In this document: positions 1-64,000 of the stretch, piece after piece
How positions within the stretch are numbered: the first letter of the stretch is position 1
Layout of the letters: every line of letters begins with the position of its first letter
Assembly (NCBI GenBank): GCA_030549335.1
Contig: CM060193.1
Coordinates: 56,325,146 to 56,389,145 of the forward strand
Length of the DNA stretch: 64,000 nucleotides
Reading direction: 5' to 3'
From: Pontederia crassipes
Lineage: Eukaryota > Streptophyta > Magnoliopsida > Commelinales > Pontederiaceae
Made by a program: the position numbers and the translations under genes
Notes under the pieces: generated by a model
What the model saw: only the letters and a program-made list of their open reading frames with translations
Told to the model about the DNA's origin: nothing
Databases searched by the model: none

Positions 1-3000
1 CCCAGAGGAGTACCTTTTGATTCTCAAGGATATAAGGATACTGGACAGAATGCCAAGGAGAGGAAATAGATACGAGGAGATTTGAGATTTCTTGGAGTCA
101 CTTGCAGATGCTACTGCTGCCCCGGCAAGGCTGCCAATGGATATATTCTGGAGGATCATTGGCAGGCAGCCAATTACCGTAGGCAGAAGAAAATCAACAA
201 GAAAATTGACTTCTGTTGCAGCCAAGGCATAGTTGATAACATAGGAAGGCAAGGGTGAGAACCGAGCAAGAAGCACAAATTTCCAGCCATCCCGCTCAAC
301 ACCTCTAGCAAGAACATGGAAGTATTTGCTACTTTGTACCCAATCCATTGCTGATTTTGAACTCCTCAGAACTGCCCTGATCAAGAATGAAAGGTAAAAA
401 ACATTGAGTAACATAATAAAGATATCTACAAGATTACCACTTTGAAATTGCAAGACCTTTCAATTTGATTTAATTAGTATGCTAGTATTAAGAACGACTT
501 AAATGATTACTCTCTTGATTGATCAAGTATTATTAGTAACAATTTTCGAACATCTTTCCTTGAGATGCTATGGTATTTGCTAATTTGATCAGTAGTCGTC
601 TTAATGTAGACAAACCAGAAACCAAAGAGAATATTGATGCAGCTAACTGGAAGTAACTTCTTTCCAGAATAACATGTAGACATACTTGCAAAGTCCTAGT
701 TATCCTGGGATAACTAGTTAGAACTTAGAAGATATAAAGACATTCCCATTTCTATTGGATCCTACTTTGTAGTAGAACAAGAACCAAATACACTTGGATC
801 CAAGTACATTATTAAGCACATCAGAGAAAGAGAACTCATTTACAGTTGTCAAATGTATGCTGATATTTGGTGTGCAACAATGTGGTAATCATCCTTTCTA
901 ATGTAGGTGGATGACTATTATAATCTGGTGGTAATTTTTTCCATCTCAGAGAATTAAAAAAAAGGTTTGCCAAATTGTCCCATAGGAATTAGTATGTGAT
1001 GATTGTCTCAAGTTTTATCTGAACATATCTGCACATGTTCATGTTCCTATTGTGCAAGCATGCACCATTTGATATTCAGTTAAAATTATATATTTTCACA
1101 AGGCAAAATGCTCCATATTGTTAAATATATCAAAATTCTAGCATTAACATTTGGAGCAGCTCTTCTACCTTCTACTGGATGTTCAGTTAAAATTCTCTAG
1201 TACAGCCCTGCTACAAATGTGTTTAATTACACCAGGAGAGGCTTTCAAACATAAAACAAATATGTGATGTTCTTCCAAATACATGAAAAATCAAGACCAA
1301 ACACTACAGAACAAGAGCATATTTGATCACAAATTAAGAGATTTAATATATTATCGGCACCTAAAACTGTTCCAACCTTACTTCCACAAATGTTTCAAAG
1401 GAGCCAATTTTACAAACATATGTGTATAAAAATAATCTTCATTAATTTTGAGGCAGTTTCTAAGACTTGAAAAGTTGAAGGGCCACCATATTTAGTTCGG
1501 ATAAATATGAATTAACGAAGTTGATTGTGGGGGGATATCAACTCATAATGGAAATTCGCAGATGTTTTTCTAAAAAAAAGATTTTTATCTTATGTCCAAT
1601 GAGGTCTAAAACTTGGGGGTATCTTGGCATTTCAGAATGCAGTGGGTGCCCAAGAATCTATCAAACAGAAGCCCAAGTATAGTTTTGCATAACAACTCAG
1701 ATGAACAAAAAATCCCTATGGCAGTGTTATTTCAGCACAATATAGTAATTTATCTCTGCCAGATGCAGTCACAGAGATTCTTGATTCAAAAATTGAGACT
1801 ATTGTTCTTATCTAATATGTGAAAATTTCGTAGATTAACCAAAACAAAGTTGATCGATAAGATCAGGGAAAATTTTATCAGAAGATGCTTATAAAATATT
1901 TACTGTCATGTTTTCTTTATAGCAATATGGATCAATTTAATGATCCATAGAGCAAAGACTTCTAAATATCCATCTGGTAAAGAACAAGTCAACTCAATAA
2001 ACTATTTGAATCTACGTCTTGATTAAAACTGCAGACCCATTAATTCCTCCAATGAGAATTTTGTGGATGTTACACCAACTTAAAGCTCAGGAAGATCAAA
2101 ATTATAAGAGAAAAATTTCTGTACAAGTTACCTAGTTTGCCCACATATAGAAAGAACACTAATACCTAATCAGCTGACTTCATTGATACTCATGAAGATC
2201 ATTCTAATTTCTATATTGGATTTCTGGGGATGAGCTTTTTTTGTGGGGGGAGGGTGGTGGTGGTGAGCTAGACATGATCCCACTACTGACAGTGCACTAA
2301 TCATCTTATCGTACTAACAATGATCTATCATACAGTACTTCAGTAGTGCTACAAAAAGCTGAGAAGAACCCTAAAGGCCTCGTCTTTTAGGTTCAATCAT
2401 ATCACGTTTATAAACCAGAAAATGCAACAGGAAGACCACGCCAAAATGCCATATTTTGTTTCAGGCAATCAAATGGCTCTAACAGAAAAGCCCAGTCATA
2501 CTGACTTAGAATTTTCCAGAAACCCTCTCGTATTCTCTACCTCCAGTCATTAGCAGCACATACATATCATTGTATCAAATTATCAATCCCCCAAAATGTT
2601 TGGTAGTTGGTACGCTTTCAGCTCATTCAGGCATCAGATAACACAAGATATAAACTGATTCGAAGGCATTTTTCTTCTTTGTCTGATTTTGGGAATTAGA
2701 AATCGGATAATAAGAGGATGGATGGAAGTATTACCGTCCGATCCAAAAGGAGAGGGAGGCCCCGAGGACCTTGGCGGAGAAGACACAGAGCACGGCCGGG
2801 AAGAAGCCGAAGAGGAGAGATGCGCCAGCTTCGAAGAAGACGGCGTAGGGGAGACAGAGCGCGAGCGTGAGTGTGTGGGCCGCCACGAAGGCCGGAATCG
2901 CCCAGAGGCCTAGCCGCTCTTGCATTCGCCTGAAAGGAGCCAGCAGGGCGTCCGCGTCGATGCCGTACCTCCTCCCGGCGGACACCGCTAGCACCAACGC

Positions 3001-3039
3001 GGTCGCCGCCGCCGCCAATCGGATCCCCGCCTTGGCCAT
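1..3039 (-). CDS. TVP38/TMEM64-family (SNARE-associated Golgi, VTT domain) membrane protein, 3' part outside window
   Basis: Visible exons are 3039-2735 and 376-1 (minus). The donor after 2735 is GTAATA, the acceptor before 376 is TTGATCAG, and the split codon restores an Arg. I chose the ATG at 3039 because it begins MAKAGIRLAA and a hydrophobic helix; a longer in-frame reading from 3180 looks like leader sequence. 227 residues are visible, and the family is usually about 250-300. Hydrophobic segments lie near residues 5-20, 45-65 and 70-98. Exon 2 carries the family hallmark LLARFSPLPSYVINYALA followed by further hydrophobic stretches, so this is a VTT-domain polytopic membrane protein, probably of the Golgi/endomembrane system. 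Related VTT proteins act in membrane traffic and lipid scrambling; the exact role here is unknown. Exon 1 is very GC-rich. No stop codon is seen and the frame stays open to base 1. Confidence 0.88.
377..2734 (-). other. Large intron of the TVP38-like gene
   Basis: 2.36 kb of AT-rich sequence between the two visible exons, with good donor and acceptor signals. I found no coding similarity, terminal repeats or RNA gene in it; the short ORF near 1613-1822 has no recognisable content. Confidence 0.75.
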
Positions 3040-3260
3040 TTTTTTGAACTCCTTTCTTTCTGCTGCGGTTCTCTTCCTTCCTAGGAAGGAAAGCGGAGAA
3101 GGTAAAAAAAAAAAAAGTGACTGGCGCACGTGGACCTTTTCTCCATTTGGGCCCCACGGACCAATTGGAACGGGAACCAATGGGGTATGAACAGGTAGAT
3201 TTTCATCTGTGGGTCCAGATCCAACGTGGTAGATTACAATTGGATAGGCGACGTGTCAAA
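3040..3260 (-). promoter_or_regulatory. 5' leader and proximal promoter of the TVP38-like gene
   Basis: Read on the minus strand, this stretch upstream of the ATG has CCAATTGGT and TGGGGCCCA motifs (about 3146-3172), a CCACGTGC G-box-like site near 3127, and an ACGTGTC core near 3250. A run of A/T near 3101-3117 lies in the probable leader. No clear TATA box was identified. The assignment rests on position and motif content only. Confidence 0.4.
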
Positions 3261-4130
3261 GTATGCAGAAATACACAGGCAGGGTAGATTTTCTTTGAAA
3301 ATGATTTTTTTTGTATTTATAGATAAAAAAAAGGTACTTTTATTCATGGAGCACTAATTTAAAAGGTTAAGTTTATGATATAGAAAATCATTCCAAGATT
3401 TAATTAGACTTTTAATTTAAATATTTTGAATTGAATTTTTATTAGTTGAAGATATGTTTATTTTCTTGCTGGCACCCAAATAGTCTAGCCCCTTTCCTTG
3501 GACATCTTCCTTTTTACTTTTAATTTATGTTAAATAAATCAAAATAGATTTTAGTGTTAGAAAATATAGTTGAAAATCTTTTAGATTTTGATTTCCAAAA
3601 AAATGACAATAGTTTTCAATATCTTCTTTTACATTTATGATTATTTTTAGTATATGATGCTCTGAATGGATGTTGAGTATATCCTAATTATTGATTCACT
3701 TATCAACTAATGATACCCTTAAGTGATAAAAACTTAATATTTGAATTAAACAGTCCTCAACATTCTTTTAAAGAAAAAACATTATTATTTTATTTTCTTC
3801 TTATATCCTCCATTTTTTCTATTTTCTATTTTTATTTTTTCCCCTTGTTGACTTTGTTTATGTTCCATGCTACTATAGTTATCATTCTCCTTATGTATGC
3901 TTCATTATTTTCTCATATATTTGTCTCTCTTTCTAGTTGGACCAGATATTATGAGAACAGTTAACTCCATTATTCGAATTCATCTATTTCACTTGAGTGG
4001 GTAACATATCAAAGCTTGAGTGAATAATATATCAAACGTGATTTTTAAATCCTTTTCTTGATATGTGTTGAATTTATAACATATATAAATTGTGGAATGC
4101 CGCTTTAAGTGGAAGCCAATTATTGGATTT
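3261..4130. other. AT-rich intergenic sequence, nothing recognised
   Basis: Low-complexity AT-rich DNA. The small ORF at 3710-3964 is a hydrophobic, T-rich chance reading with no family resemblance. Confidence 0.5.
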
Positions 4131-7010
4131 TTTTTTTCTACGAATACTTGATGGATACACATACCTCGAAAGAATAGAACATGTAGCCAAAAGTACCTCT
4201 CGATGAACCTACACGAAAATGCATATTTTGAATCCTAGGTATAAGACTCCATTTATAGAAAAAGGATAGGTGAGAGAGACTTGAGGAAGGGAACGAGCGT
4301 GCATCAACGACCACCATTGCACAACTACGCATTCACAATGTGTTGATCGTTCATATCACACATTTACATGCATCATCGCATGTCTTAAGCACGAAGATAC
4401 GTGCGATCGCACATCTTGTGTGAGTGTCAGTAGGCGCAAGCACACCATATCCATGGCCCATTGATGAGTCCAAAAGGCACTTCAATAATCTCCCACTTGT
4501 TTGCATTGGATACTAAATTTGTTCTTCATCCAAAAATAATAAATGGGTCGTGTGACCTATGAGTACTTTTCTATAAGAGCTATAATATGACTTGTTAGGG
4601 ATACAATCGCTCAATTATCCAATAATCTCCCACTTACTTGCGTTGAGTACTAAATTTGCTCTTTTGTTCATTCAAAAATAATAAATGGACCATGCGACCT
4701 ACGAGTACTTTTCTATAAGAGCTAGAATATGACTTGTTAGAGTTAACTTACTCAATTATCTCTAGAGTCTATGTCATGCCTGTTAGAAATTTATGATAGC
4801 TCATAAATATATGAGCCAACAAATGTTTAAACAATCGTGTAACTTGTTATGTTCAAAATTTGTCTCCAACATCTCTAAGACAACGTATGTTTTGCTATGT
4901 GATAATTAACTTTAATTTTCAACATAAGAAATCTAGTCAATTGATTGTAATTAAAAGTTTCATGCGGCGCTAAGATAATTTTTTTCTTCGCACTCATGTC
5001 TTTTAATAGTAAAGTAGCTGCTTTTGTGGACGTGGCTCCACCGACTACTTTACTTTCATATTTGAGTACCCTGCTAAAGTAGCAAACACTAATTCATTTA
5101 ATTAAGACATAGTCAAGAGTCTAAGAGCATGTATAGATAAATCGTTTGTCAAATATTTGCACCATGATGATGGTTGAACTAGTTAATCCATCATGTCTTT
5201 AGGTCGTCTTTGCATACTTGATACTGAATACAAGTACAAAGTACTGTGATAGAGACTTGGAAGGAACGTATATCTAAGCTTTGTCTAGTTTATACACTAT
5301 ACAGACTTAAGTTCAACCAGTACTTTTTAGTGCACGACCAGAGTTTTCAAGCAGAGTTTTCTCTTATGATGCCAACTTTAATACTCTATGTCTTTTAACC
5401 AAACAACACTGAGTTATTAAAACTCATTCATTAAGATAATTTCATAATCACCTTAAGATCAATACACATTTCTCGCTTGCTACCTTTGTAAGCCTTAGAA
5501 ATATTTATTTGTGCAAATAAACTCACACCTGATCGACATGATTTTCACATGAATAATAACATTTTGTGACAAGGACAATGCATTTGTAAAAGAAATGTTT
5601 TATTCATTGAAATTTTTTTAATACATCATTACATTTGTAGTCTATGTAGTCTTGAGGAATTTCCATATCTCAACGATTTCTCTCTATGAATAGTTTGGTG
5701 GACGGATCAACAAACATTTTTGTCAATTTGATATGTACTCGACTAAGATCTCATTTTTTTACTTCTTTATTTCGTATAAGAATTTGCATTCTATGAAATC
5801 TTCAACCTTTGAAGAAATTGTTTAAGCCAAAGTCTCTTATACTCTCACTGAATAAGTTATGAATTTTATCTTCATAGTTAATATGACTACACAATCTTAT
5901 TTTTTACTACTTCAGGTAATAGCATCATTGCTAAACAAAATGGTGTATCTAGAAGTGAATTTTCATCCATCAACATCATTAGTCCAATGGACATCGTCAT
6001 AAACTTTCTTCTGATAGCATAGTGCAAAATAGGAGTCATTCACTCCTATTTAGTACATATATAGTTAGGATATCGAAACTATTCTTGAACTTATTAGTAC
6101 ATATATTCTTGCACTATTTAGTACATATATAGTCAACAACATATATAGTTAGGATAAAATCACAATGGACATCGTCGTAAACTTTCTTTTAACCCAGAGT
6201 CATTCACTCCTATTTAGTACTAGCAACTAAACTCATGATGATGATCAATCACACAATATAACGCACATCAAATTGCTGACCACACTTGTATTAGAAGCGT
6301 TGAATATTTTTAATTTTGTTCCTCCGGAATTTTTGGGTACATGTTAAGGCTTAACACATTATCTTTCATAATATGAGTGTCAATGGATTTACAGTCATCC
6401 GTACATAAATATTTCAAAATTTATTTATATATGATTCTTGCGATGAAATAAAGTTTTGAAATGGCCTCATTGTATTTTCACACCCAATATATAGACTTCT
6501 TCACTCATGTTCTTCGGCTTAAATATGAAGGACAATCATTTCTTAATGTAATGAAAAAATTCATATTATTTTTTATTATTAGAATGTCAACAATATATAT
6601 AGTTAGGATATCGAAACTATTCTTGAACTTATGAATGTACATTGTGATTTTATCCAATTATGTAAAAATTGTATAAAACAATTGATTGATAGAATTTAAG
6701 AGACCACCATCTAAATAATTATTTGAGTTCATAAATAAATTAGTGTAGTCTACAAACTTTGCACTCTTCTTCTTTTCATCTAGTTCTCCTTTGAGAGATG
6801 TGTTCTTTACATTCATTTGACGTAATTCTAAATTCATATGTGTGAATTCCTTTTCAATTGTGATCTCAATCTTTGGTAATTCATTAATTAAATTGAACGT
6901 TATAACAACACGATCACCAATCATGTCTCTTTCATGCAGCTTCATAGAGAACAATTTTCTCGATATTCTGAATCTTTAGGCATGAGATTTCTCACCATAC
7001 GATTCAAGTA
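4131..7010 (-). mobile_element. Degenerate Ty1/copia retrotransposon remnant
   Basis: On the minus strand, 5640-5770 reads (with one frame change) as EYIS then KMFVDPSTKLFIER, the C-terminal end of a copia RNase H (compare the family motif KMLADPLTKGL). Lower coordinates hold the reverse complement of a copia polypurine tract, ATAATCTCCCACTTG, at 4484 and again at 4621, so the 3' LTR should lie below about 4490. A 98-residue minus ORF at 6658-6954 may be a gag/pol piece but is not identifiable. The whole is full of stops and local duplications (the block TATAGTTAGGATATCGAAAC occurs near 6060 and 6600). No intact LTR pair was delimited. Confidence 0.5.
4484..4757. repeat. 137-bp tandem duplication spanning the copia PPT/LTR junction
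   Basis: 4484-4620 and 4621-4757 are two adjacent diverged copies. Both begin AATAATCTCCCACTT, and both contain TAAATTTG, AAAAATAATAAATGG and GAGTACTTTTCTATAAGAGC in the same order, ending near CTCAATTATC. Confidence 0.75.
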
Positions 7011-7014
7011 ATTG

Positions 7015-7217
7015 CACTACAAATTTTTTACTAATTATCGACGGATTAATCCATCGAAAATCCCACTAAATCTGTCGAAAATTTTAGTTCTCGACGGATT
7101 TTGCGACAGAAAGATGCCCATTGGAAAATAGCTCATCGGTGGGAGATTACCGATGGCGCAACGAGACTTTCGATGGATTATCCGTCGGAAGCGCCGAAAG
7201 AACCTTCCCTTCGGAAC
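7015..7217. mobile_element. CACTA-type terminus fragment with subterminal hairpin
   Basis: 7015 begins CACTACAAATTTTTTACT, like a CACTA transposon end. It is followed by repeated TCGACGGAT/ATCGTCGA-like subterminal motifs. ACGGATTAATCCATCGAAA (about 7044) is nearly the inverse of TTTCGATGGATTATCCGT (about 7168), so the stretch can fold on itself. No matching right end (TTGTAGTG) was found, so this is an isolated fragment of a family different from the CACTA at 10213. Confidence 0.45.
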
Positions 7218-7334
7218 TTTCAATTGATTAATCATAGCAATGACATGATCAATATTTTCATACTGCTTTTGAAGTACATGGATACAAGAATGAGACACTT
7301 GGTTGGGTGGCGGTGGTATGATCCACCTTTTGTC

Positions 7335-8546
7335 TGTAGGATCACAAGGCATCAAGATGGAGGTGAATTGTAGGATCACAAGGCACCAAGAGGGAGGTGA
7401 ATTGGTGCTAAACTTGAAAATATTGATTTCACAAAAATCGTTGCGAAAGCTTAAAATCAAATCGTTAATATTTAAACCAACACAATAGTAATCAAATCAT
7501 ATGAATAATGAAGTAGGAAGAAGAGCGAGAGAAAAAGACAAACACATGAACTCAAGGCAATTTGTTGACGAGGTTCGGCCACACCTTGGCCTACGTCCCA
7601 GCTCCGACTGCTCAATCTCAAGACCGTCGGAGATTCCACTAATACCCTTTCTTCATTCCAAATGGGGCAAGGAAGAAATCCTTTACAACTCTTGCACTTT
7701 CTCCTTTTCAAAAGGTAAGGCACACATCCTTTACTCCTAGGCTTTCACTTGTCTTTTCTTCGCTCAAGAGGTAACACATAATATTTTTTCACTCAGGAGC
7801 TAAACAACTATTAAAATATCATATGAACACTTAGCAATCTCTCTTTTACAATTTGAAACCTCGCACAAGAGTAAGAGAGAAAGAATTGAAAGATTTGCAA
7901 CTTGGAGCTCAAATGGACTTATAAAATGTTCTTCCCATTTTTTCTTGGAAGTCTTGATCATTCCTATACCTTTAGGTCATCTTTTATAGCCTTCTTAACT
8001 CCATTTAGCCGTTGGGATTTGTTTCCTAATTTTGAGACCACAATATGACCGTTATAGTGCATTCTGCGCACTGGCTCGTCTACTGCCCTGCACTATTTTA
8101 AGCATAACTTTTTGCACAGTTATCCAAATGATATGATTTTTTATTCTATAGAAAGATAACATAAATCTATACAACTTTGATATTCATCATTCATCCAAAA
8201 TTGAATGATATCATAGTCAAATATTAATTCAAATGTCAGTTTATAAAATTGTCCATTTCAAATAAAACATTTTAGACATTTACTCTTTTATACTTAACTT
8301 TTCATAACAACATTCAAATGAGATGATATTTGATTCTCTACAAAGATAAGAGAATTATCTATAACTTTTGTATTCACCATTAATGTAAATATCGTGGTAA
8401 CATAAACAAATATTAATCGAAAGTTTAATGGATGAAACAACTCATTTTTATTTAAACTTTTTTGACATTTTAAATATATCTCTAATTTTTCAAGATTTGT
8501 ATCATTAAAACATAATTATATATGGTATAAAAACTTTGCTCCAACA
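7335..8546 (-). repeat. 3' LTR of the TR-GAG-like element
   Basis: Collinear with 21607-22773 over its whole length, including the shared blocks GAGGTTCGGCCACACCTTGG, GACCGTCGGAGATTCCACTA and the end AAAACTTTGCTCCAACA. It begins TGTAGG and ends CAACA. The first about 34 bases (7335-7368) are a direct duplication of the next about 35 (TGTAGGATCACAAGGCA repeated). Confidence 0.88.
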
Positions 8547-8560
8547 ATCTTTCTCTTTTT
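8547..8560 (-). other. Polypurine tract
   Basis: On the minus strand the LTR start TGTTGGAGC is directly preceded by AAAAAGAGAAAGAT, a purine run at the position expected for second-strand priming. Confidence 0.6.
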
Positions 8561-9262
8561 GATGAATACAAATCGAGAAATATGAAAGTCAAATTTACTC
8601 CCCCTAATTATGAATATTCACATAAGTCTTAATTGTAAGACACTTTTCATATAGAGTTATATTCACGATATCCATGTAATAAATCAAGGGTTATATATAT
8701 TTCTCCTATATAAACTTTTCTTATGTTCTTGTCATATTTCTTCTATATTTCTCCTCCTTTTGCTTCATAAAAAAGTAGTTTGCCCATGAAGCATATAAAA
8801 AATAATATTAGATACAATATGCAACTCCCCCTTAATTATGTCATCTTCCTAAATTTTTTTATTCTCCCCCCTTTTGTCATATAAGATACAATATGTAAAG
8901 TGTCAAAAGAGAGATGAAGATAATTTTTATTCCTTTATCACATCTATAAGAATTGTTTCATGTATAATATATGTGATAGGAAAAAATAACTCCCCATAAG
9001 GTTATGACTAATTTATAATAAAAACACATAAAATCAAATGAATAACATATCTAAAAAAATATAAAGAATCAAAATATTGCATAAAACTTTGAGACAACAA
9101 TGATATGCCAAATTTAAATTAAATTATATAAATAATCAAGAATTTGACAATAAGAATAACGAAGTCATATTCAAAGTTGGTGGATGAAATAATATTTCAA
9201 ATTTTTGAACAAACTCTCCCTATCACTATGGCCAATTTTCCTTCTCTTTCTCTTTTTCTTTA

Positions 9263-9926
9263 GGGGGCGTTTCTTTAGAGGTAATCTTTGTTGATTATCA
9301 GGTAATGTTGTATTAAAATTACCTGGGCTTACCACATTATCATGTTCACTTGTGACAGGTAATGAGTAATCTTCATTATCCAGACAATCCACATTGCCTA
9401 TAAAGTGACAATGCAGATTGCCTATGGGAGGATAGGTAATCCATATTACCACATGGGTTGCAATATATTAAATTTTACTTTTCGCATTTGTCCTTTATAA
9501 TTTTATTTAAATAAATTCTAGAATACATTGAATAAATTATAATAATAAGTAAATAAATTATAAAATTAATCAAATAAATATTATAATTATTATGACTATA
9601 TTATTATCATATTTTAAAATATATTAATTATTTTATAAATTTTAATTTTATGGGTGAAAATATATATTTGTGATTTAAGTTGATGAAGTTAAAAATAATT
9701 TATATATCTAGACATAATTCTTTTGATTAGGGGTATATTAGTAAAAATGATATATTAACTCATAAATCTATATTTTCTTATAAATAACTAATATAGATTG
9801 CCAGATAGATTACTTATGCATACTACACAAGGTAATGTACACTGCTGACAATTTAACAAGTGGTAATTTTTCTGAGAAGCTATTTATATTGCTAGGTAAT
9901 GTTGAATGGCAATGCAGTGAACGCAC
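9263..9926. mobile_element. hAT-type MITE (664 bp)
   Basis: Flanked by an exact 8-bp target duplication TTTCTTTA (9255-9262 and 9927-9934), the length typical of hAT elements. The ends GGGGGCGTTTC and (reverse complement) GTGCGTTCACT are weak terminal inverted repeats. Many GGTAAT/ATTACC motifs crowd both ends, a pattern of subterminal transposase sites. There is no coding content. Confidence 0.65.
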
Positions 9927-10229
9927 TTTCTTTATTTGTTTCCCTTTTATTCCAAAGAAAATTATAATGATATGAATAATGGGTCATAGATTAATTTTTA
10001 TAACATGAAGATTTTAAGCTTAAAACATTTGTACTAAGATATGATAATAAAATGATTTTGCAAATCATGAAAATATAAATTCATGTAAACCATATAGTTG
10101 ATACATAAATATCTCAAATGTAAATATATTATTACACAAGTCAAAAGATCTTATATATTATCATTTGTTCAAGAGAGATTATTTAAGCATCATTTCAAAT
10201 TTGATGATCAAACACTACAAGAAAATAAG

Positions 10230-10745
10230 CCTTTTGTGTCAGAATTATTTGTCACAAAAGGAGAAATTCGTCACAAATAACTATTTATGACATACTTGTG
10301 TCGATAAATTTCTGTCACATTTGATCAAGTCACAAATAATATTATGACTGAAATTTGTTTCGTCAAAATTTTATGTGATGGACTGGTACTCACAAAAGGG
10401 AAAAAATTCCATCACAATTAAAATAGAAAAACAATTTAGAAAGGTGTTTCTGTCACAAGTTGTGAGAAATTTATGATAGAACAGTGATAAAAATATTTGT
10501 GACAGAATTAAAATGTGACAGTAATTATGATAGAATTGTGACAATTATATCATAATTATGATGAAATTATTTGTGACATATTAGTGACAACATTTATTGA
10601 TGTTGAACTTACTTATTAGTGACAGAATTGTAATGAAATATTTGTGACCAATGTTGTGAGAGAAAATTTGTGACATTATATGTCATTAATTATGACCGAA
10701 GTTGTAATATGTTTGTGATGACTTTGTGAGAAAAAAATTAAAAAT
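10230..10745. repeat. Left subterminal repeat array of the CACTA
   Basis: Short repeated words such as TTTGTGACAGAATT, GTCACAAATAA and ATTTGTGACA in direct and inverted order. The right array at about 15745-16195 mirrors it, with two near-identical about 250-bp blocks (from about 15720 and 15965) sharing TGTTGTGATGGAAATGTGAT. Confidence 0.75.
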
Positions 10746-10921
10746 TAAAATTAATATCATTTTGTATAATTTGTGAATTGTTGATTTTTTTTAATTTCAA
10801 TATAATTTGGAAGCTCAATAAGTTCAATAATATAAATTTTCAAATAAAATTGACAAACACAAAGTATTTACTAAAACAATTCTATAATTTGTCCAAACAA
10901 TACTAAAATGATAGTGCAATA

Positions 10922-10968
10922 ATAACAAAAACAACAAAGCCTTATCCCACTAGGTGCGATCGGTAAAA
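10922..10968 (-). mobile_element. 3'-end scrap of an RTE LINE
   Basis: AACAACAAAGCCTTATCCCA followed by CTAGGTG is the reverse complement of the 3' end of the LINE at 36640 (CACCTAGTGGGATAAGGCTT then GTT repeats). Only this tail is left. Confidence 0.6.
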
Positions 10969-11558
10969 TCTTATAAAGAGCCTACCATTGGAAAGTGCAC
11001 CAGCCGAGAAATTTAAGAAAAAAACCAAATGATAGTGCATTATCACAAAATTATTCTAGAGCAAATTTAAGAAAAAACCAAATGCTAGCTTCTTGAAAAA
11101 ATAATAAATCAACATGACTTCATTCTTCTCAATTACTCCATGCTAATTGCCTCCAAGATAACCTACAAAATAGATCAAATAAGAAAGGTAATATTACATA
11201 ATTTTAAAATAAAAATATCATAAATATGAAATTTACACTAATAAGTAACATTCATATAACAAATTCTAAAAGATATTGCATTGAATATGTCTACCAAAAC
11301 AATATTCACACACAACAAAAGTTTTCCATATAAAAGAGCAAAATAGTCCAATGAAGAATACAAATACTTTCTAGTAATAAAGGAAGCAATTAAAACTTTA
11401 TATATAATTATAAATGTTTAGCCTCCACACAAAGAAATAAAAAATAGAACAAGAAAATCATAATTTAATATATGATATTGACATAATTGAACATTGTATT
11501 TTTCAATCAATTTAAAAGACTTTAAGTAATATTTTATGACTTATATGCATAATATTTT

Positions 11559-11680
11559 TTACATTACCTTACTCGGGAGGAGATGAAGTTTCTGAATGGT
11601 GTAAATTATTTTCATGTTTTTACATTACCTTACTCGAGAGGAGATGAAGTTTCTGAATGGTGTAAATTATTTTCATGTCG
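11559..11680. repeat. 61-bp tandem duplication
   Basis: Two adjacent copies of a 61-bp unit beginning ACATTACCTTACTCG and containing GGTGTAAATTATTTTCATGT. They differ at one base in the GGGAGG/GAGAGG region and lie near the 3' end of the dead transposase gene. Confidence 0.75.
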
Positions 11681-13339
11681 AGTAAACTGCAACATCATAA
11701 CACGAACTTGCTCTTGCATTTCTGATCTCATGATTCACATTTGTTCATCCATCTCTTGTTGCATTTTTTGTTGTGTTTTTTTTTCTTTCTTGTTGTAATT
11801 CTTAACGGAGTTCTTTACGCACTTCTTCTCATAAGAGTTGTAAGTCATCTTGAGATGTCATATTTGTTGCAGAATTATTTGGATATTGTGAAGTAGTTGA
11901 ACTTGAATTTTTCATAATAGACATAGCATATTTTCCTTTTCCAAATCCATAAATCCTTCCTTTTGTTGGAGCTCCAATTGCATCAATCCATGAATCGGGA
12001 TCAAAATTTGGCTGAGATGAAAGATCTGATCCATACTTGTTATTAAGAGAAGAGAAATAATCCACCTAAATCAAGAAATTCATTGTACAATAATTAGTCA
12101 AAAGCTTACAAATATGCATGACAACTACACTATTTAATTTAAAGTTCATATTAAATTACACAAACTCTTTTAGATTTTTTGTCGATGTACTCATTATTAC
12201 CATCCTTTTCTCGACGCTTGTGAACGTATTCAAATACCTCATATTCACTTGGGTCTCTACCCATCTTCTCTTTCTGCCAAAAAGTAAACATAATAATACA
12301 AAAGAAAAATTAATAATTTTGGAAGCCTCATATTTAACTAAAAGATTAAGTACATCCACCATACAAGTCTAAGTCGATGTTCGACAATGGGTATTGAACC
12401 AGAAGTATGCTTTGTGATCCCACCATCCTTTTCAGTTAGTCAATTTTTTCTTGGGGCCTCAAATTTATTCTGCCATTCATCCTTTTCCCACAAGGCAACC
12501 ATTTCATTCCATATATTATTTCTCAACCATTCAGGTCCATGTCCTTTAGTTTCACCAATTTAAGACTTCTTCTGTTGAGTTAATGCCTTAGCCTGTGCTT
12601 GGTATAAGGTTGAAGAGTAAAGATTCCCAATCTTTCGAAAGAAAGCACTTTTAATCACCACAGATGATTGATCCCAAACATATCTGGTCTAAAAGTAATA
12701 AAAATAGAGGTGAATGGATAAAGTATTACATAGTTTCATAGAAGACAAATGAAATATAAAATTTTAACTTCAATAAGTAAATATGTTTCACCTGAAAGTC
12801 ATTCCACATGCCATCACGAACATGATCTGGCACTTTCTTCCAAGAGATCCAAGGTCCTTTTATGAATTGTTTCAACATTGTATCAATTGTTCGAGTGACC
12901 GTATTTGGGAAGAAGCTAAATATAAGACACTTAGTACACATAAGTTTTCATTAAAAATATAAATGTTTTATCACAATAATATATAATTCAACGTGTCCTC
13001 AAAAAGTTTGATCAATGGTAGATCAGCTTGATTTGTAGGCAGATCAAACCCATGGTTGATACCCCTCGTACGAGATGGCTTTGATGCATCAACATGATTA
13101 GCATCATCTGGAACATGATCTATGGTAGGAGTTTGCTCTCCATCCAATTGAGTTGTTGTCTCATCAATAATAGATAAATGGGAGTTCTGAGTTGTCTCTT
13201 CTACTTCTATTTGTGTTGATCTTGTAGAAATCCTTCTAGAATTTGTCCCTATACCACCTCTATTGCTGACACCTCTTCCTCGCGAAGCACCACCACCTTT
13301 AACCAGTATTCCTGCAAGAAAAAAAATATAATTATACAT
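11560..13339 (-). pseudogene. CACTA-associated plant transposase (Ptta/En/Spm, Transposase_24 type), decayed
   Basis: Minus-strand pieces in order are: 13339-12971 with an Arg/Gly-rich start (GGGASRGRGVSNRGG) and SRTRGINHGFDLP; 12941-12726 with WKKVPDHVRDGMWNDFQVKH; about 12690-12370 with VWDQSSVVIKSAFFRKIGN and the hallmark HTSGSIPIVEHRLRL; 12362-12156 with STSTKNLKEFV; and 12065-11829 with PTKGRIYGFGKG. The Rx(I/V)YGxG motif near the C-terminus and the HTxGSIxxxEH motif are diagnostic of the plant transposase family with the RG-rich N-terminus. Two in-frame stops in the middle piece (after QQKKS and after APRKN) show it is inactive. This protein normally works with a TNP2-like transposase, absent here. 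Confidence 0.8.
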
Positions 13340-13849
13340 GAAATATTAAAAAGATAATAATATAATTATAAATCAAGGCATACACTTCAAATCTAAATTA
13401 TTCAATCATCATCATAATCATAATATAAATGCATATGCAATTTTTTTAAAATTCCAAGCCAAAATGATAAGCTTGTGCCTTTAGTTATATATTTAAAAAA
13501 TTAAATGATATTTGATAGATTTTAAAAGAAATATCATCTCATTCAATAAATTGTTGATCACATCAAAGGATAAGCATAGAAAGTAGAAGTTCATGGTTTG
13601 TTGTAGATAATGTGATCAGCATAGGCGGTAATAGGAAAATCAAAAATAACATTTTGAAACAAAAAAGATTATGCCAAATGGAATTAAACTTAAGGTGTCC
13701 TAGACATACCAAAGAAAACTTCAACTTCTTGCTAAATCCTTTGTGCAGAACTATTCTCAATAACAAGTTGCAATGAGAAAGAAATATTATGCTCCTACTT
13801 GAATACGAGTTATATACAAACAAATGCACTAAAGTAAAAAAATTCTAAG

Positions 13850-15030
13850 GGTCGCACGGCGGAGACCCGCGGCGGCCGACGCTGCTCTAGAGGCGACTTC
13901 TGAGGCAGGTCTTGCACGTGGACGACCCACGGCGGCCGCCTCTCGTGTAGGGGCTGCCTCTGCGAGTCGTCCCTATGAGAGGCGGCCACCTCTGCTCCAA
14001 AGGCGGCCGCTGAGCTGCCTGCCAAACGGCGGAGACCCTCGGCGACCGACCCTGATCTACGGGCGACTGCCGAGGCGCCTCTTGCGCATAGGCGACCCGG
14101 GCCGCCGCCTCTCGAGAAGGGGCGGCAGCCTCTCGCGCAGGAGAGGTCGCTGCGATTCGCCCCTACGCGAGAGGCGGCCGCCGAGCTGCATCTCGCGCGG
14201 AGGTGACCTACAGAGGCCGCCCCTGCGCGAGAGGCAGCCGTCGAGTCGCTTCTCGTGCGGAGGCGACCCACATCGGCCGCCTCTCGCGCAGGGCGGCTGC
14301 TCTGGGTTGCCTCCACGCGAGAAGCGGCCCGACGGATGCTCTGGGTTGCCTCCGCGCGAGAAGCGGCCCGACGGCCGCCTCTCGGGCAGGGCGACTGTTG
14401 CTGGTTGCCTCCACGCGAGAAGCGGCCCGGCAGCCACCTCTCGCGCAGGGGCGGCCGCTGCGGGTCGCCTCCGCTCGAGAAGCAGCCCGACGGCCGCCTC
14501 TCGTGCAGGGGCGGCTGCTATGGGTCGCCTCCGCGCGAGAAGCAGCCCGGCGACCGCCTCTCGCATAGGGAAGCGGCCCGGCACCCACCTCTCGCGCAGG
14601 AGGGCGGCCGCTGCGAGTCGCCTCCATGCGAGAAGAGACCCGACGACCGTCTCTTCGCTAGAGGAGGGCGTCGGGCTGCTTCTCGCACGGAGGCGACCCG
14701 CAGCGGTCGCCTCTCGCGCGAGAAGCGGCCGTCGCACGGAGGCGACCCGCAGCGGTCGCCCCTGCGCGAGAGGCGGCCGTCGGGCCGCTTCTCGCGCGAG
14801 AGGCGGCCGTCGGGCCGCTTCTCGCGCGAGAGGCGACCCGCAGTGGCTGAGCCGCCTGTCGCGCGACGAAGACCCCGGCGGCTGAGCCGTGTGTCGCGCG
14901 GCGAAGACCCCCGGCGGTCGCCAGCAGCAGTCACTCTGGCGCAGGCATGCGGCTGCGGGAAGACCCCCGACGGTCGCCAACAGCAGTCACTCTGGCGCAG
15001 GCATGCGGCTGCGGATAGCCCTCGCGCAGG
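13850..15030. repeat. GC-rich 60-bp minisatellite inside the CACTA
   Basis: About 1.2 kb of very GC-rich DNA in an AT-rich element. The clearest part (about 14290-14650) repeats every 60 bp: GCGGCCGCTG at 14451 recurs as GCGGCTGCTA at 14511, with GGGTCGCCTCCGC and GAGAAGC at matching places. From about 14750 a 30-bp palindromic half-unit (CTCGCGCGAGAGGCGGCCGT) repeats. A second unit (about 57 bp, containing CAGCAGTCACTCTGGCGCAG) is duplicated at about 14910-15020. Since 60 and 30 are multiples of three and the unit lacks stops, long ORFs appear by chance in several frames on both strands. I see no evidence of a real protein. Confidence 0.85.
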
Positions 15031-17166
15031 GACGTGGCGAAGGAGCGTACGTAGAGATAAGAAAAGGAAAAAACATACAGGGGACGTGTGGATAAAAGGA
15101 TAAAAGACCAACCTTGTAAAGCAACCTCTTCCGAGAAGATTTCTTCCTTGGCCTTTCGCGCGATAGAAATAATGTATTAGGTTAAAATGAAAGTATTTAT
15201 ATGTTAGGTTAGTTTTTATCTTAGATTAATTTTTATTATGGTGGTTTTTATCTTAAATTAGTTCTTATGGCGGCAACTGATGGAGGGAAATTGGTTAAAG
15301 TAGATATATTTTATATTCTTATTATAAAAATATAAATACTTCTTAAAATATTAATTGAATTTAATAATGATCATAATGCTTGAAATTATTTTTTAAAAAA
15401 AAGATTGGTGGAGGTAAAAAAAATTATGAGAAATAATTTTTTTATTGTTTTCAATAAAGTTTTTTATTATTGTCTTAACAAAGATCTTTTTATATATATA
15501 ATTATAGAAGAATTAAGAGATACTTTATTCTTTTACATAGTTTTGCAAAAATATTGATGGCATGTTATTGTCCATTATCAAGAAATACAAAAAAAGTTCA
15601 ACTTCACTTTAATATAGTTTTATAAGATGATTAGCTACATATTTGTTTCCATAGTGAAAACATAAAATGAAGGATGGATTAGTGAGAGGAATATATATGA
15701 CAAAATAAAATGCATCATTAATCTCTTAATAATCAAATTAGTTATATCTTCCGTCACAAATGCGTCAAAATTGTTGTGATGGAAATGTGATGGACCTTTT
15801 TGTGTCGAGTAATATCACCACAAAATAGTCACTAATACATTAAATAACTTTTCATTTCTTTTTCTCATTCATTCGACACAAATACGCCACAACTTGTTAC
15901 GAGTTATTTTCGTCATATTTGTTTTCATAGTGAAAACATAAAATGAATGATGGATTAGTGAGAGAAATATATATGACAAAATAAAATGCATCACTAATCT
16001 CTCAATAATCAAATTAATTATATCTTCCGTTACACATTCGTCACAATTGTTGTGATGGAAATGTGATGGACCTTTTTGTGTCGACTAATATCACCACAAA
16101 ATAGTCACTAAAACATTAAATAACTTTTCATTTCTTTTCCTCATTAATTCGACACAAATACGTCACAACTTGTTACGAGTTTTTTCTGTCAAAAAAATCT
16201 ATCTAAGTAGACTTATTTTCTTGTAGTGAAATGTCATACGATATAGGAATACTCAAATGAAAATAAGTTATGACCATATAAGTTTATGCACATTAATCTC
16301 ATAGCATAAGAGTTCATATGCTAAGACAAATAAATAAGCATCATAAATAGCATAGACATTTCCAAAGTTCAATATATCAAAATATGTTAATTTTTTCAAT
16401 AATAATAAGTTTATGCATAAATTATGATAACTGATAGACAAGTATAAATGGTCAAATAATTGTGACATACAAGTATATCCAATTTTTCATTTATATATTC
16501 AAAATAATACTTTTATCATTAAATTTGTGTTGCTATGCAAATCCATTTTACTTTTCCTTCTTTGTCACAAGATGATAATAAAAAAAATTGGTGACAATAA
16601 ATGAAATTAAAAAGGTATTCAAAGTTTAGCCTTTTACACTTTCTTAAAATGTTAATAGCTATTTCAAATTATGTATAAGAGAAATAACTCTCATAAAATA
16701 CCATAATAATTTGAAATATGAAAGAATAAGATTCAGTCAAAATTTTCACAAAGATGAACATAGAAATCAATTTTGATATAAGATATATAAAACAAGTTAA
16801 AAATGATCTCTTTAGGGATATGCTTTATTTCAAACATATGCATATGCATAGAGTTAGATGTATTATGCAATAATTTTCAAATGGCACATCAATATGACCA
16901 ATCATCTTATTCCAAATCATAATGTGCATGCGTGTACAAATGATATAGTGTAATAAGTCAAAATTCATAATAAGTTCATACACTAAGGCTCATAACATAA
17001 GAGTCATATAAATCTTGTGCCAAACATATTTATATAAATATGAAGTCTTCTTTATATATAAACAAGAATTATTCAAATTTAGAAGACTTAGCATTCATAT
17101 TTTCATGTGTCTTTTTCTTTTGCCAAATTCAAGGAATAGTAAGGATAATAAGCATGTCAAATGTAA

Positions 17167-19299
17167 TGTAACGACCGACACACAGAAAAGAATAAAAAAA
17201 TATAAAAGAAAGTTGAGTCCGTTTAAAACCAACGGCCAAAACTTTGATAACAATTAGGAATATATATATATATATATATATATATGATGAATCGTGTGGA
17301 AGACAAAGAGGGTAAATCTGATTTGGAGGATAAAATATGATTACATTAAGTTATATTAGAAGTAAGAGGAGAGGAGGCTCGTGACAGATAAAACAAAATA
17401 AAAGGGCATCAGTTTTTCCTTCTCCCCTAAAAAAACCTCACGGAATATGCCTTGGATTTTTGTTTAGAGCGTTGGACATCGACTAGGAGGCAAGCAGACG
17501 GAATCCATCGATCCCTTCCTTCCCTCTCTCACGCATACTTCTCGGGTTGCAATCCATAGCAGCATTGTTGATGGTTCTTCGTTGGATGGTGGCAGGCGAA
17601 GATCGAGGAGAAGAATAGAGGGAGAAAAGGGGACGTGATCAATTGAGGTTTTAACAAATCAAAGAAAGGATTGATTGTGATTATAGGTGGGTGAATCGAA
17701 ATCACCTTGCATGACCTCTGAATTATCCCAATTCATGCCCTAATCGTTATGAAAAGAAAAGAATATGAATAGAGTTCAAGTTATCATTTTTAATTGTTTG
17801 ATTTCTTGAATTCTTTGATTGATTGATTGTTTGCATGCATAGTTATTTCTGTTTGTTCTATTTCAAAGGATTCATGTAATTTTCGGATTGAAATCGGTTG
17901 GAACCGGCCGTCGTCAGCCATTATGGTTACGGTCGTTCCACGCCATATGCACGCTCATGTCATTACTCGACAGAACCTAAGTAAAAGGTCGACCGATGCC
18001 GATCGACCGAGCGCTCAATCGGTCATGGTCGTGCCACCCTTCCGACATGGTCGTGCCATGACTAACCTAGACGCACGCAGGATAATCGGTCGACCGATCT
18101 CACCCTCTGTCACGGCCGTGCCCTCTTATGGTACGCCCGTGCCATCACCTATGTACCGTCGACCAGATTGGCCCGGCCGTTCCGATATGATGTCACGGCC
18201 GTGCTAGGTCACATCAGTCCTTAATTTTTCCACCCATCAGTCTTTCCTTATTTTGATATGAACATTATTGATTGTCTTATGATTCCAACATGAATTCTTT
18301 TTTCTGATTTACCTCATACTGATTTCCAGGAACCTTTTATTAGATTTATTAATTAATTATTTGCCTATGTATAATTGATCATATTTTCTTGACCCTACAG
18401 AGATCCCTCATTGGTTTCCAAGATCTAATCTCTCATTGATTTATTTTCTTATTGATCTCATTATATTCATTTAACAAAGAAGAAAGAGTTACAAGTTATT
18501 CAAAGTGATTAATAAGATCAGATGAAAGATTAACAATGTGTTACCAGTCCAAGTCAAGTGCATCAAAATAAGGGTCGCTCCCTTGGTCATTGTTTGATTA
18601 CCCAATGACTCGTACAAGGTCGTATCGTTTGCTGGGCATATCCCAAGAATTAAAGGCACCTAAAATTATCATGATTGCTAATTAATAATCAAGATCAAGA
18701 AGCATGTTCAAGTCAAGTCAAGTTATCATTATGATTTTCAAGTATGCATGATTTCAAGTTTGCAAAGCATCATTTAATTCTCATGATTTATGATATCCTC
18801 TGATTCTTATTATGATCTATGATGCTGCCATGTTACCCTTTCAAGTTCAAGTTAAGAATTATTATTCATCTCTGATTATTTTATTCATGTTATGCATTGT
18901 ATATCATGTGGTTCCCCACTAGGCTGTAAAGCTTACGGGAGGACCTCCTCCCTTGTGTCTGATTTTCACAGGACTAAGTCAGTGACGAGGTGGAGTAGGC
19001 GTGTGGTGACGAAGCTCTGGCGACAAGACAACACATGAACTACATGACTTATTAGTTTCCTTTTCCTTTCGCATTTATAGCTTCATGATGTCGAATCTTA
19101 TTATATTCTTTAGAAATGATGTAGCCACTTTTTAGACTTCTGCATATTCATGTTATTTTCTTTTATTTTATTATTTTCCGCTGACGTGTCTCGATTCTTG
19201 ACTGAGATATGATCAACATCATGGTCAAAGTCATAGTATGCCGTAGCATCTTCAAATTGGTCTTCGCCATGTGGCGAGAGTCGATTTGGGGGCGTTACA
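17167..19299. mobile_element. Solo LTR, Ty3/gypsy-type (2133 bp)
   Basis: Begins TGTAACGACC and ends GGCGTTACA (TGTAACG/CGTTACA inverted ends), flanked on both sides by TGTAA (17162-17166 and 19300-19304), a perfect 5-bp target duplication. No PBS, PPT or internal region is present, so this is a single LTR left by recombination. It contains a (TA)n run at 17260-17285 and a stretch of TCGGTCGACCGAT / CACGGCCGTGCC-like words at 17900-18210. The 126-residue ORF at 17827-18207 is a by-product of these. The end GTGGCGAGAGTCGATTTGGG is typical of gypsy LTRs. Confidence 0.85.
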
Positions 19300-20156
19300 T
19301 GTAAAAATAGACATATTTCCCTTTCTTTGGCATGTGATCAAGATAAATTTTGCAAGTATATTATTACAAATCAAAAGAAGATATTATGTATTAATTTCAA
19401 AATTTTCCATAAATTTACATTTCTAAATATTCAAAAGATATTGATTTCTTATACCAAGATCTTAGAAGATCGTGTCAACAACAAAAAAATATGTGAGAAT
19501 TAAATTTCAATCAAACAAAGTCATTTATTATTTTTCACTCATAAAAATATGATTGTTTTATACTTTAAAATCATAGGCATCATATAGTCATATTGAATTA
19601 CAAATATCAAAATGCAAAATAGTACACAATATTCATATAAATCAATTACACATGCTTAATGCCAAAATCAACATATTTTGAATGTCAAAAATCATGCATG
19701 CAAACTTTAGTATTGATATGAGTGTCCTTGTTTTTCATAAATATGATTTTCTCATTGAATTAGTAAGATAGTCCAAAAATATCAATTTATCAACCATTAT
19801 ACATGTAACATATTCTCATCAAACATATTTAGACAACATGAATAATATAGACACTTTCAAAATTAAATAAGCAACATAATTCTAATATACACAAGAATCA
19901 TTAATCAAATATTACCTTTATGTATATATCATGATAATAAATTGAAAAATTCAAGACATAAATATGCATCATATTAAAATGAGTTCAAATTTTTATTTTC
20001 ATATATCAAAATACTTTTACCACAAAGTTTTATGCCTTCAACTCATTTCAACTTCATTGTTATTTTTTTTATGCCACACAAATCACAAAGTGTGTGCCTT
20101 CATTTTACTTGAAACATTCTTCTTCATTCATTGTGAAGCACACCTACAAACAAAAA

Positions 20157-21544
20157 TCATTTAAATTTTGGTACCCAAACTTGTTTGGGTCTAACATGGT
20201 TAATTTTGGTTCCTTTAGGAACCCACATCAATTTATGCTCATATTGATAGATTTTTTTTAATTTGACATTCAAATGAATAATGACCATGGGAATTACAAT
20301 AATGAAAAATAGTAGATGGTCTAATAGAGTGATTCTTATAATATCCAAACTTCAAAGTATCATTATGAGAGACATCAGAATTTTTAGCACAAAGAGAATT
20401 GTCATAAAAGAGTTTATTTTTCAAATGATAATCATGAGAATGTTAGGTTTCAAAGAATAAGAATATTTCAAATAATATCCATTTGTGTTTTTAAAATTTT
20501 TGTTTGAATCATTTTTTTTGTGGTGCATGAGAAATATTCTTTATAAGAGTTTTGACAACATGAATAGACTTTTTAACATTATTAATATTTTTCCAAGAAC
20601 TAATAATTTTTTTATCTAAGAATTTTTGTAAAAAAAATATTTTTCTTTTGTAACTCATCATGCAATACAATTAATTTTGAATTCTCAACTCTTAAAAATT
20701 AATAAGATGCACAATATAATGAAAGAGAATCATTTTTTTTTCTTTTTAAAGTATCTATTTGAATTAAGAATGTATCATTTTCCTTTTTGAGAGAATCATG
20801 CAATACAATTAATTTTGAATTTTCAAGTCTTAAAGATTCATAAGATGCACAAAATAATAAAAAAGAATCATTTTTCCTTTTTAAGGTATCTATTTGAATT
20901 AAGCATGCATCATATTCCTTTTTGAGAGAATCATAGTTGTTTTTCATGATATGAAAATCATTTATTAAGATTTCCTTTTTCTTTTTTAGAGAAAGATGCT
21001 TTTGAATAAGATAAGCAAATTCTTTATGAACATCAAAAGTGATATCAACATCATCATTGCTAGTAGATGTAGAACAATAAGAGTAGTTTGATGTTATCTC
21101 ATTTTCTTCACTTTTTGTCATTAAACATATATCAAAATCTTGATCGGATGTTGTTAATGTAGAATTGACAATTTTTTCTTCACCTTCATCCGATGTTGCT
21201 CGCCTTCATATCTAAATAATAACTTTAGCCAAATCTCATGAGAAGCAGAACATTTAAAAATGAGATTTAAGTTTTCCTTATCTAAAGCATAATAAAATAT
21301 ATTTCGAACTTTATAATCAATTTTGGCAAGTAAAATTTGAAAATCATTATATTCAAAGTAGGAAAGATGAAACACCATTCAAAATCTTCTTTGGGTTTTC
21401 AAAACCATTTTCTATAATTTCCCACATATCAAAATCAATTGAACATAAATATCTTTTCATTCTAATTTTCCAAGAAGAAAGAGAATAGTCATTAAAACTC
21501 GGTGGGTCAAAAATGAAAGATCCTTCTTCAAAAAATGATGTCAT
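20157..21544 (-). pseudogene. Decayed copia gag (SIRE/Maximus-like)
   Basis: Minus-strand pieces in gag order: 21544-21353 contains PPSFNDYSLSSWKIRMKRYL and WEIIENG, the usual copia gag opening; 21378-21154 contains KENLNLIFKCSASHEIWLKL (gag UBN2-like); 21121-20699 is a Lys/Leu-rich coiled coil with a repeated IQIDTLKRKNDS block; 20424-20239 has the zinc-knuckle remnant HYCNSHGHYSFECQIKK; 20348-20157 ends with QVWVPK, typical of SIRE-type gag. Frame changes and stops separate the pieces. Nothing resembling pol follows. Confidence 0.75.
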
Positions 21545-21592
21545 GCTCTAAAAGATGGTTAAATATTAAAAAAAAGAAATGAGAGCAACATT

Positions 21593-21604
21593 GCTCTGAT
21601 GCCA
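21593..21604 (-). other. Primer binding site (initiator tRNA-Met type)
   Basis: On the minus strand TGGCATCAGAGC lies two bases past the LTR end. It differs at one base from the common plant copia PBS TGGTATCAGAGC. Confidence 0.8.
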
Positions 21605-21606
21605 AT

Positions 21607-22773
21607 TGTAGAATCACAAGACACCAAGAGGGGAGGTGAATTGGTGCTAAACTCGAAAATACTGATTTCATAAAAATCATTGTGGAAGCTTAAAATCGAT
21701 TCATTAATATTTAAACCAACACAATCGTAATCAAATCATATGAATAATGAAGTAGGAAGGAGAGTGAGAGAAAAAGACAAACACATGAACGCAAGGCAAT
21801 TTGTTGATGAGGTTCGGCCACACCTTGGCCTACGTCTCAACTCCGACTTCTCGATCTCGAGACCGTCGGAGATTCCACTAATATCCTTCCTTCATTCCAA
21901 ATGGGGCAAGGAATAAATCCTTTATAACTCTTGCATTTTCTCCTTTTCAAAAGGTAAGGCACACCTCCTTCACTCTTAGGCTTTCACTTATCTTTTCTTC
22001 GCTCAAGAGGTAAGACACAACATCTTTTCACTCAGGAGCTAAACAACTATTAAAATATCAACAATCTTTCTTTTATAATTTGGAACCTCACACAAGAGTA
22101 AGAGAGAAAGAATTGAAAGATTTGCAACTTGGAGCTCAAATTGACTTATAAAATGTTCTTCCCACCTTTCCTTGGAAGTTTTATCATTCCTACACCTTTA
22201 GGTCATCTTTTATAGTCTTCTTAACTCTATTTAGTCGTTGGGATTTGTTTCCTAATTTTGAGGCTAAAATATGACCGTTATAGTACATTCTGCGCACTGA
22301 CTAGTCAACTGCGTTGAACTATTTTAAGCATAACTTTTTGCACAATTATCCAAATGATATGATTTTTTTATTCTATAAAAAGATAACAGAAATATTTACA
22401 AATTTGATATTCATCATTCATCCAAAATCGAATGATATCATAGTCAAATATTAATTCAAATGTCAGTATACAAAATTGTCCATTTCAAATAAAATATTTT
22501 AGACCTTTACTCTTTTATACTTAACTTTTCATATCAGCATCCAAATGAGATGATATTTGATTCTCTACAAAGATAAGGGAATTATCTATAACTTTTATAT
22601 TCACCATTAATGTAAATCTCGTGGTAAGATAAATAAATATTAATCGAAAGTTTAATGGATGAAACAACTTATTTCTATTTAAACTTTTTCGACATTTTAA
22701 ATATAACTCTAATCTTTCGAAATTTGTATCATTAAAACATAATTATATATGACATAAAAACTTTGCTCCAACA
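21607..22773 (-). repeat. 5' LTR of the TR-GAG-like element
   Basis: 1167 bp, TGTAGAATC at one end and CAACA at the other. Collinear with 7335-8546 with scattered substitutions and small gaps. Confidence 0.88.
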
Positions 22774-24020
22774 CTGTCGACTTTTCTTGATCACATCAAG
22801 GCATTTGAGAACTCTAAGACAGATCTTGAGGTTTCTTAACCATTCTTCAAAGTTTGATCTAGTCAATTTATGTTGTCAGCTTGTTGATGCTTTGAGATAA
22901 AGCATACATTTTGATCTAATAACAACAGACAAAAAAATAATATCAGAATATGCATACTTTCAATAAAACACCATTAAACTTGGACTAATATTTAGTGGCA
23001 GCTCTCACTAATATTATGAATTCCATTGCACAAATATAAACGAACTTTTTTTTAGTGAGAATTGGGATTCATATTAATTATTCACCCCTAATAGGTTCTA
23101 AATGAAATATTTTTTTTGTAGTAGGGGTATAATTTCTTTTCAATCTTAACAATTTGAGATTCCCAATCATACTTTAGTCTCCAACTTATAATCTACACCC
23201 TAACAGGACCTAAGAAAATAAGTTGTTTAAGTTTCACCCATCGATCTATGGATAAGAAATACAAATCATATTAACCCCCAATAATATGAGTGTTTCATTT
23301 CATGACATCAAATGTTTTAAGAAAGTTTCAAATTATATTTCAGTAGAATTATTTCTCAATAACGTGGAAAAAAATAATTACAAGCGATTAATAGTTTTAC
23401 TATTTACCATCGATGGAATGCTATATCTGAGGTCCATAACCTCGCACATTATAAACTTAGTATTTTAATGAGAATATCTCAATATTCATCTACCTACTAT
23501 GATAATTTTATAATTGTAAAAAAAAATGCATGAAGTAAATATTGATATTTGGACTCAATTTTACGTTACGTGTAACTTGATTTGACCGATCCTCCTTATG
23601 CCTCCAATGTTGCAAGCATAATTTATTCTAACAAATTTACATAGAAGATGAAGCACATGGGCTTCTTATTCATATTTAAATGGAAATAATGAGGGCATGC
23701 AAGCCTCAAATAAAGTCATTTACAACATTCTCGTCGAAATACCAATGGAATCACTCGATCACATCCCAAATTATTACTAATAGTTCCAGCATAATTAAGT
23801 CACAAATAATTAACAAATTTTATGAGTTAACAAGAAAATGATTTTAAATTAAAATGTAATAAATAACTTTAAGCTATTTAAAATTATTTATATCTATTTT
23901 GTTAATAAATAATCATAACTTTTAATTATTTAAAAATGAATAAATAATCTTAAACAAAAAAAATTATTATAGCATTGCAGCTAAAATAAAATAAAACTGT
24001 ATGATAGCTCTACAATTGGG
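22774..24020. other. AT-rich flank, nothing recognised
   Basis: Continues the sequence interrupted by the retrotransposon at 7335. It may belong to an older, unrecognisable element. No gene or repeat boundary could be supported; the 60-codon ORF at 23286 has no family resemblance. Confidence 0.4.
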
Positions 24021-24400
24021 CTAATACCAATCGGGTTAGGGGTTGGGTTGGGCTCTGCGGCAGCCCACCGCCCGGTGGCAACCATCGCATGACCGCCGCC
24101 TGGTGGTTGAGGTCATGCATCTCCAGCGAGAGGTCATACGACAGTTCGCGCAGTTATCATCATGTGACAACGGTTGAGGACCGCATGGCATTTCGCGTGA
24201 CCGTCCAATGACGTCCATCTGCAGTCGTCGTCACGTGACGGTCGCCGGGACCATGCGGCATTTCGCGCGGCCACCGTCGAACCGCTCAACGGCCAAGGCC
24301 GCGTGACAGTCGTGCGTCTGCTGCTTGACGGTCGAGGTCGTGCTAGAACCGCGCGGTCATCGCTCTATGGCCGAGGCTGCACTGCCCGCAAGGCGAAGCT
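24021..24400. other. GC-rich stretch upstream of the U-box pseudogene
   Basis: GC-rich with internal repeats: CATGCGGCATTTCGCGCG / CGCATGGCATTTCGCGTG and several CGTGACxGTC words. No protein similarity was seen. It may be part of a mobile element that carried the U-box fragment. Confidence 0.35.
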
Positions 24401-25155
24401 GCACCCATGCTCTGCGAGGATGACGCAGTGGCCGGGGACTCGTCGGCGCTTGAGCTGTCGCGATCAACCTCTCTTTGTCTTCAGGAGATCCTCCTCGTGC
24501 TTCAGCGGTTCAAGGCGCTTCTTGGGGATTGCTCCGCCCATAGCCGAGGACGCCTCCTCCTCCAGGCGCAATCCACATCCAACAATTTCTACGAGCCGAC
24601 GATGCAGCTCGCCACGCTACTGGACATCCTCCTCATGGCCGAACTCCTGATCGCCGAAGATGTCCATCGACGTCGAGCGGGAGATTGTCCCCGACTGGAC
24701 GAAGGTAGACGACATTACAGAGGCTCGACCTCGATGACGCGCGTGGATGCGGCGACGAGATCGAGAGCCTCGAGCGAGAGATCATGGATCGGACCACGGC
24801 GTCCCCGGCCGACGAGAAATGGGTGCCTACCATGGTGGCGCTCATTGGGCTTCTCCGCTATTCTAAGTTCATCCTGTTCGGGGCCTCAACACCGAGATCA
24901 GTCTTCATCCAAGATAACCTCTTTCTCCTTGTCATTGTCTTTGTCCGCGGTGTCAGCGGCGTCGGTAGCAGATCTGGCAATGCCGACGGACTTCCGATGC
25001 CCGATCTCACTTGTTCTAATGAAGGACTCGATGGTCATCGCCAGAGGATAAAACTACGACAGGGTCTGGCCACATGATGTGTCCCAAGTCCGGCCAAAAT
25101 CTCATGAATATGGAGATCGTCGCCCCCCTCGGGCCATCATCGGCAATCGCAGGGG
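24401..25155 (+). pseudogene. U-box E3 ubiquitin ligase (PUB16/17-like) pseudogene
   Basis: 24407 onward reads SLCLQEILLVLQRFKALLGD then LATLLDILLMAELLIAEDV, matching the N-terminal UND region of plant U-box/ARM proteins. A frame change gives VEREIVPDWTKVDD, another gives KWVPTMVALIGLLRYSKFIL and LFGASTP. Then, in a third frame, PTDFRCPISLVLMKDSMVIA starts the U-box, followed by a stop where the family has Gln, then NYDR and, shifted again, CPKSGQNLMNMEIV. At least three frameshifts, a stop and the lack of ARM repeats make it dead. Intact relatives transfer ubiquitin to substrates. The N-terminal region is uninterrupted by introns, so retroposition or transposon capture is possible. Confidence 0.75.
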
Positions 25156-26240
25156 TGGTTGCCCCCTGCATTATTTATTTATTATTTTTTAAATATTTGA
25201 AGAGATGAGGAAGGAATAATTTTGAAAAAAAATCGTGATAATTTAAGAATTTAAAATAAGTACTTAATTTGATGTGAAATATGATAATATAGGAATTCAA
25301 AAAATTACGATAATTTAACGACGATTTATGAAAATAAATATAAATTTTAAAAATGTAATATTTTATATTTTAAATATTTTATTATGTATAGTTGTTGTTT
25401 AATATTATAATAAGAAAAATATTTTTACTATAATATATGATTAATTTTGAAAAAGTAAAATACGATTGCAAAAATTGAAAAAAAAATAGAGAATAGTTAT
25501 ATCTTCTATTTTTTAAGAGCAATCGTATTCTTCTTATGAGATTGTAAATGTCGGTTTCATTCATTTTAAAGTGGTTTCAAACCTTGAAGTTTGATCGACG
25601 TATTTCTATTTTACGAGGTGTAATATTTATTATGTAATCAAACGGACCCTGAGCGTTAGGGAGCAAGAGGAGTGGAGTTTTGTGGTGCCATTTGAAAAAA
25701 AAAAGGCGATGGGTGTTTTTATAAGTTAAGCTCTTCAATTTTTTTCGTTTAAAAAAATTGATGAAATAAAAAGAAATGAATAGTTTTATACTAAATTACC
25801 CCTTATTTTTAATTCATCTCTATGTCATACGGTACAGTCATTTTTATTTATCTCTCATTTTTGTTTATTTATCTCTATGCCATACATGGATAAAATAATT
25901 ATGAGAGAAAATAAAAATATGATACAGATTAGAAAAAAATAGGTGGAAATATAAGAGAAAAAAAATTAAATAAAATAATTATGTGACATAAATACGATAG
26001 TCGATAAACATTATATATAATTTATATATAATAAAAAGCAAAAAATAAATTGATTGTGCTATTTCTTTTAAAATTTATATATAAATCATGGTCCGATTTG
26101 CACTATGAATAAAAATATTATTTTATTAGGCTGAATAATAGATGTATAATGATATCTTTTTAAAAGATAGCACAAAGTAAAAATAATTTTTAAATAAATA
26201 AATTTTATATTCGAAGCTATCATTAATTTCTCCTAGTTTA
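25156..26240. other. AT-rich intergenic sequence
   Basis: About 1.1 kb of AT-rich DNA between the U-box pseudogene and the amidase leader. No coding similarity or clear terminal repeats; the small ORFs here are chance readings. Confidence 0.5.
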
Positions 26241-26487
26241 TTATCCGAAACGTTTATTATTACACTTCCCATTTCTGCCGCTTTTTGCTTTGTTTTTTTT
26301 TTTTCGGACGTGACTTTGCTTTGCTCGCCTGGATAGAAGTCCAAGATCGGAGATTCCAACTCCGACGGTCCGTCGGTCGGGGGGAGGATCAAACTTGCAG
26401 GGAAAACGTACAGCCAAAGCCAAAGCCAGCGTAGGGGAACGAGCCCGGCCCGCTTCGTCTGTGCCCCGAGGCCCCCGACGACGTGTC
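26241..26487 (+). promoter_or_regulatory. Probable 5' leader and core promoter of the amidase gene
   Basis: Composition shifts from AT-rich to GC-rich here, with a CT/T-rich stretch (about 26285-26310) before the first exon. An in-frame upstream ATG at 26395 could extend the protein by 31 basic residues, but the ATG at 26488 directly precedes the hydrophobic anchor and is preferred. Confidence 0.35.
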
Positions 26488-29400
26488 ATGCAGGTGCAGC
26501 ACGTCGTCAGGGCGCGCGGCGCCAAGTGCCGCGTAGTGCGGCTGCCACGTCTCCACCCCGCCGTGGCCGCCTTCCACGTGGCGGTGCTGCTCTCGTGCTG
26601 CTTCTGCCTAAGCTCCATCGGCGCCTTCGCTCCGCCGCTGGTAGAAGCAGAACCGACCGCGACTGTCGCCCGGTGCTCCAATATGGTAACACTGCTCTCC
26701 CTTCTCCGCCTCTCCTCCCCTTTTTCCTGAGCTCTTCCTCTCGTCTGCACTGTGCTTATCCTTCACAGGCTATTATGGTATGATTTCTTCAGTTGCCGTG
26801 CTTTGTCTAATTTTTTGATGTCTTCTTTGTGAGATGGTTGTTGGATTTAGGCAGAGCGTGAAATCTAACTGCCGTTCCTTTAATATGAAGCGTTTGTGTT
26901 TTTCCCTTTCTGTGTCGTCTTAGTTGCAGAAGAAGAGCTTGAAGTCTGTTTAGAGCTCAGGTCTCTACGGTCACACCATATAGCAACATTTGCTGTTCAA
27001 AAGTACTTGTTGATCAGCCCAGTAGGATTTTTCAGTAGATTGGGACTGTTCGACAGAATTTGAAGACTTGCTCAAGGCAGGTGTTAGATGTCATATCAGT
27101 GTAGTGAATAGTGGATCTTATGACACCACCATTACACCAGGGGACAAGCTGAGGGCACGCCTAAAAACACACTGAGTTTTACGATGGCATATGAACCGCT
27201 TGAATAGGCCCATTCTGCAAGAAGAAATCTCATGAATTGTCTTAATAACCTGCCAAGGAAGCTTCTTTATGCTTTAGATAATAGACAAAAGTCGCCCCCA
27301 AAAGAATTCTATCGGATTTGGTAACATGCGAATTTGTTCAGTGGATTATAAGCTTGATGGTCAAACATGAGGATATAAACTGCTGAAATGTGGCATGCCT
27401 AATTGTTGTCTCTTTGAGCTTGTGAAAAGTTGTAATAGCTCGATCTATGCACATGATTCAATTTTTTGTTTGGTTCTGAAATTTTCAAAACGCATAATAT
27501 TCTTCCTCTTTTCAATGTCAGCTTTGCTCAAACAATACAATATTCTTGGAGAGGCATTTTCCTTGATTATATTGTTAGAGAATTAGTATGAAGTGAACCT
27601 TCTTCCAATAGATGGCATCGGTTCAGTTCATATTTTCTAGCTATTGTTATGAGCTTTCTATCACTTTCAAGTCATATATACTTGATAAGGTTACACGTCT
27701 CTTTGAGGAGGAGATGGGATTTATGTTGAATATTGGAAGTTTATCAAGGAGAAGCGAGAGACTTTTAGAAGTAAGTTATTAGAGGAAAGTGTGTGGGAGT
27801 TAGAAGGAGATGCTAGTATCATGTGGAAGAATGTGACAAAAAAGGTTGAAATGGTTGCTAAAGCCATTTTAGGAGAATCAAAAGGTTTTGGACCACGAGA
27901 TAAGGAGACTTGGTGGTGGAATTAGGAGGTCCAAGAAAAGGTGCGTAATAAGAAGAATTATTTCAAGGCGATACACTTGGACAATAGTTCTGACAATTGG
28001 GAAAAGTATCGTTTGGCGAAAAGGGAGACTAAGAAGGCAGTTAGTGATGCTCGTACTAAAGCATATGAGGAGTTTTATAAGGAGTTAGGGACAAAGGCTG
28101 GTGAACAAAGGATTTACAAGATTGCAAGGAATAAAGAGAAGGAGTCGAGAGATTTGGATCAAGTAAGATGCATAAAAAATGAAGTTGGCAAGGTTTTAGT
28201 TACTGAAGGAGATATTAAGAACAGATGGGAAGAGTATTTCTATAAGCTATTTAATGATGGATGTGAAGGTTCCCGTTGTGATTTGGAGGACTTGACAGTT
28301 AGCGAATGTGAGCTTAATAGGTCATTTTATCGTAGAATTAGAGTCTCGGAGGTTAGCGAAGCTCTTAAGAAAATGGAGAATGATAAAGCTGTTGGACCGG
28401 ATGGTATACCGATTGAAGTTTGGAAATGTTTAGGAGAAAAATGTGTGTTGTGGTTATGTAAACTATTTAATGAGATTTTACGATCGAAAAAAGATGCCTG
28501 ATGATTGGAGATTAAGTACATTAGTTCCTATTTACAAAAATAAAAGGGATATTCAGAATTGTGCAAATTATAGAGGGATTAAACTTATGAGTCACACTAT
28601 GAAATTATGGAAAAAAGTGATTGAGCATAAATTGAGAATGGAGACTAGTATTTCTGAGAGACAATTTGGGTTCATGCCAGGAAGATCCACTACAGAGGCG
28701 ATTTATTTACTAAGGGGGATGATGGAGAAGTATCGAAGTAGGAGAAGAGACTTACATATGGCTTTCATTGACTTAGAGAAGGCGTATGATCGGGTACCAA
28801 GGGATGTACTTTGGAAAGCCTTGCAAAAGAAAAGGGTGAATGTTGCCTACGTTAAGGTAATACAAGATATGTACGATGGGGCATTGACTAGGGTTAGGAC
28901 ACCCGGAGGTGAGACAAATGAATTTCCTATAGGAATTGGCCTACATCAAGGATCAGCTTTAAGCTCGTATCTATTTAATTTAGTTATCGATGCTATAATC
29001 GAGAGTATCACAGAGGAGGTACCTAAGTGCATGCTATTTGCGGATGATATAGTACTTTTAGCGGATTCAAGAGAAGAGATTAATATAAAATTGGAAATAT
29101 GGAGAAATACGTTGGAGTCAAAGGGTTTTCGTTTAAGTAGGAATAAAACAGAATATATGCATAGCAATTTCACAAATAAACAACTTAGAGACGATTTGAA
29201 AGTTAGACTAGGGGAGGATATAATTCCTCAAGTGATAAAGTTTAAATATTTAGGATCAATTGTAAGACAAGATGGTGAGATTGATGACGATGTTAATCAT
29301 AGAATTCAAGCTGGTTGGTGTAAGTGGAGGAAAGCCACTAGAGTTTTTTGTGATAGAAAAGTACCCAATAAAGTTAAAGGAAAATTCTATCGTACTGCTA

Positions 29401-32400
29401 TAAGGCCAGCAGTGTTATATGGTAATGAATGTTGGGCTATGAAGGGACAACATGAACGTAAAGTGGGGGTAGCCGAAATGAGAATGTTGAGATGGATGTG
29501 TGGTCATACAAGATTAGATAAGATTAGGAATGACCATATACGTGAACGAGTCGGAGTGGTTCCTATTAGTGAGAAAATGGTAGAGAATCGTTTGAGATGG
29601 TTTGATCATGTTTAGAGAAGACCATTAGATGCGCCAGTAAGAAGAGTAGATCAAATAATCTGGAGTCCGATTAAAAGAGGGAGAGGGAGGCCAAGGCGGA
29701 CACTTGGCGAACTAATAGAGCAAGATCTATTGGTGAATAATATACCGAAAGGTTTGATTACTAATAGAGCGGAATGGCGTCGTATGATCCATGTAGCCGA
29801 CCCCACCTAGTGGGATAAGGCTTTGTTGTTGTTGTTGTTATTGGAAGTTTATCAAGGATATGAATGATTTCTCGGAGGAAGATTTACTTCACCATAGTCT
29901 TCTTTCGACGTATCCCATGTTCTTGATATCTCAGGCAGACACCCAAAAAGTGATAGTTCAAACAGCTTTACATGTGATTGTCATTTATGGTTTGCAATAA
30001 ATCATGCACTTAAAAGGAGAATTGATTAAGCGTTAGTTTTATCACATTTTTCTTGTTTGATCTGTGGTATCTGCATGTATTGATAGAACAACCAAAGGCT
30101 GTAGAACTACTTCTGTGCCCTGACTTCTGTAAAACAGGCGAATTCATATAAAAATATCAGGACACTTTCTCAGAAAGTTCATGGTCATTCATATACACGT
30201 GTTTTGAGATATCATAAGATATGGAAGGTAGGATGAAAAACACCAATTACTTCCTCAAGAACTTATTTCCTATTATCTTATAAATGAAGATATATTTTTT
30301 AGATTAAATAAAGGCCTTTGTTGATTGATCTTTCTTCAGGATGAACGCGGAGCCCTTATAGTAGAGGAAACTGCAAGTGACAATCTCAAAGATGTTTCAA
30401 AAGTCAAAGCTTCATTGAAGTACTTTGATGCCAACTTTTTCAATGATTCAAAGGTGGTTAATGAAAGTGATCATATAATGTTGCCACTTTATATTTCTTT
30501 CAATGTTCCACATTTATAATCTTTCTTTATTTCTTTTAGGTGCAAGAAATGATAAAAGGTGCTAGAGAGTTTAATATACCTATGTTTACAGTGAACCGTA
30601 GATTAGTTGCATCTACTAATGGTGGCTTGCATAATCCATCGGTTCTGGTATTCAATTCGTCATGGAGTAACAAGGAAAATCCTCAAGATACAAAATTCAG
30701 TAATCCTCATGTGGGTGAAATACGACGACCGGGGGAAGAGGATGATATTGCTTTCATGACTGTATGTCTTATTTCAGAATATATAGTCAATCAAATGTTG
30801 TTGTAACTGTTCCAATCTTAATCTTGGGATCTTTAAACTTGCATATTCTATTATACTTATTAATTTTGAGATATTGGATAATAGGTACTTGAACTCGGTG
30901 AACTTATTAAGACCAAACAAATAACTTCTCAGGAGCTTACTGACATATTCATTCGGAGATTAAAGAGGTAGCATGCATTAGCCTGACAGTTTTGGGGCAT
31001 ATTTCTTGTTTTGATACATTTGAATCCATTATAACAACATGATATTATTTGTGTTAGGTATAACCATGTTCTTGAAGCTGTTGTAACATTGACTGAAGAG
31101 CTAGCACACAATCAATCAAAGAAAGCAGATGACTTATTGGCACAGGGAGTTTATCTAGGTATAATAAAAATGTTGTCCCCTTTGCAGCTTGTTTATTCTT
31201 GTTGATAAGAACTCTTACCTTGCATAAAACATCAGGAGCTTGAAAGAATCGGAATAACAAAATTAAATCGAATCATGACATTAAGAAACTGAATAAACTA
31301 AATGCAGAAACTTACAATTGTCCATCGCTCTTTTTCGATCACGAACAAGTTATCTACTGACTTCTTGTGTTAACGAACACTTGATGGAATGGACTTACAA
31401 AACAACACCACATAAATCTATTCTTCTTCGCACGGATGGGGAATGCAAAAGAAAAACTTTTCATCAAATAGATTTCTTCCAACTTGTTATTTGTTTTGGG
31501 GACAAGGGATTTGAAGTCTCACACATCATGAAATCTTCAAATGCACCCTTTGATCTCTATATGCTTTTTGGCATTGATGCACTTTTGATCATTATGTATA
31601 TACCATTTCATAACACATATATCTTTAATCTTTTTATACCTTTTGGTATATATACATCTCTTGGTATATATATACTCCTTTTAACCTTCTGGTATGTACA
31701 CATTTTGGTCTCTACACATATTATTCCATATCATATTAATAAACAGGATTATTTTCTTAAACCTCCCCTAAACTATTGCGATTTATACATATAACCTCAA
31801 AGTATGAACTTACCTTCCGATATCCCTGAACTTTATCGCATTTTTTACTTAGTCCTTCTGTTTGATTTTGTTAATTTTTCTATTATTTTTATTTTTTCCG
31901 ATTTCTGAATAGATTGAAATGTCCTTCCACAAGCTCTCCTCTATAAAAAAATGTAAAAACTTTCCCAATTTCTTATTATATATTTATGCCCTCACTGGGA
32001 CGAAAGTTTCTATATTTTTTTGTTGTTTATATTATTTTTTAACATTAAAAGATAGAAGAGCTTGTGAAAGGACATTTTAGTCTTTCACAATGGAAAAAAA
32101 GTAAAACTAACAGAAAAGTTAACAGAATTAGACAGAAGAACTAAAGTGGAAAATGCGATAAAATTTATGGATATTGTAGGGTAAGTTCATACTTTAGGTT
32201 AGATGCGAAAAATCATGATAGTTTTGGGGAGGTTTAAGAAAATAATCCTAATAATATGCCCATAAATACTCTGATCACTTTATTTAGGCCTTAATATATT
32301 TTGACAATCCTTAATTGTATATTTATGTTCATATTAAATTCAATGTTGGAATAATGTTCCAATAATCTTCCACTTGGGTTATATATGAAATTTTATAATT

Positions 32401-35400
32401 ATACATACCAAAATGAGCTCAACTTTGTTGTCAAAATCATAATACCTTAAAACAATCTCATTCATCAATTATGCTAATAAAGGATCAAAATAGTTTTTGT
32501 CACAACTCGACTCAACAATGGTCACATATATCAATATAATCATTAACAATATCTTGATATGGATGCGTAGCATGAAGTTACATGCAATGTGATCATGACA
32601 TGCCGACTCTCAACTGGTCCATTTTATCGATATCAGTTTTGATAAAGAGTGAAACTCGACTATAGATCTGCAAATCTTAACCTTAATATATAAGTCGAAC
32701 TATAAGATAAAATGTCTAAGATATGAGCATTTTTAATTACGAACTCTCACCGACACTGAATATTCTGGATTGAAATGACGCTCATATTACCGGTGTGCTC
32801 AAGAAATACCATGAGTAACAATCCTTGATAAGTGGATTCACAATAGTCGAGTTTATCCTAATATGCTCTATAGACACTAATCTTTTGTTCACTCTTTCTT
32901 TAACAACAAGGAATTTGACTTTAATGTGTCTCCATTTTGTCGTGCTCCTGTTGTTGGAATATATGACTGTCACCTTATTGTCATAGAAAATAGTTGTAAT
33001 GGTCTTTTAATATTTAGCAATGAATTCTACTTTTATAGTTTAAGAGGGTAACAATTAATTGTTTGACACTCTTTCATAATATAACACATCCTACAAATAA
33101 ATGTAGTCTAATATAGATTTCATGTTATCTTGGGCGTTTGACAAATCAAAGTATGATTATCCAATGACCTCAACCTGATTTGTCAACTGCTTTCTCCTAA
33201 TCCATTTCTGGGTTACTTAAATATTTGCCTAATATTTCAGTAATGTACGTAATATTCAAAATCGTACAAATTTGAACATTCATAAGACTTCCTATTGCTA
33301 ATGCATAAAAATCTTCTGCATTTTCATTCTCTCGAAGTCATTGTCATGACACTAGTTAGGACTAAACTTGTCTCCTTTAGATGTAAGACTTCTTGACTTA
33401 TTAAGCACAATTTCATTATATATGAATTTGCAACACAAAAGATATAATCAAGATTTTTCATCTCAAAATGTCTTATAAAAAATCTCTTGATCTCTTGAAC
33501 GTGCTTACTCCTACCGATCTTTTGACATACACAATCATGTGTTGAGTTCATCTCAAAATCAAATGAGATAATAATTTCATGAAACTTGTGATATCATATT
33601 CATCTAATGTGACTCATATCTTGAAAATCAACGTCTTCTTTCTTTATAAAGTTCAATAACAATAAGTCTCACTTTATATTTTTCTACATTGCCTTTTGAA
33701 CTCTTTTTAGTTTTAAATATCTTTTAAAACTAAAGATTTCATATCTTTGGGCAATGAGATAGAGATCTAAACATTATTGTCATTCATGAACTTTATTTAT
33801 TTATGCATGCCATCCATCCACTTTTGAGAATTTAGAACTTTCCATAATTTGATGAAGATTGATTGAATCATCCTTTATTATGTCAATATCAACTTGATGT
33901 TTTTGAAGATATATAGTATAGTCATATGAAACAACACTTCTCCTTTCTCTACTGGATCTTTTTATGGCAAATGTTCTTAAGGTTATAGAGTTTGTTGTTC
34001 TGGAAGGGCTTTCAACATTATTTTAATCATAATTGACATTCTTAATACAACAACAACAACAACAACAAAGCCTTATCCCACTAGGTGGGGTCGGCTACAT
34101 GGATCATACGACGCTTTGTTGTTGTTGTACTAGCATATAAATATGTATATATATTTAGATATATATAAAAATGATTTGGAATGTTACTATTTATCCCTCT
34201 TGATATTGAAATTATCAAATACATTATGATGATCTTTTATGAAAAGACTATTTGCCTTTAGTTTTATACCTTAAACAAGGGCGAAATGATTTTGTGTGCA
34301 TGTAATTTACATATGAAAAATAAAATACTTGTATTGGCATGAAAATGACAAGCAAGTTGTGCCCTTCATGTGTAGCTTCGAGCTGACACCAGCAATATGT
34401 TGTGCCATGTTGTCCTGAGAGTTGATACAACCAATCCACTTTGATTGCTTGAGCACGATCCATTCTGATATGTTTGTCCACTTTCAAGTTGCATTTGTTT
34501 TGATGAAAATATTTTCTTGGATAAATTCTTTATTGTACATTGTCTGGAACCTCAGAATAATTTGCCAACACCATTTCTTGTTCATTAGGAGATAAATGTT
34601 AAATTTTGTAAAATATGAATGAGCTTCTGTTTTGTAAATGAAAATTACTTTCTATATCTTGATAAATGTTAATAAGAATTCACTTCTCATAATCCTTTTT
34701 TTAGATTCCCCAAATTGTTTTAATCTTATATTACGAGATCGTCTTCTGAATACATGGAAATGAATCGCTTTGGAATTGATTTTACTTGGAACTCGTTTAC
34801 TTAGGAATTTCTTTAGGTTTTATATACATATGAAATAGTATGATCTTGCTACATCAGAATTTATTTCCATTTGTTTTTTATTGTACAAACTGGATGGCAG
34901 GTCCCCTTCATGGCATTCCTTATGGGTTGAAGGATATTATAGCTGTGCCACATTATAAGACTACATGGGGTTCAAAAACATTCAAAGACCAAGTTATCAA
35001 CCATGAAGCATGGGTTTATAAAAGGTACATGTTGACTCCATAAAGCTATCCAGTAACAAAGATAAATAACACCTAACAATGATACGAGATGTCATTGATT
35101 TTGGTTCAGACTAAAATCTGCCGGAGCAGTTCTTGTAGCCAAGCTTGTCTCAGGGTCATTAGCCTATGATGACATCTGGTTTGGAGGAAGAACACGCAAC
35201 CCGTGGAATATTGAGGAGTTCTCTACAGGTTCTTCTGCTGGACCAGCTGCTGGCACCTCAGCAGGTTGCTTTTGTTGTTTCATGTGATTGAATTCTGTAC
35301 CTTCTTTGCTATTCTTGGATGTTAAGTTGGAAGCATAGTAAATCCATCCTTACATAGTGTTTTTTATGTGATTTCTAGGTCTGGTTCCTTTTGCAATTGG

Positions 35401-38400
35401 TTCAGAGACAGCAGGTTCCATGACTTATCCTGCTGCTCGTTGTGGTATCACTTGCTTGCGCCCAACTTTTGGAACAGTTGGGCGTAGTGGCGTCATGAGT
35501 ATATCCGAGAGCTTGGTACTTGGATACATCTCAATCAGAACCTCTCGTGTTGTCAGTTTAAGATTTAAGAGAGAGATACTAAGATCGGTTATTGTCTATA
35601 ACAGGATAAGCTTGGTCCTTTCTGCAGAAGCGCAACTGACTGTGCAGTTGTTATAGATGGCATCAGGGGAAAGGATCCTGAAGATCTTTCATCTCGAGAT
35701 GTTGCCCTAGAAGACCCATTTCAAGTTGACATTACAAAACTCACTGTAGGGTATTTAGAAGATGCGCAGATGGAGGTAAGTAAAGTTACCAGAGTTAGCA
35801 GCAATTAATTCATCGGCTTGTCCTTTGTGTAAGGTAGCATCTTTTGTACATGGGCAGCAAGACAAGTTTGATGTTGCAACTAGATCCTAGGATGATTGTG
35901 TTCGTTTGTTGGTTACCTGGTTTTGTTCTACTTCGTTCAAGGTGGTACATGTGCTTCAATCCAAGGGTGTGAAAGTTGTTCCTTTCAAATTGAAGTATAC
36001 AGTTGAATCGGTTCAGGCTATTCTGAATTTCACAATGGATGTCGATATGCTGTCCCACTTTGACAACTGGCAACGGTCACACAATGATGATGAATATGAA
36101 GCTCAAGATCAGTGGCCTGTGGAACTCCGGCGTGCCAGGATGGTGCCTGCAGTAGATTATACACAGGTATTCATTGTGTCCTAATTATTCTGAATCTCTG
36201 CTGTAAGTATTTTGTGATTAGAGTGAATAATTCATTACATATTCTACGGTGTAATAGAGGTTTCTTTATTGTGAATTAATTATCTATGATTTTCTTTACT
36301 TTTCATGCAATAAGATCTTAGCTTTCATTCGTCAGATGATCTGAAAAATTATATGGGAGGTGAGTTTCTTCCAAAAAGAAGAGACTGTTCCATTTGATAG
36401 TTTAAGTGGCAAAGCATCTCAATCATGAAGCATTTATGAGATAATAATGCATATATAACAAGCAACACATGTTGCTCGCAGATTGTCATGTAGGCACACC
36501 ATTAAAACATCATTCAATGATGCATACACATTACAAGTGTAGTTATTGCACTTGCATTGCTCTCATTTTGAACATTGTTAAATTTCATGATATAGTCACA
36601 TTGGATTTCTTTTTCTTTTAATGAAAAGACAACTAACTCCGCCTATATTTTATAGCCGGTCCCAAGCCCGGATAAAGGAGGAGGGTTGTGTTAGGCCCCG
36701 ACAGCCAACATAAAATCATGTCGAATCTTATGAACATGGATCAACGAATATATTGTGTTAATGCTAGGTCGTTACCCGTAAGTAACGCGCTGTACAGCTC
36801 GGGTACAGTGATAAGAGAGCAAGAGCCGCTGCATCCTCGCCTGAATGCAGTGTTAAATGAGCAAGGGCTACCGCACTCTAATGGACGGAGGCGGTTAAAG
36901 AAGCTAGTTCATGAGACTAAGGTCAGATTAGGTTCTTGGAACATTGGGACGTTGAATGGGAAGCGCCTCGAGGTGGCACAAGTAATGGACCAGCGTAAGA
37001 TTAGTATCTTATGCTTGCAAGAAACTAGATGGGTAGGAGAGGGAAGTAAAGAGATTAGGTTAAATGGTTCCAAACTTTGGTACACAGGTAAGGTAAATGG
37101 AAGGAATGGTGTTGGTATTATCGCGGATGCAGAATGGAGGAAGAATGTTGTGGAAGTTAAAAGGATTGAGGATCGAATCATATCCGTGAAAGTAATTGTT
37201 GGAAAGGAGACTATGAACATTATTAGTGCATATGCACCCCAAGTAGGAGCAGAATCACATCTCAAGGAGAAGTTTTGGGCAGATATGGAGGGTTTGATTG
37301 AAAGTATACCAACAACCGAGAAAGTTTATATTGGGGGAGACCTTAATGGACATGTTGGTAAAGAGGCAGGACCACATGCAAGGGTTCATGGTGGTTTTGG
37401 TTTTGGGGAGTTGAATGAGGAAGGACAAACTATTATTGATTTTTCTTTAGCATACGACCTTAAGATTATCAACACTTGTTTTAGGAAGAGAGAGGAACAT
37501 TTAATCACATACAAAAGTGGAACTCATAGGTCTCAAATCGATTTTTTCTTGATAAGAAATACTGATAAAAGACGTTGTACTAATTGCAAAGTAATTCTTG
37601 GGCATGGGGTGACTACACAACATAGATTGTTAGTTCTTGATATGCAAATAAAATGTATAAAACCAAGATCCCGAACAGTTTTTGATCGAAAGATCAAGTG
37701 GTGGCAGTTAAAGGGGGAGAAGCGAGAGACTTTTAGAAGTAAGTTATTAGAGGAAAGTGTGTGGGAGTTAGAAGGAGATGCTAGTATCATGTGGAAGAAT
37801 GTGACAAAAAAGGTTGAAATGGTTGCTAAAGCCATTTTAGGAGAATCAAAAGGTTTTGGACCACGAGATAAGGAGACTTGGTGGTGGAATGAGGAGGTCC
37901 AAGAAAAGGTGCGTAATAAGAAGAATTGTTTTAAGGCGATACACTTGGACAATAGTTCTGACAATTGGGAAAAGTATCGTTTGGCGAAAAGGGAGGCTAA
38001 GAAGGCAGTTAGTGATGCTCGTGCTAAAGCATATGAGGGGTTTTATAAGGAGTTAGGGACAAAGGCGAGTGAACAAAGGATTTACAAGATTGCAAGGAAT
38101 AAAGAGAAGGAGTCGAGAGATTTGGATCAAGTAAGATGCATAAAAAATGAAGTTGGCAAGGTTTTAGTTACTGAAGGAGATATTAAGAACAGATGGGAAG
38201 AGTATTTCTATAAGCTATTTAATGATGGATGTGAAGGTTCTCGTTGTGATTTGGAGGACTTGACAGTTAGCGAATGTGAGCTTAATAGGTCATTTTATCG
38301 TAGAATTAGAGTCTCGGAGGTTAGCGAAGCTCTTAAGAAAATGGAGAATGGTAAAGCCGTTGGACCGGATGGTATACCGATTGAAATTTGGAAATGTTTA

Positions 38401-41342
38401 GGAGAAAAAGGTGTGTTGTGGTTATGTAAACTATTTAATGAGATTTTACGGTCGAAAAAGATGCCTGATGATTGGAGATTAAGTACATTAGTTCCTATTT
38501 ACAAAAATAAAGGGGATATTCAGAATTGTGCAAATTATAGAGGGATTAAACTTATGAGTCACACTATGAAATTATGGGAAAAAGTGATTGAGCATAGATT
38601 GAGAATGGAGACTAGTATTTCTGAGAGACAATTTGGGTTCATGCCAGGAAGATCCACTACAGAGGCGATTTATTTACTAAGGAGGATGATGGAGAAGTAT
38701 CGAAGTAGGAGAAGAGACTTACATATGGCTTTCATTGACTTAGAGAAGGCGTATGATTGGGTACCAAGGGATGTACTTTGGAAAGCCTTGCAAAAGAAGA
38801 GGGTGAATGTTGCCTACATTAAGGTAATACAAGATATGTACGATGGGGCATTGACTAGGGTTAGGACACTCGGAGGTGAGACAAATGAATTTCCTATAGG
38901 AATTGGCCTACATCAAGGATCAGCTTTAAGCCCGTATCTATTTAACTTAGTTATCGATGCTATAACCGAGAGTATCACAGAGGAGGTACCTAAGTGCATG
39001 CTATTTGCGGATGATATAGTACTTTTAGCGGATTCAAGAGAAGAGATTAATACAAAATTGGAAATATGGAGAAATACGTTGGAGTCAAAGGGTTTTCGTT
39101 TAAGTAGGAATAAAACAGAATATATGCATAGCAATTTCACAAATAAACAACTTAGAGACGATTTGAAAGTTAGGTTAGGGGAGGATATAATTCCTCAAGT
39201 GACAAAGTTTAAATATTTAGGATCAATTGTAAGACAAGATGGTGAGATTGATGACGATGTTAATCATAGAATTCAAGCTGGTTGGTGTAAGTGGAGGAAA
39301 GCCACTGGAGTTCTTTGTGATAGAAAAGTACCCAATAAAGTTAAAGGAAAATTCTATCGTACTGCTATAAGGCCAGCAGTGTTATATGGTAGTGAATGTT
39401 GGGCTATGAAGGGACAACATGAACGTAAAGTGGGGGTAGCCGAAATGAGAATGTTGAGATGGATGTGTGGTCATACAAGATTAGATAAGATTAGAAATGA
39501 TCATATACGTGAACGAGTCGGAGTGGCTCCTATTAGTGAGAAAATGGTAGAGAATCGTTTGAGATGGTTTGGTCATGTTCAGAGAAGACCATTAGATGCG
39601 CCAGTAAGAAGAGTAGATCAAATAATCTGGAGTCCGATTAAAAGAGGGAGAGGGAGGCCAAGGCGGACACTTGGCGAACTAATAGAGCAAGATCTATTGG
39701 TGAATAATATACCGAAAGGCTTGGTTACTAATAGAGCGGAATGGCGTCGTATGATCCATGTAGCCGACCCCACCTAGTGGGATAAGGCTTTGTTGTTGTT
39801 GTTGTTGTTAATGAAAAGACAACTAACTCATTCTATTATGAAAGAAGAGCTTCCTGATACAAAAAAGGAAGAACTTCCTGAAGGAGTTCTCCCAATGTAC
39901 ATTCAAAAGATTTGCTTTATCGAGGTTTGCAATACAATTTGCAAATTTCTCTGTGGGTGTATCATATTGGAATTCTAGCTGTGATCTTTTGTCTAATAGT
40001 AACCTTATGGTTATCATTAATATTTTGCTTTTAAGCATTAAAGTGGTAGATCAAAAACTACATATTCTTTTGGCTAGTCTTTACATAGCTTTTAAGTGTA
40101 TTTAATATAGCTAGTATCCATGTGCAAGTTTTCCGAATTGATATTATCAAGCAATGTTTCTGGCTCCATAGGCTCAGAGGGCAAGAGGAAAGTTGATCAA
40201 GGAGATTCGAGAAAGTTTTACTGTTGATGCATTCATAGGTAATGCCACTGATTGGGAGATTGTGTGCTTAGGAAATCTTGTCGGTTTTCCTGTTGTTGTT
40301 GTTCCAACAGGTTTCAAGAGCGTTGATAACCCACCAAAGGGTGGCACACGAAGAAGGACCACAGTAACAACAGGCATTTATGCTCCGCCTGATCATGATC
40401 ACATTGTAAGTTGTTATGTATTACAAAGCTTGTACTCTTGTCAGTAACATTGTTTATATTAAATTTATAAACCACTGCTTGGTCATTACCTGAGAGGTTT
40501 TCACTGGTGAACTCAAGAATAAGTTTATCTGAAATTACTAGGTTGGGAGGATTTAAAAAAGAGTAAAATGCTTCATGGCTCAGTCCTAATATGACAAACA
40601 TCAAAGACTAGGTTCCACATTTACGCATGATCCGGTCATGGAATAAATTGGTCTCTGCTGTGAAACCAAAAGAAAGAGCTCTCCACAGATTTTGTTTATT
40701 TGCTTTTGTTCCATAAACACTATTATCGAAAATGTTGCCAACACATTTGTGGAGCTAAATGAGATGAACTTCAAAGGTTGCCCACATTCCCTGTTAACTG
40801 TTGCTAATCTTCTCATATCTCAATCATAATGTGACTATGGCCCTTCTTAGGACATCATTAGATTGTGTGTAACATTGCAAACATGCGTTGCAAGGAGGGA
40901 ATGCCTCCAAAGGAGGGAAAAGCGAAGAAACAGATTCATCATCATCCCATTACAATATAATAAAGAACGAGGGAAGGAACTAATACCCTGTTTTAAGAAT
41001 AACATTCCCTTATATATCATCATTTCTTTTCCTTTCAACGGAATGTCCATATAGCACAGCTGTTCTAAGAAAAAACTTGACATGCCTTGCTTTATTATTT
41101 ATTCCTCTGTTCGTTATAAACTCGGATATTACAATGCCGGCAATAGTTGCCAATTTCAACGTGCATGGTAGTTGGCGACATCTTCCTTCTTGAAGTTAAT
41201 GTTTGTTTCTTCCTATCAGTAAATTTAATGCTTATTTGTGATATTTTAGGCTTTGGCATTAGCCATGGCATACCAGTCGGAGACCGACCACCACAAACAA
41301 AGGCCGCCTATTGACGATCTTGGGGAGGATGGCAAGTTCTAG
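26488..41342 (+). CDS. Amidase-signature family hydrolase (At5g07360-like), complete
   Basis: Coding exons: 26488-26685, 30340-30453, 30540-30761, 30885-30967, 31058-31158, 34901-35024, 35110-35264, 35379-35515, 35605-35775, 35942-36166, 40172-40405, 41250-41342 (TAG). All introns are GT-AG and every phase fits, giving about 618 residues. Residues about 24-48 are hydrophobic (signal or anchor). The amidase domain follows from about residue 185, with the catalytic triad Lys250 (GIPYGLKDI), cis-Ser322 (STGSSAGPAAG) and nucleophile Ser346 (GSETAGSMTYPAA). The Ser-Ser spacing of 24 is that of characterised amidases. The family hydrolyses C-N amide bonds; the substrate is unknown, and it is unlikely to be the GatA subunit given the extra N-terminal region. 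Introns 1, 5 and 10 hold retroelements yet splice sites and frame are intact. The first exon is the least certain; a short extra exon between 26685 and 30340 cannot be excluded. Confidence 0.9.
27751..29838 (+). mobile_element. 5'-truncated RTE-clade LINE in amidase intron 1
   Basis: Starts within the ORF at the point equivalent to 37717 of the full copy at 36640 and runs to the (GTT)n tail. Flanked by a 20-bp target duplication (27731-27750 and 29839-29858, TATTGGAAGTTTATCAAGGA). Sequence is nearly identical to the full copy. Its reading frame is broken by a TAG (about 27925, where the full copy has GAG), a one-base insertion near 28490 (extra A before AAGATGCC) and a TAG at about 29613 (CAG in the full copy). 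RT motifs FIDLEKAYDRVPRDVLW and CMLFADDIVLLADS are still visible. Dead on arrival. Confidence 0.93.
31250..34030 (-). mobile_element. Internally deleted Ty1/copia retrotransposon in amidase intron 5
   Basis: Minus-strand pieces in pol order: about 34020-33690 begins RRSSRERRSVVSYDYTIYLQ and continues to the start of RT; 33600-33324 holds FHEIIISFDFE and FFIRHFEMKNLD (late RT); 32973-32782 holds NNRSTTKWRHIKVKFLVVKE and VSIEHIRINSTIVNPLIKD (RNase H). The polypurine tract AAGTGGAAGATTATTGG (minus) near 32360-32376 marks the 3' LTR start, and the LTR extends to about 31250 and is split by a MITE. Gag, protease and integrase are missing, and the frames are broken. Confidence 0.75.
31745..32249. 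mobile_element. 505-bp MITE with about 200-bp terminal inverted repeats
   Basis: Ends AGGATTATTTTCTTAAACCT and its inverse. The inverted arms keep matching (AAAGTATGAACTTACC, TTATCGCATTTT, AAATGTCCTT, CACAAGCTCT) almost to the centre, so nearly the whole element can form a hairpin. Inserted in the copia 3' LTR. A clear target duplication was not resolved. Confidence 0.8.
34047..34128 (-). mobile_element. Short RTE tail fragment with inverted trinucleotide ends
   Basis: ACAACAACA...AAAGCCTTATCCCACTAGG and GGATCATACGACG are the reverse complement of the last about 60 bases of the RTE at 36640. Directly after it comes CTTTGTTGTTGTTGT, the same tail in the opposite orientation, so CAA and TTG repeats bracket the fragment. 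Confidence 0.7.
36640..39807 (+). mobile_element. Full-length RTE-clade LINE in amidase intron 10
   Basis: About 3.17 kb from CGCCTATATTTTATAGCC to a (GTT)n tail. It is flanked by a direct duplication of up to 22 bp (about 36618-36639 and 39808-39829, core ATGAAAAGACAACTAACT). A 48-bp leader precedes a single long ORF, and the 3' UTR is only about 30 bases. A single endonuclease-RT ORF and a microsatellite tail instead of poly(A) are RTE traits. It lies in the sense orientation of the host gene. Confidence 0.93.
36688..39777 (+). CDS. RTE LINE polyprotein: AP endonuclease plus reverse transcriptase, 1029 residues
   Basis: An uninterrupted ORF. After a 75-residue N-terminus, the apurinic-type endonuclease shows VRLGSWNIGTLNG, LCLQETRW (acidic metal ligand), SAYAPQ, IGGDLNGHVG, RSQIDFFL and a terminal TTQHRLL (catalytic His). 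The RT domain follows with GPDGIPIEIW, NYRGIKLMSHTMKLWEKVIE, SERQFGFMPGRSTTEA, MAFIDLEKAYD (Asp690), GLHQGSALSPYLFN and MLFADDIVLLADS (catalytic FADD), then a thumb with KYLGSIV and a basic C-terminus (RGRGRPRRTLGEL). It nicks the target and copies its own RNA. Residue 691 is Trp (TGG) where the sister copy has the conserved Arg (CGG), a CpG-to-TpG change beside a catalytic Asp that may reduce activity. Otherwise it looks intact. Confidence 0.92.
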   Translation: MLGPDSQHKIMSNLMNMDQRIYCVNARSLPVSNALYSSGTVIREQEPLHPRLNAVLNEQGLPHSNGRRRLKKLVHETKVRLGSWNIGTLNGKRLEVAQVMDQRKISILCLQETRWVGEGSKEIRLNGSKLWYTGKVNGRNGVGIIADAEWRKNVVEVKRIEDRIISVKVIVGKETMNIISAYAPQVGAESHLKEKFWADMEGLIESIPTTEKVYIGGDLNGHVGKEAGPHARVHGGFGFGELNEEGQTIIDFSLAYDLKIINTCFRKREEHLITYKSGTHRSQIDFFLIRNTDKRRCTNCKVILGHGVTTQHRLLVLDMQIKCIKPRSRTVFDRKIKWWQLKGEKRETFRSKLLEESVWELEGDASIMWKNVTKKVEMVAKAILGESKGFGPRDKETWWWNEEVQEKVRNKKNCFKAIHLDNSSDNWEKYRLAKREAKKAVSDARAKAYEGFYKELGTKASEQRIYKIARNKEKESRDLDQVRCIKNEVGKVLVTEGDIKNRWEEYFYKLFNDGCEGSRCDLEDLTVSECELNRSFYRRIRVSEVSEALKKMENGKAVGPDGIPIEIWKCLGEKGVLWLCKLFNEILRSKKMPDDWRLSTLVPIYKNKGDIQNCANYRGIKLMSHTMKLWEKVIEHRLRMETSISERQFGFMPGRSTTEAIYLLRRMMEKYRSRRRDLHMAFIDLEKAYDWVPRDVLWKALQKKRVNVAYIKVIQDMYDGALTRVRTLGGETNEFPIGIGLHQGSALSPYLFNLVIDAITESITEEVPKCMLFADDIVLLADSREEINTKLEIWRNTLESKGFRLSRNKTEYMHSNFTNKQLRDDLKVRLGEDIIPQVTKFKYLGSIVRQDGEIDDDVNHRIQAGWCKWRKATGVLCDRKVPNKVKGKFYRTAIRPAVLYGSECWAMKGQHERKVGVAEMRMLRWMCGHTRLDKIRNDHIRERVGVAPISEKMVENRLRWFGHVQRRPLDAPVRRVDQIIWSPIKRGRGRPRRTLGELIEQDLLVNNIPKGLVTNRAEWRRMIHVADPT

Positions 41343-41830
41343 GCCAAGGTATGTTTTCACAACCCACCCAGTGTCTATTTTCATGTGTTCTCACTTTGGT
41401 TCTTAACTTTTGGACACTGTATCCATCACAGCTATTTACAGCCATTATTGTTTTTTTTTTCCACACAGATGAAATCGGTGTCTGCGTGGATGCTTTTTGT
41501 CCGCCGCAAGCAGAACTCCGTTTGGTGACTGATTGTTTTATCTATCAAAGGGTGCATTCTTGCTATTGGAAGATTAGAAATTGTTGCTACTCGTGTACCT
41601 GGTGGAGGCTGCTCCATGTACACAACGTGTGCACCAACTAAATAGTAAATCCAATGTTTCCAGGGAAGGCTGATAGACACCAAGTAATTAGTTAAGCAAA
41701 TGCTGAATTGCATCTTTGTGGTATCAAATTCAAAGTTCCATTAGGATTGCTGAGACTTAGAAGTTAGAACTATTCGAAGTCATGTGGGGGAAATATATGG
41801 AGCAAGATTAATATCTTATGATCATCTCCC
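41343..41830 (+). other. Amidase 3' UTR region
   Basis: Sequence after the TAG. CCAAGGTATG at about 41344-41353 and TTCCACACAG at about 41460-41469 could be donor and acceptor of a 3'-UTR intron. No further coding sense was seen. Confidence 0.35.
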
Positions 41831-44685
41831 AATTTTGTCGATGTAAAACATAGGATCTTTTGTGGGATGTAAGACAGGACAGCCCATTTTTCTTATATAT
41901 TATGTCTATGATAGCAACTCAATTATATTCTCTTTTCAATTCATCTTTCTATGTTACACCGGTTTCATTAAAAAAAAAAGAGCGGTTATTCTGAGAATCT
42001 GAGCATGTATCTATTATATCTTATCATTTTTATCTTTTTGTGGTCAATTCTTTCTAGTTTCGTATTGTATTGCAGTATGCTTCACTACTATAAAATATTA
42101 GTTATATTTTAAAATACGTTCTTTTTTATGTATACGAAGGATTTAATAAGTTCTAGTTTCGTACTATATTATCTTCTTAATGATCATAACGATCATATAT
42201 TCAACATCTCCCACTTGATCTATATAATCATGGTATTTATCATTCCCATTATCATGTATCACTAACCAAAGATGTTATCCTGAAATCTACTATCCATAGG
42301 ATTTCACACTGACTCAACTAATAGGTGAAATTTTCTTTACAAGAGAATCAATCAATATATTAACACTCTCACTTTTTATAAAGTGTTAATTAAGGATGAT
42401 ACGTTGAAGTTCACTATCCGTAAAACTTCTACCTAACTCAATAATTCTTGAGTCATATCAAACCAATATGTTTGAGTAATATCCCTTTTTTAGTCATCTT
42501 ATAAAAAATCACATATCATGTTACTGTTATGCATATAGATCATTTTCACTCTTTTTTTCACTATATCTTTAGTATACTTACCTCGGTATATTTTTTTTTT
42601 TAACTATTGTCTCTACCACGTACCAAGTTTGTTACAACTTGATTATCAGAACGCATGAATTTCATGATTAGATTGAGCCTTAGTTCTTGAAGATAGACTA
42701 TCATATATCACATGTGATTGTCTATCATAGACAATATACTCAACCTTCACTATGTGTCTCAGCACACATCTTATTTCTTGTAACTTCAAAAAATAGTTAT
42801 ACCACTTGGAAAAAAAAATGGTGACCACATGTGAAAATTTGATTTATACATATCACCATCAAAATCCACATTCAAATATCTTATGGCCTTAGGGAATACG
42901 CTTTGTATCGAATGTACGATGTCTCTCATATATACAAAATAATCCAAAATGACTTCATATAGTCTTACTATGGTTATTTTAATATCTGTTAACCAAGGTT
43001 ATTGCATGAGTAATATAGGCCATGTACATTATATCACATACATTAAGCTTCTCACACCACTTATATATAGGGTTCCTTTAAAGAATTCGCCCTGTATTGC
43101 AATACTAACTTTTACTAAGTCATTTTTTTAGTGCTTCAAAAATATTTTAGTGTTTTATACATTGTATTCGACTCTAACTCAATGTCCATGAGTTTCTATC
43201 AAAATAACTTGAAATACTATAGGATATTTCTCTTATTTTCTTATTTCAAATTTTGAGTTAAAATTGAGCAGCATCATTTTATGAGCAAAATGTCACATAC
43301 ATATAGTGACCCTATTTCAATTTTGCTCCCACTATTCATAATATCCATTCAATTTGTTTACTACAAACACAAATTAGATCATCATCGCATGGTATTCTAC
43401 AATTGCGTGATGTTTCTTTAACCCACTCGTGACTTTCCAACCTACCTTATTATTTTCATCATTTTTCTTGAACAATCATGTTCAAGTACGCACTTAATTA
43501 GTTATTCATTAAGTAAGATTTTCATGTACATATCACAATTACTAAGGTCGTCTTGACGTATCGTTAGTGAATACAGAATAGGTTCTCTAAAAATTTATTT
43601 TGGCTTACTGAGTATAATCCTTGACAATCAATCTCATTATGTACTATCAAAAGTGTCATCGATCCGATGCTTCCTCTTGAATTCCCATTAGCACCTTATG
43701 TTCATTGCTTATTCGCTAGAAGATACATGGCGTCAATACTCCTTTCTGATCGATTGAGTCTATTTTATTCTTCATGGCAGTCATTTATGAATCTGACTCA
43801 ATAGAAGTCATTATTTTTATAAAATAATAGGATATGTACAATTCTTTATATTAACATCGACGGAGTAACACGAAAACTTTGCACCCATACAATACATGCA
43901 AATTGTGCAAGTTTCGTCTGTAGCCTAGTGTTGCCTAATTATACTCGTGGAAATGATGGGTTATTCTGCTACTTTCAAACGTATAACATCATACACAGTC
44001 TCAACTCCCACTGTTAGATAGCATAGTGTATTTCTGGATTTAGATTTCACCATCTCATAAAATCACTAAAGGATCATCATCCCTTTTACATGCTCCATTT
44101 TCATTTTCTAGAAAACTAGCATCTCAATTCAATATGAGACATCTATACAGGTGGAAGAATATATATACCTTTTGGACTTATCATAATATCAAATATACAT
44201 GCACATTACCATCCTCAAGTCCAGTTTGTCTCCAAACTGATTAGGAATTAATATGTGCATTTTACATCCCCATTTCCGGAGATGACCTAAACTTAGGATT
44301 CTTACTATTCAAAATTAATAGTATTAATACTATAGACTCAGTGAGAATATTTTGTATGTAACTCATCGTTATCTTCTCAAAAAAATCTTTAACCATAGCC
44401 GAGTGGGACAACATACTTCTTATTGCATTAAAAAATTATATTCTCATATCTATTGTGATGCATAAGCAATAGTAATATCTTACATATTCCTACTTGAATG
44501 CAATAATCCTTATTCCCGGGAGGTGTATTCCCTCCTCTACAGTCCTTTAATATTTGATTGCTCTCTCCAATCTTTTCCCCCTCGTATGTCTTACATCTCT
44601 TAAAAATTATCTAACAATTTAATTATCCTTTTTCTTTTAAAGAGATAAACATAGGAGAATCAGAATACTCATCAATGAATATTAT

Positions 44686-45345
44686 GGTTGTGTTTGGTAC
44701 GGAAATATTGAGAGAACATTAGTTCTCGAGAACTAATTGATTTGATAGAAAAGTTTGAGTTGATGTTTGGATGAAAAAGTATAATTATGATGATTTAAAA
44801 AGTTGATGTGATGAATAAATTTTAATGGGTATTTGGATAAAAAAGGAGAACTAAGAATATAATTTATTATTTTATGAGGTATAAAAGTATAATAAATAAG
44901 AATATGTTATTAATATTATATTTTACATAAATTATTATATATTAATATTATTTTTATTTATTTTGATTAAATCTTTTAAATATTATTAATATTATAATTT
45001 ACATACATTTTAAGATCCAAATATAATATTTAAAAAAATTGAAAAGTTTAATTAATAAAATATTTATTAATTACTAGAACTAATTATTTTATAATTTTTA
45101 ATTAATAAAATTTAATAAATTATGTTATAATATCCTTAATAATGTATTAATTTATTCTAAATTATATATGCATGCATTATAAAACAATTAAAAAATAAAT
45201 GAAATTAAAAAAAGTCAAAGAATGCGGTGGAGAAGTTGAAAAAAAAAAGAAAGGCAAGAACTTTTTCGTCAAAAGTCACGTGATCGATGGTTGTTTGGGA
45301 ACATTTCGCGATGTTCTCGCAAAATGTTCCCAACCAAACGCAACC
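44686..45345. mobile_element. Tourist/PIF-Harbinger-like MITE (660 bp)
   Basis: Ends GGTTGTGTTTGG and (inverted) GGTTGCGTTTGG, followed on each arm by motifs like GAACATT/AATGTTC; flanked by TAT on both sides. AT-rich interior with no coding sense. Confidence 0.65.
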
Positions 45346-47242
45346 TATAAGTATTCATCGTCTTTATGTGTTGCAATACTCAATAATCATCTAACAAAAC
45401 CCTCGACGTTATAAGAAAAATATTGCTCATATAGCACCTTGACCTTAATATCTTAGGTACTGAGTATATAATTATTTATTTCAATTTTGAATCTATTATG
45501 TGTCTCAATCTCATATAAGACACATGACATAGAGTATGCACATTGATTATTCTTGCAATTAGAAGATAAAATAAGTCATTGGAACAAGCTTTCTCAAAAC
45601 AAAAAACGATTTTGTTCTTTCCAATATACACATGATCATTAAACATAATTTCAATTCTTTTACAAATAAAAAACTGAGGCCGAGTTCAGATTCAACATAC
45701 TTTACATGCATATATCACACCTTGAAGTGCGGTGAAGCAAACTTCTATATGGAACCTAACACGTACATCACATCTTGGAGTGCGGTGAAGCCAACTCCTT
45801 GATGTAATCTATATTGTCAATACATTCAACACTTAAATGTTGTCTTATATAAGCCCTCCATTCTCCTTTTGTAACTTTTTGAAATTTAACGATCTTTTTT
45901 TTGTCTTTACAATATGTGGATTGTTCAAACTCAATTCCACGAATCACTGATATATATGGTGACATTTATTTTCTCGACAACTGCAGTAACTTAGGCTTGT
46001 CTGGAGTTTCACTTTTTTCGGCATGTCCGAAATTTATGCCTTAAAATAATTTTGTCTCACAAAATATTCTTATGTGCTGATCAAACTTTATTATGCCTCA
46101 TTAACTACTACTTTGAGATACAAAGATATGTGCAATATTATATCCTATGAACTTCTTCTTTAGCCACCTTGGCTTTGAAGACTCTAGTCCAATCAAACTA
46201 CTAGTTGTCGATTTAATTATTCTATTAAGACATATGTTGCCATTCATAAATAGTACTTCTTTTAGTACTATATCATAATGAATAAACTCTTAGTCACGAT
46301 AATTACGCAATTCATATGATCTCTTACTTTTATTAAATAAAAGTAATTGTGTACCGATTTCAATTTTAAAATCACACATTGCCCTTATGATATTTTCATA
46401 TATCATGTGTCATTTCATTAGAAATCGAAAATACTCATGAGACCATCTTCCATGTATATTATAAAAGCACTATTATCATTCTGCTCGGCTATTCGAAAAT
46501 GTTCACATATGCCTTATATTTTGCATTTTCTTCGAAAAAAGTTAGAACATCAAAATGAATGACATCGATTGATATCTCAGTCTAATTTGAAAGCTATTAA
46601 TTCAGATCACATATTATCTGTAAATATAATGGATTGATAAGTTTTAATTCATTATCGGGAATAAATACATAGACTTATTCTAAGTATATTAAGGTCTCAT
46701 ATGATTGGTGCAAAAAAAATTATCCTCCTCTTTTTAAAAAATACACAAAATATTTATTTGGGTTAACTTAAATTAAGAAAAACTAAGTATAGCAAGTCAC
46801 GATATACCTCCCTTTTTTAAACTAATGCAAAAATAGTATAGTTTTCTTCCCACCAAATTTTGTAGTCGTTAGGGATTATTTAAAATATTCTAATAGTAAG
46901 AGAACTATTCTAAGGTGATATATTGGTGACTCAGTGATAACAAGAAGGGTAATAACAATAATTAATGCAACAATCAAATCTCCTAGCAGCAATAATATAA
47001 AAAAATATTCGGTAATAAAAGAAAATAGTTCATTTGGTTATCTCTAAATAGAACAAATAATTGCCCCAAAATCATTAGAGGTATTTTTTTAAAAATCTGA
47101 CATTATAATCTCTAATAATTTTAATGACGTTTAATTGGGCCAAAAAACGTGCGTGCCTCTAATACTTATCTTCCGCACCAAAAAACATACCTCTACTAAT
47201 TTTTTCTAATGGACTTAATAATAATGCCTGGAAACCAATAGT

Positions 47243-47488
47243 TTATGTTTGGATGAACACTTGTCAAGGGGAAGGGAAGAGAACGAAGAAAAAAATGGGA
47301 GGAAAGAAAAGAGAACTTTTACATCATAATTTAGGTGAAATAAAATAGCACAAGAGGAGGGGAAAAAAGGGAAAAAAAATAGATTTTCCCCTCCATTTTC
47401 CTCTTTTAAAATTTTATTCAAATAAGAAAAAAAAATTTCGCCTTCTCCTCCCCCTCTTTACCCTTCATTCACCTCAACCCAAACATAA
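47243..47488. mobile_element. Small palindromic-ended repeat, MITE candidate
   Basis: TTATGTTTGG at the left and CCAAACATAA at the right, with purine-rich left and pyrimidine-rich right arms (AGGGGAAGGGAAGAG versus CTTCTCCTCCCCCTC). No convincing target duplication. Confidence 0.45.
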
Positions 47489-47489
47489 T

Positions 47490-48055
47490 GTTAAAAGAAT
47501 TACCTGTTTTGTTCATCTTCTCCAATAATGCACCTGGGTGGTGGACATGTTGGCGAATAGTGATGAGCGTTATGAAGTGGAAACGATCTTGGAACATTAA
47601 GAAAGAGGAGTCCCGACTTGGGAAGTTGTCGGCGCCGATGCTGGCCTTGACGCACGAGGGTGAAGGGCGATAGCGGAGATGCTGCAATCGAGTCACCTGA
47701 TGTCTCAATCGTTGTCGTCATGTCTCATTCGCCAACTGCTCTCTCCTCCACTGTCGCCGGATCGCCGTCGTGTTTCCTGCAGGCTGCCTCGGAGCCTGAC
47801 GATGTCATTGATGCAGCAAGATTGCCAGCCATTGCATTGTTGGTGCGCCTATCCTCGGTGCGCTTCTTGAGCAATTCTTTTGACGCTTCTCCGGCTTTGG
47901 AGACAACAGAATTCAAGTCCTGTTGGAGTTGGTGAATACTTCAGGACCTCTTGTTTTTCACACCAGGTTCGCCCACGTGAGCTTAGGGGAATCTGAGTAT
48001 TACCCAATTACCTGTGCTGCTGGCGTACGAACAAAATGGGGGTTCGGGAGCACCG
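47490..48055. other. Moderately GC-rich stretch, unidentified
   Basis: Both strands have open readings: minus 47916-47725 contains SKAGEASKELLKKRTEDRR, amphipathic and protein-like; plus 47660-47935 contains DVIDAARLPAIALLVRL. I recognise neither. The composition suggests a captured gene fragment rather than random AT-rich DNA. Confidence 0.3.
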
Positions 48056-48059
48056 CCCC

Positions 48060-48400
48060 CTGACGGCGGTCCCTAGACGGATTTGGGCTTTTGTTTAGTC
48101 GGCCCGTGTGGTTCGGATTAGGCTTTTTTCTATTTTGTTCGGGTTTTGAACCCGTTTAGGAGAGACTTATTTATAGATTATTTTCAGATATAATTGGTGT
48201 GTCGGTTGTAAACCTAAACAATATAGTGGAACCTCTTTGCAGGACGTAGCCCTAATCTCAAGGGTGAACCTGGGTAAATTCGTGTGTCTCCTCTATTTTT
48301 TCTGCAATCTCTTTGCGATCTTCTACTCTTGTTCTCGAATTTTCCCATCAAGTCCAAGATAGCAAGGGAAGCTGGCGCTGATTCCACGCAGATGGAATAA
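48060..48400 (+). mobile_element. LTR-like promoter/leader fragment
   Basis: GGAGAGACTTATTTATAG resembles an LTR TATA region. It is followed by AATATAGTGGAACCTCTTTG, GGACGTAGCCCTAATC and GTGTCTCCTCTA, words common at the 3' side of plant copia LTRs. No partner or boundaries were found. Confidence 0.4.
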
Positions 48401-48848
48401 TGAAATGCTTCATGCCGTGGGAGAAGTAGAAGAATGATGTCTCCATTGACATAAAGAAGCACGACTTTCCGAAGACTTTTGCTGACAAGGTCGCTTACAG
48501 GACGTTGAAGACCCTTCGTGAGATGCCACAGTAGATCATAGTCGCTTGCCTCTTGAAGGTGCACGCTGACAGGTGGTTACAACCATAAGCGATGGTCAAG
48601 GAGGTTGGCCGGCGGAAGAATTCATGCAGCTCTTAATGAAAGAAAAAATGGTAAAAAAAATTGGGAATCATCCCAACGTAGCATCATCCCGTTCGATATT
48701 GAGCTATACCGGCGTGTATGTTCACTATCGTCCGTCCCCCTACCACGCCCTTATGCAGTAGTCAAATGCGTCTGTTACACATTCCCATCATTATGATCAT
48801 AATGGCTCAATGTTTATTATAATTATCATTTTTTAATGACTATAACGA

Positions 48849-49400
48849 TCGTATATCCAACAGTAATTACTCATTCCTCAACCTTTAATTTCTATCCTTC
48901 AACTTTGATTTTCTTACACGCTTCGTCCACTTAATTGATAATAGCGACGTAGTACAATAAAAAATAATAAATATTATAAAATTAATAAATAAATAAAAAT
49001 AAAAAAGCTATTGCAGCTCGTGTGCCGACAAGCTCGCGGAGGAGGCCGGTGCCCCCCACCCCTACGAGCTCACGACAACGAGCTCGCGAGGGGGCGGCCA
49101 GCGCGGGTGTGAGCTCGTCGACGAGCATGTGAGGGGGGCCGATGTCCCCCATGTTTTCTTCCTCGCGCATGGCGAGGAAGGAAAGGGAGGCGTCGGCCCC
49201 CCTCGCGAGTCGAGCATTTAATCGGAAAATTAGTTATTATCAATCAGGGGGACGACACGAGTAAAAAAATAAAGTTCGAAGATAATCTAATTAGAAATTA
49301 AAATTGAGAAACTCTTAAGATATTGACTTAAAATTGAAGAGCTATCCGTGTAATTTATTTCAAACTTGAGATTATACGCAATTTTTTAAAGTATCGAAAA
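48849..49400. mobile_element. Degenerate long-TIR element with GC-rich core
   Basis: The right arm (about 49260-49390: AAAGTTCGAAGATAATCTAA, AAATTGAGAAACTC, GCTATCCGTGTAATTTA) is collinear with the right arm of the element at 56547 (GTTCAAGAACAATCTAGTTA, GAAGTTTAGGAACC). The left arm at about 48862-48930 is poorly preserved. The core 49017-49205 is GC-rich with repeated GAGCTCG and CTCGCG words. Confidence 0.45.
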
Positions 49401-50432
49401 TTTGGCATGTGGTCAAATTCGCCGGAGCAAACTGGGAAAATTCTGTGTGCGCGTGCTAGATCACTCGTGAAGACGGGACCATGGATTTGCACGTGGATTC
49501 GAATTTCTAGAATAAATAAATAAATGACCATTTGCTACTTTGTTTGTTTTGGATTGGATATGTGGTTAAATGGCAAAAAAAATGGGTAAATAAATCGTTA
49601 CGACGTACGAGGCTACACAGGAAAAGCCATGCCAATATTAATGATTTTTTTTAGTTATTTTCTTCGTCCATAGATGAGCTAAAAGTTAGGAAGCAAAAGT
49701 TTATCGAGAACATCGTAGTGGATTATTTACTTGTTTTAATCATCCGATCAGCTATGGTGGAATGGAGCTATTAATATTTTCTTAAGAAAACAAATTTGAA
49801 ATTTTACACTTTTTTTAAGGAAAATATGATTATCTATTCATAAATCAGCCTTGTCACTCTTCCACAAAATGTCACTGTTTAAAATGGGACTAGAATTTGC
49901 CAGAGCGTTATCTGCAATGTTTGTATATATAACTTTTTAAATATGTGAAAATATTTATTTGATATTATGATTATTACATGTATATTTATGTCTTCCTGAA
50001 TTGATTAATTGATAATGAATTATCAGTTTATTAAGTTATTATTTACTTGAGAATATTGTTGTACATTTTTTTAGATTAGCACGATGTTCAAGATCGTCAA
50101 GTGGCCAACCTAGGGTATGGATAATAGATAGAAGACTAGTACCTCTCCTATTTTTTTGTTGGGATATTGAGAGAGTGATATGTATTATATACATGAAAAT
50201 AATTTTGTATGTAAAATAAAATCTTTTACGAGGGTTGTGTGTATCTTAAGATATGTTATTTGATCCGAATGATTAATTATAAACTGTGTGGTTATCACTT
50301 TCTTAAGATATGTTATTGGATTATACACATTTTTTAAAAATTTTATTTGATCGTCCGCAATAAGTTGCGGATTTTTATTTAAATCAATATCGTTACAAAT
50401 AGAATCTTTTCTTTCGATAATCAAGTGTTTTA
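49401..50432. other. AT-rich intergenic sequence
   Basis: No supported gene or repeat. The minus ORF at 50185-50424 has no family resemblance. Confidence 0.4.
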
Positions 50433-52360
50433 TGTCACGACCCCGATTTAAATCTGAGTTCGCGACTCATTACGGATGATCAAAGAAAATTACGAAGAAA
50501 TGCAGAAACATAATGTAATTTTTTTAAAAGCAAAAGAAATGAAAATATATCATTAAACAAATTACACAATTTTACGATAATCATTCAGAGCAAACCAACT
50601 TCCTTAAGTTTTACATTTCACAAAATGACTTTGCATTCTTACAAAATGACACATATATAATACATATATCAAAGTCTTTCGACATCCTAACAAAAGGACA
50701 CGAGATTAACAACTCTCTTCAATACCTTTACATCAAAGGAGTTAAGCTCTATTAAGATTATGACCTCGCATGATCCAAGAAGCTATAAAAATCTGAAAAA
50801 TATTAGAAACAATATTATGAGAAAAAATAACTTAGTAAGTTGATAACTCATAAGTTATGTGTTACTATCTAATTAATTCGGAGGGACATGCAAATATATG
50901 AAATAATTATAATATCGCAATGGGTGTTTTCATATATTTGAAAATAATATATATAATTTCCTAATCAAAATCATCACACTCCAATTGCATCAATATCATT
51001 CCAATCATATCAAACAGATGTATGCAAATGCAATACTCTCATATGAATGCACGGATCACCAACTGGCCAATGGTCGGTAAGTGGACTCTAGAGGTGGCTC
51101 CCATTGTGATCAGCGATGTAGTACTTAGCTCCATTCTACCTCATCCCTTTCGGGGAACGTATCATATAATAATAGATGGACTCTAGGTGGCCCCTACGAA
51201 TTCTAGAGGTGGTCCCATCGTGACCCCTCATGATGTGGCACTTAGCTTCCTATGGCACTAGCTCCAGCCTATCTCATCTCGTTATTTGAGAACAGAATGA
51301 TGGATTAGACTTTAGAGGTGGCTCCCGTCATCATCAGCGGTGTAACACTTATCTCCGACCATCATACAATGCAATGTAGATGCATGATTCATCATATAAC
51401 AATTGTATCTCAATATTAAAAATGAATCATATCAAATACCATTTTAAACCGAACAAGATTGTACTTCACGTAACACATTCATAATGTGCAATCATACAAT
51501 CATTCATATATACTTTTCATAATTGCATTTCTCGAAATTAATTCATAACATATTCAATAATATCACAATCAATATCACACTAAATTCAAAAGAGGTGAAT
51601 ACATAGAGTAAGAGAAATCAACTTATCTATAAGAGTTACCAAAAAGTTTTTTTCCTTTTCTTTTTCACTACTTTACTTTTCTACTCCTATACAATAATAA
51701 TAAGAAACACATCACTTATATGCTATGAAAACAAACCTATTACACATGAAATATAATTAATTGAAGAGATACATGACCCTTAAGAATTTACTCTTATAAC
51801 ATAAGTAACTATTTAACATAAGGATTGATCTAATATTATGACAGATTGCACACATACTAAAGAAAATCCATATCTTCTTGTATACATAACCAAATGGCAT
51901 CATTCCAATTTTTTAGTTCCATATTATAAAGACATTAATCTATAAAAGTTTCATATCTTATTTCATTATGGTTTGTTTTCATGAAAATCAACATTCAGCC
52001 TAACTTTTATGTTGTTTCTATGTTCTGACAAACTGAGTGATCTTACTTTTATAATTTATATAAAATAATAAACATTATTTTTTATGGTACTTTTAATTTT
52101 ACCAAATAGTAGACTTCTAGGGTGCAAGTCATAAAATTACTTGAATTTATATATATTTGTACTGAGCACGATAAATTTAACTAATACTAGCATAATCTGC
52201 CATAAGTTCCATCTTGACAGACTGAGTAAGACTTGGTAAAATATTTATAACATTCACTACATATATCATTTTAGAGTGATTCCAATTCTCAATGAAACTT
52301 AACATCAATCTCTATAACACCCTAAATTATCAAATAATTCCATGACATATTGGAGTTAAT
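50433..52360. mobile_element. Ty3/gypsy-type LTR fragment
   Basis: Begins TGTCACGACCCCGATTTAAA, a common terminus of plant gypsy LTRs. Between 51060 and 51360 the phrase CTCTAGAGGTGGCTCCCAT recurs in diverged form three times, another gypsy-LTR feature. The far boundary and target duplication were not found, so the end is approximate. Confidence 0.4.
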
Positions 52361-53425
52361 ACATAATTTACAAGTTCGGGTAACAATTTCGATAGATAGA
52401 GTGATAGTACCTTAAAGACAAGAGCACAACTTTTTCTACAGAAATCATATTAACTTTATTCCAAATCTCAATGAAAGTATACTCATAAAGGATCAAGAAG
52501 AATAAATTACATAATTTGTGAATAAGATTTGACGAATAAAATATTATCATGAAAAGGATCATTAGCTTAGGGTTAGAATTATCATCTTGAGTGATCGGTT
52601 TCCTCCGCCCTCCATAGAAAGGATCAAGATCTGATAATTTAGGTGTCATTTCTAAACATGTAATGGAGACAGGGGGAATTTTTTCGAATTTTTATCACAT
52701 AAGAAAGGCGATTGAAAAAATCAACTAAACATGAGGTGGCAAGCTGCTACTTTGCTGGAGCTTGCATGTGAGCAACTATTTATCCAATAGAATTTTGACA
52801 TCCAAAATAACTTATTAATAGACAGTAATTATTCATTATTAAGTATATATTATGATAATATAACTCAAATAATTTATTCATACATTTTCTATATTGAATA
52901 TTTTTCACATATTTTTCCTAGGTGCCACTTGGCAACATTTGATTGGTTCTTGAGATTTAATATACATGTTAATAGCCATATGCATACTTAATGATGTGAG
53001 TACATGCTGCAGCGTAGCATGTCTATTATTTATATTTTAATCCTTTATTTAAATTAAACAAAATTTTAAAAATTTGATAAGTGACATTATAATGTTATAT
53101 CATATCGTTCATCAATCATAAGTTATAATATTAAAACATATAATGATATACAAATTAGATTTTGGATATTACATTTTACGTTTTCCCTTATTCTATTTCT
53201 TCTTCTTCTTCTCCGCGGCTCCTCGCCAATCTTCTGAGGAGTCAAACCTCGACAAAATCTTGCCTTATAATTTGCGACTATGAAATTGTGATTGCTTTTT
53301 GTAGTTTATATTACGAATTTGTTCCCTACTTGTAATTTTGATAATATCATGACTATCTATGCAGTTGTCAATAGTTATAAATCTTTGCATTTAAGCTACC
53401 CTAATCTCCTTAGTTAATTCCATGC
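52361..53425. other. AT-rich intergenic sequence
   Basis: Nothing recognised, apart from a TTC-rich run near 53206-53212. Confidence 0.4.
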
Positions 53426-53429
53426 CCGT

Positions 53430-55075
53430 GTACTCCCTCAGCTCCACCTATATCTCCCTTGGTTGCTCCGTTCCATTGAGAAAGCGTCGCACACTTTTTT
53501 CTGGCCCTCTAGTGAAAATGGGAAAGGCTTACATCTTATAAACTAGAACGCTATCCAGTTAAGGGTTGGGCTTTATGAAACTTTCTCTTATCGGGCCTGC
53601 ACTACTTGCCAAACGTACAATTAATCTGCTTAACAATGTTCCCTCCCCCTGGGCATCCTTTGTTACCAATAAGTATGGGGTGCTCCACCCCTGAAAATAC
53701 CCCCAATCCCCTACTCAACTCACTTGGAGTTGGAAAATTATCTTAAATTCCCTTAGTGATTCTAGATGTGGGATGATAAAATTGATTGGGACGGCTCCTC
53801 TACTAGTGTTCTATCTGATCCTTGAATCTCATGTACTTCGATTGCTTGGTCACCTACCTTCGTCAATATGGAGCTCATTCAAGACATGCACAGGATGAAA
53901 GTAAAAGATCTATTCTTAATTGTTCTTGGAAGGCTAACTTATTGCGGCTTTGTTTTGGTGAACTTTTGACCTCTCGCATTTTATGTATTTCTCTATCTGA
54001 TCTATGGATATGGAAAAGTGACTCCCATGGGACTGTTAATGCTGTCTTTGTTTATAGTTTTCTTTGTAGACGTGCCTTGCCACCGTCGGAATCTGGACGG
54101 ACTGCTTGTCATTTCGTGTGGAAGATTCATGTGCCCCCAAAGATACATCTATTTCTCTAGAAGCTTGCCCATGGAAGATTACCTACCATGGATGTCATTG
54201 CTTGCTTCAATCCTAATATAAATCTCTCATGTCTCCTCTGTGGATTAGATGTTACTCATCTATTTTTTCAATGCTCGGTTGCTTGTCAACTTTGGTCTAT
54301 TTTTCAGTCTGAACTTCATTTTACTTTTGAGCTAATGGCCAGCTAGAGCTCTGGCTCCTGGCTGTATGAGGGTTCAAATCTTGATAATAGGTCATGGATG
54401 AAAATGTTATTTCTTTTCTTTTATAGTCTCTAGCATCTTTGGGGGCTTCGGAATGACATCCATTTTGGAAGCAGGCAGTCAACCATTCCTACGGTTTGGG
54501 AGAAGGTGGTCGCTGATTACAATGCTAACATCAGTATCCACACTCCTGAGACAATTTCTCCAATGACCCTATCCGGGTCCAGTGGGTGTCCCCGACTCCT
54601 GAATGGGTTAAATTAAACTCGGACGGGTCTCTTTTGGTAGGAGGGGGGTGGGGTTATCTACTTCGGTCCACTAATAGCTCTTTTATTCTTGCAGGAGCTT
54701 TCAGGAGGTAGGTGTTATCAATCTTAGAGCTTGAGACTTGGGGACTTCTAATGGGGATTAAAGCTGCTTCAAGGAAGGGATATAGGAAGATTAATATTAA
54801 AACCTACTCGACATCTTTAGTCTAGATTATCAACAATGCCACCCAACCTCCATGGCGCATCCGGAACATCATCATAGATATCAAAGTTTTTTTTAACTCT
54901 TTTTGATACTTAGACTATTATCCAACCAGTCTGCTGATTTTTTGGCTAGTATGGGCCGTAATATCATGACAGATATTTTTTTGGGAAAACACCCCACCTC
55001 CGGGCTCTCTCAGCTTATGTATCAGGATGTTTATTGTATTTTTAATAGATAACTGCATGTTTTTGTGAAAAAAAT
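53430..55075 (+). mobile_element. 5'-truncated, decayed L1-type LINE: RT tail, zf-RVT and RNase H remnants
   Basis: Read with frame changes: 53480-53680 gives LRKRRT, GLGFMKLSL and ALLAKRTINLLNNVPSPWAS (region after the RT core). 54000-54300 gives WIWKSDSHGTVNA, CHFVWKIHVPPKIHLFL and, shifted, LSCLLCGLDVTHLFFQCSVA (RT zinc-binding, zf-RVT). 54590-54900 gives VSPTPEWVKLNSDGSLLVGG and GIKAASRKGYRKI (plant RNase H-like). This order is that of plant L1 elements. Many stops. It ends in an A-rich stretch near 55065-55077. Confidence 0.75.
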
Positions 55076-55489
55076 AAATCTTTGCCTTTATATTCGATTC
55101 AAGAACCATGTGACGTCCTTACCCTTGTACTCGATGTTCAGATAAAATGGTCGAAATTAAAAATGAAACGCCTACAAAAAATAATACGCTTCACATTCCA
55201 TTGTTTTTTTTAGAAGGTTCACATTCCATTGTTACAAAAGTACCCCAAAACTTTAGACAATTTACAGAGGATGCCATTCCTCTCGTCGACTCAATGATTT
55301 ATCAATCTATTTTTTAGAAATTCTAATAGTAATAGTCACTTATTTGATCACTAAAATCACCATTAGTTTAACTGGAATTTAAATGCTTACACATTTCCTC
55401 CACCCTCTCCCTAATCTTAATGAAAACCTCTCCTCTTACATCTATGTATCGTGGCTTTCTAATTTTTTTGCTGCTACAAAATTACACAT

Positions 55490-56134
55490 ATGCTCTATTT
55501 GACAACATTAAAATCATCATTTCAAATAACGTTTAAATGTTCAAATGCTATTTTTTTTTCTTGGTAATGACAAAAACAAGTAGCGTTTAGTGTTTACTAA
55601 TTCTACTAGCATTTAGCGATTAGAGGTTAGTGATTTATAATTTTTTCCATTTCTACCCTTATTCAAATAAATTATTTCTTTCTCAACTTATCTTATTATT
55701 ATTTTTATATTTTATCATCATTTAACTATTTTTTTCTTTTTTATTCATTCTTAATTAATTACAAATGATTTATATGTTAACAATGAATAAAATTAATTTA
55801 ATAATTAATATATATTTTATCATGTGTGCGCTATATAGAATTTATTGTCAATATAAATTTCTATATATTTTAATAAAAAATAATTATGAGATTTTATTTA
55901 ATTGAGATATGAATAATTTATTTATTGCATTATAATAAAATTTGTAGTGTGTTTGAATTAAATAATTTATCTTCAATTATGTCATTTTATATTTATTAGC
56001 TAATTCTGTCGTTAAATTTATCACACTTATTTGTTAGGATATATAACCGTTAATCATAATTCGCTATCCATTGTGATTAAATTATTATTCGCTATCTTCT
56101 TATCAAACCTCTAATAATACCAAACATAGCCATA
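55490..56134. mobile_element. MITE candidate with TIR-like ends
   Basis: The left end GCTCTATTTGACAACATTA roughly mirrors the right end (reverse complement GCTATGTTTGGTATTATTA). TAGCGATTAGAGG near 55612 mirrors CCTCTAATAATACC near 56110. The AT-rich interior has no coding sense. Boundaries are approximate. Confidence 0.35.
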
Positions 56135-56546
56135 GTCTTTTGCTCTCACATTTCATTATTGAGCTTAAATAATTTGGTAAGATCATCCCATGTCACGTAC
56201 CTATCAGTGATAAATGAGACTCCTAATAAATAAACTCGAACTCAAAATCTTATTTAAGCGACGAGGAGTCACTTACCGTTCTACCAAAAATCTTGTTAAT
56301 ACAATATTCCACATTTAAAAACCCCGTATATAATGATTAAATTGGTGGTTAAATTGGATCATCGGATATGGTCGAATGATTAAATTTCTTTTACATCGAT
56401 CGCTAGATATTTAGGGGATCGAAAATTTGTGATCTAGGGTTTAAATTCAAAGTTATCAAGTTACCCAGTTCAATCCAAATCCAAATATCAAACTATCAGT
56501 TTTACATGGTCACTAACAATTAGTTTGGAGTAAATTTCAATAATGA

Positions 56547-57532
56547 TAATTCAACTTAAGGAGTATTGCGGGTAACTTACACGAATCGTATCATATCTTT
56601 GAGTTAAAATCCCAATGGTCCTCCAACTTTAATATGTAACTAGAATGTTCTTGATCTTTATTTTTTTTGCGTGAGCCATCGTTCTGACCGACAATATTCT
56701 CCGGTTACACTGATGATGTGTCGTTATTAAAAAAACATAATAACAAATAAAAAAGGGGCGGCAGGCGCCCCGCCACCGCCGAAGCAAAGCAAGGGGGCAC
56801 TGGTCCCCCTTTCCCCTCCGGCGTTGGAGAGGAAAGGGGAAGGGGGCCAGCACCCCCATTTTTCTCAATTACCGGAGCCGGCGAGGGAGAGAGCCCCCTC
56901 CCCCCTGTGCGAGTTCATTGGAGCTCGCACGACGAAGGAGGGGCCTCTTTTCTCTCTCGTGTACTCGTCGGCACCCCCTCCCCTTGCCGACTCTCTCATG
57001 CGCCAACGAGTGCACGCGAGAGAGGGGTGCCCCCCTTTTCCTCTCTCGTGTGCTCGTCGACATGCAAGAGGACAAGGGTTGTTGGCCCCTCTTTGTCGGC
57101 TCTCTTGTGCGCGCCAACGAGCGCATGCGAGAGAGGGGAGGCCAGCACCCCCCTTCTGTCTCTCGTGCGCTTGTTGACGTGTGAGAAAGGAAAATGAGGG
57201 CGTCGACCCCCTTTTTTCTAGTGCGCGTCGACAAGCGCACGCGAGAGAGAAGGGATGCTGGCCACCATATGAGTTCGTCGATGAGCGGCGGCAGCCACGA
57301 GGCTGCCACTTTTTATTTTTAATATTATTTTGTTATATATTTATACTATTTTATTATTGTTTATGCCACATCAGTAAACATAAATGGGGGAACTAGTTAT
57401 TGATGATCAAGAGTATTAAGCGTGCAAAAAAAAAGTTCAAGAACAATCTAGTTACAAAATTGAAGTTTAGGAACCGTCAAGATACCATACCCAAAGTTAG
57501 GGAATGATCTATCTAATTTACCCCGAGTATTC
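56547..57532. mobile_element. Long-TIR (MULE-like) element with GC-rich core
   Basis: The left arm 56550-56680 inverted (GATCAAGAACATTCTAGTTA, AAAGTTGGAGGACC, GTGTAAGTTACCCGCAATAC) aligns with the right arm 57425-57532 (GTTCAAGAACAATCTAGTTA, GAAGTTTAGGAACC, TCTAATTTACCCCGAGTATT) over about 115 bp. The core 56755-57305 is GC-rich with recurrent CGCACGCGAGAGAG-like words (57009, 57120, 57236), so the many overlapping ORFs there are composition artefacts. Long TIRs around GC-rich DNA resemble Pack-MULEs, but no host gene was recognised. Confidence 0.55.
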
Positions 57533-57539
57533 CCAATAT

Positions 57540-58190
57540 GATCACACAACTTCATTTTCTAACATCACGATCATCGCGACCCGTTATAATCAATTAATTA
57601 ATGATTTATTGACATGGATGCTTAAATGACACCACATCAGTATTTTTTTTCTTCACATTAAATTTTAAAAATAAAAAAATTCCACATCACAATTTTGCTC
57701 TCTCTTTTACTCAATCTTAATTTTGTAAAAATTTTGAAGCACCACATTCATTCAAGATGTTAGTCACGATCATCGTTAAAAAAAATAAAATAATAAAAAA
57801 ATGAAGGCACTTGGACCGACTTGGCATGATTTGGGCACAACTCAATCGGGTCATACTGACCAATTTTTTTATATGCATTAAATATATAATATTATAACAA
57901 ATATAATTATTAAATTAGGGAAAAAAGATTAGAAAAATCAAATAATATTACATTTTTTGCCCTAAAATATGGACTACTAAAAATATATCAAATTATTAAA
58001 AAATAAAAAATATTACAATTTTAAATTTGATGTGGAATAGAGAGAAAATATTAATGTGGTGTCACGTAAGCATCTACATAAGCGATTCATTGGTTAAATG
58101 GCGATAATCGATCACAATGATCACGATTGAAATATTTCTAAAGTTTGATGATCTTACGTAAGTTAAATGATTACTCAATTATTTTGACAT
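57540..58190. mobile_element. Second long-TIR element (about 650 bp), abutting the previous one
   Basis: The left arm (ATCACGATCATCGCGACCCG, GGATGCTTAAATGACACCAC, ATCAGTATTTT) and the inverted right arm (AATCGTGATCATTGTGATCG, AGATGCTTACGTGACACCAC, ATTAATATTTT) match over more than 100 bp. The interior is AT-rich. Confidence 0.6.
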
Positions 58191-58459
58191 TAAAAAGGTA
58201 AACATATTTACTTTTCGGGTACGGTCGTACTCAGTTTTAAGTTTGGATCGAATCTAACCTTCTCCGAATCAGGTGAGCAATATTAAAAATGTATTAGTAA
58301 AATTGGTTGTACAATTTGACCACTTTTTTTTCTTTTTGCATTACTTAATATTAATAAGCACTTAATTCTTATTTCAAAAGTGCAAAATAAATTTATATTT
58401 TAAAAATATTTTTACATTCATTTATTTTATTTTTTGGATTATGGTTAATGAGTCACTAA

Positions 58460-58637
58460 ACTCCGCCTATGTTTTATAGTCGGTCCCAAGTTCGGATAAA
58501 GGAGGAGGGTTGTGTTAGGCCCCGACAGCCAGCGTAAAACTCTGTCGAATCTTATGAATATGGATCAACGAATTGGCGTCGTATGATCCATGTAGCCGAC
58601 CCCACCTAGTGGGATAAGGCTTTGTTGTTGTTGTTGT
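58460..58637 (+). mobile_element. SINE-sized RTE derivative (178 bp)
   Basis: Joins the first about 115 bases of the RTE at 36640 (CGCCTATGTTTTATAG ... ATGGATCAACGAAT) to its last about 65 (TGGCGTCGTATGATCC ... CTAGTGGGATAAGGC) and (GTT)n tail. Flanked by 19-bp duplications ATGGTTAATGAGTCACTAA / ATGATTAATGAGTCACTAA (one mismatch). Confidence 0.9.
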
Positions 58638-58656
58638 ATGATTAATGAGTCACTAA

Positions 58657-60428
58657 TATCTAAATATGCCAACACCCGAAAGCGCACCATGCAGGACACG
58701 ATACAGGTAAGTCCGAACGAAGAGGATGATTATGAATTTCGATCTTAAAATATTAGCACTTATCCAGCTTTGCCAACCTCTCTTTCTTAAACATTAAGTC
58801 ACGTATAAATTTAGGTATGAGGTAATCTAAATAGATTATCGATTATTTTATTTAAAATTTTTAAGGTCCGTCACATTATCTCGTTTGATTATGATTAATT
58901 ATCAATAATTTTAATTACTCTGACAATCTTGATTTTCACTTATCTAGAGAGGGTAGATGTCTTTCAAGATTATCAATCGGGGGAATGCATTTTAACTAAA
59001 ATATTTATTCAGTTGAATTTTTTATTAATAAGTAAATATTATTTAATTTTATCTTTTTTATTATTTAAATTTTTTTACAAATAACTCTTAATTTTGTCTC
59101 ATCTTTCTTATATATATATATTCACTTTTCTATTTTTTCTTTGTTTATTTATTATTTATAATAATATGTTATTAAAATTTTAAATAATTTTTTGAAGTAT
59201 TTTTGAAAATTTTGTCCATTTTGACTATTATTTATATTACCAATACTTATTAATATAATATTATTAATAATTTAAATAGTGATAATATATATAAATTATC
59301 GATTAATTAAATCGGTCACTTAAAGTTAAATAAAAAATAACAAAAAAAATCAAAGAACGGTGAGATCTTTGGATCAAATCCGATTAATCCGAAAAAAAAA
59401 TCTCGGATCGGATCCGATCGTGAGTCGAATTGTATTTAGATAGATCCGGACTCAACAATAAGTTGGGTCAATTGAAGAGTTAAAATTTATAAAGTTAAAA
59501 AAAGGGAGAAAATTCTGCATGTAAAAAAGGATCGTGGGTTATTTTTCTTCTTTTGGGCACTGGCAACACAAATCAAGTAATCCAACTCCAATCCCTTTCT
59601 ATTTTGTTCTCTTTTCCCTTTTTTCCGGAAAGAGTTCAGCAAAACAGAAACTAATTCGACCACCGGTAGAAATCAAATTTCTCGCACCATCACGTCATCA
59701 TGGCCGCAAAATATATTTTTATTTATTTATTTATTATTATTATTTTCTTACGTCGCATTACTCATAAATTAAAATATAAATTTATTATCAAATTTGACTA
59801 ATCAAATTTCATACAATAATATATAACAAATGAAAATAATGAAATGATTAATATAAATACATTTATTAGTATAGGAAATTTAACAACAAAATTATAATAT
59901 ATCAAATAAAAATTTCATAATGTAATTACATAATACTGAGTTATACAAAAAAATTATGTCATTAATGAAAAGGTATTTGACTCACGCACTAACAATATTG
60001 ATAGCAATATTATAAACGAAAGACGGTCAATTTTAATTTGTTAATCGAAGTCCTTTTTTTTTCAATTTTGATTCACTCTCGTGACATAAAATACGTAGCG
60101 AAAACAACACAAAAATGTTGAAAATGCAGGTGCTAACAATTTATCTGTCGACTATTTACAAATTGTTTTTTGTAGAGTAAATTATTGCATCCAGAAAAAT
60201 ATCCATTCTTTTTTTTATGTCGAAAGTAAATACTGCATCGTAATCCTTGTGTTTTTATTGGGAAAATAAATATGCGTGATATATTGCCATATATGTCCAC
60301 AGAATTAATTAAGGTTCACAAATTATCAAATCTTCGAACACTACCCCAGACATTTATTATTCTCGGAAAATTCTCAAAAGATATCATGTGCTCAAATATT
60401 GACATAGTGTTCTCCCTATTTCAGTGCC
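58657..60428. other. AT-rich intergenic sequence
   Basis: No supported gene. GGATCGGATCCGATCG near 59406 is a short palindrome; the ORF at 59534-59767 is a low-complexity reading. Confidence 0.4.

Positions 60429-60522
<94 letters not shown>
60429..60522. repeat. (AAT)n microsatellite, about 31 units
   Basis: 94 bp of uninterrupted AAT repeats, about 550 bp upstream of the TSN TATA box. A second, short ATT run lies at about 60664-60680. Confidence 0.97.
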
Positions 60523-60699
60523 GAAAAAGGTAATATCAAACCTGATAGTGGAATTTTATAAAAAGCCTCACAATTTTAAAATATGAATGTGAAATAAGAA
60601 CTAATGACCCTATTTATGCACTATTATTATTTTACACTTACTACGTATTTATCATCATCATAATATTATTATTATTATTACTATTACCTTTATTAGAAA

Positions 60700-61240
60700 G
60701 TAGGATATTTTTGTCCCGTGATGGGCCGGAAGGTTCCGCAAATCGGACCCAACTACGCAAAATTCCAAAGCTGCCACACCGAACACTTGGCGTAGAAGGG
60801 CTGAAAGGTAACTCCACGTGCGATCTCACATATATATATTGTATATATCTCAGATATAAGCCACCATTTATATCGCTATTCCTCTTTTACTGTTATTTTT
60901 TTTTTCTTCGATAAGGACTGTTATATATATTAACCAGCAAGGAGCCCAAGCCCGTTACGAACGAACTCCGTTAGGCTCTGCGTCTACTATATAAACCTTC
61001 GCCTGTACACCCGACGCCTCTTTTCTTATGTAACGTTTTTTTTTTCGTTCTCTCTTCGTTCTCGTTCCTCGCGGCGGAGTCCCTCGTCTCGAATCCTTCG
61101 CTGACTCCCTCCTCTTCCCCCTCTTCGATCGTCCCGTCGAGCGGGGAATTGGGAGACGTGGGAGGCGCGGAAGAGGTCGAGCTGCTGATCGCCACTCCGA
61201 TCCCGGCAGGGTCGGCGGTTTCGCTCGAGATCCAGTCGAG
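60700..61240 (+). promoter_or_regulatory. TSN: TSN promoter and 5' leader exon
   Basis: A good TATA box CTATATAAACC lies at 60987-60997, so transcription should start near 61020. TGGGCC (site II-like) is at 60723. The leader exon ends AGTCGAG at 61240 before the donor GTAAGC. The leader intron runs 61241-61871 (acceptor GAGAGCAG), a common arrangement in plant housekeeping genes. Confidence 0.65.
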
Positions 61241-61886
61241 GTAAGCTGCTTCGGAGATCTGAATGCGGTAGAGGGCAGATCTGGCGGATCTGCAGTGTTA
61301 ATGTTCGATCTTCTCGCGTTTCTCCCCGGAAAGGTTGCGGCTTTCGGTGATTCGCGCCTTCGAATTGCGATCGGTGCACGGATCTCAGTTTCTGTTGATG
61401 ATATGAGTTGATATTGCTATTGGTGATAGTTTTCTTCGTTGATATTGATCCGTTTGATGGTATTTCGATTGCTTCTTTCCTTGAAACGTATGTTGGGGTG
61501 TTTAATGCTGATTTCGAATTGGTTTTGATGAATTTCAATCGAGATGCTTCATTCAAACGGTTTTAAAGACGATCCGTGAAAGAAGACCCGAACTTTATGC
61601 AATTTCCATTGTTCTGGCAAGTTTTTAAGGAAACCTTTTATTTCGTTATATTTTCTTTATTTCGAAAAGAGAATGCGTAGGCACATCGATAACTGTATTG
61701 TTTCTTTGTTTCTGTGGAGGTTTTATTCTTCTTCTACTACTGATCTCGATTAGTCCTTTTTAAACCAAAAATCCAATCATCTATGTTTGAAGAAGAGGTT
61801 GCTTGAAACGATGATTTCTTGGTAATTTTTTATTCTACTTGCTGATATGAAAATTTTATTTCTGAGAGCAGAACGTTCCTGAAAGC

Positions 61887-63941
61887 ATGGCATCATCAAC
61901 AGCAGCAACAGGATGGCTGAGGGGGGTAGTGAAGTCCGTTCCATCCGGGGATACATTATTGATAATGGGAAGCACGAAGGCGGAGCTTCCACCAGAAAAG
62001 TTAATCGGCCTATCTTCCATAACAGCTCCTAGACTGGTGCGAAGAAAACTCAAATTTTATCATATATCAGTTAGATTTAAGTTTTGATTTCTACTTACTG
62101 TTATTTTTAAAAGTTACTGAAGCACTTTTCCCGTATACAATAATAATTTTTGGATTCATGATTTCCTGTTCGTCAGAAACCTACTTAAATTGGCTAAATC
62201 TGATAGCTTTCTGCAACAGATGTTTATCCTGGATATTTAATGTTCAAGTCTTCACTATCTTACTCCACAAAGAATCTGAATTTATGTTTGTGTCTTCTAT
62301 TATGCTATTTTAATAGGCCCGTCGTGGTGGAGTGGATGAACCTTTTGCATGGGCCAGCAAGGAATATTTAAGAAAACTCTGCATTGGAAAGGTCTGTGCT
62401 GTGTATCTTGATTTTGTTTTTTCACATTTCTATATCTTTGAATTCTCAATGTTAATAATATTCTTTTCTTTCAGGAAGTCCATTTTAGGGTGGAATATAC
62501 TGCTCCATCAGGTCGGGAGTATGGTTCTATTTTCCTCGAAAAGCAGAACCTTGCTTACTCTGTTGTTTCCAATGGATGGGCAAAGGTGAGGTTAATTTGT
62601 GCAACTCTTTTTTCATGATTACTTTCAGAAGTGTTAGGCCCAAGCCCGGATAAAGGAGGAGGGTTGTGTTAGGCCCCGACAGCCAGCGTAAAACCCTGTC
62701 GAATCTCATGAACATCGATCAACGAATATGGCGTCGTATGATCCATGTAGCCGACCCCACATAGTGGGATAAGACTTTGTTGTTGTTGTTGTACTTTCAG
62801 AAGTATCACTACACAATTTTAATTTAAATTATCTTTTCTTATCTCAAAATGTTGAACAGGTGAAGGCCTCAGCTCCGAAAGGTGAAGCAAACCCTTATCT
62901 CCAAGAACTTCAACATTTGGAAGATGAAGCTAAGAAGCAAGGACTAGGATGTTGGAACAAGGCAAGTGACTGGCCTATTATTTTTTATCTTATTTCATGA
63001 GTTGCATTTTTGTTCTTTGAATTGGTTTCCTATTTGACAAGTGAGGTAAGTTGTTGGTGCACTTATCCCCCATATTTACAATTATTTTTTGTTTGGTACA
63101 CTAATCAGATAATATTCTAAGTTGGAACAGTTCAAAAGAAGTATTTGCTGTTGTGAGTTTGAAAAGGAAGGAAATTCATGAGCGTTAGTCCATTGTTCTC
63201 TGCAGACACCAGAAGATCTTGAGAAATCTGTAAGGGACTTGCCTCCTTCAGCCATTGGTGATCCCAGTAGTTTGGATGCCACAGGCCTGCTAGCTGCAAA
63301 CAAGGGTAAACCTATGGAAGCAATTGTTGAGCAAGTCCGTGATGGTAGCACAGTTCGAGTGTACTTGCTTCCTGATTTCCAATTCGTTCAAGTTTTTGTT
63401 GCTGGAATCCAGGTACATATAAACTAACACAATGACTTATCATGTGTGAATATTGTTCCAGAATATGGAATTTCGTCTTCCTATTATTTATATGATGAAA
63501 ACTTTTTGCTGTGCTACAAAACTTGTTTTTTTAACCAGGCTCCATCAATGGGAAGACGGGCTGTGGCTGATGTCGTTCCTGAAACTGAGGCTTCTAATAA
63601 TGATACAAATGGAGAAGCTTCTAGTGAAACACAACAACCTCTAACTTCTGCACAGAGGCTTACTGCATCTGCCATGTCAACTATTGAAGTTGCACCAGAA
63701 GCATTTGGGAGAGAGGCCAAGCATTTCACTGAAATTCGTGTGCTAAGTAGAGACGTAATGATGTCCCCTTGAGCTATATAGAATGTAGTCACCTTTCTCT
63801 GGCTGTATTAATGATTTTCTCTGAAACTTCCAGGTTCGGATTGTTCTCGAGGGCGTGGACAAATTTAGCAACCTGATTGGTTCTGTGTATTACCCTGATG
63901 GAGATTCTGCAAAAGACTTGGCTCTGGAACTTGTTCAGAAT
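61887..63941 (+). CDS. TSN: Tudor-SN (TSN1/SND1-family) ribonuclease/RNA-binding protein, N-terminal part
   Basis: Coding exons: 61887-62036, 62317-62391, 62475-62585, 62860-62961, 63206-63412, 63539-63754, 63834-63941; the gene continues past the window. 323 residues are visible of a protein usually near 1000. The start MASSTAATGWLRGVVKSVPS, then GDTLLIMG, is the conserved plant beginning of the first staphylococcal-nuclease-like (SN) domain (about residues 10-145, with YLRKLCIGKEVHF and GSIFLEKQNLAYSVVSNGWA). The second SN domain starts near residue 180 (GKPMEAIVEQVRDGSTVRVY). The full protein has four SN domains and a Tudor-SN module. It binds RNA and acts in stress granules, P-bodies and mRNA stability. 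The intron after 62961 starts GC (AAG/GCAAGT) rather than GT; all other donors are GT. Intron 3 (62586-62859) holds a 160-bp RTE derivative. Confidence 0.95.
62633..62792 (+). mobile_element. SINE-sized RTE derivative (160 bp) in a TSN intron
   Basis: Same layout as 58460-58637: RTE 5' end (CCCAAGCCCGGATAAAGGAG ... GATCAACGAAT) joined to the RTE 3' end (ATGGCGTCGTATGATCC ... AGTGGGATAAGAC) and (GTT)n. Flanked by a perfect 12-bp duplication ACTTTCAGAAGT (62621-62632, 62793-62804). Slightly 5'-truncated compared with the other copy. Confidence 0.93.
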
Positions 63942-64000
63942 GTATGTTATCTTAATATATTCTTAAGTGAATTTTCATTATGGGTAATATTTTGATTGCT

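Follow-up and report, generated by a model that had tools for sequence, protein, structure and literature searches.

Our picture of how LINEs give birth to SINEs is generally drawn from old and rare events. The closest described systems are the mammalian RTE-derived SINEs, of which RTESINE1, MAR4, Bov-A2 and RTE1-N1_LA are listed in the part of PMC3747384 available to us with a head given as '5'-end of RTE' (or of BovB) and an RTE tail; both of their ends derive from RTE, as in the short forms described below, but neither a twister head nor a junction particular to each copy is mentioned in that part of the source. For land plants, the SINE/LINE pairs given there are those of TS and ZmSINE2/3, which have tRNA heads. 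The tobacco TS SINE and the potato RTE LINE have a 3' end with TTG repeats in common, as do SINE and LINE here, although the tRNA head of TS sets it apart from our short forms (PMC3747384, same part). In trypanosomatids, according to excerpts of PMC4035085 and PMC8190864, LINEs of the L1Tc/ingi clade share a 5' self-cleaving ribozyme hallmark (Pr77) with their short relatives, the SINE-like elements and SIDERs; Pr77 is HDV-like rather than a twister and is also a promoter, and junction diversity is not mentioned in these excerpts. Truncated but competent twisters are stated, as work 'in preparation' in the relevant section of PMC7761336, to be a conserved feature of the 5' end in retrotransposons of the RTE superfamily, the same location as here, whilst short forms or junctions are not described in that section.

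We analysed a stretch of 64,000 nucleotides from Pontederia crassipes (GCA_030549335.1, contig CM060193.1, 56,325,146 to 56,389,145), hereafter the window, which contains a parent RTE LINE, two further RTE copies and two short forms, A and B (a slash marks the join):

36635-39809, + strand: parent RTE LINE, with a predicted 5' twister, one long frame, a 3' hairpin and a (TTG)n tail
27748-29842, + strand: 5'-truncated RTE copy, 98% identity to the parent, TSD ATTGGAAGTTTATCAAGG
34053-34114, - strand: tail-only copy, its 5' end GCGTCGTATG at RTE nt ~3111, inside the 3' breakpoint zone
58459-58637, + strand: short form A, RTE nt 2-116 plus the last ~65 nt of RTE, junction CGAAT/TGGCG
62633-62792, + strand: short form B, RTE 5' end plus RTE 3' end, junction CGAATAT/GGCG

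The long frame of the parent (first ATG at 36718, 1019 aa) encodes endonuclease and reverse transcriptase domains (Pfam Exo_endo_phos, 1.9e-7; RVT_1, 1.9e-36), and its target-site duplication (TSD), AATGAAAAGACAACTAACTC, lies at 36620-36639 and 39810-39829 and, through microhomology, extends into the start of the element. The parent thus has the RTE-type features of both domains in one frame, a (TTG)n tail and a TSD, and we take it to belong to the RTE clade, a name based on domains and tail. The preliminary description of this DNA had read A and B as independent insertions of one two-ended design, and in this it was right: in each, the RTE 5' end (~115 nt) is joined to the last ~65 nt, with the (TTG)n tail of the short forms, and each has its own TSD, of 19 nt with one mismatch around A (58441-58459 / 58638-58656) and of 13 nt, TACTTTCAGAAGT, around B (62620-62632 / 62792-62804), which lacks about the first 25 nt of the element. 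The gene surrounding B is presumably Tudor-SN; a Pfam search of its 50-aa exon gave no match. The further claim of an identical junction, for which GAAT microhomology was offered as a possible cause, does not hold, as the junctions of A and B differ and both depart from CGAATGGCG, the product expected of 4-nt GAAT microhomology. All three recur among the first 100 listed of 3,812 short forms found genome-wide, CGAATGGCG most frequently (14/100), with those of B (11/100) and A (8/100) also among the most frequent; the likeness between the two insertions therefore says little for common descent.

The short forms share with plant SINEs a 3' end common to a partner LINE and the presence of TSDs, and, with head and tail both from RTE, they conform to the two-ended RTE-derived type of the RTESINE1 kind. 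A Pol III SINE was rejected: a tRNA search of three loci found none, and in one copy (L008) the best strict A box had 3 mismatches and the best B box 2, near matches nowhere stood in A-then-B order, and nt 14-17 form a TTTT run. A look for Pol III boxes in the 5' part, as the preliminary description had advised, thus gave no Pol III head; the head is a twister match. An Au SINE was also rejected on the (TTG)n tail, Au being known here by its description in the available part of PMC3747384, where the 3' end of Au-like SINEs is a poly(T) or short T stretch; the excerpt of PMC5787218 holds no consensus for comparison.

Twister matches were found at the 5' ends of both the parent and A:

36630-36689, + strand: type-P1 twister match at the parent 5' end (RF03160, 63.0 bits, E 2.2e-14, cut-off 67.2)
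58455-58513, + strand: twister match of A (RF03160, 46.9 bits, E 1.2e-9)

In the parent the predicted cut falls between 36634 (U5) and 36635 (A6), whilst the twister of A, judged by its core substitutions, is probably weakened. In the 20 loci scanned, out of 40, RF03160 gave 28 matches (39-67 bits, best 66.8) that fit the model in core sequence and structure, yet none in the window or in the 20 loci scanned reached the gathering score of 67.2, probably because the target site supplies one P1 strand; a curated Rfam scan would miss such copies (0/28 at the gathering score). In all 40 short forms picked for 5'-start analysis by a near-intact 5' motif, an A precedes ACTCC, placing the start at the predicted cleavage adenine, and the base upstream of it is variable (T17 G9 A9 C5). 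TSDs were detected in 29 of these 40, compared with 2/40 decoys, and in 26 of the 29 their ends lay no more than 1 nt ahead of ACTCC. Flanks of the same 40 supplied 2.05 of 4 P1 stem pairs against 1.81 in control flanks, and on this small enrichment a requirement for P1 supplied by the flank was rejected. The 'mini-twister' is reported in excerpts of PMC5408937 and PMC6154101 to cleave without P1, with U5 not conserved; such dispensability suits a ribozyme that has target DNA for its upstream strand, although the mini-twister is a laboratory construct and the present twister is part of a mobile element. No match to the 27-nt twister core was found in a viral contig collection, and the part of PMC12542633 concerned with plant twister circular RNAs mentions neither RTE nor SINE. 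We regard the short-form head as a predicted twister ribozyme that may self-cleave.

Across the whole genome, an exact-pattern search recovered the 3,812 short forms and nothing with a reversed-pattern control, well above what chance would give, these counts being exact matches only, from patterns that restrict the junctions visible. Junctions were sampled from the first ~100 places listed, on the first contigs: the first 100 of the 3,812 (all on contig C1) held 42 junction strings, and the first 100 of the 658 short forms on the parent's 5' haplotype (contigs C1-C4) held 69, although distinct strings overstate distinct joins, since some reflect later point mutations. Those 658 compare with 367 RTE-body 5' ends of the same haplotype by genome-wide patterns whose right-hand letters differ. 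Another sample not chosen by one junction gave 23 distinct junctions among 36 copies and, with rows normalised beforehand for point variants, 14 CTTATG copies had 14 junctions, whilst 10 of 16 listed copies of the CGYATG sub-haplotype fell in two (0/5000 permutations as extreme). Of the 100 listed young copies, 14 carry additional letters where the pieces meet or have changed since, and one copy (L100) was joined twice, each time at CGAAT. Junction overlaps of 1-4 nt exceeded a uniform null (mean 1.20 vs 0.71, n 86), with a 4-nt overlap in just 8/100 listed young junctions. With junctions varying this widely, an outcome that the preliminary description had itself named as counting against its reading, a shared junction fails as the signature of the family; the accompanying proposal that the deleted form itself retrotransposed falls as a general account and survives for some copies, those of CGYATG, and use of the RTE machinery by the short forms is probable. 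Many or most short forms seem to have been made anew, whereas CGYATG subfamilies share junctions and have probably been amplified as short forms, so that not all short forms are new events.

The joins lie beside two complementary stretches near the ends of the LINE:

36734-36747, + strand: 5' strand of a 14-bp complementarity, ACATGGATCAACGA, RTE nt 101-114
39747-39761, + strand: 3' partner strand, TCGTATGATCCATGT, at RTE nt 3114-3128, with a single bulged A
36744-36760, + strand: 5' breakpoint zone, the 5' piece ending at nt 111-127 in 100 listed copies
39692-39746, + strand: 3' breakpoint zone, the 3' piece starting at about nt 3059-3113

Among the 100 listed parent-haplotype copies, 5' breakpoints were tight and 3' breakpoints broad, and 98 ended the 5' piece at nt 114 or later, so keeping nt 101-114. 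Stem-breaking matches numbered 17, against 658 + 73 short forms, at least 2 of the 73 being other arrangements. When the joined ends were folded, pairing probability was 0.93-1.0 for 10 stem pairs, and a 10-nt exact complement occurred in 0/186 internal windows on either side and in 21/2000 shuffles; this longest-exact-run test was selected second, after an unrestricted duplex-energy test that did not support the panhandle (373/1000 shuffles as stable, as were 19/139 windows against the 3' end and 6/139 against the 5' end). An end-to-end panhandle of the LINE RNA is predicted from this single genome. Positions of the 5' and 3' breakpoints were uncorrelated (rho -0.15, p 0.15) in a hand-pruned set of 50 short forms (of 100 rows) and 45 long forms (of 73 rows), with point variants collapsed by hand, odd rows omitted and 3 with inserts dropped, and a jump in strict base-paired register was therefore rejected. 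Of the tail-only copies, 8/18 begin in the 41-nt zone 3073-3113 (p 0.00015), a zone picked after the data were seen, in a sample in which L137, a 3'-only row starting at 2706, may be an RTE copy of greater length. A spliced intron as the source of the joins was rejected, since both ends vary and inspection by eye showed no GT-AG where the pieces break.

The explanation we favour, with a probability of about 0.58, is that pairing of the RNA ends leaves a ~3-kb loop which is bypassed or lost at about the time of reverse transcription, giving a SINE-like copy, and that some such copies then amplify. It draws on the ends, the TSDs, the junction diversity on a uniform haplotype, the breakpoints at the stem edges and the fixed 5' start, all of which are observed. 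It would further involve ribozyme activity, a panhandle in cells, and joining by template jump or by prior RNA ligation. The LINE RNA would start at the 5' twister, seemingly without need for a fixed upstream sequence, so that a copy inside a transcript could excise itself at its own first base. Its ends, complementary over 14 bp, would form the panhandle, target-primed reverse transcription would start at the 3' hairpin and (TTG)n, and cDNA synthesis would quit the 3' piece just past the panhandle (about nt 3059-3113) and restart on the 5' piece just past the other strand (mostly nt 114-121), dropping the ~3-kb loop and inserting a ~180-bp copy. Imprecise joining would account for the many copies with their own junction, and some short forms, having kept both ends, would amplify as true SINE subfamilies. 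The R2 reverse transcriptase is reported, in the part of PMC8857657 available, to jump to a separate template even where base-pairing is minimal or absent, a behaviour seen in vitro that the authors suggest may not be physiologically necessary.

One form of this explanation has the loop cut, or trimmed back as far as the duplex, and the ends joined by a host RNA ligase before reverse transcription, in keeping with the uncorrelated breakpoints and with human mobility-assay LINE-1 chimeras from preligated RNA reported in the same part of PMC8857657. We consider it somewhat unlikely, given that tail-only insertions have their ends in the 3' breakpoint zone too, as if reverse transcriptase meets an end or stops there, and given the excess of short overlaps and the double join in L100. 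A conventional replicating SINE, in which one deletion arose once and the short form spread via the RTE machinery, would explain why the junction of A is common to 40/46 full-length copies retrieved with A, many of them 0-1 changes from the consensus, and why CGYATG copies share junctions on a haplotype rarer in RTE bodies (2/97, by eye) than in short forms (16/100). Those 46 copies, however, came from a query containing the junction of A, and the samples not chosen by one junction (42/100 and, on the parent haplotype, 69/100 among the first listed; 23/36; 14/14 for CTTATG) contradict a single-deletion family as the general account, which we find quite improbable, although such spread may hold for subfamilies such as CGYATG. 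Loop erosion, whereby a master short form with a long-loop hairpin loses part of the loop per copying round and leaves a ladder of junctions, agrees with the hairpin in the one copy folded and with the varied loop lengths of short forms; it is nonetheless very doubtful, as the spread of breakpoints is narrow on the 5' side and wide on the 3' side, long forms are not nested (L008, 5' piece to ~124 and 3' piece from ~3092; L093, 117 and 3076) and the 367 same-haplotype RTE bodies could be the direct template. Deletion in DNA after insertion, between short GAAT repeats or across the inverted repeat, would fit the GAAT at both breakpoints and the 14-bp inverted complementarity but is highly improbable against the rarity of 4-nt overlaps, the excess of short forms over RTE-body 5' ends on the parent haplotype and the use of the same zone by tail-only copies.

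With thousands of short forms and many breakpoints in one genome, where same-haplotype RTE copies are also present, SINE formation becomes mappable base by base. The 14-bp pairing of the LINE ends is a testable RNA feature that may set where reverse transcription leaves its template. On pairing followed by loss of the loop, the built-in panhandle would divert a large share of LINE retrotransposition into fresh two-ended copies and the twister would let each of them leave host transcripts, a tentative proposal on which we are close to evenly divided, inclining slightly to doubt. If true, the birth of SINEs would be a routine, structure-directed by-product of LINE retrotransposition rather than a rare accident.

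Two short forms in the window, A and B, were compared with their parent RTE (RTE nucleotide positions below are counted from its start) and a second copy:

36635-39809 (+), parent RTE, one long frame, 20-nt target-site duplication (TSD)
27748-29842, second RTE copy, 5'-truncated, 98% identity to the parent
58459-58637, short form A, RTE 5' end plus last ~65 nt of the RTE, own TSD
62633-62792, short form B, RTE 5' end plus last ~65 nt of the RTE, own TSD

The parent RTE product (1019 aa from the ATG at 36718) gave RVT_1 and Exo_endo_phos matches. Sequence comparison bore out the preliminary description of A and B as the RTE 5' end joined to its last ~65 nt, each within its own TSD. B is missing ~25 nt of the 5' end. 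The two junctions, described there as identical, proved alike but unequal (CGAAT/TGGCG in A, CGAATAT/GGCG in B). The RTE frame continues across the B junction (MNIDQRI+WRRMIHVADPT) and is lost in A. B opens with GTTAGGCCC followed by AAGCCCGG (62633-62645), and as GTTAGGCCC recurs further along the element, a second small switch at its 5' junction is possible. A tail-only copy (34053-34130, minus strand) is directly preceded by GTACAACAACAACAAAG, the inverse complement of a (TTG)n tail, as if by an inverted jump or 5' inversion. Elsewhere in the window lie a repetitive stretch with several frames open on both strands (13810-15225) and head-to-tail duplications of 278 bp (15638-16191, 94% identity) and ~160 bp (20639-20934, 86% identity).

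Genome-wide, the pattern GATCAACG-N(2-14)-GGCGTCGTATGATCCATGTAGCC had 3,812 exact matches and its reversed-pattern control none. Among the 100 matches listed, all from one contig (C1), there were 42 junction strings, most commonly CGAATGGCG (n = 14), CGAATATGG (n = 11) and CGAATTGG (n = 8). A junction-independent sample, drawn by the 3' tail alone (the first 70 of 13,030 exact tails in the genome), comprised 36 short forms (23 different junctions among them), 18 copies that were 3' pieces only and 16 that ran on into the RTE for 460 nt or more. The parent's own 5' haplotype was found in 658 short forms versus 367 RTE-body 5' ends, with 69 junction strings among the 100 short forms listed (contigs C1-C4), the commonest occurring 8 times; longer gaps added 73 matches, at least 2 of them other arrangements. 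The other haplotype examined, AGCGTAAAACCCTG, was present in 3,015 short forms versus 97 RTE bodies. Separate joins are fewer than junction strings, since later point mutation alone sets some of the strings apart, and junction rows are not independent wherever segmental duplication occurred. In one copy (locus L100) two joins, each at CGAAT, link a 3' piece, an incomplete 5' piece and another 5' piece.

Because junctions vary genome-wide, the earlier proposal that the deleted form itself retrotransposed fails as a general account, but it probably holds for some short forms. CGYATG occurred in 16 of the 100 AGCG-haplotype copies listed, two junctions covering 10 of the 16 (0/5000 permutations as extreme), and was rarer in RTE bodies (2/97 by eye, Fisher p 0.0008), while 14 CTTATG copies carried 14 junctions; some short forms have thus probably been amplified. 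Among 46 full-length A-like copies, 40 shared A's junction and many were 0-1 changes from consensus; as they were retrieved by a query holding that junction, the sharing does not settle descent. Tandem short-form pairs ~190-200 bp apart at three places (L003, L019 and L021) have one common outer flank and are apparently segmental copies of a single double insertion. Two A-like copies on different contigs (L011 and L029) have a common 5' flank and differing 3' flanks.

When the short form in L008, identical to the A-like consensus, was folded, the junction formed the loop of a hairpin, ACAUGGAUCAACGA / UCGU(A)UGAUCCAUGU (whole-element z-score -2.05), whose strands lie ~3 kb apart in the RTE (nt 101-114 and 3114-3128). 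The joined RTE ends folded with 10 stem pairs at probability 0.93-1.0. Unrestricted duplex energy, tested first, did not reach significance (373/1000 shuffles and 19/139 and 6/139 windows as good); a 10-nt exact complement was found in 0/186 internal windows on either side and 21/2000 dinucleotide shuffles. A stronger argument than these statistics is that the stem coincides with both breakpoints: the 5' piece ends at nt 114 or beyond in 98 of the 100 parent-haplotype copies listed, mostly at 114-121, and the 3' piece starts at 3085-3112 within the parent-haplotype pattern and as far upstream as ~3059 in the longer-gap class, with 17 matches cutting into the stem. Tail-only copies also began in the 3' breakpoint zone (41 of 417 nt, picked post hoc) in 8 of 18 cases (p 0.00015).

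The most economical reading of short-form origin is that the two ends of the RTE RNA would pair, that target-primed synthesis would copy the 3' piece and quit its template just past the duplex, and that it would then pick up again on the 5' piece, immediately beyond the other strand of the duplex. No correlation was seen between the 5' and 3' breakpoints (rho -0.15, p 0.15, in a hand-pruned set). This is less easily squared with a register jump than with two ends that are held together, each trimmed or stopped independently of the other. Across the 86 joins that lacked inserts, overlap averaged 1.20 nt, versus 0.71 under a uniform null, and 14 of the 100 copies listed had negative overlap, that is, extra or changed letters. 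Either of two routes may apply: a template jump, in which cDNA synthesis passes from the 3' to the 5' piece, as non-LTR reverse transcriptases can do in vitro, and joining of the pieces as RNA, as in LINE-1 chimeras ascribed to preligated RNA (both PMC8857657).

Against Rfam, a permissive scan of A returned a single family, the type-P1 twister RF03160 (46.9 bits, E 1.2e-9); the parent RTE scored 63.0 bits, and the 20 loci scanned, out of 40, gave 28 matches at 39.2-66.8 bits, below the 67.2-bit cut-off, with no match reported for the window at the gathering threshold. The shortfall plausibly lies in the P1 stem, as one P1 strand falls upstream of the cut, in target DNA, where the flanks show little more pairing than control flanks (2.05 versus 1.81 of 4). 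Twister P1 is described as dispensable and U5 as lacking conservation (PMC5408937, PMC6154101), and truncated yet competent twisters as conserved at RTE 5' ends (PMC7761336). In 40 short forms chosen from L041-L140 for a near-intact 5' motif, A directly preceded ACTCC throughout, the base before it being variable (T17, G9, A9, C5); TSDs were found in 29/40 versus 2/40 decoys, ending 0 nt (n = 15), 1 nt (n = 11) or further (n = 3) from ACTCC. This places the element start at AACTCC, at the predicted cleavage adenine A6, a position compatible with release by predicted self-cleavage. The same kind of search found TSDs in 30 of the 46 A-like copies, abutting ACTCC in 21, where the target base is also A, and leaving one A in 2. 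In L034 (C7) and L025 (C10), 17 and 10 extra nt, respectively, separate TSD from ACTCC, the former resembling a second but broken start of the element.

In the literature searched, mostly excluding subscription papers and bioRxiv, we came across neither per-copy junctions at an end-to-end complementarity nor a twister-headed plant SINE. Two-ended RTE SINEs are on record in mammals (PMC3747384, Table 1), and in trypanosomatids LINEs and their short relatives have a common 5' hallmark, an HDV-like ribozyme (PMC4035085), whereas the short forms described here begin with a twister match.
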